A DNA stretch of 64,000 nt from Chamaea fasciata (Eukaryota > Chordata > Aves > Passeriformes > Sylviidae), in NCBI GenBank assembly GCA_029207755.1, contig JARCOQ010000010.1:310001-374000 (forward strand). Direction: 5' to 3'. A program made the position numbers and the translations under genes. Positions 1 through 64,000 of this stretch are shown here, piece after piece; the first letter of the stretch is position 1, and each line of letters starts with the position of its first letter. The notes beneath the pieces were generated by a model. It was not told the DNA's origin, did not search any database, and saw only the letters and a list, made by a program, of their open reading frames with translations.

Positions 1-1500
1 GGCTTTAAAAATCCAAATTTTTAGTGGGAATTTTGGGGTGAATTTTGGGGGTTTTGGGACTTCAAAAATTCCAAATTTTGGGTGAATTTTGGGGATTTTG
101 GGGAACTAAAAATTCCAATTTTTAGTGGGAATTTTGGGGTCATTTTTGGGGATTTGGGGGTTCCAAAAATCTCAATTTTAGTGGGAATTTTGGGGGATTT
201 TGGGTGGGAATTATGGGGTGAATTTGGGTAATTTTGGGGCTTCAAAAATCCCATTTTTCAATCAGAATTTTGGGGTCATTTTTTGGGATTTTGGGGCTCT
301 GAAATCCCGATTTTTAATGGGAATCTTTGGGGTAATTTTTGAGGCATTTTGGGTGAATTTTGGGGGATTTTGCGGCTCTAAAAGTTCCAATTTTTAGTGG
401 GAATTTTGAAATGAATTTAGGGGATTTTGGGACTTGAAAAATTCCCACTTTCAGCAGGAAATTTTGGGGTGAATTTTGGGGATTTTTGGGCTCTAAAAAT
501 TTCAATTTTAGTGAGAATTTTGGGGGATTTTGGGTGGGAATTTTGGGGTGAATTTGGGGGATTTTGGGGCTTTAAAAAAATCTCAGTTTTCAGTCGGGAT
601 TTTGGGGTCATGTTCTGGGATTTTGGGGCTCTGAAATCCCGATTTTTAGTGGGAATTTTGGGGGTCATTTTAGGGGCATTTTGGGTGAATTTTGGGGGAT
701 TGTGGGGCTCTAAAAGTTCCTATTTTTAGTGGGAATTTTGGGGTGATTTTTGGCATTTTGGGGGGAAATTTTGGGGTGAATTTTTGGGGATTTTGGGGAA
801 CTAAAAATCCCAATTTTTAGTGGGAATTTTGGGGTTTTTTGAGGGATTTTAGGTGGGAATTTTGGGGTGAATTTAGGGGATTTTGAAGCTTAAAAAATCT
901 CAGTTTTCAGTCGGGATTTTGGGGTCATGTTCTGGGATTTTGGGTGGAAATTCTGGGGTGAATTTTGGGGATTTTTGGGGCTCTAATAATTCCAATTTTT
1001 GGGGGGGAATTTTGGGGTGAATTTTGGGGGTTTTGGGATTTTAAAAATTCCAATTTTTGGGTGAATTTTTGGGATTTTTGAGGCTCTAAAAATCCCAATT
1101 TTAGTGGGAATTTTAGGGGGTTTTGGGGGAATTTGGGGTGGGAATTTTGGGGTGAACTTGGGAGATTTTGGGGCTTCTAAAAATCCTATTTTTTCAGTCG
1201 GAATTTTGGGGTCATTTCCTGGGACTTTGGGGCTCTGAAATCCCGATTTTTAATGGGAATTTTTGGGGTCATTTTTGGGGCATTTTGGGTGAATTTTGGG
1301 GGATTTGGGGGCTCTAAAAGTTCCAATTTTTAGTGGGAATTTTGGGGTTTTTTGGGGGGATTTGGGGTGGGAATTTTGGGGTTTTTTGGGGGGATTTTGG
1401 GGCTCTGAAAATCCCAATTTTAGTGGGAATTTTGGGGTGAATTTTGGGGATTTTGGGTAGAATTTTTGGGGTGAATTTTGGGGATTTTGGGGCTTTAAAA
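1..1500. repeat. G/T-rich minisatellite with higher-order structure
   Basis: The whole stretch is built from variants of short blocks such as ATTTTGGGG, GTGAATTTTGGGG and AATTTTTAGTGGGAA, with nearly all G on the + strand. A marker block (CAGTCGG.ATTTTGGGGTCAT) recurs near 260, 591, 908 and 1195, giving a higher-order period of roughly 290-330 bp. Open frames of 60-100 codons occur on both strands only because the repeat is low in stop triplets; they are not genes. Runs of GGGG at short spacing could form G-quadruplexes (inference). The array continues off the left edge of the window. Confidence 0.93.
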
Positions 1501-1544
1501 ATTTGTCCTGGGTTGAAGTATATTTTATCACCATCTTCATGAAC

Positions 1545-2027
1545 TGTTGAAACCAGGTGAGGCAGTGCTCCCTGCCTCCTCCACTCTGGCTTATCTTCTG
1601 TTAATGGCCCATCAGCACCTTTGCTACACAGCTCACAGATAACCCCCTCCTGGACTACCTCCTGTTAATGGGCCCATCAGGCCTTATCACATGACTCACC
1701 ATCCCATTGTGAGATGCTCCGCCCAGAGGGAGGAACCAAGCATTCCAGCCTGGATATAAGCTGAGACTCTGAACACCAGAGGGGTGCTTACCCACTGGAT
1801 TCCCAGAGGACCCGAGCTACCAGACCTTTCTACAGGATCACTGCTTCAGGAAGACCACCTCATCTGGACTGCTTCCATCACCCCGCTCAGGTTGTATTCT
1901 GACTCTGTCAGTGGTCTTTTGTATTATTGCATCTATTTTAGTTTACTTTCTTTCCTTTTTTTTTTCCTATTAAATTGTATCTCTGACTTGGAGCCTCTCA
2001 TTTGTTTTGCTTCCAAACCACTACACA
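1545..2027 (+). mobile_element. Probable solo LTR of an avian endogenous retrovirus
   Basis: The segment begins TGTTGAAACC and ends ACTACACA, i.e. TG...CA ends. It holds a TATA-like GGATATAAGC near 1752 and an ATTAAA-type polyadenylation signal near 1968, in the order expected for U3-R-U5 on the + strand. No internal retroviral coding sequence follows, so a solo LTR is the simplest reading. Edges are judged only from the TG/CA ends; no clear target-site duplication was found. Confidence 0.5.
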
Positions 2028-2900
2028 TGGAGAAGAAAAAGCCCATTTTAGTTATTAATACAGTTGTTCACGTTCCATCACAATCAGAAGACAGCATAAT
2101 TAACTATTAGCATATTATTTGAGAATCAAAGCTTCCAGCCAGAAAAACTGCCTGTCAAGAGATGTCAGTAAGCAGAGGCAGCCATAGTACGGAGACCACA
2201 CAGTTCCTCGTGCCCACACGTTCCCAGTGCACGATGCAAGTAATCATCAAAAGCACAACTGAGACAGAATACAGTAATAGAAAGTTAACGACTTACACCA
2301 TTTGCACCATAAGAATGCAGTAAGAGGAGGGAGCTCAGGCAAATAGAGTTACAAAGTAGGTTGAAAAGCAGCTCGTCTTACTAATCAGAACAGCATTGAG
2401 CGGTACGATGTGCAGAATTCAGAGACAACGTAAGAAAAATATTATCTAGCAAATAATATATGCCTGTGGTTAAAGATCGAAATTATGACACCCATTCCTG
2501 GTTTTGCCAGCTCTCCTGTGAAATTGTGAGGAGGCTCCACTTCTCCATCATTAAAATGGGGATCACAGGAAATTCTTGTTACTTGGAATGCTAAAGTTTA
2601 CTTAAACTTTCAAATTCTACGTATAGGATACTGCAGAAGGAGTGTTTTCAGTTTTATTTAAGTCTTGAATTTTAAGCACAGTGGAAATGAATGAAAACAC
2701 AGTTAAGTTAAACTCTGGTGCTTATTTGTCCCTGGACCTTTTGGATAAAAGTCCCTCTGGACTAAAAATCTGAGGAAAACTAGTAACAGCAGGGAAAGTC
2801 AATTGCATTCATAAGTAGAAATGAAAGCTATGTAAGGTGAAGAAACTCGTGTGGCATGCGTCAATGGAACTAGTCCTAGTTATTAGTTACTAGTCGCGGC
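2028..2900. other. Non-coding sequence, nothing recognised
   Basis: AT-rich DNA between the LTR and the tandem repeat. I see no exon with conserved coding content on either strand. In an intact PLAT gene the kringle 2 and protease exons would be expected on this side (minus strand), but none is visible. Confidence 0.5.
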
Positions 2901-3121
2901 GAACAGGCGCTTTCTCGCTTCCCAGGCTAGGAGACGCACTTTCCGTGCCGCAGAAGCTTCTCTGCTTGTGGAGAGCTCAGAAACGGCACCTAGCGCTGTT
3001 CCCAGCCTGCCTGCAGCGTTGAACCGCTGACTGCACTTGGCGCAGAGAACAGGCGCTTTCTCGCTTCCCAGGCTAAGAGAAGCACTTTCCGTGCTGCAGA
3101 AGCTTCTCTGTTTGTGGAGAG
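2901..3121. repeat. 75-bp direct duplication at the PLAT breakpoint
   Basis: A 75-bp block beginning GAACAGGCGCTTTCTCGC and ending GTGGAGAG occurs at 2901-2975 and again at 3047-3121, with about four mismatches (146-bp period). It is GC-richer than its surroundings. Copy B abuts the remnant of the PLAT kringle 1 exon, so this foreign segment marks where that exon was interrupted. Its origin is not recognised. Confidence 0.8.
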
Positions 3122-5773
3122 AACCAGTCCACCAGGCCATTGCTATTCCAATTTAAACATTCAGTTCCACTCTTTGCCGTGCTCCAGATACCCCTATATG
3201 TTACTCCAGTGTCTTTGTAGCATTTAACTTCAGTATCTGAAAAAAAGGTAAGATGTGAAAATCTAAGGACAGCATACCAATTCTTTTCCCTGACAGTTTC
3301 CCCAGTCTCTGCTCTGTTTAAACTTGGCTCTCAAATGTCTTGTCTAGTAAGTCAGTGAAAATGCCCTGTCAGGCAGTCTGTAAGTGTATATGAAGGTCTT
3401 CAGTTACAAAATTTAGAGTTTTATTAAGAGACACCTAGAACAACCAAGATGTGCTTAAAAGTTCTTTGTAGTATTAGCTTTAGAATAAAAAAAGACAACT
3501 TACTAGAGAGCCTAGCCTACAGCAGGAGCTTCTGGGTATCTCATCCTTGTGTACTGCACAGCTAACCCCAATAGCTGTGTTCACAGCAGTTGATGCGGTA
3601 TACTCACCTATTTCACACTGCTTCCCTGAGAAACCTTGGTGGCACTGGCAGATGAAGAGCTGTGGGGAATAATATGCCTGTGAACACTGGCCCCCATTGT
3701 AGCATTTATTTCTGGTGCAGGCTGTGGAATAAGCCAAAGCCAGGAAATACTGTTAAGATTTCACAGAAGCAAGAAGCTGGAAATGTAGACACACCTTTCA
3801 TTTTCCTGTCAGTCTCTTTTAGCCTGTTCTGTTTTTCCCTACCCACCTGTTATTGCCATGTGCTTACAGCCTTTTTGTGTAGCGCTTCAATTTTTTTCTC
3901 TGTTTCATTCTCTCCACATATTCTGTCAGACTTTCTCAGCTCCATGCCCACTCCAACTTAGTCCCGCCCATGACAGTGTATACTGGTATTTTCTTTTCTA
4001 TCCTCTTCTATTCCCAGACAAATTTTCTGTGCAGTAACTCTGGCCCTGACAGTGGATGATTAGATGGACAAGCTCTCACCATTTCCTTTTTCTTTGTCAT
4101 ACTTACCTCTGACAGGCAGAGTGTGGCAGTGACTCCGACCACTGTCACACCTACAGTATTCGATTCTGCTCCCTGAAAGCCTCAGCCAGGTCCCCCTGTA
4201 TTGGTAAATTTCTGCAGATGAATTATCTGTGCAAATGGCTGTAATCGGAGAAAGGAAATCCTCTTTTAGTTCAGGGAAAAGACCTGGCTGAGCAAAAGGA
4301 CTCCCTTCTATTTCCAGGAGAAAAGCATCTGTGATGGGAGCATCTGTCTAATGGGTTGCCCTTTTTCCTTCTCCGACCACAACGGTCCCATCTCTCTCGC
4401 TGCTGTGCTGCCAAATGTACTGTTCCACTATTGACTCGTCTCTCTTTCTTTCAAGAAGAGCAGAGGGAGGGGAAAACTTTGTTGTGGATGGTATTAATGC
4501 GCTGGTATTTTGCCTTCTGAATCTCTCATCCACATAACCATGACAAAAAGCTGTCAGGCTCTGTTTCTTCAGCATGATTTGCTTTCCCCTCCCATGTTCA
4601 TAATGCTCCAGCTAACATGGTTTTAGTTAGCCTGGCTTACCTCTAGATCTGGCTCCTCGTTTGAAACGCATGTGTAAGCCCTGCAAGCAAAGAAGGTTAA
4701 TTCTGTGAGTAACTGCTCTCTTAAAAAAGATGAGAGAACAAGTACCTTCAAAGAGTCAGTCCTTTTCTTAAAGGGCATGTAAATCAGGAAGCTCTGAGGA
4801 ATTGTCTGCCCTCTTGTCAGACAATACAGTGAAATGTGCCTCTAGTACCTCAGTATGGGTTCCTAAGAATTGTAAATCATTTTGTTCCACAGATTACCAG
4901 GTGATTGCTTGTCATCTGAGTGAGGTGAATCTGGGATATGCCGTACTCACATTGTGTGTGAAGTCATTATGTGTTCTTGGGGCGTTGCAAATGCTAACTA
5001 AAGCTTGCCAGCTTTCTGCTATTTGAAGGAGGTTCAAGCAAATAATTTCCAAGGTAGGTACAGTCAACAAGCAGTTACTTTTGCTCACTAACATGCAGTT
5101 TCCCCATGAGACTTTGTAGCTTGATTGTCTTTAAGAGATATGTCTCTTGCAGCCAGTTAAATGAAATATTTTGGATAAAGTTTAATGGAGGAAACCAATT
5201 TAGAAAGCTTCTTTGATTAGGCCACAAGAGAAAGAAGATAAGAAGGAGGAAAGGTGGGATAGCAATTTTTTGAGAAAGGGAGTAAACGTTCTGGAATTGT
5301 GTAGCATTTGCTCAAGCTGTGTGTGGTGTGAGGCTTAAAGTGAGGGGACAAGGGAACCACTGACGTGCAGTTTTAAGTGAGAATAGTGATGAAGATGATG
5401 ACCATAGAAAACGGAAGGCTGGTTACAATGGAGTTCTTATTAACAGTGAAAGGTGACAGTGAACAGATACACCAAGAATACCCGGAGAAGACTTGTTTAC
5501 TTGCAAGTCTTGAAATGAAAACGAGCCAGGATAACACATAACACATCCACAATGATAGACTACTTTGTAACATTTTTCTTCCTCTGATTTGTAGTGAGCT
5601 AAGCAGATTCTCATTCTGTCTGATGCAGACAGCTGCAGCCAATGGCAAAGAAATGCTGCTGAAAATACAGGAAGATGGCAAGAGAATTATTTGATGCCTT
5701 AGCCTCTTACCTGGCACTGGGCAGTCATGATTGCTCCTACCAGCACAAGGAGACATGGGAGCTTGCCTTCCAT
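3122..5773 (-). pseudogene. PLAT: PLAT (tissue plasminogen activator) 5' exons, truncated in kringle 1
   Basis: Five minus-strand exons match tissue-type plasminogen activator, a secreted serine protease that converts plasminogen to plasmin. 5773-5711 codes for a 21-residue signal peptide starting MEGKLPCLL. 4680-4641 codes for the propeptide with the basic RFKRGARSR site. 4238-4107 is the fibronectin type I finger (IEYCRCDSGRSHCHTLP). 3721-3608 is the EGF domain (CYNGGQC...CQCHQGFSGKQCE). 3236 to about 3122 is the first half of kringle 1 (TGVTYRGIWSTAKSGTECLNW). All four junctions keep phase and use GT/AG sites, and no stop occurs before the break. The kringle exon then runs into an unrelated 75-bp duplicated block, and no kringle 2 or protease exon is seen. 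Loss of the catalytic domain makes this copy non-functional as a protease, unless the remaining exons lie beyond the window after an insertion. Confidence 0.85.
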
Positions 5774-15655
<9,882 letters not shown>

Positions 15656-16785
15656 AATCACTCTGGTTGCCTCTGAAGCCATGCTGCTTTGGGAAGCCAA
15701 CTGTGAAAAGCTGCTGCCTCTGAGAAGGGAATATCAACTGCCTTCTACTGTCACCAGCTGCTTATGTGATACATATGGCTTAGCTTTTAGTATCCACTTC
15801 TCAGACACTTTTTCACAAAGATACACTAGGGAATGCCTGTTCTAACTGCTTGGAGAATGTTCTTAATTGTGCCTTAAGACAGCAGATCTCTGTCCTGATA
15901 CGTCTTCCCTTGGGCATCGCCTGTGGCTGTTTTGCTGCATTTTGGGCTTTCTAATGAACAATGGACAAGGTATACCCAGTCACTGGTAGATGTCACCTTC
16001 CTAATGAACTGTGAACTTAATTGCTTAACTTTGCTGATTTGCACTTTTTTTCTTTAAGTGTAATGGTTGTACTTACCTAATACTTGTTTCCTGTATGGGA
16101 ACAAAATTATCTAAAACATGTAAACTTTTGGTTTGCTCTTGTTGATGCGCTCAATAACACTATAATGGAAAAAGCTGCTTTCACTGTGCAGGTCTCTAAA
16201 ACGTGAGAGGTGTAAGAATGTTAGCCTAGAAACCAAAGAAGGAAATCTTCAGTGTACAGGTATCGTGTAACAAAGCATTTGCAGATTATCTATTAACCAT
16301 GCTTAAAGTTGCATGAAAAGATGAAAAAAAGACCAAAAACCCCAGCTGGATGGAACCTTGGTGAGAGTCAACACACACCAACCTTGTGTTCTGACTGTGA
16401 CCAATTTATTTCCTTCTGTTCTAACCCCAAATTTCCACTACAACACAGAGACCTCCTTTTATAAAAGGCTGTGAAGTATAGGACATGCAAAATGCAATAC
16501 AATAATGGGGAGAGGTTGGATTTTCTTTTGGTTTTTTTGGAACAGATTTAAAATACAGGAAACTGAAATGTGGCACAAACATCACAACTTCCATGCATGC
16601 CTTCAAGTGTCTTCCTTTGTTGTGCTGGCACACTCTGGACTTCAGCAGTGGGTTAAAGTCATTCTTGGGCAGAGTAGAAAGTTCACACTTCTTCAAATTT
16701 CTGAGTAATATTAAGGCTGAAATGCACCGGGTACACTTTTCCTTCATCTTCCAGAGCACCACCAGTTGTTTTACTTAAAGCTGTG
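15656..16785. other. IKBKB/VDAC3 convergent 3' region
   Basis: Non-coding sequence between the IKBKB stop and the VDAC3 stop, which face each other tail-to-tail. It probably holds the 3' UTR remnants of both. The short open frames near 16421-16778 show no recognisable protein. POLB and DKK4, which lie between IKBKB and VDAC3 in human, are not seen here. Confidence 0.45.
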
Positions 16786-18225
16786 TTAGGCTTCCAGCTC
16801 AAGTCCCAGCTCAATTTTGTGACCTCCAGCACTGAAATTCTTGACATCAATCAAGCCTGAGAGGGTCAGCTTTACACCTACAAAAGCAAGTCACGAGAAC
16901 CATCATGCACTGACATCCCAGTACAGTGCTCTTCCTCAGGTCCTTGACCTCACTAATGTGGCTTAGTTGCCACAGGAACTTGCATCCATAGACATCCTTT
17001 AGTTCTCTGAGTCTGCGTAGACTTCTAGCTCCTTTGTTCATCTAGTCTGTTCTTAAGATGACAGTGAATTAAACCATAGTGTAGTACTTAACACCATTTG
17101 CTGCTACCAGTGAGAACTGCGTACCAGATCGAAGGGCATGAGTGTAACCAATTCCAATGAGGCTGGCATTGTTCACTTTAGCCTATAGGAAAAAAAAAAT
17201 CACAGTATTTATAAACTGTGTAAGTATTCATACAGAAGTATCCCAGTCCCCTGAGAAGGTGGCCTATGCATTAACACTCTTGAGCTACTTGGAGACCAAC
17301 CTCTCTTAGAAGCATGTTCCAATCTTTTCCTTTTCTCAGGAGTTTTCAGCTTAAGCAAATGGTGCAAATTCTGCCTTCAGAGAATGCCATGCTGTTTTTC
17401 ACTGCCTCCTCTATTATGTCTTTATATCTTTTAAAGAGCTACTTACTGCAGTCCCTCAGAGCCTGTCTTGTTCACATCACTCAGGAGTGATTTTCTTTTT
17501 TCTTCTAATGAGCAAGAAATACATGAATATGCAATCCCCTTTTTGCATTACTAAGTTTTGAGCTCTTAACAACAGTATTTCTCATGTTCAATTTTGGTTC
17601 AGTGGTCCTGGAACTAATTGTTGTTTTGAAACATAAATGCTTGCTACTTCAGTTCTTGGTCTTAAAACACACACGTCAGCTAACTTTCAACGGTTAACTT
17701 ACTGTTAGGAGAAGGCTGTAAGCTCAGGTAAACTTCCACCATTGTAATTATAATATGGTTTTACATTATGGATTTAAGAATTCAAAGGACACTTTCATTG
17801 TCTTTTAAAAGACATTTTTCAGCACAGTAGCATGCTATTCCAAGCACACTAGTCAGACTATTTCACTATGGACAAAATTATATTTAAGATTTCTTTTCCT
17901 CCATAAGTTCACAAGTACGATGTGTGAGGTCCCAATTTAAATTTGAACCACAACAGAAGCCACAGTTCGCAATCTACCATACTTCCTCAGTAACTAGTTC
18001 AGGCAACTGCTTCATTACAAATTTTCAGTATTTAGGGGAGCTTGAAATACTCATTTCTGCAACAAAATTCTTACCACAACGGAAGTCTTCTCATCCATTT
18101 GGTACTTTCCAGCAATACCAAAACGTGTGTTGTTACTGCCAGCAGTCCATGCAAGATTGACTGATGTCTCAACCTTATTAGTAACCTTCTGATAAACAGA
18201 CCCACCAAACTCAGTGCCGTCATTC
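16786..18225 (-). pseudogene. VDAC3: VDAC3 C-terminal exons (partial gene)
   Basis: Three minus-strand exons code for the last ~100 residues of a mitochondrial outer-membrane voltage-dependent anion channel beta-barrel: 18225-18075 ([25 protein letters not shown]), 17182-17125 (AKVNNASLIGIGYT) and 16877-16786 (KNFSAGGHK...LELEA, stop TAA). Phases 2, 0 and 1 join correctly with GT/AG sites and no stop interrupts them. NNASLIG and KNFSAGGHK favour VDAC3 over VDAC1 or VDAC2. Substitutions at usually invariant glycines (LIDVKN, HKIEL) hint at relaxed constraint. No exon for the first two thirds of the barrel is seen up to 25.7 kb, so this copy appears truncated. A functional gene with a very long intron running past 25 kb is possible but less likely. 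Confidence 0.8.
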
Positions 18226-21200
18226 CTGTTTGTAATAGATGCAAGTGTGTCAGGCCTTGCTTTGTTTAGTAACTCTTTAGATTAACCCTTCCCCACAATG
18301 ATTTGACATTATCTCCTAAAATGAACCAAGAGATCCAATACTTCCCTGAACCCAGGCTCACTACTTCCTAGCTGGAGCTGGCAGACTCCTGCTCCTATTT
18401 TTTTTTTGCACAAAGCATGTTTTGCTTGCAGAACGGAACAAGACTTGCCAGAGACCTACAGTTTAAGGTTCTGACAAAAAAAACCAAACCAAGCAAACCA
18501 AAACCAAAACCAACCCACCCAGATAACCTGGTTGCTTGTCTCAAGTAAGCCAGTGTGCAGTAACACATAAAGGAGACTTCAGTTATGAGAATAAGACTGA
18601 AAACAATGTTGTTGCGTTATAATCATTTAAATACACCATCTTCAGAGCGTCTCAGGCCACCTGAATGCCAAGACTAGGGCTACGCAGCGATGACAGCTGG
18701 ACACAAACACAATGCCACGCATGCCTTTCTCCTTCATCGTGGGCATTTCTGAGGGAGAAAGTTTCTGTGTGGAGAGTGTGATTGATAACTGGCTAGCTGC
18801 AAAAGGTCACGTAGACATGAGGGAGCTTTGCTGAGCACACAGGCACTCTCATGAGAACCAGCAAGGCAGCAAGCTTCTCATGTCCTTGAGCACAGCTGGG
18901 ATACGATAACAAGACCTTGTAGCTGAAAGATATGAGAGAGAAGCACGGTAAAACAAAAACTTACTCAAACTGTGTAACCACAAAGAAATGTAGAAAGAGG
19001 CGTAGCTGACTTTTAGTCTGAGCACCAATCCTGAGCTTAACTTTTGCAATATGCATGAGCTTATTAGTGTTATTATAAAAGCATTGTGTGAATTATCAAT
19101 AAATGAGATTTGCCGAACACTCATATTGAGTGCTATATTTCTCCCGCCGCAGATTTCCCACAAGAACAGACTTTCCAGTTCTTAAAATCTTCTTAGTAGG
19201 AGCTGTGATGGTGCACTTTGTGTAAATTGTGGTCAATTCTGTCTCCTAATAGCTGGCATCTTCAGATTCTACTGGCAGTGTTGGGAATATCTTTTCAAGA
19301 GTTGAGAAGGAAAGTGTCTTTTAAGGATTCTGATCTTCCAGTGTGATGCGTAGATACCAGTCAACATGTAGACTGATGACAGGCACAGACAGTATTCTTG
19401 GCAATTGCTTAGAAAATAAACAAAACATCAGGCAGTAGAATAATCCTGTCAACAAGGAGGATAACAGTAACTTTTCCAAGGGACAAATGTCAATGTCACT
19501 TTCAGTTACATTGCAGGAAAAAATGATAAAAGAAATGGGTGTGACCCAGAATTCCCACAGCCTAGAGGATATGTGAGTACCAGTTTGGCTGAAATGACTG
19601 TTGCTTGTCATTCCCCAGTGACAGTTTGGGGAAGTCATCACAGGCTCTTTTAATTTATGAATACTGATGTGTATAAGTCAGGTGTCGGTATATGTATTTT
19701 CACATCCTTTTTTTTGCTTTTTCCATTGTGCAGCAGGTAATCTCAGAACAGCAGTGGCTGTGCTGAAGCAATATAAGTAGTAATCTCTGATTTTTTCCAA
19801 TGATGTTTGATTGCCAAGTGATATCCTCAACAAAGTTGGTCAGACCCTCTCAGTCCTACTCCTTGTAGCTACTGAGTACTGAGATTGTAGAAGGCCTTAC
19901 TGAAGCTGACAGAAGTAATTTTCATTGCCTTCAGTGACTTTTCAATTGGGCTGAAAGTGCTGGTTGGTCTCAAAAATACTTTGTGAGCTTTGATCTAATG
20001 AGTGGAGACCAGTGGTAAATCAAAATGGAAGGAAGAGCTTTGTGGGCAGAATGCAGTACAGGTTAATTTGCTTTTTCAAATTCTAACTTATTTAAATTTT
20101 ACATCAGAAGTTGTGGAGGTCTAAATCCCTACTACCACCTTAAGGTATCTCTGCCTCATCATTGCTTAAGACACTGACTGAATGCACATAGTTTAATTTA
20201 AAGTTGATTGCATTTAACAACAGAATTTTTTAAAGCCTTTAGTCATGTAATAATGGTAGATAGCGCTTCATTTAGTCAAGAATGACCCGATACAGTTATC
20301 TATCATTTACATTAGCAATGTTGAACCGACAGTAAATTCAATTAATTCTTCAATTTTATGCTCTTAATATTTAAAAACCTGAATCCACTTTAAAATCAAT
20401 TTGCATTATTTTGAGGATGTGATTCTTAATGTTAAGCTCCTATTAAATCCGCATTTTCTCTACTCTAAGGTTGCTTTGAATTTTTTTGTCATGTTTTTGT
20501 GGAATGTTGGTCTTAAGCAGTTTTTGTGGGTTTGTCTGTGACTTAAGGAGCTCTCTATTGGATGCTGATCTATGCAGTTGAAATAGAACACTGGAAAAAC
20601 ATGATTTATAACAAGTGTTCTCATAGCAGACCAGGAGGTTGGGTTGATATTTCTTCTTCTTCCATCAAGGAACACCCGTGGCTGTGGGCTATAATTTATA
20701 ACAACAGTGTTGCTTTGACCGGTTTTGGTTACTGTGGGCTTGTTTTCAGGAATGATGAGTATGTAGTTATCCCATCTTGAAAGAAATACATAGCACATGT
20801 GTTTATTTGGATTAATTTGTATGGTTTTATATCACAGTTGGTAGAAAGCTGGAAGAAAAGCCCAAGAGTAAAGGAATAAAGGAGGCAAACCAAACAACTG
20901 AGGGTTGTGACTGTGGTTAAAGTCCCTTATGAATTCTGAGTGCTCCAGCACCGGTTTTCTGTGAGTCACTCTTTGAAGCTGCCTCATCATTTTGTTATAT
21001 ATATTCCAATATATGTCCGTCCTGTCAGACCCTAGAGAGAACACTTGCAGTGAGTAATTTCAGGTCTGAGTGCCACAAGCAGGCTGCTGAGAAAGCTGGC
21101 CCAGCCTTTTTTGTTCTTGGTGTTTCTGATGGTTTGAGCTGCAAGTTCACTCAGTTGAGCTGCTCTGTGCTCCAGCTCTGTTTCTTTAGTGATGCTGCAA

Positions 21201-24200
21201 TACTTGCTGCACGGCAACTCAATTGGAAAACAAAGAAATTAATGATACAGACAGAAGATCTGTTCCCAAAGCAGGGTGAAATTCTGGTGGAAGGGCTTCT
21301 GCTGCTTGAATTTTAAACACTGTGCTGTGAAACCTCTGACGTCATCTGTGGGTTAGTGGTTGTATCACCTGGGATAGTCCATCCAGGCCCTGTTGATGCA
21401 AACGTGCTTTTCACTGGTGCTGCTCCCTATTTTGGAGAATATCTGAAAATAAGGTGTGAGCAAGTACTGAAAATTTCAATTTTTGCTCCTATTTACCCAC
21501 TTGCCTGCTGGTTTAATTTTGAAGTAGGGTGTCAGATAGAATCTGTCTAATGGCAGTGGTGTAAAAAGCATGCCTTCAGTTCCAAACTGAAACCCCTTGC
21601 AGTCAGCAGATGTCCCAGCTCAAGGAAAATGGGTTGCAAGCCCAAAACATTCACTTTCCCTGCCTCATTTCTAATGGTCTTACCAAGGAAATAGCCAGAC
21701 TTGGATTGTGCTTACTCTTTGCAATGAAGAAGTTGTTGATGCTGCGTTTTCATGCTCCCATCGTCGTTGTACTCCAAATGTCTGTTCTGTGGAATGGGCA
21801 GGATTAGGCTGTTTAAGACAAAGCCACTCCACATTTACAGTGCCTGTAAGGTCCATAGTAAGAGCCCTAAATAGAAGTATCATTTTCAAGATGCCTTCTA
21901 TTTTACAAGCAGCCAAACAGAAAATGAAACCCTGGGTTGAATTGTAGTCTTCCTGAAGGAAGTGTCAAAGCCTAACAAGAGAGCTTGACCCAACTTTGTA
22001 CTTGTTGTTGAGTGAAATAAACTTTAATTCTTAATGAATCCAAACACTGTTAATGAATCCAATACTACTACTTTACTGAAAAAAGCTGTAATTACTGGAC
22101 AATCCCCTGATTTTCAGCTGCTGTAAATCACTCTATCTTCACAGAATGGAGAGGGGCACTTCATTTAACAACACTGAAGAATTAAGACAGGGAAATGGCA
22201 TAAAAATCAGAAAGGATCTTAGAATCAGGGGAAACAGAGTAATGAAAAACATATAAAGTTGGGCGTTGCTTCTGTGAAAAGACAAGTTGTACATCCATGT
22301 ACATGTAGCTGCATTAAGGAAAAGCGTTAGTATTCAAGCCGAATGATGTCATGGGAAAACCGATTTGTTTTTTTTAAGCATGCAAAACTTCTGTCAGTTG
22401 AAAGGCGATAAGAACAGCATATTAATCAATTTGCCTCCTTACCTGTTGTTTTGTGAAGTAGTTAGGATTGCTGGCATTTGCCATCTGGAATTTTATGCCA
22501 GTGGCAGATCCCTGACTGTGATGGTAGAAGGGTAAGGACCTCATCCAAATGCATCAACAGGAATAGTGTCTCACTGTGAAACTGCCAAGTATTTCAGACC
22601 GGTGCCTAATAATGCAAAACCTTGTTGTAAATATGTGTGAAGTGTAATTTATCTAATGTAATTATGAGATGTTTAGAGCCAGTCATTTGAAATAGACTCC
22701 ACTTCTCTGTTAACTTTTGACATTGGAAAGACTGTAATCATGTTGCAGACCATCAGCCCTTGGATTAAAATTTCAACCTACAGTGAGCTTCAAACTGCTT
22801 TGCATTTACCCTTAGAAGAAAAGGGAGGTTGAATAATTTTTGTTACGTTGATTTATCTTAGGAAAATGGGTGTCAAGGTTCTGAATTACAGTAATTATTG
22901 TAAGCATGTAAAATATTATCAACTACAAGATCCACATGATGTGGTGTGGATGGATTAGTGCACATGCTAAGACCAATTTGAGAACATTTCAATTTTTGCT
23001 ACGTTTGCGAGGGCTAGTTACATCCACTTAAAATACAGATTGGCTCTAAAATGGCAGTGGTTTGCAGGTCCTAAGTGTTAGGACTTTGGTTAAAGCAAAA
23101 GGAACAAAATAATTCTTTTTCTTTTAGCTTGTCATGCAGTTTGTGCTAAGGCTTTCAGTAGTACTTTATTGTGACAGCTCATTTTCCTTTTCATTTGATG
23201 CCCTCATATACACCTTGTCACTCTATTAAACTAGAAAGATTTAGTTTCTTAAAGAGCCTTCAGTGAAACTGTTATAAAGCCTTTTCTCAAAACAACAAAT
23301 ACGGAGCCTGAACACATGAGATTACATTGTTTTAGTTTATGTTGCTTTTTTGAGGAAATAAAAACAGGAGAGAGCAAGAGTTTATTGCTTAATAAGTATC
23401 AGCTATTATCATCAAAAGGGTTCATAATTTTGAGTTTCATTTTTATTTTGACCAGAACACTTTTAGATAATAAATGTTGCAATTGAATCTTGTTTTTTTT
23501 AGGAAGTTGTTAAAACAAGCTAAATGCTTTCCATTTATGGATAACAAACTGATGCTCTAAGTTTAGGAATTACTGTGCCAAAATTTGAGTATTTCTTTGA
23601 TTTCCTTGTAACCCATAAAACTGACTGTTTCTGGGTATTCTGGGACCTTTGAACTAGGGGTCTTACCTCAGGTGGGATGTCAAAAGAATATATAGATTGT
23701 GATGCTGTTTTCTCTCCATTACTAGGAGCAGTTTTTGATCCGGGCAAGTTGTGATTCAGACAATGCCGCTAGATTTCTACTTGAGAATCTGCCTTTTGTG
23801 GCCTGTTTTATGGGTATTTTCACTTTTTTCATTGCAAGTTTTTAGGATTTTCTAAGTGTGTGTTTATAAAAAAGCAGCACCCAAATTAATTGCATCTTAT
23901 CAGTACGTAAGAACTACTTTATGGCATTTTAACCTGAAAACGCTATGATAGCGTGTGTGGAAATGGAATTTAACTCACTTGGCGGACTTGAAATATATCC
24001 CTAAGCAGTAATTGCAATATCTTTTCAAATTCTCGAGCAGGAAACCAACCTTTTTCTAAATGGAATTTTTATGAACTGTTTTAAGGACTGTTTACTGGAA
24101 AGCTGCCTAATCACTGCATTTCCTGGGTAGTGACTGAAATATGTGTGCTGAATTAGTAGCAGGAAGATGCTCAACTACTCTGGCAGGGAAGAGTTGATAC

Positions 24201-25711
24201 TGCTTTTGCTAATGCATGTAAATCACAGAGAAAATTCTGAATATGGAGAAAATTTTTATCAATAGCCCCATTTAATTGTATCCTTCATTTGAACGGTGCC
24301 TTGCTTCAGCGATTTTTAAGCAAATTTTTGAGACTATTTTTTTAAGTGGTAGAAGTAATAATTAAAACCCGTCCATGAAAAGATTTGGGAATACATTTAA
24401 TTGATAGAAAGATTAGGTATATCAGGGGAAAAATCCACGTTGCTGGCATTCTTCTGGTTTTGGGTCTTGGCGAAGGAACTAAAATGGGTTAAGAGGAAAT
24501 TGCTTGTTCCACAGTGTGCTGTGTGTGGCTTCCTGGGGATTTTACCTTTACGGTGAGTGTTCCTCTGAACACAATGAAGCTGCAGGCGTGTGCTAAATCC
24601 AGTTAAGGAGATTTCCAGTCTAGTCTTTTGGCTCTGGAAGAGTCCCTAACTGTGCACCTGGGACATAGGATTGTCCAAAAGTGTCCCCATTGCACATTGC
24701 AAGGAATCCTGGTCTTCATTCTGCTGGTTTAGTTTGATGTTTCCATATTCTTCTAAAAAAGAATCATTGCTTTCTGTCCAGTGCCTGCATTCACAGCTGT
24801 CTGGTTTTTACCTTTTCTTCAGCTGCCTCTTCTCCACACAAGTGCCCTTGTCTACTTAACTCTTTCTTTTATGGCAGCTGTTCAATAGCTGGAGTTAAAC
24901 TTCTTGCCCTACTCTGAATTTCCAATTTCCCGTTTGAGGATGAGGCAATCACCGCTGACTTCCCAGAGGGCACTCCTTCGCTTAGTTATCCAGCTCTTAG
25001 CAGCTTTGAAAGGGACAGAGAAATGGAAGGGAGTAGCTTTGGTTCATAAATATTTTTGCATTAATGATAATTAAAGTTAAGGTCAATGACTGTAGTACAG
25101 ATGACTACCAATAGTGCTTTATAGCCCCTTTGGGAACTGAAATTATGTGAAATAATTCAAAATAGCCTCCCTCGAATGGTTATTCTGTGAGCAGCAGTAG
25201 CTCTGTTTTAAGGCTGGCGTGGTGTCAGGAGGTCTCTGGGCATACCAGGAGTTTCAGGTTGCTCACTTTTCTGTTATTTTTGCCCATCTCCAAGTGTTTC
25301 CATTCTACATTCGGTCTTCCCGAAAATATTTGTGTGTCTTCCTTCATTTGGACATTGCAAAGCATGACTGCTTTTGTGGAGGACTTTTCACCCTTTCCCG
25401 GTCTTGTGCCTTTTGTTTCTTTTGGATGTAAATCCAAGCAAGCTGCCAGACTTTTACATCTTATTGGGATTTAGCAGTGGTGTCAGCGAGTACAAAAAAG
25501 AGTTCAACATGTTTTATTGTTATCAAAAGCATTTCCAGGAGTGGGAATGAGGGACAGGAATCCAGGGCACAGGGATGGTGGATCCCTGCTTATCTCTGTA
25601 GTATTTTAGAGTGTGTTTCAGTGTATCCCTGAACCTCTTTTGCAAATATTGTTAAAAAGGCAGTGCTTCCCCAAAGCAAGAAATGAACCCGGGAAAAATA
25701 ATCTCACAGTC
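18226..25711. other. Gene-poor AT-rich interval, no recognised gene
   Basis: About 7.5 kb without a supported exon or recognised transposon. Open frames near 20460-20798, 21050-21316 and 25187-25474 lack family motifs, splice context and consistent phase. Short A-rich CCAAA-type simple sequence lies near 18478-18522. I would treat the whole interval as intronic or intergenic DNA of the decayed VDAC3 locus. Confidence 0.45.
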
Positions 25712-26520
25712 TGTCTTGGTTTGGGAAGACAGGTATTTGCTAGGTAATAAAAAAAAACAACAACTGCAGTTTCCTTTGGGATGGAGAGTGTAAATCCCCC
25801 CTTCACCCCTTTTTTTTCTTTTTCAATTATAAATTTAAAATCAGAGGCTCTTAGGCAAAGATTTGGGAAATAGGAATAGCAGTTCTTTACTAGTATGTAT
25901 TACAAAGCAAGCAAACACAAAAAAACCCCCACCAAACAACTACAGCATTAATGACAAACGAAAACAGTACCAAGAACTTTGAGGGCTTTGTTTCACAAAA
26001 CCCAGGGCAGTTTGGTTTCGGTGTCCCTGCAGGATCCTCAGAGCACCAAGCTGAAAACAGTGGAAAAGTCCCGGGCTGGTCGCTGGGATGGCAGGGTGTC
26101 CCGGCAGGCAGGGGCAGGATGTCCCGGCAGCGCAGGGGGTGCAGGGTCACGCTGCAGCAAGAGGAGCAGCGCCGAAGGAGCCGAAGGCGAGGCCGTGCCT
26201 GGACCAGCTCCCGCGGGTGAAGGGAAAACTCAGGATTCAGGCCGAACCGGTGATAGTAGATTTCCCAGGACTGGATCCCTTTGGCCACAGTGAAACTCCT
26301 CCAGCCAGCAACAGCCGTTCTCTCCCTCCCTGAACGCCGGAAAAAGAAGAGCTGGCAGCTGTCTCAAGCTTTGTCTTTTACTTGCATTTTCTCCTTCTTC
26401 CACCTTTGTCCACCTCTTTGTTTTGGTTAAGTACTCTTAAGTATCCAACGCTTGGTTTCTTTGGTAACTTATGGGGAAAAAATTCTTTAGAGAAAGAAGG
26501 AACAAACCTAACCCCCAACA
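25712..26520 (-). repeat. 3' LTR of the provirus
   Basis: On the minus strand it starts TGTTGGGGGTTAGGTTTG and ends AAACCAAGACA, giving TG...CA ends. The same LTR family recurs at 44640-45313 (minus) and 52132-52865 (plus), which fixes its edges. It contains a GC-rich segment near 26010-26240, and its internal open frames on both strands are shadows. Confidence 0.85.
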
Positions 26521-26899
26521 TTATCCATCCCGAATTTTTTTTCCATACGAACATATTACATTGAGTTTTAACTGTTAAAATACATATATATAAATATGTA
26601 TGCAAATATGGATACAGTTACATTGTCATGGGTAGTTCACTTCAAAACAAGGTCCATTTGAGGTATACATTGGGTCTCTCTATCTTTTTGCATCACTCAC
26701 TAGGTGCAACCTGGTCCCTGAGCGAAGACAACCTCACGGATGGGATTGTCTTTGCTGGAGGCAGGATTAATCCAAACAGTTTTTCTCAGCATACTTCTCA
26801 TGTGTACTACTGGAACTTTATTTTTTTTTGTCGTTTGCAAGGGCTCAGATTGGGCAGGACCTGCTCGGTTGGTGGAACCTCGAGTGTTCACCAACCAGG

Positions 26900-27500
26900 T
26901 GGCCTTTGCTAAATTAATATCTCAATTCTTGAAGGCTCTCCTACCCAGTGCCTTCAAGGTAGTTTTAAGCAGGCCATTGCACTGTTCAACTTTTCTGGCC
27001 GCTGGTACACGATAAGGAATATGGTACACTTACTTGATGCTATGTTTTCTAGCCCAGGTGCTTATAAGACTATTCTTGAAATGGGTCTCATTGTCCGACT
27101 CGATTCTCTCAGGGGTGCCATGTCTCTACAGGACTTGTTTTTCCAGGCCCAGGATGGTGTTCTGGGCAGTAGCATGAGGCACAGGGTAGGTCTCCAACCA
27201 TCCAGTGGTGGCTTCCACTATGGTTAGCACATAGCGCTTGCCCTGGCGGGTTTGGGGAAGGGTGATGTAGTCAATTTGCCAGGCTTCTTTATATTTATAT
27301 TTGGACTACCGTTTACCACACCATAAGGGCTTCACTGGCTTGGCTTGCTTGATTGCAGCACATGTCTCACAGTCATGGATAACCTGAGAAATACTGTCCA
27401 TGGTTAAATCCACCCCTCGGTTTCGGGCCCACTTATAGGTGGCATCTCTGCCCTGATGACTCGAGGCATCATGGGCCCGTTGAGCTAGGAACAACTTTCT
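26900..27500 (-). pseudogene. ERV integrase remnant
   Basis: The 27494-27306 frame holds the zinc-binding HHCC region (H...H...CETC). Downstream to about 26900, frames read with interruptions as the catalytic core, with an Asp after a WQIDY-type motif, a second Asp in SDN and a Glu in KVEQCNG. At least two in-frame stops lie in the core, so no full integrase remains. Confidence 0.75.
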
Positions 27501-27559
27501 TTTGTGTTGCTAATCTAAATCTATCTTTGACACTTCTATTTTGGCAGCTTGATCTACCT

Positions 27560-28300
27560 GCTTGTTGTTTTGGTGTTCCTCATTAGCCCGACTCTTGGGA
27601 ACATGGGCATCTACATGGCAGACTTTCACAGGCAGCTTCTCTACACGAGTGGCAACGTCTTTCTATTCATCAGCAGCTCAGATTGGTTTTTTCTGACGCT
27701 GCCAGTTGGCCTTTTTCTACTTTTCCAGCCAGCCCCACAGAGCATTGGCTACTATTTACGAATCAGTGTAGAGGTAGAGCTTTGGCTACTTTTTTTTTTT
27801 CAGCGATGTTAAGGGATAATTGAACAGCTTGGAGTTCAGCAAGTTGACTTGATTTCTTTTCTCCTTCAGTGGCTTCTGCAACTTGTCATGTGGGGCTCTA
27901 TATGGCTGCTTTTTACTTATGGTTCATTCTTACAATGCGACAGGAACCGTCAGTGAAAAGAGCGTAGTGTGTTTCTTTTGCCGGCAGTTGGTTGTACGGA
28001 GGAGCTTCTTCAGCCCGTGTCACTTGTTCTTGCTTTTCTTCATCCGTGAGACTAAAGTTTTCTTTTTCTGGCTAGTTTGTAATTATCTCTATAATCCTAG
28101 GGCGATTTGGGTTTCTAATACGGGCACGCTGTGTGATGAGGGCAATCCATTTGCTTTATGTGGCGTCGGTGGCATGGTGGGTGGAGGGAGCCTTTCCTTT
28201 AAACATCCACCCCAGCACTGGTAGTCGGGGTGCCAAGAGGAGTTGTGCTTTTGTGTCAATCACTTTTGAGGCAGCTTGAACTCTTTCATAGGCGGCCAAG
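27560..28300 (-). pseudogene. ERV RNase H remnant
   Basis: Broken minus-strand frames include a YTDS motif near 27770 followed by a tryptophan-rich stretch typical of retroviral RNase H. Stops interrupt the frame on both sides. It sits between RT and integrase, as expected for pol order. Confidence 0.55.
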
Positions 28301-28656
28301 ATCTCTTTCTTTGTGGGAGTGTAGTTGGCTTCAGATCCTCTGTAACTTCGACTTCAGAATCTCAGTGGTCGGCCTCAGGTCTTTTAGGCACTTTTTGCTA
28401 AAGGCTCCAGGACAAACTGTTGTTTCCGGCTGCAGAGTAAAGCACATTTTTCACATCTGGTCTTGTTCTGACTGGGCCAAGGGCTACTACATGAGCAATC
28501 TTTTGCTTGATCTGGGCAAAGGGGTGTTGCTGTTCAGGGCCTTAGTGGAAATTGGTTTTTTTTGTTGGTAACCAGGTAGAGAGGGCTCACGATCTGACTG
28601 TACTCAGGAATGTGCATCTTCTAAAAACTTATGGCTCTTAGGAAAGCTTGTGTTTC

Positions 28657-29460
28657 CTATTTGCTGGTCGGTGGGGACATTGCTGTGATCTTATCAACGA
28701 CCTCAGTGGGGATCTGCCGCCGTCCATCTTGCCACTTTACTCCTAGGGACTGGATCTGTCTGGCAGGTTCTTTGACTTTGCTTTTTTTGATGGCAAACCC
28801 GGCTTTTAGCAGAATCTGGATGATCCTCTCTCCTTTCTCGAACACTTCAGCTGCAGTCTTTCCCCACACAATGATGTCATCGATGTACTGTAGATGTTCT
28901 GGAGCCTCACCCTTCTCCAGTGCAGCCTGGATCAGCCCATGGCAGATGGTGGGGCTGTGTTTCCACCCCTGGGGCAGCCGGTTCCAGGTGTACTGCACGC
29001 CCCTCCAGGTGAAAGCAAACTGAGGCCTGCATTCTGCAGCCAGAGGAATGGAGAAAAATGCATTGGCGATGTCAATAGTGGCATACCACCTCGCTGCCTT
29101 GGACTCCAGCTCGTACTGAAGTTCCAGCATGTCCGGCACAGCAGCGCTCAGCGGTGGAGTCACTTCATTCAATGTACGGTAGTCCACAGTCAGTCTCCAT
29201 TCTCCATCAGACTTGCGCACAGGCCAGATTGAGCTGTTGAAGGGTGAGTGGGTTTTGCTGACCACCTCTTGGCTCTCCAGCTCACGGATCATTTTGTGGA
29301 TGGGGATCACGGCGTTTTGATTTGTCTGATACTGCTGATGGTGCACCGTCGAGGTGGCAACAAGTACTTGTTGTTCTTTTACCTTCAGGAGTCCCACTGC
29401 AGATGGGTTCTCTGATAGTCTCGGCAAGGTGTTCAACTGCTTAATGTTCTCTGTCTCCAC
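28657..29460 (-). CDS. ERV reverse transcriptase fragment
   Basis: An uninterrupted 267-codon frame covers the fingers and palm of a retroviral reverse transcriptase. Visible motifs are WPVRKSDGEWRLTVDYR, TIDIANAFFSIPL (first catalytic Asp), LPQGWKHSPTICHGL and YIDDIIVWG (catalytic Asp pair). The connection and RNase H regions that should follow are broken. It is the best-preserved part of this provirus. It is classed as a remnant, because the flanking pol sequence and gag carry stops. YIDD with LPQGW favours an ERVL-like element. Confidence 0.88.
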   Translation of the reverse strand: METENIKQLNTLPRLSENPSAVGLLKVKEQQVLVATSTVHHQQYQTNQNAVIPIHKMIRELESQEVVSKTHSPFNSSIWPVRKSDGEWRLTVDYRTLNEVTPPLSAAVPDMLELQYELESKAARWYATIDIANAFFSIPLAAECRPQFAFTWRGVQYTWNRLPQGWKHSPTICHGLIQAALEKGEAPEHLQYIDDIIVWGKTAAEVFEKGERIIQILLKAGFAIKKSKVKEPARQIQSLGVKWQDGRRQIPTEVVDKITAMSPPTSK

Positions 29461-29478
29461 AGCAGCTATTCCAAAAGC

Positions 29479-29754
29479 TTATCTGAGTCTTTTATGGTCT
29501 TTATAATATCCATTCTTGAGGAAGTCTATGCCCAGAATACACGGAGCCTCTGGGCCGGTCACAATCGGAAGTTTCTGACACTTTTTCCTGGTCAGGCTCA
29601 CTTTGGCTTCAATCAGAGTCAATTTTTGTGATCCTCTCGTCACCTCGGCAATGGAAATCGGTTCTGCCCTCAAATGTCCCGATGGCATTAGAATACACTG
29701 CGACCTAGTATTTACTAAAGTTTCATATTTTTGTGGTTCTGATGTGCTAGGCAA
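29479..29754 (-). pseudogene. ERV protease remnant
   Basis: This 91-codon frame lies just upstream of RT. It contains ILGIDFL, the flap/C-terminal motif of retroviral aspartic proteases. The active-site triad position reads NTR where D-T/S-G is expected, so the enzyme is dead. It runs towards RT with a short non-open gap. Confidence 0.65.
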
Positions 29755-29820
29755 CCGAATTTACACAGTCCAAAAAACTCGATTTTCTCGTGCCTCTTCC
29801 TGGCTAGAGGCAAGGCTCCT

Positions 29821-31150
29821 TTAGCACTGGTTATTATTCTCTTCTTGGACATACATGGTAGAGGTTCCTTCGAGGGAATCTGACACAGCATTCTCACTTC
29901 CGTAATACTTGGCAGCTTGCTCATGGGAGGCTGAGGCTACTTTCATTCTAGTGGAACTCTCTCTGTTGGTGTTTCTCTCTTTGAGCTCACGTACCCGTGC
30001 TGCCAGGACAGAACTAGGTTTCCGATGCCATGCTCCCATGTCCTCCTCGTGGTCTCGCAAATAAAACCACAGGTCAGCTCGAGGGGTGTGCCCTCTCTCT
30101 CTCGCTGGGGAATGTTGGGCTCTAATTTTGGGGCTTGTGACTCGCACCGGTGCTACATGGGAACTGTTTCTTCTCATCTCCTCTCTTATTTTTTTCATCT
30201 CTTCTTCGAGTTCTTTCACCACTGCAGAGACATGAGCCTGCATTGGGCCACTGACCATACTTTCATAATTTCCGGGCTTGTTGGCAACAGAACCTACTGT
30301 CTTTCGGTTATCCTCAGCATTAATTGTTGCGATGAATGTGGCGTATTGAGATGGTCCATGAGTTGCTAGATTCTACATGTGCCCTGTGCATCTAATCTTG
30401 TCGGGGTTATTATCATGCTGTCTGGTCTTTTTAAAAAGTACTTCTAACACTGCCACTTCTCTCAACTGTTGGATTTCTTCTTCAAGGGTCTTCCATCGCA
30501 TTTTATGGTTGTGCTCTTGCATTTTGTCTCTGTGGACAAATCTCTCTCTCACACTTATTAGAAGTCGTTTCCAAAGGGAAAGGGGCTTTTGTTCTCTAAC
30601 AAATACCTGATTTATACCTGAGTCCTGGGTCAAGGGTCCCAAATTCCTTGCTTCAGCACTATCCAGTTGTACACTTGTACCCATAAGGTCCCAGACTCGA
30701 AGTAGCCAGGCTGTATAAGCCTCACGTCCTCGTCGTACAATATCTTTTTGCAGATTACGTAGACTTTCGTACGTCAGGGACTCAGTGATGATCTCAACCT
30801 GTGGCTCTTCTGTGGATTGTGAGGACCCTCCTTTCTTATCCTTAATACCAGAATCTGACGATTTCACTTTACACTTCCTTGTTTCCACAGGGGCGACTGC
30901 TGCTGGCTGTGACTGCCCTTGTGGTTCAGCTGGAACTTGGACAGTTGTAACGTCTGTGGGTTCCACTGCTGCACCATCAGTCTCCGCCTTCTCGGGGCAG
31001 GGGGAGAGTTTTTCATGAGCTGGGGAAATATACTCCCTCAGCATCTGGCCCATCTCTTTTACCAGAACTTCAACCCAATCCGGTTGGGTCCTTTCTGAGG
31101 CAGGCTGTGGGGCAGAGTCAGGCTCTGGGGTATCATCCCTATTCTGTGGA
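29821..31150 (-). pseudogene. ERV gag remnant
   Basis: Two broken minus-strand frames (31053-30373 and 30258-29821) occupy the gag position between leader and protease. They are rich in Glu, Lys and Arg and have a proline-rich N-terminal half, but I see no clear CCHC knuckle. The assignment rests on position. Confidence 0.6.
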
Positions 31151-31671
31151 GTAGGTATCAGGGTGGTTATCTAGGTCAATCTTTTCTTATCTCTGAATGC
31201 TAAATAGAATACGCATATTAGCATTCAAAGAGGATTTAAACTCTTCAAAAACTGGTGAGGCAGACCCAAAGGGATGGGTAAAGGGTTGGGAAAAAAACTC
31301 TCTCGGTGTCATTTCCTCACAGTAGGTACTATTGTTAAAGTAACTCCAAAAACACACAGTTAGTGTACAATAGCCCTGAATCCATGTGCCTGCCTTCCAG
31401 AGGAAATTAAAAATCCATGAGTTCTTCACTTTATTAAGCTATAAAATAAACTGGATGACAGTCACAGTAGCCTTAGTTATAGGGCCCATGTTTAGATAAG
31501 GGCCTGCAAATGGAAGGAATACAGCCACAATCACATGCGATCCAAACTAGGGTAAGTTAGACCACATGATGCTGCTTAATGAGGTTTTTATATCCAACGC
31601 ACACAAAAGAAAATACTAGGTTAGTTAAGAACCGCTATTTCTCTTCCTTTTTCTCAGTGCCCTCAAGCCCC

Positions 31672-31689
31672 ACATTGGGTACCAAAATC
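31672..31689 (-). other. Degenerate retroviral primer-binding site
   Basis: Directly after the 5' LTR, the minus strand reads TTTTGGTACCCAATGTGGGG. The related element at 52866 reads TGGCGCCCAAGTGTGGGGC at the same place. Both resemble the tRNA-Lys type TGGCGCCCAACGTGGGGC, with CpG decay in this copy. Confidence 0.55.
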
Positions 31690-31925
31690 TGTCTTGGTTT
31701 GGGAAGACAGGTATCTGCCAGGTAATAAAAAAAAAAAAAAACAACAACAACTGCAGTTTCCTTTAGGATGGAGAGTGTAAACCCCCCCTCAACCCCTTTT
31801 TTTTTTCTTTTTTCAATTATAAATTTACAATCAGAGGCTCTTAGGCAAAGATTTGGGAAATAGGAATAGTAGTTCTTTACTAGTGTGTATTACAAAGCAA
31901 ACAAACACAAAAAAAAAAAAAAACC
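31690..31925 (-). repeat. Truncated 5' LTR of the provirus
   Basis: It matches the 3' LTR from the CCAAGACA end through the A-rich tract, then stops at about 31925, where unrelated sequence begins. About 570 bp of LTR, including the TG end, is missing, so the target-site duplication cannot be tested. The break falls in an A-run, a plausible site for deletion or recombination. Confidence 0.8.
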
Positions 31926-33734
31926 CTGGGGGAGGAAAAGGTGAGGAGAAGCTCCCCAGGGAATATTGCAGAGGAATCTCCAGTTCCAGAAGTACAAAAA
32001 GTGCTCAGCCTCAGGAATTTATCCCAGCTCAGGAACAGCAATAACCTCTCCAAGCCTGAACAATGTGAAAACCGATTTATTTTTTAAGACTTAGTGACTG
32101 AAAACCAATAAAAAGAGTTAATGCAAGGACTGGATTTTGCTTCCGGAGGGAAAAGCCTTGAATTCCATGCTGGAACTCATCCTTTTCCCATCATTTCGGT
32201 GGGAAGTTCCTTGCTGAACAGGGACTTCCCAGGGCTCCTACAGAGTGCGCTTTGCTTTGCTTTAATTCCTCCTGGAGGTAATTGGATCAATTATCTCTGA
32301 CCCGAGCTGAGCTTGCTGTAAAGGGGCAGGAGGTTTGTGGAGCCCCAGGAATGGGGAATATTCCTGGGATACTCCAGGAAATGTTCCTGGGATGGCTCCA
32401 GGGAATCCTGGTGTGCCACAAAAAGCTCAGGAGCCTTTGACGTTTGTTTGGCTGCAGGGAGAGGAGTCCGTTAGAATCAAAAATGTTGCATTTGATGTAG
32501 AATATCCTGAATTTCATTGTTTCAATCTAAGCAGAACTCCCAATCTCAAAGCTTGGTTTTAAAAGAGATTTTTGTGCAGTGGAGATTTTTTTGACGTGCC
32601 TGGAAAATTCTCATCTTCCCGAGGGACATTTTGGGTGAAAGTTCTGGATTCTGGAGGACAATGAGGGGACCCAACGGAGCAGTTTGGGAGCTCCCTGTCC
32701 CCCTGAGCTGTCCTGGTCCTTTCTGGGCTCCTCGGTACCAGCCCTGAGGCTTTGATTGGACGCTTTCCTTGTGAATTTGGGGTAGTTTTTAAAGAAAACC
32801 TTTCGTTGGACACTGTCATCCGTGCTTTTTGGTTGTTGTGGGTTCTGGTGTTGCTTTTGGAGGCTTTGGGAAGGGAACTTTATCCCAAGAAATCCTCCCT
32901 TTTCCAGGGACCTCTCACTAGAGGTCAGCACTGCCGTGCTGCCGGCTCGGGAATGTTGGATGGTTGGGATTAAACCCGCCGAGGCTGCAGCTGCTGGGGC
33001 TTGTTTGGGTGCCTGATGTGCACCAGCCTTGGTCCTGGCACGGGGTGTCCATCCTGGGGTGTCCATCCCTGGCAGTGTCCAAGGCCGGGCTGGACAATAA
33101 CTCTGAGGAGCTGAACCCCGAGACTCATCCTTGTCTCCTGGGAGTTTTTACTGCCCTCCGTGCTGCCTGCACCTGCACTGCAAGGAGGGCAGGATTTTAT
33201 GGCCCCTCTAAAGTCCTGTACACAGCTTTTCCTGCATTTGCTGCTGCTAAACACAGCCTTTGTGGGATCATATGGCACTTTAAGTGCTCTGATTTACAGA
33301 GAGGCAGCAACTCCATCTGTAATAAACATCCTAAAGCTGAGTTTAAGAGCGATCCACTGTATTTATTTGGCACATAAACACTCCCCTGCAAGGCATGTGC
33401 CTGAACTCACAGGAACATCACGGGCACAGCAAGGTCACAGCCAAGGTGAAGGTGACAGGGGAGAAAGGCAAATCTTGGGAATCAGCAAATGGAAAACCGT
33501 CCTTTTCTCCTGGTAAATATTCCGGATACGTGGCTGAGATTTCTTCCTCTCTGATAAAGAGCCTGGTGTTACACAGAACAAGAAAAAGACAACCCCAGGC
33601 TCGGTTTAGCTTTAGCTTTCCAAAGTGATGCGTTTTATCTGTGGATAGAAATTGTTTCCCTGGAATTAGGAAACTCCAGGTGGCTCTGCGAGGTCAATTA
33701 TCTTTGAGCTCCCTCAAGTGGCACTGAAACCTTG
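31926..33734. other. Non-coding interval, possible CR1 scrap
   Basis: No exon is recognised. A segment near 33040-33095 (CATCCCTGGCAGTGTCCAAG... GGGCTGGAC) resembles the 3' part of avian CR1 LINEs. Open frames at 32559-33377 on both strands overlap each other and lack family motifs. Confidence 0.4.
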
Positions 33735-33978
33735 GGGTTTGTCACAGAAATCCTCGAGTTTCTTACCAAAAATCCTCGAGTTTGTCCTAGAAATTCTCGA
33801 GTTTGTCATAGAGATCCTGGAGTTTGTCATAAAAATCCTCGAGTTTGTCATAGAAATCTTGGAGTTCGCAATAGAAATCCTCGAGTTTGTCACTGCAATC
33901 CTCAACTTTGTCACAGAAACCCTCGAGTTTTGTACAAAACCCCTCGAGTTTGTCATTGAATTCCTTGAGTTGGTCCCT
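33735..33978. repeat. 21-bp minisatellite
   Basis: About eleven to twelve copies of a 21-bp unit near TCATAGAAATCCTCGAGTTTG, with 1-4 mismatches per copy. Because 21 is a multiple of three, every frame repeats a 7-residue motif and stays open on both strands. These open frames should not be read as genes. Most units carry an internal CTCGAG. Confidence 0.92.
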
Positions 33979-36900
33979 GAAACTTCCCAATTTGTTGCAC
34001 AACTCCTTTCCTAACGAAGCCCTGTCATTCGAGCCCGTGTTTTTCACAGCAGCTATAGCAAACGGAGATGCTCGGGTTTCCAGGAATTGAAACCACTTCA
34101 GAGCAGTTGAAGGTGATCCATTTAATAACACAGTTCTCTTCTGACACATCTCTGAAAAGACACAGATCAAGGGAAATGAAGCGTTTTATGTCCAAGAGGA
34201 GTTTGCAGCTGATTCCCAACATGATACCTGTGTGTTGTGAGAAGTTGTTTTGACTTTTTTTTTTTTTTCTTCTGTGGTTCCTTCTCAAATTCATGCCAGA
34301 GTCGCTGGAAAGTGAACGTGTTGTTCAACGTCTCAGGTAAAACTCAGCCCTTTGCTTTCTACACCTTGAAAAGGTAAATAAATCCTCTGGCTTCAATCCA
34401 GAAGTTTTTTAACGTGGTTTTGCCTCGTTAAAAGCACATTTTATTGAAGAAGAACATCTTTTTAATCAGAAAGCAATTGATGTGCACACAGGATTCAGGT
34501 AGTTTTTGGTGTAAGGTGATGAAATTTGATAGCAGACTGGAGCTTTTCACAGTTCAAAAAAAATAGCTTTTTCAAGGGTTTGAATAATATGGCAAGAACC
34601 TTTTGGAGCAAAGAACTCAAGAACAAAATGACTTTGGAGAAGAGAAAACTTGCAGTGTTTGAAGGATCTACAGGGAAACCGGAGTGGGAGTGTTCATCAG
34701 GGACTGCCAGGACAGGAGGGAATTCATTTCCACTGTGTGAAAAACGAGCTCCACTCTCTTTTCAAATGTTTATGAGTTGAATAAAAATTAAAGACAGACA
34801 ATTAGGAGACATAAGAGCAAACGTTTCAGCTGGGGTGCTTCACCGGAAAGCACACACCCTTCTCTTTTCAATGGCTGTGTTTTTAAGGATTGCTGTTTTA
34901 CATATTCAATAGATATTAAAACTTTTTGTTTGCTTGTTTAAAGTTTTGCTAATTATCTTATTTGATCAATTTGTTTGTGGGCCTTTTTATTGTGTTTGGT
35001 AGCATGGGTTTTGGCTGGTTTTATTTTGATAGAGAAACTAGAAATCCAGCAGCTTTTATGTAGGGTGACGACCTCTCCCTCATAATTGTTGGCTTGGTCA
35101 GTCTCAGATGTCACAAAGAAAAAAATGAATTTTTCTACTATTCACACTCTGTCCCAATCAGAAAATAACTCATCAGCTTTCTAAAGATTGACATTTATCT
35201 TTACATTGACACTTCTGGGAGGAATGACAGGTTTGTCTTTACAAACAAACTCTGGGTCTGCTGCTGGATGAAACCAGCACTGAGAGAGAAAAGAAACAAT
35301 GGGAAGGATCCCACTGATTGATGAATGGAAAAGAAGATGTTTGCCTTCACAAACAAACGGTGGGTTTGCTGATAAATGAAAATGGATGTTGAAAGATGAA
35401 AGAAACATTGGGGAAACCCCATAAATTCCATAAAAATTCAAAGTTTAAAGGGGGTTGTATGTTAAGGAGGAATTTTGGGTATTGGGCACTCTGGGAAGTA
35501 TGTAGCTCTCAAGTACCTCAGGAAATGGGGGAAGAGAGGGAAACTTCTGCTTCTGCCCCAGCCCAGGGACATTTGTTATTTCTATCACCTGCTAGTTTGA
35601 CACCATGAACCATTCTGGTTTTACCTAAGACGTGAATCATGAGCATTGTGGTGCTTTTTTATCCACAATGTCCTGTTAAGAGCAAGAACACGCTGTTCTT
35701 ACAGCTGGGATGGTGGCTGTTCTACACCATTGATTCCACACTGCATGACTAAAGACAATCTCTCCTTTTCCTTACTAAGCTGAAGCTACAGCTTAGTGCA
35801 AATAGGTGTTAAAAGAGAATGAATGCAATAATCCCCCTTTTCTTTTTTGGTCGGTTGTGGATACCCCCTTGAAGAATCCAGAACAACTCCAAACTGTTGT
35901 GCATACAATGAAGAAAAGGGAACACTAAATTCCCTTTGGATGATGAGGTTGATGAGGTTAGAAAACCTGTTTGAATCACTGTCACTGTTTCTCACCACAT
36001 CTAATGTAACTAACAAGAAATTCAGCTGACTTTCTCTGTGAAAAACACAGTTCATTTTTTGTTAAAATTTTAAAAGTTTAATAATAAACAATAAGACAAG
36101 AAGAGGCATAAGAAAAGCAAAATGACAGACATCTGGGTGCCTGGTGTTTCCACTCAAGGCACGGCTTGCCAACAAAGGACCTTTAAATACCATAGGTATG
36201 GCATATTCATACATTTCATCCGCGATTTAAACATTCCTTTTGACTTTAGGTGTTTCTGCTTAATTGCAACTTTTCTCCCCCGCCATTCTTTCCTGCACAT
36301 AAAGTTTTTGTGGCTCCACAAAGTCGCAAATCTCTTGATAACCAAGGCAATAAATTCTTCTTGTTGGAGTCCTAGGTGTCCTTGCTGTTATGTCTATCCA
36401 CATGAGATGCTGTGAGGAATTTCTTAATTGCTTCTCCCATTTGTTTTGTTTGTTTGTTTGTTTTTTAGTTTTGGTTCTTTTATTTTTATTTTTTGAGCTA
36501 GTTACAAAAAGCATCTGCTATAGCCTAAAAACTGTGTTTATCCCACTACTACAAGAGGGTATATTACTATCGCATAACTTTCTACCATAACACATCTAAG
36601 ATTCATTTTCATATTTGTAAAAAGCCAAACACTTAGTATGTATTTATAACAACACTGAGGCAGTTTTGCAATGAAGCAGCAGCGTGTCATGGTGCTAAAT
36701 AGGAATTTGGCATTACCTCTAATGTTCACTGCTACAAAGTATAGCAGGACACAGCAAGGCAGACTGGGTTAGCACAGTCATTCCTCCCCTCCCCTTCCTC
36801 CTGCCCATCCCATTGTCTCCTCTGCAGAAGATGCAGGCTATGAAAACAAGGCAAGGTTGTTACCCATTTTTCTTCTGCCACAGGACTTGTTAGACACTGT

Positions 36901-38700
36901 GTTTTTTCAAAGGACTGCATGTGCCTCTCCCCAGCTTGCTTCTTTCTCATTCTACAAAAGAAGAGAGCTGAAGGAGTTTCAGGCATGTGAGTGCCTGACC
37001 TCTCTTTCCCTCTAAAGTCTCTGCCTCCCAAAGCCCTGGTTACCTGCTGTGCTTTGGCATGAGAGCCATTCCAGCCCGAAACACAAGGGCAGTGGACTTC
37101 AACTGCAAAGCCTCTCTCTGCAATGGGATTGCTTTGAGCCTGCAGCCTCCATGGGCAAGGGCTTTGTGGGGCAGGGGCCATCACAGCCTGTGCCCTGCAC
37201 ACAGAGCCAGGAAAAGGAGCAGATCCTGCTGGCTTCTGCTGCTGCTGATCCTAGCAGCAACTCCCCTGGGAGTTCCCCCAGGGAACTTCACACCAAGGGC
37301 TTCCATCACTGTTGTGGCTGTGAGAACTTGTTGCTTCCCAGTTCTTCACCATCCTTGTGGATTTCTGAGCATGTCAGCCCAAGTGTCCATGGCCCTTCCT
37401 TCATCCCCAGCCTGCAGCACTCACAGTCCCTGCGGCCTCCCCCTTGCTGCAGCTCACTTGCAAAGTGCTGCCAAAGGCAGCGGAGCTGGCTCAGGATCCC
37501 TGTTGGCTCCTGGGCTCCAGGATGACCTTCAGAGGGACACTTGGAGCGCTTCCTGAAGAGCTGCCCATGGCATGGCGAGTGGATTTCTTCTCTCTGGGTG
37601 GCTCTGGTTGGAGCTGGATGCTCCGTGGAATCCCGGAGTTTTCTCAGCTGCCTTTGCAGTGAGTTCTCAGCCAAGGTGTGGCTCTGCTGCCATCCCAAAT
37701 CTGTGCTTTTCTTGGCCAGCCTGAGTGCAAGTGGGGCATGTGCTGGGCATGGATGGAGATTTCTATGGCCAAAATCCTCCAGTATTTACAACTGCTCATT
37801 GCTCTGGACAGCACAAATCACAAAACACCCATCGCAGTTGACAATTGTATTTTCTTGCAGATTCCTACAGCTGCACTGCTGATCGACAAATACACCAGAA
37901 GTGATTTCACATGAAAAATGTCATTTATTACAAATTGCTTCACCGGCGCCGACACTATACAACTATGTATTTAATTTAACTATATATCTCAATTTAAGTT
38001 AAAAAAGGGATTTTTTAAATTTTTACAACAATGCTATATAAAAAATATAGAAATATCCACTTCAGTTAAGAAAACCTTAATTTATTGCCAACATCTACAA
38101 CAACTCACTAGACACAAAGATCAATTAGGTGTTTAGCAACTTAATTTATTACATATTACTGCAAGCCTAAAGCCCATCTAGGAATACAAAAATATCAGTA
38201 TTTCTATCTAAACAGTCTTCTACAAAGATCTCAATCGATACAATGACACAACTATACATCTCCATACATGTTTAAATAGAAAGATACACCCAGATACACC
38301 CACCTCAAAATACAGAAGGCAATACACAGATGTAAATAGAAAACTGGATATATTTACTTCTAGGAATACCAATACACCTAATTAAAGAGCCATATAACTC
38401 CAACTGCATAAATAGAAATACCTACACAACTGTATTCATAGGAAATAGAATTAAAACACACATCGAACAACATACTTACATATACATATACTTACATCCA
38501 TATATACATATGTTATTACAAAGATGTATGCATATATACAGACACATATATAGGTAGAATACATTTATAAATATACCAAGATACATAGAGAAATATTCCT
38601 ATACAATAAGCAACCCGCATATCTAAATATCCATGAAATTATTCCTCTCTATGCTACAGTCCATATATCTTTAAACAGAAATCTAAGCAGAGGGATTCCC
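33979..38700. other. Non-coding interval with simple repeats
   Basis: No supported gene. A (GTTT)n tract lies near 36445-36462. From about 37915 to 38660 the sequence is very AT-rich with TATA/CATA simple sequence. Open frames near 36732-37882 occur on both strands without recognisable domains. A diverged direct repeat lies at about 35230-35410. Confidence 0.45.
35230..35410. repeat. Diverged ~110-bp direct repeat pair
   Basis: Blocks beginning GTTTGTCTTTACAAACAAAC (about 35231) and GTTTGCCTTCACAAACAAAC (about 35340) share a layout of a TTTGCTGATAAATGAAA-like middle and an AAGAAACAATGGG-like end. They look like an old tandem duplication, perhaps within an LTR. Confidence 0.55.
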
Positions 38701-39934
38701 GCCGCCCCATCTTCAAAGCCTTTCACTCTGTTCTTGCTTCCTCCCCTGCAGAGCAGCACCCCTGGACAAGGACAGCAGATGGCACATGTGCGAAAGCAAA
38801 GGGAACACTGAGTAAGAATCCAGATGTTTCCCTTGGCAGCACCTGCCCTTCAGTCTGGGAAGGGAAAATCTCAGCGCTTCCCCAGGAGGGTGAGAAAGAA
38901 AAAATTTGGCCAAAGCCCACGGCCAAAGCCCAGGCCACCCTCACCCCCACCTTCCTCACCGACCCTGCGGCCTCAGCTGGGCTCTGGGCTGGCAGCAGCA
39001 TCTCCTTGGTCACTGCTGGAGCTGGTGGCCTTCAGCTTCTCCCTGCTGCCTCCTGTCACTCTCTGCCTGTCCTCAAGGTCTGCAGGGCAGCCGTGGCAAA
39101 AGTGGAGCCTCTGGAATTGGTTCCAAGGCCTGGCAGAGCTGCAGGCCCGCAGCCCTCTGTGCTCCCTGCTGGCCCCCTCCATCCCCTCAGCCCCACCGTC
39201 CCCTCGGCAAACCCCCGGCCCCCTTTGGTTTCTTCAGCCCCTGCCAGTCCTCTCACCCCACTCAATCCCTTCTGACCCATCCCGGCCCCTTAGACCCCTC
39301 TCAGACTACGCCCCTTCCCTGTCACCTCAGTGCCACCATGGCCCTCTGCTCCCCCACAGCCCTCAGTCCCCCAGCAGCTCAAGGTCACCGTCCCTGCAGC
39401 GTCAGCGCCTCCTCGGCCCCTCAGCCCCCTGTGTCTCCCCGTCCTTCAGCAGCTCCTCAGGGGACAGTGCCTGGGGCCACCGGCAGCTCCCAGCACTCCA
39501 GGGACAGCCAGGGCTGGAACTGCTGCTCCGCTCGGCCCGGCCGCCAGCTCGGACCCAGCACAGCAACAGGGGACACAGGGGGCACAGGGGGAGAAACAAG
39601 AGCTGAAACAGGCAGCTGAGGGGGGGAAAGAGGTAAAAATGCAGCCTAGGCCTACACGAACATCAGTCTCTCCATCTGTATCAACTCACAGATCAAGGCA
39701 GAGCGTTTGCTTTGTGATGTCAGGGCACAGTTGCCACGTGGTCATGGTGACATCGCAAGGTTGCCTTGGTGCCCGGAAGGCCTCAGGGGTGTGAGAGCAG
39801 CTCTTGGGCTTGCTCGGTGCAGGAACTTGGTCCTGTGCTTGAGGCTTTTGTCAGTGGGCAGCTGCTGACTGACAGGAGACTCCTTTTAGCTAGCGTTAGA
39901 GCGCACTCTGCAAACTTGCACAGCAGTTGCCACA
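38701..39934 (+). promoter_or_regulatory. Candidate 5' region of the PAK-like kinase gene
   Basis: A GC- and CCC-rich stretch (38830-39600) directly upstream of the first coding exon. Its proline/serine-rich open frames in several frames reflect composition. At 39716-39755 there is a TGATGTCA CRE-like site and a CCACGTGG E-box. Promoter status is inferred from position only. Confidence 0.3.
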
Positions 39935-42900
39935 ATGATTGGGCAACTCGCCGCTGCAGTTTTCACTGTTTATGGAGTTACTTATTCCTGCTATTTCCTG
40001 ACTCACCTGGCAGGTAAGTAGAGGTTTTTCCTGGGTGTCACCTAACCTGGTTTTTGGTCTTCCTGCTCTTTCTTAGTGACTGAATTGATTTGGAAACAGA
40101 AAGGCCATTGGGATGCTGCTTGGATAAAGCTCCTGTCAACACGTTCAGGTCAAAAGGGGGTGTCTGTAGCCACGGCCGTGTGGGCAGCATGTGCAAGGGA
40201 GCCTGCAGGGGTTGCGTTCCCTCCGTGGGAGAGTCTGTGGCAGCAGAGTCTGTCATTTCCTCCATTTGCTGGGTCAAGCAGGACAACTTTGAAAATGTAG
40301 ACTGGGAGGCCTTCTTGGAAGGTCTTCTAAAAATGCTGTGGTTGTCTCCAGTTTTCTCAAAGCATCTGCTTCATTTTCCCTTGCCTACTGCAGGTCACCT
40401 GAGCCGGGTATTCAGAGGTGCTGATCCCAAGGTGAGTAAGGAAAGAACATTTGATGTTCCTGGTGTTTAAGAATTGTGCAGCAAGCTGTGAGCTTGGCCT
40501 GTGGCAGTAGAGTGTAGAGGGCCAGCTGAGTAGGCTGCAAGAAAATCCATTTCCATGTCTGCAGCAGCAAGAGCAAAGGCATCACTGCCTATTTCCTAAT
40601 TTTCCATTCCAGAGCTTTAAAAGAACTAAAAGATCAGTTTTGCAGAGAGAATGTGCTTCCTGATAGTAGTCAGGGGGGAATATGTAATTTGGAGCAATTT
40701 GCAGTGTCCAGTTGAATCAACCCATTAGAATTTAGTCTGAGGGACTTAAAATCCCCTTGCTCTCCAAGCTGATGATTTGTGCTTAGTAGAGCTGGTTCTA
40801 GAGCTGAAGAGAAAGAAGGTTCTAAATGAGCCTGTGTCTCACGCTCCTGTCTGTCCACAGATCCCAGAAGGAAGAACAGACTCCCCTCCGGCTTCCTCTG
40901 CTCCTGGACAAGAAGCCGAAGAGGAGCCAAATGACCACAAGGCTCCAGCTGTGGTCACACCACAGCCGGAACTTTCCCAGACAGTAAGTGCCTCTTCTGG
41001 AGGGTGCTGTCTTTAGTGCGAGGCAGAGCTGCAAGTTTCTGAGCAGCCAGCTCTTGCTGTTGGTGGCTGAGGATGCTAAGTGCTGCAGTCCTGCCAGACC
41101 TAGCCATTCCCCTCAGCCAGTGACAGCTGGAAAATGGGCTTTGAGCTGCCATGTTTAGGCCCCAGCTTGCTGGGATTCTGATAGGGGCCAGCCTGGAGCA
41201 GGAACGCTCCCTGTCTGCAGAGGAGGGAGCATGTCAAAGGCACTGTGCTCAGCCTTGGTGGATACGTAGGGGACGCTGTGGTCTGGGGACACCTGTCCCC
41301 CTCCACAGACGTGCCAAGTACCCACAGGCACCAAAAGTCTTGATCTGAGAACACAAGCTCTTTGAGGTGGTTTGTCCCCATGAGCTTCTTGGCTGTGCTT
41401 ACCCGGGAGCATTTCAGAGACACACTGGGGACGTGGAGTTGCTGTTTGAAGACAGGGATTTTGGTGCCTTTGTTGCCAGGTTGTTCTTTTGCCTCTTCAG
41501 GCAGAGCAGTCAGTAGCAGAGCTGGAAGGCACTCGGAGTCCACCTGTCTTTTGGCTTTTAATAAGCTGCTAAGAGATGATGTGTTGTCCGTGAATCTTTG
41601 GGGGGCCACTCTTCTCTTGTGTGGCAAAAGACACGTTCCCTGTCAGCTTCCGAAGAGGCTGTTGGAGCTTCAGCCCCAGATGGAGGCTGATTGTACTGCT
41701 AGTGTCACAGTGGGACAGAGTGAAGGGCAGGGAGAGGGGAATTCAATGGAGCTCTTGGGACTGAGGAGGCCAGGAGTCCCCCAGGCACTGAAAGCACAGA
41801 GCCTTGTCATCTGCAGAGATCAGCACTGGGACAGGAGGGTTACAATGGAAGCAGAGGTGGGCAGGGAAGCAGAAAGAAGTGGCTGAATGAATATGATTTG
41901 TACGCTGAAAAAGGAAAAAGCTGAGCCTGATGGCATCTCCCAGTCACTTGCTCTGCATTTGTGTGTACAGAACGTGGAGGCAGAGGCACAAGCAGAGCCG
42001 CCCAAACCTCTGAGTGACACGATGGCAGCGAGGAGGAAGAGCAGGGAAGACATCAGAAGAACTGAGGATCAATGGAAACTCCATCAGGAGAGGGGCAATC
42101 AACAAAACCATGTAAGCGGAGGAGTAGTAGCCACTCCCCTGATGGAAGGTTCTGTCTCCTGTTCTTTACGGAACTTTGGAGACAAGCTGCAGGCAGAGCT
42201 GCAGAAAACTCGGGCTAGGATCAAGGCACGGGAGAAGAGGCTGGAGGAAGAAATGGAGATTCTAGCAGAAGACCGAGCGAAAATTTGTCTCCTCCTTGAG
42301 AAGCGAGAGGCTCTACAGAAACAAGTGAGTGAATGAGCAATAGCCACTGCAGTCACCAACCTGGTGCTTTCTGCCCTTCTTGCCTTTCCCCTGCAGAGCA
42401 GCAGGGGGGTGGGGTGATGCCTCTGAGTGCCATCCTGCTCCAGTGTGTGTCACAGGCACTCTGAAGGACACTCCCTGCTCTGCTGAATCTCAGCTGCTGC
42501 CTTGCACAGTGGCACTAGTGCTTTGGCCTTTTGGCCAGCAGTCATCTGAATGCATTCCTGCTGGCCTCTTCCTGCTCTCCTTGTTTCTTGAGGTGTTCTT
42601 GCAGGTGAACACGGTGACCCAGATGGATCTGGAAAGAAGCTGTCTGTATTCCTTGTGAATCTGGTCCTCTCCCTTTCCTCACAGTCGATGACTCTTGGCT
42701 TACAAGGACAAGCTGGACTCTCTGACTGCTTTGTTCTCTTTGACTTGAGGTGGAAGTGTTGACATCTCGCCTGGCAGCCTGCAAAGATTTCCATCAAGTG
42801 ACTGGCAGCAAGGAGGCCCAAGATTCCTGTGAGGCACAGAAACTGTCCCAAGCAGCAGCGCTGCCGGTTGGGCATGTTCAGAAGATGCCGGAAGAAAAGA

Positions 42901-45900
42901 GGACTCCATGGGAGAAGGTAGAACATTTGAACAAAGAGCTGCAAGTGTGTCTGCAGCCCTTGGAGGGGGAAAAGCGTCCTTGGGAGAAAGTGGAATGGTC
43001 ATTTTGGCAGTCTGCCTTCAGAAAACCCACGCAAATGCATTTTGGAGAAAATGGACAATGAATCTGGCCTTGCACTCCAGTCAAACCAGCCTTTGGCTTT
43101 GAGCCATCCAGTTTGAGGAGTGGACATCAGAACAAACCCATGGCAGAGCCCTGCATGTGGCTGACAGCATCTTGCTAAGGGCTTGCATTTGAAATGGGAT
43201 CTGGGGCTAATCTCTGCCAGCCACTTTTCTTTCTGACACCAACTCCTTTGTTGTCTCAGATCTCCACAGGCTCTTCTGTTGAACCTGCAGGAGCAGCAGT
43301 GTCACCTGAAGGCACTAGTGCTGGCCAAGTTGTGCAGTGGAAGCCGGGCAGTTCGTTCATCTCCAGCACTGACACGGCTTCTGCTCAGCAACAGGAGATG
43401 GAGGATGATGAGGATGAGTCCCTGGAGCTCCTGAGTATGTCTTGTGTCTTTCTTCTCTGAGGGACAGTGTATTGTGTGCACGTGTCAGCACAGCTGGACC
43501 CAATGATCCTCCTCACTTTGGTGTCCCAGGAGCATTTAGGGCTCCCCACAGGAGAGGCTGTGCTCCAAGGCAGCAAGAGAGTGCTCTGGGTGTTCCCGCT
43601 GCCTCTGAGGGCAGCTTGGACGTGCCTGGGGTTTGCCTGAGCTTCCCCATCTGCTAAAGGCAGAAGCAGGGGTTGTCCTTGCATCAGCAGAAGGCTGTGA
43701 GCTAGCAAATGATCTGGGCAAGTCCTGTGTGCTAGTGGCCAAACTGGATAGAATAGTCAGCTTCCTAAATTCTCCTTAGACTCCTGACTTCTCATCTGCC
43801 ATCCGAGCAAAAAAAACCTTCACAGAAATTGATTGGTTTTGGCATTTTGTCTTTTGGTTGTGGTTTTAGTTTGGGGTTTTTTCCGGATTTTTTTTGGGTA
43901 GAGATTTTTTCTCCATCTTGAAGGAGCTCTTCTGCCCCATGTGTCTTAGTGGCGTCATTTTGATGACTGTTCTTATTTACCACTACTACATCTGCTGGTT
44001 TTTTAATGAGAATATATATATTTGTCAGTGAGGACTCTTTGGAAAGAACATCAGGTGACAGCAGAAACAGAGAGCAAGAGCTGGTTTTTTTGTGCCCCCA
44101 ACGAAAAAAACCAGATCTTTTTATTACAATCTGTATTTAATAACCTAGTTTGGTTCCTAGAAACATACATCCAAGAGACATAGGCCTGGGGCATGATCAG
44201 ATAAAAGTGCACTGTAGGCATTTCTCAGGAGTGAGCCTCGAGCCCCTCTGCTGTATATTCCTCAGATCCATGACACTTTTTCCTACCTGATTCCCAGTCA
44301 TTCCCATGACTGTTAGAATGCTACCCACTGGCCCAAGCCCTGCTCAGATCAGTCTCTAGGAAAACACATCAAGCCCTTTGTGATTCTACAGCACAAGTCA
44401 TTGAAGCTGCTTCTTGCCCAGAGCAGCTGCCGGTCCTGTGCCCTCAGATAAGACCTGGTGGGGCTGAGAAGAGAGCCCAGCTGACTCTCTGTCTCCCGTC
44501 ACCTGTTGGCACAAAAGGGCACTGATGTGCACCTGGGTGTGTCTGCTCTCCAAGCCAATCCTGCCGTGTCCTCAGTGGGGGCACCAGCTTGGAAGGGGCT
44601 GGGTGTGGCCGTGCCTTCTTGCCATTGCTTGTCAGTGCTTGTCTTGGTTTAGGAAGACAGGTATTTGCTAGGTAAAATTACAATCAGAGGCTCTTTGGCA
44701 AAGATTTGGGAAATAGGAATAGCAGTTTTTTACTAGTATGTAATACAAAGCAAACAAACACAAAAAAAAACTCCCCCTTCACTAAACAACTACAGCATTA
44801 ATGACAAACGACAACAGTACCAAGAACCTTGAGGGCTTTGTTTCACAAAACCCAGGGCAGTTTGGTTTCGGTGTCCCTGCAGGATCCTCAGAGCACCAAG
44901 CTGGAACAGTGGAAAAGTTCCGGGCTGGTAGCTGGGATGGCAGGGTGTCCCGGCAGGCAGGGGCAGGATGTCTCGGCAGCGCAGGGAGTGCTGGGTCACG
45001 CTGCAGCAAGAGGAGCAGCGCCGAAGAAGCTCGAAGGCGAGGCAGAATAGCGGCGGCCCAGCTTCTGCTCGGCGGGCTTTGCGGCGGCTGAGATCCTCGA
45101 GGAGCGGCCGACACGCGTCTCCCGAACGCCGGAAGCAGAAAAGCACGCAGCTGCCTCAAGCTGTGTCTTTTACCTGCGTTATCTCCTCCTTCTACCTTTT
45201 GTCCATCTCTTTGTTTCAGCCAAGCACTCTCAAGTATCCAACACCCGGTCCCCTTGGCAACCCGTGGGGAAAAAATTCCCAAGAGAAAGAAGGAACAAAC
45301 CCAACCCCCAACATTGCTGGTGCCTGGGCTTTGGCAGCTTTGTGGCGGTGGCTGCCCTGGCCCTGAGGGCTGGTGTGAGCGCCGAGGCTGGAGCCTTCCT
45401 TAGCTGGGAGAGTCCCGCTGCCTGCCGGCCGCTGCAGCGCGGAGCTGCCTCGAGGCAGCAGCCCCTGCTCTGGGCCGGCTCCTGCGTGGCCTGGGCTGGG
45501 CTCACAGAGGGTCAGCATCTCCTCTGGGCAGCTGTCCGTGTCCCGCCGGCACCTGAGGAGCACTGCTGTCCCTGCTGCCCTTGCCCGCTGCGGGAAGCTG
45601 GGCACGTGTGCGGGGCTGAGAGGGCGAGTGCAATGGCAGGGACTGATCCCTGCTGTCAGGGGGAGGAGAAGCAGTGTGGTTCTTCACGTGGGCCACGGGC
45701 AAGGGCGTCTTCCAGCTCAGCCTGCTCATCAAGGGTGAGGGTCCTGCTGCTGAAGGCCCCTTGGGATTGGTTAGAGCATGAGCTGCTTGGGTTTACAAAG
45801 GGAAAGGCATTCTTTTGGCAAACTGCTGCAAGGTGGGGAAGATGCCCTCCTCTCCTGGGAATGCATCTCCCTGTGCTTTGTTTTCTGCCAAGGCATCTCT

Positions 45901-48900
45901 TCAAAGGGCTGTAGAAATCAGTGCTGGCCTGCTTGTACTGCAGAGCTGCCTGTCTTGTTGCAATTGTTGTTGTTGTTGTTGTTACCCAGCTGGCCACAAA
46001 GGACTCAGAAGCCCAGACTGTAGAGCCCCAGCAGGGCTGCCTTTTGTATCTCTTGGATAGTGGGATCTCTGCTTTCAAGTGAACATCTTGCATTTTGTTT
46101 CCCTCAGGGCAAATGGCGAGCATGGAAAATCCCCGAAGGAAATACATTGAAGAGGAAATTGTTGGCAGAGGGTGACTCCAACCACAGTTACTTGTACGCA
46201 ATCATGGGGCAACGATTTGCTGCTGGAATATCTGTCAAGGGTGAAGTCAGGCAAGATGCAAACATATTCAGACACTGGGGTTAGTCTGCCCCATCTCTCA
46301 GTACCAGCCAGAATTTGGAAGTGTGGTCAGAAGGAATTGTCAAAGACACTTGGATTTCATTGCCAGAAACAGCAAGCACCCCTTTTTGTAGCAGGGAGAT
46401 AACTGAAGGAACATTTCTTCCCAAGAGTTTGCTGAAGGAAATAGTGTGATCAGGATAAAAACTGCCCAGTTTAGAAACTGAAATCCAAGATGAAAGAATC
46501 ACCTGGCCTTTGGAGCTGAGCCACTAAACCCCAATGCTTCAGAAAAAGGCTCAGTGCCCATGCACTGGAGAGGAAAATGCATCATCTACCTTCTGGCAGA
46601 GCCCTCCTGCATGCTGCAGGTTGGAGGCATTTCCAGCAGACATCTCCTGTCTGAGCTGGCTTTCACTCCAACGTCTAAATGGCTTCTCCTTTCTTTGCTG
46701 CTGTTTTGTTTCTAGGGCTTTTGGAGAGGTTTGCAGAGCCATCGACACTGCCACAGGAAGACAGGTAAATGTCAAGAGCCCCTGCAGATTCTGCTGCTCT
46801 CCAGGGCTTTCCTCTCTCGTGTCAGCTGTGGCTGCAGCTGTGGCTAGAGCTGTGCTGCAAAGGCACAAGAAGCACAGACTGGTGCCAGCCTGCCAGCTGC
46901 ATTTGGGACAGTCTTTGTCCTGCTCAGCTGCCAGAAGGAAGGCAAGGAGGGCAGCAGTTCCTTTCAGAGAAGGACGCTCTCCCTGGCTCTCAATTGCTCC
47001 AACAAAGGTGGTGCCTTGGAGCATCTCACTGCTCTCTGGGGCTACGGCTTCAGAGTCCTGAATTCCCATTTCTGGCTGCCAGCAAATACATCTGAATGTT
47101 CCTGGCAGTTCCTTAGCCACCTGCAGTGCTGCACTTGGGAACTGCACGTAGGGAGAGATCTGCAAGGCGTCCCTAAAAGCCCCAAGCCCTGCCTATAGCC
47201 CGAGATGTATCCACAGAGTACCAAGGCACGCATTTCTTCCTCTGAAGTACGGACAGAGAAACAGAGAGTGTGCTCAGAGCTTTGGGGGGTGAGAGTTGAC
47301 ACACCATTTTTAACAAGTGGACAAGGCAAATTGTGGTCAGTGGCCACGTGTCCTGGAACTGGCCCACAAAGGAGCAGAGAAATGAGCTGTAGGAATGTCA
47401 GTTCCTAATTACTCCTTTGTCTAATCGCAAGGCACTTTGGCAGAGCTCACCTGTGTCATTGCAAAATCACTCGCTCCATGTGTGTTGTGGTCTCATTCCA
47501 CCAGCTTCTAAAGTTACTGATTTTCTGTGTCATTCTAGGTGGCCATCAAGAAAATCAATCTTCAAGGACTGAATAGGAATCAACAAGCGCTTAATGAAAT
47601 CATGGTCATGAAGAAGAATAAGAGTCCCCACGTTGTGGATTATTTAGACAGGTGAGTGGTCATGGTCTCTTCCCATGAAGGTTTGTTTACATAGTAAAGG
47701 CATGTGAGGTTAAAACCCCACTTTGGACACCGGCAGAAAATAGAGCTGTTAATAATCAGTTAATTATTATTTCTCTACTCATCTCCAATGGATGGGAAGA
47801 GAGTGTATTTTGCCTGCATGTGTCTTCCCTGGCTTTCAAACACTGAGTTGGAACATTGGCCAAAAACCTGAATCAACCCTCCCATACTAAGTCAATACCT
47901 TGTAAGCTCACTGCCTCCATGTTGTCTCAGGATTGATTTTTTCAAGTTTCTTCAACGCTGATGAAGCATGCTAGAGAGGATTTCCCTTGGATTGTTGCCC
48001 CTCTTTTCCAGGGCTGGCCATGCCAGGAACACTAGGTGCTCCTTTCCAGAAATACCATGCGGGACAGGTTTTTCATCTTGGCTGATACTAAAGTGTACGT
48101 TTTGCTTGCTGGCCATCTAAAATATCTCCTTTTTCACAGATGTGCTGTTCTCCTTGAGACTGCACAGACTGTAAACAATGCACAGCCGGAAGGGCGTGTC
48201 TATTCCTTGAATTCTGTCCTTGTCACAAAGGGACCCGGAAACAAGAATCAAGCAAAGAAACCAATGTATGCATGTTCATCTGCATGGCCTTGTTCCCTTC
48301 TTTCAGCTACCTTGTGCTCGACGAACTCTGGCTGGTGATGGAGTACATGGATGGAGGCTCTCTGGATGATGTCATCGCTGAGGTTCGCATATGTGAACAC
48401 CACATTGCAACCATCAGTCGAGAGGTGAGGGATCCCATCTGTGCTTTCCGAGGGCTTGGGCAGTATTGTCTGGGAAAGGGGCTCAGGACAGGAGTGATTC
48501 CGTGAGCCAGGCTTTGTTTCTGTGTGGCTGATATGCTCTGGGCAAGCAAGAGCATCTCAAGCGAACTGCCTGCCAGTGCCCCTGCACTCACTGGACTCTG
48601 TTCTTGTCCTCTTCTCTCCTGCTGTTGCATTCTCACTCTGGCTCTTGTATTTGCTCTTCTCCATCTTGCCTCTCTAAACTTTGGCCTGTCTGCACTGCAT
48701 TCCTTGCCTGTAAAAGCAAAGGTGGGGGTGGCACTGTTTGAAAGGAGCAGCAAAGAAGAAAGACTCATTTCTCTGAGTCCTCAGCTGGAAAGGTTAGCAG
48801 TGCAGCCAGAATGCTCTGTACTTCTGAGCACATCCACTGCAGCAGCAGTCGTCCTGGCTGGTTTGCAGGGCAGAGTCTACACCAGCAGTTGCTGTTGCTC

Positions 48901-51443
48901 TTTGACAAGCTGACATGCCTTTCTTTAGAAAGGTGCTGCTCTGCCTGTGTTGGAGCAGCGAGCTCTTGCCCTCAATGGCACTGTCTTCTGCCATTACTCC
49001 TCATTCCCCTGGAGAGGGAATCTTGGAGAGCTCTTTCCTTTGTTGTGTGATGAAATCACATCACTGATTTTTGCCCTCCCGTTTCTGGTTTCTCTCTCAG
49101 TGCCTGCAAGGACTGGATTTTCTCCATTCCAACAACGTGATACACCGAGATGTGAAGAGCCTCAACATTCTCCTCAAAACGGATGGCTCTGTCAAGCTGG
49201 GTCAGTATATTCTTGGGCAGGTGCAGCGTTCCAGGGATATGTGGGCTGTGGGGCTGCTTTTGAGTGAGTGCCAGCCCCCCCCAAAATGGTGCTGGTGGCA
49301 GTGCAGGGAGCCTGTTGTGAGCTGACCACGTGGTTGCAACGTGCACAGACCAATGGCAAGGATCGAGCAGTGCACAGTGGCATTGCTCTGTGTGTGTCCC
49401 TTCCAGAGGGAGGGGGCTACAAGTCTAAAGCTTCAGGGGAAGAAAAGACACTGCTGGAGGCCGTGTAAAAAATGTGGGGATTTTTGAAGCAGCCAATGCC
49501 ATATTTCCTTGGCTAAAGTCCTGAAGAAACAGAGCAGGGACAGTTGTCCAGGAGATTCAGCAGCACATTCTCCAACTTAAACTGGGCAATTCTTTTCCTT
49601 GATTTCCTAATTGCACAGGATTCAAATAAAAACGGTCTTTTGCTTTCTCCCCAGCTGATTCTGGCCTCTCTGCTCAACTCACCTATGAGCAGAGTAGACG
49701 GAGATCGGTGACCGGGACTGCTTGGTGGATGGCGCCTGAAATTGCAAAAGCTGAGTCCTATGGCCCCAAAGCAGACATATGGTCTTTTGGAATTGTGGGC
49801 ATTGAAATGGTGGAAGGAGAACCTCCTTATGGGAATAAAGGTCCTCTCGTGGTAAGGTGTAAATACTCTCTGATCCCGCTGTCTTTCTCCCCCATCCCAC
49901 GTTCTGTGTGCCATTGGACAAAATGCCATTGCCATCTGCTGGAACTACTTCCACCATGGTCCCTTTCTGAAAATGTCCCTGCAGCACATCAGCATCTGCT
50001 GGGGTTTTGGTTGCATCCATGAGGGAACTCAAGCCTTAGCCCAGGCAGACAATCTCCCTTCTCAGGCAACATTTGGCTTTGGCTTAGAAGTCGTTCCAGC
50101 TCTTTTGGCTGTGTAGATGGCCCTACTAACAGGAAACAAGCATCTTAGAGCTGCTGTTATCTTTCCTGAAATGAAGGAAAGAAACCCAAACCCAACAAAG
50201 TTTCTAAAGCAGTGGTTTGGAGAGAAGTGTACCCCCATTCTTCTCACAGGGAAACTTGCCTTAACTGAGGGATTTCCTTTCTTTACTTTTAATTAGCATT
50301 GTTTTCAAGAACCAAGGAAAAAGCTTGATGACTTTTATAGCAGCTGTGCTTAAGGGACCAACAAGTGCTGCAGAGATGCTTTTCATGTAATACTCCTTGG
50401 AAATACTAGAGTGAGTTAGCAGAGCAAAGTCCCTCTTCCAACTAGCCTGTCAAGCTGGTCAGGTGAATCCTCAGAGAAGCAAAGGTGCTTTTGCTGATGT
50501 AGTTTCCACTAAGGAGGTCAGTCAATGAAATCAGCTGCCAGGGCAAGATCTGCTGGATGCTGGAAAAGCTGTGACTGCATCAGGCTTTGGGTTTTTTGTT
50601 GGTCCAGGAAAGTCATCTCTGCCTCTGTGCCACGGCAGAAACAGCCCCTGCAGAGTGCAGCTGAAACAATGGGATCTGGGAGAGCAGTTCCAGATGTGAA
50701 AGAAGCAGCTGAGAGACTCGTCTTTCCTTTTTCTCCAGGCTCGATTCCTGATAGCCACCAAAGGGATCCCAGAGCTGCGGCAGCCCAAGCTCCTCTCCCC
50801 TTTGCTGCGTGACTTCCTGAGCTGCTGCCTGCAGAGAGACGAGGAGCGGCGCTGGTCTGCCAAGGAGCTGCTGCAGGTAAAATGCCAAGGGGCTGCAGGG
50901 GAAACAGTGTCCCAGGGACGGGCTCCTCCTGCACTGAACTGCCAGGCATCAGATGAGCCTCGTCCTCCTCGCCTCCACTCTTGGTGCTGTTCAAATGAGA
51001 ACAGCCAGGAATCCTAGACTGGGCTGGGCTGGCAGGGACCTGTAAGGGTCATCTGGTCCAAGTGCCCTGCAATGAGCAGGGGCGTCTTTAAAGAGATCAG
51101 GATGCTCAGACCTGAGATATTTCCAGGCCTGGGGCACTTAGCAGCTCTTGCAGCAAGCTGTGCCACTGTTGTCCCACTGTTGCTCCTTAGACCTACTCTG
51201 ACTCAATCCCCTTTTCATTGAAAAAAAGATTACCCTGCCTTTGGGGCTCTTAGCTTGGAAAGTAATCGTTCATTCTTGGCTTTTTTGTTTTCCTTTGTGC
51301 AGCATCCATTTGTAACATCAGCCAAGCCTACATCCAGCCTGGTGCCACTCATCCTTACATTTAAGAAGTGGAAGGAGTTGACAGGAATGGACCAGTCACT
51401 TAAAAACATTTTCCTCCATCACCAGCATTGTGGAGGATTGTAG
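39935..51443 (+). CDS. PAK-like STE20 kinase with N-terminal membrane anchor and coiled coil (left copy)
   Basis: Fifteen phase-compatible exons: 39935-40013, 40394-40431, 40861-40983, 41971-42111, 42172-42324, 42750-42917 (end uncertain), 43260-43434, 46108-46171, 46716-46764, 47539-47651, 48307-48424, 49101-49200, 49655-49851, 50739-50876, 51303-51443; about 598 residues. An in-frame TAG at 39887 lies upstream of the ATG. Residues ~3-26 form a hydrophobic anchor followed by HLSRVFRG. About 128-178 is a Glu/Arg/Lys-rich coiled coil. About 270-292 is acidic ([10 protein letters not shown]). The kinase domain, numbered from M46113, has GRGAFGEV (18-25), VAIKK (Lys40), HRD (128-130), DSG in place of DFG (148-150), Ser164 at the PAK activation-loop Thr position, APE (173-175) and SAKELLQHPF. 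No CRIB domain is seen. The kinase part is certain. Linkage to the upstream exons rests on the phase match giving [17 protein letters not shown], which parallels the residues before the PAK kinase domain. An LTR sits in the intron before the kinase exons. Confidence 0.82.
42112..42171 (+). other. 60-bp in-frame micro-intron with a lost AG acceptor
   Basis: The donor GTAAGC at 42112 is good, but the expected acceptor reads TTTACGG instead of TTTACAG. The 60 bases contain no in-frame stop, and retention adds 20 residues without frameshift between two coiled-coil-side exons. Either the intron is now exonic or a non-AG site is used. Confidence 0.55.
43435..44639 (+). other. Intron sequence before the LTR insertion
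   Basis: The first part of the intron between the acidic exon and the first kinase exon. Nothing else is recognised. The short frames here are shadows. The donor GTATGT at 43435 leaves phase 1, which the exon at 46108 completes. Confidence 0.5.
44640..45313 (-). mobile_element. Solo LTR, same family as the provirus
   Basis: It matches the 25712-26520 LTR with TG...CA ends in minus orientation. It is shorter because the A/T-rich tract and part of the GC-rich segment are deleted. Flanks read GTGCT on the left and TTGCT on the right, consistent with a 5-bp target duplication carrying one change. It lies in an intron of the kinase gene, antisense to it. Confidence 0.85.
45960..45983. repeat. (TTG)n microsatellite
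   Basis: About seven TTG triplets in the intron just upstream of the first kinase exon. Confidence 0.85.
46113..51443 (+). CDS. Kinase-domain exons of the left PAK-like copy
   Basis: Eight exons (46113-46171 onward) give 304 codons with no stop, all with GT donors and AG acceptors. This is the segment duplicated in inverted orientation at 58145-63910. The Mg-binding Asn (KSLN), Lys40 and catalytic Asp130 are present. Phe149 of DFG is Ser, which is rare in active kinases and may weaken ATP/Mg handling, although the Asp is kept. The C-terminal tail is longer than in the right copy. If the upstream exons are not used, this would be a free cytosolic kinase domain starting at either M46113 or M46122. 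Confidence 0.9.
51017..51130 (-). mobile_element. CR1-like LINE scrap in the last intron
   Basis: GGCAGGGACCTGTAAGGGTC followed by ATCTGGTCCAAGTGCCCTGC resembles the 3'-terminal region of avian CR1 LINEs. The same scrap lies in the mirror intron at about 58437-58550, so it predates the inverted duplication. Confidence 0.5.
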
Positions 51444-51525
51444 AGTAGGATTGTAGCTAGGATTGTAGAGTAGGATTTTAGCCTAGGACTGTAGGGTAGT
51501 ATTTTGGCCTAGGATTGTAAATAAA
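51437..51525 (+). promoter_or_regulatory. 3' UTR short repeats and polyadenylation signal
   Basis: After the stop, a 15-20-bp motif near AGGATTGTAGAGT repeats four to five times and is followed by AATAAA at 51520-51525. The mirror copy keeps both, with AATAAA on the minus strand at 58068-58063. Confidence 0.7.
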
Positions 51526-52131
51526 GTTTCTGAAACCTCAAGTCATTTTGAAGATTGTCCTCCTTCTGAGCCTGTGAGAATGCTCAACATTTCCTTCTGA
51601 ACTGTCCATTTTTGCTTAGAGGTGGAAAGTGACATTGATGCCTTCTTTGGTACGGTTTGAAGGGGGAGTAGGCTCTTCTTTCGTCATGCTCTCCGGACCG
51701 CAGTGCCTTTGGAATATGGCCCAGGGGCTGGGTTTTACCCAGCTGTGGCACTTGTGTTTGAGGCAGAAAGGGCAGTGGCATTTGCAGGCAGAACCAAAGG
51801 ACGAGGCCAGCTGCAGGCAGGGACAGCTTGTCAGGTCACATCTGCAGGAGCCGGGGCCTCACGCAGCTCTGGGAGGAAGCGCCTGCAGTCCTGGAGTTGT
51901 GCACTGAGCCAGAGCAAAGGGATGAAATGCAGAGTGTTCTGCAGAAATATTCCGGGGCACCAGGCCAGCCTGCTTTGAGCTCTCTGGCACACAGCAAGCA
52001 CTGTGCAATGCAGCCCTGAGCTGCTGGAAGAGGGGTGTTAGAAAGGAGCCAGCTCTTAGATGAAATTAAATGGGTACAAAGTCCTCAAAGCCAAAGAGGA
52101 CTTTTTCTTAGGAAGGATTCACCTGAGCTGG

Positions 52132-53172
52132 TGTTGGGGGTTAGGTTTGTTCCTTTTCTCTCTTAAGATTTTTTTCCCCACAAGTTGCCAAGGAGACCAA
52201 GTGTTGGATACTTGAGAGTACTTAACCGAAACAGTGGTGGGCAAAGGTGGAAGGGGGAGATAACGCAGGTAAAAAACAAAGCTTGAGGCAGCAGCGGGCT
52301 TTTCTTTTTTCCGGCCTTCGGGGAGAGAGAGAACGGCTGTTGCTGGCTAGATGAGTTTCACTGTGTGGCCAAAGGGATCCAGTCCTAAGAAATCTACTAT
52401 CACTGGTTTGGCCTGAATCCTGAGTTTTCCCTGCCACCCGCGGGAGCTGGTCCAGGCACGGCCTCGCCTTCGGCTTCTTCGGCGCTGCTCCTCTTGCTGC
52501 AGCGTGACCCTGCACCCCCTGCGCTGCCGGGACATCCTGCCCCTGCCTGCCGGGACACTCTGCCATCCCAGCTATCAGCCCGGGACTTTTCCACTGTTTC
52601 AGCTTGGTGCTCTGAGGATCCTGCAGGGACACCGAAACCAAACTGCCCTGGGTTTTGTGAAACAAAGCCCTCAAAGTTCTTAGTCCTGTTGTCGTTTGTC
52701 ATTAATGCTGTAGTTGTTTGGTGGGGGGGGGGGGGGGGGGGTTGTGTTTGTTTGCTTTGTATTACATACTAGTAAAGAACTGCTATTCCTATTTCCCAAA
52801 TCTTTGCCAAAGAGCCTCTGATTGTAATTTTACCTGGAAAATACCTGTCTTCCCAAACCAAGACAGATTTTGGCGCCCAAGTGTGGGGCTTGAGGGCACT
52901 GAGAAAAGAAAAGGGAAGAGAAATAGCAGTTCTTAACTAACCTAGTACTTTCTTTTGTGTGCGTTGGATATAAAAACCTCATTAGGCTGCATCATGTAGT
53001 CTAACTTAGCCTGGTTTGGATGACATGTGGTTGTGGCTGTATTCCTTCCATTTGCAGGCCCTTATCTAAACATGGGCCTAATAACTAAAGCTACTGTGAC
53101 TGTCATTTAGTTTATTTTATAGCTTAATAAGGTGAAGAACTCATAGATTTTTAATTTCCTCTGGAACGCAGG
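52132..53172 (+). mobile_element. ERV 5' LTR plus leader fragment
   Basis: 52132-52865 is a + strand LTR of the same family (TGTTGGGGG...CCAAGACA). A primer-binding site follows at about 52871 (TGGCGCCCAAGTGTGGGG), then about 290 bp of leader that matches the leader of the provirus near 31395-31683 in reverse. The element breaks at 53172 against another LTR. A run of about 20 G lies at 52723-52741 inside the LTR. Confidence 0.85.
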
Positions 53173-53541
53173 TGTTGAAGAACAGTTAGCAGAGCAAGGC
53201 CACGGATAATTAGAGGCCTTATGGCCCGATACCAAGTGCCAGCAGCCTACGCGCTGCTGAGACAAGCTGTCCTTGGGACAGCAGTAAGCACGGACACAGG
53301 CCAAAGATAAAAGAACTTGTGGTTAATAGAGCGTAGCAGTAAGCACGTATACAAAGTTTTCAGCATGCCAAGAGGAGGAACCTTCTCACGCTTGATATAG
53401 CCAATCAAGTATAGATGAGTAGTGTATGCTAACCAACTATAATTTGACAAGTATGCTGAACGCTTCGGGCAAAAGTATAAGAACGGATGTTATGAGCAAT
53501 AAAGTTGAACAATGCTTTACCAATCATATTGATTGATTGCA
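53173..53541 (+). mobile_element. Second-family LTR
   Basis: It starts TGTTGAAGAACAG and ends TTGATTGCA. A TATA-like AGTATAAGAA lies near 53474 and AATAAAG near 53498, in LTR order on the + strand. At about 369 bp it resembles short alpharetrovirus-like LTRs. It begins exactly where the preceding ERV leader is broken. Confidence 0.6.
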
Positions 53542-53568
53542 TTCTTCCCTCGCCGAAATCCTCCGCAG

Positions 53569-53874
53569 TGCAGCACATCCTGCGTAGGAGATGGTCCTGG
53601 TGTCCCAGAGGGAATTGTGCATGGCTTTGCGGACAGTGGTGCAGATGGAGCCCAGGTCGCTGAGGGCCAGGTTGAGCAGGAAGAAGAACATGGGGCTGTG
53701 CAGGTGGTGGCCACAGGCTACGGCGCTGGTGACCAGGCCGTGGCCCAGGAGGGCAGCCAGGGAGATGCCCAGGAAGAGGCAGAAGTGCAGGAGCTGCAGC
53801 TGCCGCGTGTCTGCCAACGCCAGCGGGAGGAAGTGGCTGATGGAGCTGCTGTTGGACATTTGCTGTGGCTGCAT
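53569..53874 (-). pseudogene. Olfactory receptor fragment (avian family 14 type)
   Basis: About 100 N-terminal residues of a class A olfactory receptor, an odorant-sensing GPCR of seven membrane spans. Present are an N-terminal MSNSSSISHF, TM1 (LLGHGLVTSAV), the PMFFFLLNLALSDLG motif of TM2 and the TM3 start (SYAGCAA). The coding match stops at about 53569, immediately beside an LTR. Five of the seven membrane spans are missing. The TM1 GN motif reads GH. It is a pseudogene fragment, probably brought in or cut by the adjacent LTR. Confidence 0.85.
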
Positions 53875-54047
53875 ATGGGGACATGTTCATGGATAAAGGA
53901 CAGTGACAAGTCAGGACTGGCTGCTTTGAGCCAAACCCGTGCCATTCCCTGTAGCCTGTCCTGCTGGTGTTGGTGTCTTTGGGGCGGACCCTGACTGCCG
54001 ACACAACAGCAACGCATTCGCTTAAGAGCTGGACTAGGTCAGTGCAA

Positions 54048-54126
54048 AAGATGGCGGCCAGGGCTGAGGGAGCCACACACAAGATGGCGGCCAGGGCTGG
54101 AGAACCACACACAAGATGGCGGCTGG
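54048..54126 (+). promoter_or_regulatory. Three tandem YY1-like motifs
   Basis: AAGATGGCGGC (54048, AAAGATGGCGGCC in context) recurs at about 54080 and 54113 in a tandem repeat of roughly 32 bp with ACCACACAC between copies. It equals the classical YY1 consensus AAnATGGCGGC. Binding is inferred only. Confidence 0.5.
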
Positions 54127-54403
54127 GGCCGGGCTGCCAGGGCGGCTGATCTCACTAGGAGGCGCAGCCTCAGCCCTCTGGCTGCCATCCTGTGTGGGGC
54201 AGGCTGAGCCCCCCTGCAGTGTCTGTTGGAATGGACATTAACGGACACCGGGGAAAAGGACACGGTCTGGCACCTTTGCTCTGTGCACACAAACATAGAC
54301 CAGCCAGTTTGGAACGCCAACTGGCAGTACTTTGATGTCAAGGCAATTCAAAGAGGTGAAAATAGAACGAAACTCCAGGCATTGAACATTTTAAAATAAA
54401 AAC

Positions 54404-54404
54404 T

Positions 54405-54444
<40 letters not shown>
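54404..54444. repeat. Poly-T run of about 41
   Basis: Uninterrupted T homopolymer. No retroposed body with a polyadenylation signal is visible beside it on the minus strand. The exact length may be unreliable in the assembly. Confidence 0.9.
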
Positions 54445-54445
<1 letters not shown>

Positions 54446-54879
54446 AAAGAGGGCTAAAAGCACTTCTTGTACACATGGACTCCAATTAGCACCAAGCAGC
54501 ATCACAAGTGGTTTCGTCCAGGCAGGAGTCACAGTGAGTGTGAGGTGATGAAAACGGAGATGGGATCTGCTTGAGGCAGATGGTGCAGCGGCTGCTCACC
54601 TGCGACATGTATCCCTCAGGGTACCCATTTCTTTAGAACACTATGAAGACTAGAGGGAATTGAAAGTCCACTGCAGTTCAGGTTGTTCTTCACGAGATTG
54701 TTCAAGTCGAGCACAGCCATTCTGTTCAGCAGACACACGGGCAGGGGCTTCTTGGAGCGCCGCTCTGGCACCCATTCTTTGGAGGAGGGGATTGCAGGAA
54801 AGAAGAAAAGAAGCTCATCAACTACTGAAGAGGAAGAGTCACTGACAGGAAGCAGTGGGTTAAGAAATGTGAGGGAAAA

Positions 54880-55745
54880 AAAGGCAGAAAACATGAGGTG
54901 ACAAGTGTGAGAAATGGGAGTGGAAAAAGGAGGGAAGTGTGAGGGAGGAAAAGGGAAGGAAACCTGAGTGGGAAAGGCTGAGAAAACTGAGGGGAAAATG
55001 GTGAAGACGTGAGTGAAAATAGGAGAGGAAGGTGAGAGGAGGAAAAGGCAGGACATATGACGGGAAAATTCTAAGAAACATGATCAGGGAAGGCTGAAAA
55101 ACATAGAGGAAAAAATGGAGGGAAATGTGAGGGGAAGAGAGTGAGAAAATTACTGGCAGAGAGAGAGAAACAGGCAGCAAATGTGAGGGGAACATTGTGA
55201 GAATCCTGAGGGGAAAAGAGGGAGAAACCGAAGGGCAGAAAAAGGCACAAAACATTAGGGGGAAAAAAAGCGTGGGAAGTTGGATGGGAAAAGTGACAGA
55301 AAACAGGAGTGAAAAAAGGGCACAAAATGCTAGAGGAAAAGTATAAGCAACATGATGGGGAAAGAATGATAAACGTGAGGGGAAAAGTGGGAGAAATGTA
55401 AGAGGGAAAGCCTGGGAAACATGAGGGCAAAAGTGAGAAACATGAGGAGACAACTTGGAGAAAAATGACTGAGGAAAGGAGAAAAGCATGAGGGGAGAAA
55501 AGGGCAGGGTAAGTGAGGGGAAAATTGTGAGAATCATGCGAGAACAAAAAAGCAGGAAAAAGCGGGAAGTTGGGGAAGTGTGAGAGGCAAAGTGTGAGGA
55601 AAGGGAGCTGAAAAGGGTGGGGAAAAGAAGTAAAACTTGGGAGGCAAACATGACAGGAAAACTGTGAGACTCGAGAGGGGGAAGGAGTGGAAATGTGAGA
55701 GGGAAAAGAACAGGAAAGGTGAAGGGAGAAAAGGAGCGAAGGCAG
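54880..55745. repeat. Purine-rich minisatellite
   Basis: About 870 bp of imperfect 25-35-bp units built from GTGAGGGGAAAA, GAGAAACATGAGG and similar blocks, almost all purine on the + strand. It generates long open frames of 263 and 393 codons on the minus strand (Phe/Ser/Pro/Leu-rich), which are composition artefacts. Mirror-like homopurine tracts can adopt triplex DNA (inference). Confidence 0.9.
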
Positions 55746-57314
55746 GATTGGCATGACAGCTGAAATGATTCCTAACACATTCCCCCATGCATTTGCCCAT
55801 TTATTGCAGTAGCCCAGGGCTTCTCTGTATGTCCGTCTCCCCCTGTGCCTTGATTCCTGTTCGGAAGCAGCAGAAGTGCAGGATGTGCCCACCAGCAGGA
55901 GCTGCTCCAGGCTGGGAAGGGGCCAGGTGGTGCTGATTTCCAGAGGCTTCTGTGTCCCAGGTGAGGCCAAGGCAGGAGTGGGTTGAAAGGTGCTGCTGCT
56001 GCTCCTCTGTGCCAGAGAGCCCTGGCTGGGCAGGGCACGGCGCCCACTGCACTGCGGGCTCTTTCTCCTGCCACAGCTGGGCACACCTGGCAACAAATCA
56101 TGACGACTTGTGGGGAAACCAAGGGCTTTGTGGAGGCTGCATTGCTCTGCACACACCCGGGCCACCTGCAGCACAGAGCTTTGGCCCCCAGAAATGTAAA
56201 CCCGAGGGGAACAGCTGGAAAAGGTTTCATTTTCACCTTTCAATAGAAGCAACTAAAATCAAAGTTACCAAGAAGGGCTCCGATCCCTGGTGCCAGCTCG
56301 GTGTGAGAAAGGAGGCATGACTTTATTTCAGTGCTGGGTGCGTGGGGAATCACTTTCCTAACACGTGCTCAGCCAGAAATCCCACCTACTCATTTGTAAC
56401 CATGGAAATAAGACCTACTCATTACTTTGCTGAAACTCACAGGCTAAACATTCCCTCAAATTAGTTGACATATTTAAACCACTTCTCAGAAGTTACTGAC
56501 AGGAGAGTAGGGCTCTCTTTAGAGTCCCGGGTGGTCATTTGGGGAACATCCCATTCCTGCAATTCTCCTCTGATGCTCAAGAGCCTCCTACAACCACTCT
56601 TTTCCCCTTGAATGCATTCCAGCTACATTCTTAGGAAGACTACCCTATTCTCAAGGCTAAGGTAGCCACTTGCACACATCAATCACTGCACTGGGGGAAT
56701 AGAGGGCTCAACACTCTGTTAATGCAAAGGGAATTCACAATTTGTTACAGTTCAACATTTTCTCAAAACCTGCCTTCTCTGGGAATTGCTCACAAGCATG
56801 TCCTCAATGCACCTTGAAAATGTTTTTGCTGACTGAAGCCAGAGTGTGTCTTTCCTTCAGCAATTCAGAAGAAAAACACAAACTGCCTACTGAAACCCTT
56901 CTGCTCCCTTCCAAATCAGTTCACTGCTCAAGCACGAGCCACAGGCTCATGCCCGATTCCCTCAGTGAGATAGGAGGTAATATTTTGCTGCAGCTGCAGG
57001 GTTATTAGAAGAAGGAACGAAAGCTGTTGGTTCTTGGGGTTGTTATTTAGGGTTTGGATTGGTTCTAGTTGATTTGTTGGGTGTTGCTGTGAGGTGGGAG
57101 AGGGGCCAGCGTGAAGACCAAACCAAAAGGGAAGTAGGAGAAGAGGGGAGGGAACAGAAAAGGAGGCGGTGGGGACAGAATACAAGTTTCCTATTTCCCG
57201 GCCAAAGGGAAAGGGGACACGGTTCGCCCTGGGCTGGGAAAGGCAATAAAAAAGCAGCATTTTCTGTGTGTGTGTTGTGTGTGTGTTTGGCTCTTGGGAG
57301 AGGGAGATACACAC
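55746..57314. other. Spacer segment between the inverted arms
   Basis: No recognised gene. The open frames at 55772-56320 on both strands lack motifs. A TG-rich microsatellite lies at about 57265-57290, next to the right-arm boundary. Confidence 0.45.
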
Positions 57315-58062
57315 CCAGCTCAGGGGAATCCTTCCTAAGAAACAGTTCTCTTTGGCTTTGAGGACTTTTTCCCCATTTAATTTCATCTAAGAGCTGGCTC
57401 CTTTCTAACACCCCTCTCCCAGCAGCTCAGGGCTGCATTGCACAGTGCTTGCTGTGTGCCAGAGAGCACAAAGCAGGCTGGCCTGGCGCCCCGGAATATT
57501 TCTGCAGAACACTCTGCATTTCACCCCTTTGCTCTGGCTCAGTGCACAACTCCAGCACTGCAGGCGCTTCCTCCCAGAGCCGTGTGAGGCCCCGGCTCCT
57601 GCAGATGTGACCTGACAAGCTGTCCCTGCCTGCCGCTGGCCTCGCTTCCCCCGGCAGAAGCGCCGTGCCTGAAGGAGGCTGCCCTGTGCCGGAGCCTGCG
57701 GAGCAGCCCGGCTCCCTCCCCTGTGCCCAGAGCGCTGCACACACTGCTCACCTTGGCCAGGAGTAGGAGGGCAGCCGGCACAAGGGTGGCAATCCTCAGC
57801 CAGGCCTGCAGCCCTCGGCTGTGGTTTGCCTTTCTCTGCTCCTGTGCACGCTCCGGACGGCTGATGCCACCGGTCTGTGCTGTGCCCAGCACGGCCACGC
57901 TTCCCCTCGGGAGAGCCTTCCCCACTTTCCAACTGTACCAAAGAAGCCATCAATGTCACTCTCCACCTCTAAGAAAAAACTGACACTTCAGAAGAAAATG
58001 TTGAGCTTTCTCAGAGGCTCAGAAGGAGGAGAATCTTTGAAACGAGTTGAGGTTTCACAAAC

Positions 58063-58068
58063 TTTATT
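58063..58068 (-). promoter_or_regulatory. Polyadenylation signal of the right kinase copy
   Basis: AATAAA on the minus strand about 77 bp after the stop, at the mirror position of the left copy's signal. Confidence 0.65.
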
Positions 58069-58144
58069 TCCAATCCTATGCTACAATCCTACTCCACTGT
58101 CCTAGCTGCAATCCTACTCTGCAGTCCTATTCTACAATCCTTCT

Positions 58145-61100
58145 CTATAGTGGTGTTGGAGAAAACAGTTGTCTGATTCCTGTCTCCTCCTTCCACTCTT
58201 TCACTGAAGTGATCAGTGGCACCAGGCTGGACACAGGCTTCGCTGATGTTATAAATGGATGCTGCACAAAGAAAAAAAGAAACCAAGAATGAGCCATTAC
58301 TTTGCAAGCTAAGAGCCTCAAAGGCAGGGCAATATTTTTCAAAGGAAAAGGAGATTGAATCAGAGTAGGTCTAAGGAGCAACAGTGGGGCCACATTGGCA
58401 CAGCTTGCTGCAAGAGCTGCTAAGTGCCCCAGGCCTGGAAATATCTCAGGTCTGAGCATCCTGATCTCTTTAAAGACGCCCCTGGTCATATTGCAGGGCA
58501 CTTGGAGCAGCTGAGCTTTACAGGCCCCTGCCAGCCCAGCCCAGTCTAGGATTCCTGACTGTTCTCATTTGAACAGCACCAAGAGTGGAGGTGAAGAGGA
58601 GGAGGCTCCCCTGATGCCTGGCCGTTCAGTGCAGGAGGAGCCCGTCCCTGGGACACTGTTTCCCCTGCAGCCCCTTGGCATTTTACCTGCAGCAGCTCCT
58701 TGGCAGACCAGCGCCGCTCCTCGTCTCTCTGCAGGCAGCAGCTCAGGAAGTCACGCAGCAAAGGTGAGCAGAGCTTGGGCTGCTGCAGCTTTGGGATCCC
58801 TTTGGTGGCTTTCAGGAGTCGAGCCTGGAGAAAAAGGAAAAACGAGTTTCTCACCTGCTTCTTTCACGTCTGGAACTGCTCTCCCAGATGCCACGGTTGA
58901 AGCTGCACTCTGCAGTGGCACTTTCTGCTGTGGCACAGAGGCAGAGATGACTTTCCTGGACCAACAAAACACCTATAGCCCAATGCAGCCACTGCTTTTC
59001 CAGCATCCAGCAGATCTTGCCTTGGCAGCTGATTTCATTGACTGACCTTGTTAGTGAAAACAATAGCAGCAAAAGCAGGTTTCCTTCTCTGAGGATTCAC
59101 CTGAGCAGCTTGACAGGCTAGTTGGAAGAGGGACTTTGCTCTACTAACTCACTCTACTATTTCCAAAGATAATTACATGAAAAGCATCTCTGCAGCACTT
59201 GTTGGTCCCTTAAGCACAGCTGCCATCAAACCAAAGGCATCTAGCTTTTTCCTTGGTTCTTGAAAACAATGGGAATTGCAAGCAAAGAAAGGAAATCCCT
59301 CAGTTATTCCTCAGGTAAGGAAACAAGCATTTGGAATCCCATCTTCCACACAGACACATGAAGATGCATGCACAAATGTCTTGGGACGAAAATGCCTCTT
59401 TGGGCACACAGGAAACACCTGCACCTCCGTCTCTCATCAGACTGCAAATTTCAGCTTCCCTTAGGCAGCAAAAGGAAAATTTTGGTGGCCAAAGCAGAAG
59501 AGGGAGAAACACCATCCATGTGGTAGCCCTCTGCTCATTTGGATCCTCAAGTCAATGCATTAATGGTATGGTCATCCTAGAAAGTGCCAGGAAACAAAGG
59601 GGTGGGTTTGGCAGGCTCTCCACATGGCCAGGCTTCATGTTGGTGACATGGAGGTGGCGGCTTGGGTTAGGAAAGAAAGACGGTCACTAAGTGTTTCAGC
59701 AGCACCGCACAAGAAGCACAACAGACTCTGTGGCCTTCACAGCCTCTTGTCAAGGTTTCAGGCAAATTTCCTTGTGAGAAGAACGGGGGTGCACTTCTTC
59801 TCTCCAAACCACTGTTTTCTAAACTTTCTTGGGTTTGGGTTACTTTCCTTCATTTCAGGAAAGATAACACCACTTCTAAGATGCTTGTTTGCTGCTATTA
59901 GGGACGTCTACAAAGCCAAAAGAGCTGGAACGACTTCTAAGCCAAAGCCCAATGTTGCCTGAGAAGGGAGATTGTTTGCCTGGGCTAAGGCTTGAGTTCC
60001 CCCACGGATGCAACCAAAACCCCAGCAGATGCTGATGTGCTGCAGGGACATTTTCAGAAAGGGACTGTGGTGGAAGTAGTTCCAGCGGATGGCAATGGCA
60101 TTTTGTCCAATGGCACACAGAACGTGGGATGGGGGAGAAAGACAGCGGGATCAGAGAGTATTTACACCTTACCATGGCAGAATTTTCCTCCCAGTCAGGA
60201 GCTTCTCCTTCCACCATTTCAATGACCACGATTCCCAAAGACCATATGTCCACTTTGGGGCCATAGGGTTCACCGTTCACTTCAGGTGCCATCCACTGAA
60301 GAGTCCCGACCACCGATCTCCGTCTACTCTGCTCAGGGGTGAGTTGAGCAGAGAGGCCAAAATCAGCTGGGGAGAAAGCAAACGACCGTTTTTATTTGAA
60401 TCCTGTGCAATTAGGAAAGCACGCAAAAGAATTTCCCGGTAGAAGTTTGAGAATGTGCTCTTGAATCTCCTGGACAACTGTCCCTGCTCTGTTTCCTCAG
60501 GACTTTAGCCAAGGAAATATGGTGCTGGCTGCTTCAAAAATCCCCACATTTTTTACACGGCCTCCAGAAGGGGCTTTTCAAACTTTAGACATGTAGCTCC
60601 CTCCCTCTGGAAGGGACACGCACAGAGCAATGCCACTGTGCACTGCTCGATCCTTGCCATAGGTCTGTGCACGTTGCACCCGCGTGGTCAGCTCACAACA
60701 GGCTCCCTGCACTGCCACCAGCACCATTTTGGGGGGGCTGGCACTCACTCAAAAGCAGCCCCACAGCCCACATATCCCTGGAACGCTGCACCTGCCCAAG
60801 AATATACTGACCCAGCTTGACAGAGCCATCCGTTTTGAGGAGAATGTTGAGGCTCTTCAAATCTCTGTGCATCACGTGGTTGGAATGGAGAAAATGCAGT
60901 CCTTGCAGGCACTGAGAGAGAAACCAGAAACAGGAGGGCAAAAATCAGTGATGTGATTTCATCACACAACAAAGGAAAGAGCTCTCCAAGATTCCCTCTC
61001 CAGGGGAATGAGGAGTAATGGCAGAAGACAGTGCCATTGAGGGCAAGAGCTCGCTGCTCCAACACAGGCAGAGCAGCACCTTTCTAAAGAAAGGCATGTC

Positions 61101-63910
61101 AGCTTGCCAAAGAGCAACAGCAACTGCTGGTGTAGACTCTGCCCTGCAAACCAGCCAGGATGACTGCTGCTGCAGTGGATGTGCTCAGAAGTACAGAGCA
61201 TTCTGGCTGCACTGCTAACCTTTCCAGCTGAGGACTCAGAGAAATGAGTCTCTCTTTCTTCTTTGCTGTTCCTTTCAAATGCTACCACCACCACCACCTT
61301 TGCTTTTACAGGCAAGGAATGCAGTGCAGACAGGCCAAAGTTTAGAGAGGCAAGATGGAGAAGAGCAAATACAAGAGCCAGAGTGAGAATGCAACAGCAG
61401 GAGAGAAGAGGACAGGAACAGAGTCCAGTGAGTGCAGGGGCACTGGCAGGCAGTTCACCTGAGAGGCTCTTGCTTGCCCAGAGCATATCAGCCACACAGA
61501 AACAAAGCCTGGCTCACGGAATCACTCCTGTTCTGAGCCCCTTTCCCAGACAATCCTGCCCAAGCTCTGGGAAGCACAGCTGGGATCCCCGACTGACCTC
61601 CCGACTGATGATGGCAATCTCATCTTCTCTCAGGCGAGTCTTTTGGATTGTGTCATAAAGACTGCCTCCATCCATGTACTCCATCACCAGCCACAGTTCT
61701 TCATGCACAAGGTAGCTGAAAGAAGGAAACAAGGCCATGCAGATGAACATGCATTCGTTGGTTCCTTTGCTTGATTCTTGTTTTTGGGTCCCTTTGTGAC
61801 AAGGACAGAATTAAAAGAATTAAAGACATTCCCTCCAGGCCGTGGGTTGTTTGCAGTCTGTGCAGTCTCAAGGAGAACAGCACATCTGTGAAAAAGGAGA
61901 TGTCTCTGATGGCCAGCAAACAAAAAGTGCAGTTTAGTAACAACCAAGATGAAAAACCTGTCACCGTGATATTTCTGGAAATAAGCACCTAGTGTTCCTG
62001 GTATGGACAGCCATGGAAAAGAGGGGCAACAATCCAAGGGAAATCCTCTCTAGCATGCTTCATCAGCATTGAAGAAACCTTAAAAAATCCATCCTGAGAC
62101 AACATGGAGGCAGTGAGCTTACAAGGTACTGACTTCTTGTGGTAGAGTTGATGCAGGTTTTTGAACAATTTTTCAACTATGTGTTGGAAAGGCAGGGATG
62201 ACTCATGGAGACAAACTGCACTCTCTTCCCATCCATTGGAGATGAGTAGAGAAATAATAATGAAGCAATAATTACCAGCTTTCTTTTCTGCCAGTGTCCA
62301 AAGTGGGGTTTTAACCTTGCATGCTTTTACTATGTAAACAAACCTTCATGGGATGAGACCACGACCACTCACCCGTCTAAATAATGGACGAGATGGGGAC
62401 TCATATTCCTCTTCATGACCGTGATTTCAGTAACAATATCCTCCATCTCGCTCGGTCCCCGAAGATAGATTTTCTTGATGGCCACCTAGAATGAGATTGA
62501 AAATCAGTAACTTTAGAAGCTGGTGGAATGAGACCAAAACACACATGGGGAGAGAGATTTTGCAATGACACCACCAAGCCGTGCCAAAGTGCCTTGTAAT
62601 TAGACAAAGGAGTAATTAGGAACTGACATTCCTACAGCTCATTTCTCTGCTCCTTTGGGGGCCAGTTCCAGGACACGTGGCCACTGACCACATTTTGCCT
62701 TGTCCACTTGTTAAAAATGGTGTGTCAATTATCATCCCCAAAGCTCTGAGCACACTCTCTGTCTGTCTGTACTTCAGAGGAAGAAATGCGTGCCTTGGTA
62801 CTCTGTGGATACATCTTGGGCTATAGGCAGAGCTTGGGGCTTTTAGGGACGCCTTGCAGATCTCTCCCTACGTGCAGTTCCCAAGTGCAGCACTGCAGGT
62901 GGCTAAGGAACTGCCAGGAACATTCAGATGTATTTGTTGGCAGCCAGAAATGGGAATTCAGGACTCTGAAGCCGTAGCCCCAGAGAGCAGTGAGATGCTC
63001 CAAGGCACCACCTTTGTTGGAGCAATTAAGAGCCAGGGAGAGCGTCCTTCTCTGAAAGGAACCGCTGCCCTCCTTGCCTTCCTTCTGGCAGCTGAGCAGG
63101 ACAAAGACTGTCCCAAATGCAGCTGGCAGGCTGGCACCAGTCTGTGCTTCTTGTGCCTTTGCAGCACAGCTCTAGCCACAGCTGCAGCCACAGCTGACAC
63201 GAGAGAGGAAAGCCCTGGAGAGCAGCAGAATCTGCAGGGGCTCTTGACATTTACCTGTCTTCCTGTGGCAGTGTCGATGGCTCTGCAAACCTCTCCAAAA
63301 GCCCTAGAAACAAAACAGCAGCAAAGAAAGGAGAAGCCATTTAGACCTTGGAGTGAAAGCCAGCCCAGACAGGAGATGTCTGCTGGAAATGCCTCCAACC
63401 TGCAGCATGCAGGAGGGCTCTGCCAGAAGGCAGATGATGCATTTTCCTCTCCAGTGCATGGGCACTGGGCCTGTTTCTGAAGCATTGGGGTTTAGTGCCT
63501 CAGCTCAAAAGGCCAGGTGATTCTTTCATCTTGGATTTCAGTTTCTAAACTGGGCGGTTTTTGTCCTCAGCACAGACTATTTCCTTCAGCAAACTCTTGG
63601 GAAGAAATGCTCCTGAGAAGTGTTATCTGACTGCTATGATAGGGGGTAGGTTGCTGTTTCTGGTAATGAAATCCAAGTGCCTTTGATAATGCCTTCTTAC
63701 CACACAAATTCTGGCTGGTACTGAGAGATGGGGCAGACTAACCCCAGTGTCTGAATATGTTTGCAGTTTGCCTGACTTCACACTTGATAGATATTCCAGC
63801 AGCAAATCGCCTGCCCCATGATTGTGTAGAAGCAACTGTGGTTGGACTCACCCTCTGCCAACAATTTCCTTTTCAGTGTATTTCCTCCGGGGATTTTCTG
63901 TGCTCACCAT
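58145..63910 (-). CDS. PAK-like STE20 kinase domain (right copy)
   Basis: Eight minus-strand exons: 63910-63852, 63303-63255, 62485-62373, 61715-61598, 60911-60812, 60366-60173, 58824-58687, 58261-58145; 295 codons without a stop, all GT/AG. Motifs numbered from M63910: GRGAFGEV, Lys40, HRDLK (128-132), an intact DFG (148-150), Ser164 at the activation-loop site, MAPE and SAKELLQHPF. All catalytic residues are present, so this copy is predicted active. It lacks one codon in exon 6 relative to the left copy and has a shorter C-terminus. The first exon here also follows an AG acceptor 5 bases before the ATG, so upstream exons for an anchor and coiled coil probably lie beyond 64000. The closest known family is the group I PAKs, without any CRIB domain in view. 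Confidence 0.9.
58437..58550 (+). mobile_element. CR1-like LINE scrap (mirror copy)
   Basis: Reverse-complement match of the scrap at 51017-51130, in the homologous last intron of the right kinase copy. Confidence 0.5.
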
Positions 63911-64000
63911 TTGCCCTGAGGGAAACAAAATGCAAGATGCTCACTTGAAAGCCGACATCCCACCATCCAAGAGATACAAAAGGCAGCCCCACTGGGGCTC

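Follow-up and report, generated by a model that had tools for sequence, protein, structure and literature searches.

Segmental exon divergence between the two copies of an inverted PAK3-like kinase pair in a songbird

Why should two neighboring kinase genes differ more in parts of their exons than in the introns that separate them? The question is raised by a stretch of 64,000 nucleotides from Chamaea fasciata (hereafter, the window) which contains an inverted pair with arms at 46023 to 51700 (copy A) and 64000 to 57878 (copy B), each harboring an intact PAK3-like (PAK3L) kinase domain. The evolution of protein kinases is usually slow, so that a vertebrate kinase family whose surface segments are nearly saturated with replacements is odd.

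According to our analysis, the two genes, which are the two PAK3L copies within the 64-kb window, belong to the PAK3L family of songbird kinases. The kinase part of copy A encodes 304 amino acids counted from the ATG at 46113 and is followed by an AATAAA at 51520, while that of copy B encodes 295 amino acids, with an AATAAA at 58068. The domain is of the group I PAK type, with PAK3 and PAK1 as the best PDB matches (E values of 2e-106 and 3e-105) and Pkinase as the Pfam family. The two genes are closest to PAK 3-like proteins of passerines and, among the best 120 listed, in which several rows have truncated names, all named sources are passerine except for the pufferfish P0112. Table 1 reports the features of the two copies.

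Table 1. Coordinates of the two kinase copies, identity runs, and divergent segments in the window
Feature	Position	Strand	Partner in copy B	Details
Copy A, kinase part	46108-51443	+		Open frame, splice sites; Pkinase E 2.8e-68
Copy A, exons 1-8	46108-46171, 46716-46764, 47539-47651, 48307-48424, 49101-49200, 49655-49851, 50739-50876, 51303-51443	+		
Copy A, four predicted upstream exons	40861-40983, 41971-42324, 42750-42917, 43260-43434	+		Splice sites, open frame
Copy B, kinase part	58145-63910	-		Open frame; Pkinase E 8.6e-71
Copy B, exons 1-8	63910-63852, 63303-63255, 62485-62373, 61715-61598, 60911-60812, 60366-60173, 58824-58687, 58261-58145	-		
DFG motif	49655-49663	+		DSG in copy A, DFG in copy B
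Identity run, 283 bases	46672-46956		63347-63063	Spans exon 2; global permutation P < 1e-4
Identity runs, 174 and 177 bases	48905-49080, 49152-49331			Around/in exon 5; global P 1e-4 each
Identity run, 141 bases	50798-50940			Second part of exon 7; global P 0.0027
Exon 3 segment	47564-47594	+	62460-62430	18/31 differ; score 28.9; PAK1 about 304-314
Exon 4 segment	48359-48411	+	61663-61611	24/53 differ; score 31.2; PAK1 about 351-368
Exon 6 segment	49828-49849	+	60196-60175	12/22 differ; score 18.4; PAK1 about 463-470
Exon 8 C-terminal segment	51350-51433	+	58214-58142	25/73 differ; score 21.4; gapped, alignment unsure

When the two arms were aligned, exons turned out to be more divergent than introns, as the initial annotation had proposed, with 134 of 878 exon bases differing versus 286 of 4483 in introns plus 5' flank (P 2e-16). 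Its counts were reproduced for exon 3 (28/113 bases, with 17 of 19 changed codons being nonsynonymous), exon 4 (29/118), and the catalytic-loop exon 5 (5/100), while the activation/P+1 exon 6 is slightly below the roughly 20% given there (34 of 194 aligned bases, or 17.5%, with one 3-base gap), and the 5 to 8% assigned to the flanking introns is exceeded by intron 3-4 (73/654, 11.2%). Relative to the 150 bp flanking each side, significantly more differences are found in exon 3 (P 2e-4), exon 4 (P 3e-5), and exon 6 (P 9e-6), and exon 8 is likewise in excess (25/107 over 51303 to 51420). The excess, however, is not exon-wide, and we gave up that notion in favor of four short segments, one each in exons 3, 4, 6, and 8, whose scores exceed 14.9, the 99.9% level of the permutations; the fifth-best block, with a score of 12.5, is intronic and below this level. 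The four segments are 34 to 58% different between A and B, and the other exon bases differ at 60/719, a figure which, outside the five best blocks, compares with 279/4473 in introns (P 0.04). The PAK1 numbering is anchored on K40 = K299. The segments would correspond to the beginning of helix C, to helix D and its loop, to the region of helix G, and to the tail. An AlphaFold model of P0004, built with 29 relatives, was too poor for use (mean pLDDT 57.8). The three kinase-domain segments fall on hypervariable sites of the family, as judged from 69 relatives, A and B excluded, with a mean entropy of 1.49 versus 0.91 bits elsewhere (P 2e-5).

The diversifying selection put forward in the initial annotation is supported insofar as the replacement divergence of exons 3, 4, 6, and 8 is above the intron rate (P 8e-4, 3e-3, 1e-7, and 5e-7, respectively, against rates of 0.121, 0.121, 0.07, and 0.11, chosen by hand from the exon-intron comparison) and the segments lie on family-hypervariable sites, but dN/dS is nowhere significantly above 1 in this nucleotide comparison of two sequences; a search of viral contigs for DNA of the relatives gave no match. 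Whole-exon dN/dS between A and B is 1.04 for exon 3, 0.58 for exon 4, 2.04 for exon 6, and 0.74 for exon 8, none different from 1; the simple reading of whole-exon dN/dS above 1 is not borne out, given that exons 4 and 8 have elevated silent divergence as well. Pooling the three kinase-domain segments gives a dN of 0.88 and a dS of 0.54, compared with 0.093 and 0.087 in the rest of the domain, whereas fourfold sites outside the segments are intron-like (8/95, P 0.40).

The initial annotation did not mention the long stretches of identity between the arms. Besides pieces of introns, these take in exon 2 and portions of exons 5 and 7, although the family variability of exons 2 and 7 is as high as elsewhere, which suggests that conversion between the arms made the similar parts similar. 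Exon 5 is conserved across the family regardless (entropy 0.50), and local constraint could produce runs, because the test for them takes divergence to be even. When the most variable third of sites is considered, differences between A and B amount to 36/53 in exons 3, 4, 6, and 8 but to only 7/39 in exons 1, 2, 5, and 7 (P 2e-6).

On balance, we favor an account, with a confidence somewhat above even, in which gene conversion between the arms would repeatedly homogenize the locus while positive selection would repeatedly rewrite the exposed segments named above and disfavor conversion across them. The segments would be kept as islands of divergence, older and faster than that of the adjoining introns, owing to this selection. 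The kinase would probably contact a partner, a regulator, or a substrate in a different way, with the core staying kinase-like, at least in copy B. Besides the want of any dN/dS significantly above 1 and the caveats on the identity runs given above, further observations speak against this account: the silent sites raised in the segments, which an import of sequence would also account for; the silent step in exon 4, 0.47 versus about 0.1 in the adjoining introns, which is sharper than protection from conversion alone predicts; and the pairing of A with P0121, a Chamaea fasciata protein, instead of B in the tree of exons 1+2+5+7 (support 77), although A+B is not rejected there (P 0.83).

The import just mentioned, in which one arm received short stretches of exons 3, 4, 6, and 8 from a less closely related PAK3L gene, is akin to the exon-sized conversion from another paralogue which the initial annotation offered as its second option, and we regard it as a serious but rather unlikely alternative. 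Copying would be confined to exons if the donor introns no longer align. It would explain why silent divergence is elevated along with replacement divergence in exons 3+4 (dS 0.36 versus an intron rate of 0.121, P 0.0012) and in the segments (P 0.007 against 0.12), why many segment codons carry two or three changes, and why divergence steps sharply at exon edges. A donor, however, was not found among 152 relatives: the best match to exons 3-4 of B reaches 68% (46 proteins found), and those to its segments reach at most 0.45, 0.61, and 0.50, at or below the 10th percentile of the family, while no relative carries the segments of A or B except P0121, which carries those of A. Furthermore, near-identical segments on backgrounds below 0.75 are rare in the family (13/10576, 13/10719, and 0/10432 pairs), and the examples listed contain unusual rows, among them P0137, P0139, and P0145. 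Trees of the divergent exons are compatible with A, B, and P0121 forming a single clade, at low power. These trees comprised the 74 rows that passed filters for coverage and for 90% redundancy, out of A, B, and the 152 relatives, with one further set of 70 rows from which P0137, P0139, P0141, and P0145 were dropped; they are weak evidence, since they rest on 39 to 143 columns, leave many open forks, and come from a quick search that, in the clade tests, stopped as much as 21 log units short of better ones.

That one or both copies are decaying, with exons drifting under relaxed constraint, seems improbable to us. An omega of 1.07 outside the segments and the core residue changed in copy A, with DSG for DFG, would agree with it, but drift cannot surpass the intron rate as dN does, both frames are open, and the relatives keep the Lys (150/151), Glu (151/151), and DFG (135/151). 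Least probable of all, and by our estimate very much so, is local hypermutation or an alignment artifact, which the dense multi-base changes and the gapped tail of exon 8 might suggest; the segments of exons 3, 4, and 6 have no internal gaps and near-identical flanks, all lie on family-variable sites, and a search for a second copy of the segments elsewhere in the window returned weak matches only. Selection combined with conversion remains our preferred reading. The A-B pair is ordinary for its family, since 155 of 1334 matched family pairs, each judged by its own worst windows, are equally extreme. An apparent uniqueness of A-B (0/976 pairs as low) was dropped after this result, as the segments had been picked from A-B itself.

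Copy A is probably not merely a bare kinase domain, since its frame continues upstream through four predicted exons, which are in frame with 46108, would add 275 residues ahead of its ATG, and match 37 of the 152 relatives in the same order. If real, they would revise the view that PAK3L consists of the kinase domain alone. No Pfam match to CRIB was detected in the translations of three of these exons, nor in three relatives. As a speculation that we hold only tentatively, songbird PAK3L may be re-headed kinases, in which the CRIB/autoinhibitory head was swapped for a fast-evolving charged N-terminal region encoded by the predicted upstream exons; the kinase surfaces formerly held by the old head would then have gained the freedom to change, one short cassette at a time, as part of an arms race against some partner, conversion among neighboring copies fixing the rest.

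The locus resembles the published songbird PAK3L genes (Kong et al. 2010, cited through PMC13060935) in its PAK-type kinase domain and its occurrence in songbirds. The published genes form clusters of copies, and two copies lie side by side in the window; positive selection was reported there on nine members. It differs in belonging to another songbird lineage and in that divergence is measured against introns and limited to segments; in addition, copy A has a predicted in-frame 5' extension, whereas that literature, as represented by this source, stresses lost N-terminal regulatory exons. Among the matches listed in our literature search, no title dealt with the exon-intron divergence or the N-terminal region of PAK3L. 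Exon divergence peaks with homogenized introns are described for converting opsin duplicates in passages of a review (PMC3924837), where low introns and an exon peak in the red/green opsins are ascribed to selection against conversion, and the A-B pair likewise has significant identity tracts between copies. Unlike the opsins, whose case is proved by orthologue trees, it has several short peaks per gene and is represented by the two arms of one locus. Short exon segments radically changed among similar introns, by a mechanism still unsettled, also characterize the accelerated segment switch in exons (ASSET) known from the venom genes of snakes, according to PMC2711939; here, instead, the protein is an intracellular kinase, and segment pairs on distant backgrounds are rare in PAK3L. 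With the family already known for fast evolution, the case serves as an illustration more than as a novelty, and it mainly extends the published zebra finch findings. Its introns provide a built-in neutral yardstick which separates conversion from selection inside one gene, and it cautions against reading a contrast between exons and introns in such families as a dN/dS result.

Each of the two inverted arms carries an open PAK-type kinase gene, copy A on the + strand (kinase part 46108-51443) and copy B on the - strand (63910-58145), and passerine PAK 3-like proteins were the closest relatives of both in the sequence search. The arm pieces 46023-50264, 50262-51676, and 51802-52134 align with 64000-57311 at identities of 91.7, 88.1, and 95.8%. 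Read from the ATG ahead of the glycine loop, copy A encodes 304 and copy B 295 residues, with Pfam Pkinase E values of 2.8e-68 and 8.6e-71, respectively, and with PAK3 and PAK1 as top PDB sequences. Copy A may have weak kinase activity or none: it harbors DSG instead of DFG at 49655-49663 (+). This change is probably recent, since DFG is retained in the nearest relative, the C. fasciata protein P0121 (90% match to copy A over 70% of length); as the position reads DFG in 135 and DSG in 7 of 151 relatives, such a core change may recur.

Segments of high A-B divergence, predicted upstream exons of copy A, and other elements of the window
Feature	Position	Strand	Remarks
Divergent segment	47564-47594		18/31 differences; score 28.9
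Divergent segment	48359-48411		24/53 differences; score 31.2
Divergent segment	49828-49849		12/22 differences; score 18.4
Divergent segment	51350-51433		25/73 differences; score 21.4
Predicted upstream exon	40861-40983	+	matched by two relatives
Predicted upstream exon	41971-42324	+	matched by 28 relatives
Predicted upstream exon	42750-42917	+	matched by 14 relatives
Predicted upstream exon	43260-43434	+	matched by 12 relatives
Short conserved hydrophobic stretch	39917-40012	+	N-termini of 15 relatives match; GTAAGT donor at end
IKBKB-like kinase exons	8047-9194	+	match to human IKK beta over 30 residues (E 2e-12); in-frame TGA at 9162-9164; perhaps a decayed copy
Retroviral remnant	25710-31917	-	reverse transcriptase frame 28657-29460 (RVT_1 E 1e-25); repeats at 25.7-26.5 and 31.4-31.9 kb
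Retroviral repeats again	44640-45315; 52132-53172 (inverted)		flank arm A on both sides
Olfactory-receptor-like fragment	53527-53859	-	between arms; 7tm_4 E 2.6e-6, 7tm_1 E 2.9e-7; seemingly cut short
Tandem repeat arrays	1-1503; 33737-33995		

On the MAFFT alignment, exons 1 to 8 of A and B (exon 8 counted as far as 51420) differ at 6/59, 0/49, 28/113, 29/118, 5/100, 34/194, 7/138, and 25/107 positions, which reproduces the counts of the initial annotation for exons 3, 4, and 5 (the catalytic-loop exon); introns and 5' flank differ at 286/4483. The 5 to 8% proposed there for introns does not hold between exons 3 and 4, where divergence is higher (73/654). Compared with their own 150-bp flanks, exons 3, 4, and 6 show a clear excess (P = 2e-4, 3e-5, and 9e-6), exons 5 and 8 a weak one (P = 0.03 and 0.05), and exons 1, 2, and 7 none. 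The reported exon hyperdivergence is thus confirmed but sharpened, since the excess sits not in whole exons but in short segments, four of which exceeded the threshold of the maximal-scoring-segment scan (14.9, the 99.9% level of 1000 permutations). With the five best blocks set aside, the differences amount to 60/719 positions in exons and 279/4473 in introns (P = 0.04). The three kinase-domain segments, near 304-314, 351-368, and 463-470 in PAK1 numbering, are hypervariable among 69 relatives with A and B left out (1.49 versus 0.91 bits, P = 2e-5).

The interpretation offered with that observation, diversifying selection or exon-sized conversion, proved half right. By codon maximum likelihood, dS and dN between A and B are 0.28 and 0.29 in exon 3, 0.47 and 0.27 in exon 4, 0.12 and 0.24 in exon 6, 0.58 and 0.43 in exon 8, whose alignment is unsure, and 0.04 and 0.06 in exons 1, 2, 5, and 7 together. 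Selection is favored by dN, which in exons 3, 4, 6, and 8 is above the rate seen in introns, the excess lying in short segments; however, no exon has a dN/dS ratio different from 1, and neither do the three segments pooled (dS 0.54, dN 0.88, omega 1.62, P = 0.34), compared with dS 0.087 and dN 0.093 in the rest of the domain. Silent sites are also more diverged than introns in exon 4 (P = 0.004), in exon 8 (P = 7e-4), and in exons 3 and 4 together (P = 0.0012), whereas neither exon 6 (P = 0.31) nor exon 3 by itself (P = 0.09) shows a clear excess. Fourfold sites differ at 5/18 in exons 3 and 4 versus 105/1248 positions in near introns (P = 0.015), and at 8/95 in all exons without the segments versus 286/4483 (P = 0.40). 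Since silent and replacement divergence are both raised, the segments would be older than their surroundings, imported, or both, besides being selected. As to import, no donor for exons 3 and 4 of copy B was detected among the 46 proteins found (best identity 68%), and no relative matched the B segments above 0.45, 0.61, and 0.50, values at or below the family 10th percentile (0.55, 0.67, and 0.50). In weak trees, exons 3, 4, and 6 join A with P0121 (98) and leave B on a long branch (0.42), whereas exons 1, 2, 5, and 7 place A, B, and P0121 together (99), with P0121 nearer to A than B is (77) and an A-B grouping not rejected; nor is a single clade of the three rejected in exons 3+4+6, 3+4, 4, or 6.

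The conversion that is visible runs from arm to arm and homogenizes. A and B share identity runs of 283, 177, 174, and 141 bases (global P < 1e-4, 1e-4, 1e-4, and 0.0027) spanning exon 2, parts of exons 5 and 7, and intron, in a test that presumes even divergence, so that local constraint is a possible alternative cause; change-point blocks differ by 9.3, 1.9, 14.6, 2.5, 8.6, and 21.6%. Judged by family entropy, exons 1, 2, and 7 (1.59, 1.57, and 1.15) vary no less than exons 3, 4, and 6 (1.15, 0.86, and 0.99), yet A and B are alike in them; entropy is low in exon 5 (0.50). In the most variable third of sites, A and B differ at 36/53 in exons 3, 4, 6, and 8 versus 7/39 in exons 1, 2, 5, and 7 (P = 2e-6).

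Within this fast-evolving family the A-B pair is ordinary: judged by their own worst windows, 155 of 1334 matched pairs are as extreme. In the A-B segments, none of the 976 family pairs with a comparable background was as different, but this comparison is circular, the segments having been chosen from A and B, and we rejected uniqueness of the pair.

To test the claim that PAK3L lacks an N terminus, the N-terminal parts of 96 relatives were compared with the window, which they match in order on the + strand. The four predicted exons, with splice sites taken from the DNA, join the exon at 46108 in frame without a stop and would add 275 residues ahead of the copy A ATG. This part has matches (E ≤ 1e-3) in 37 of 152 annotated PAK3-like proteins of songbirds, at 34 to 51% identity among the 25 matches listed, these relatives being themselves predicted models. 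The first exon is similar (41%) to the acidic, proline-rich linker in P0112, a PAK from fish; the second consists of 51% E, K, R, Q, and L and has no match in PDB or, at the Pfam cutoff, in Pfam, and the upstream exons as a group gave none in either database. The copy B counterpart of this region would fall past the window end. Separately, the stretch 28413-28617 (-), which adjoins the retroviral frame, aligns with N-terminal regions of annotated PAK3-like models from Agelaius (e.g., P0129 and P0064), so these may be fusions with proviral sequence.

According to the available excerpt of PMC13060935, citing Kong et al. 2010, PAK3L comprised 31 genes at first count, and zebra finch chromosome Z holds 200 copies in 10 clusters, without 5' regulatory exons; at least 7 are expressed and 9 show positive selection. 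The excerpts of two further papers report that the expansion was not found in canary (PMC4373106) and list PAK1 among avian multicopy genes in a study of the blue tit GRC (PMC10172847). Comparable patterns are described, in the parts available, as divergence peaks in opsin duplicates under conversion (PMC3924837) and as divergence islands between GOT1 paralogues of copepods (PMC3728101).
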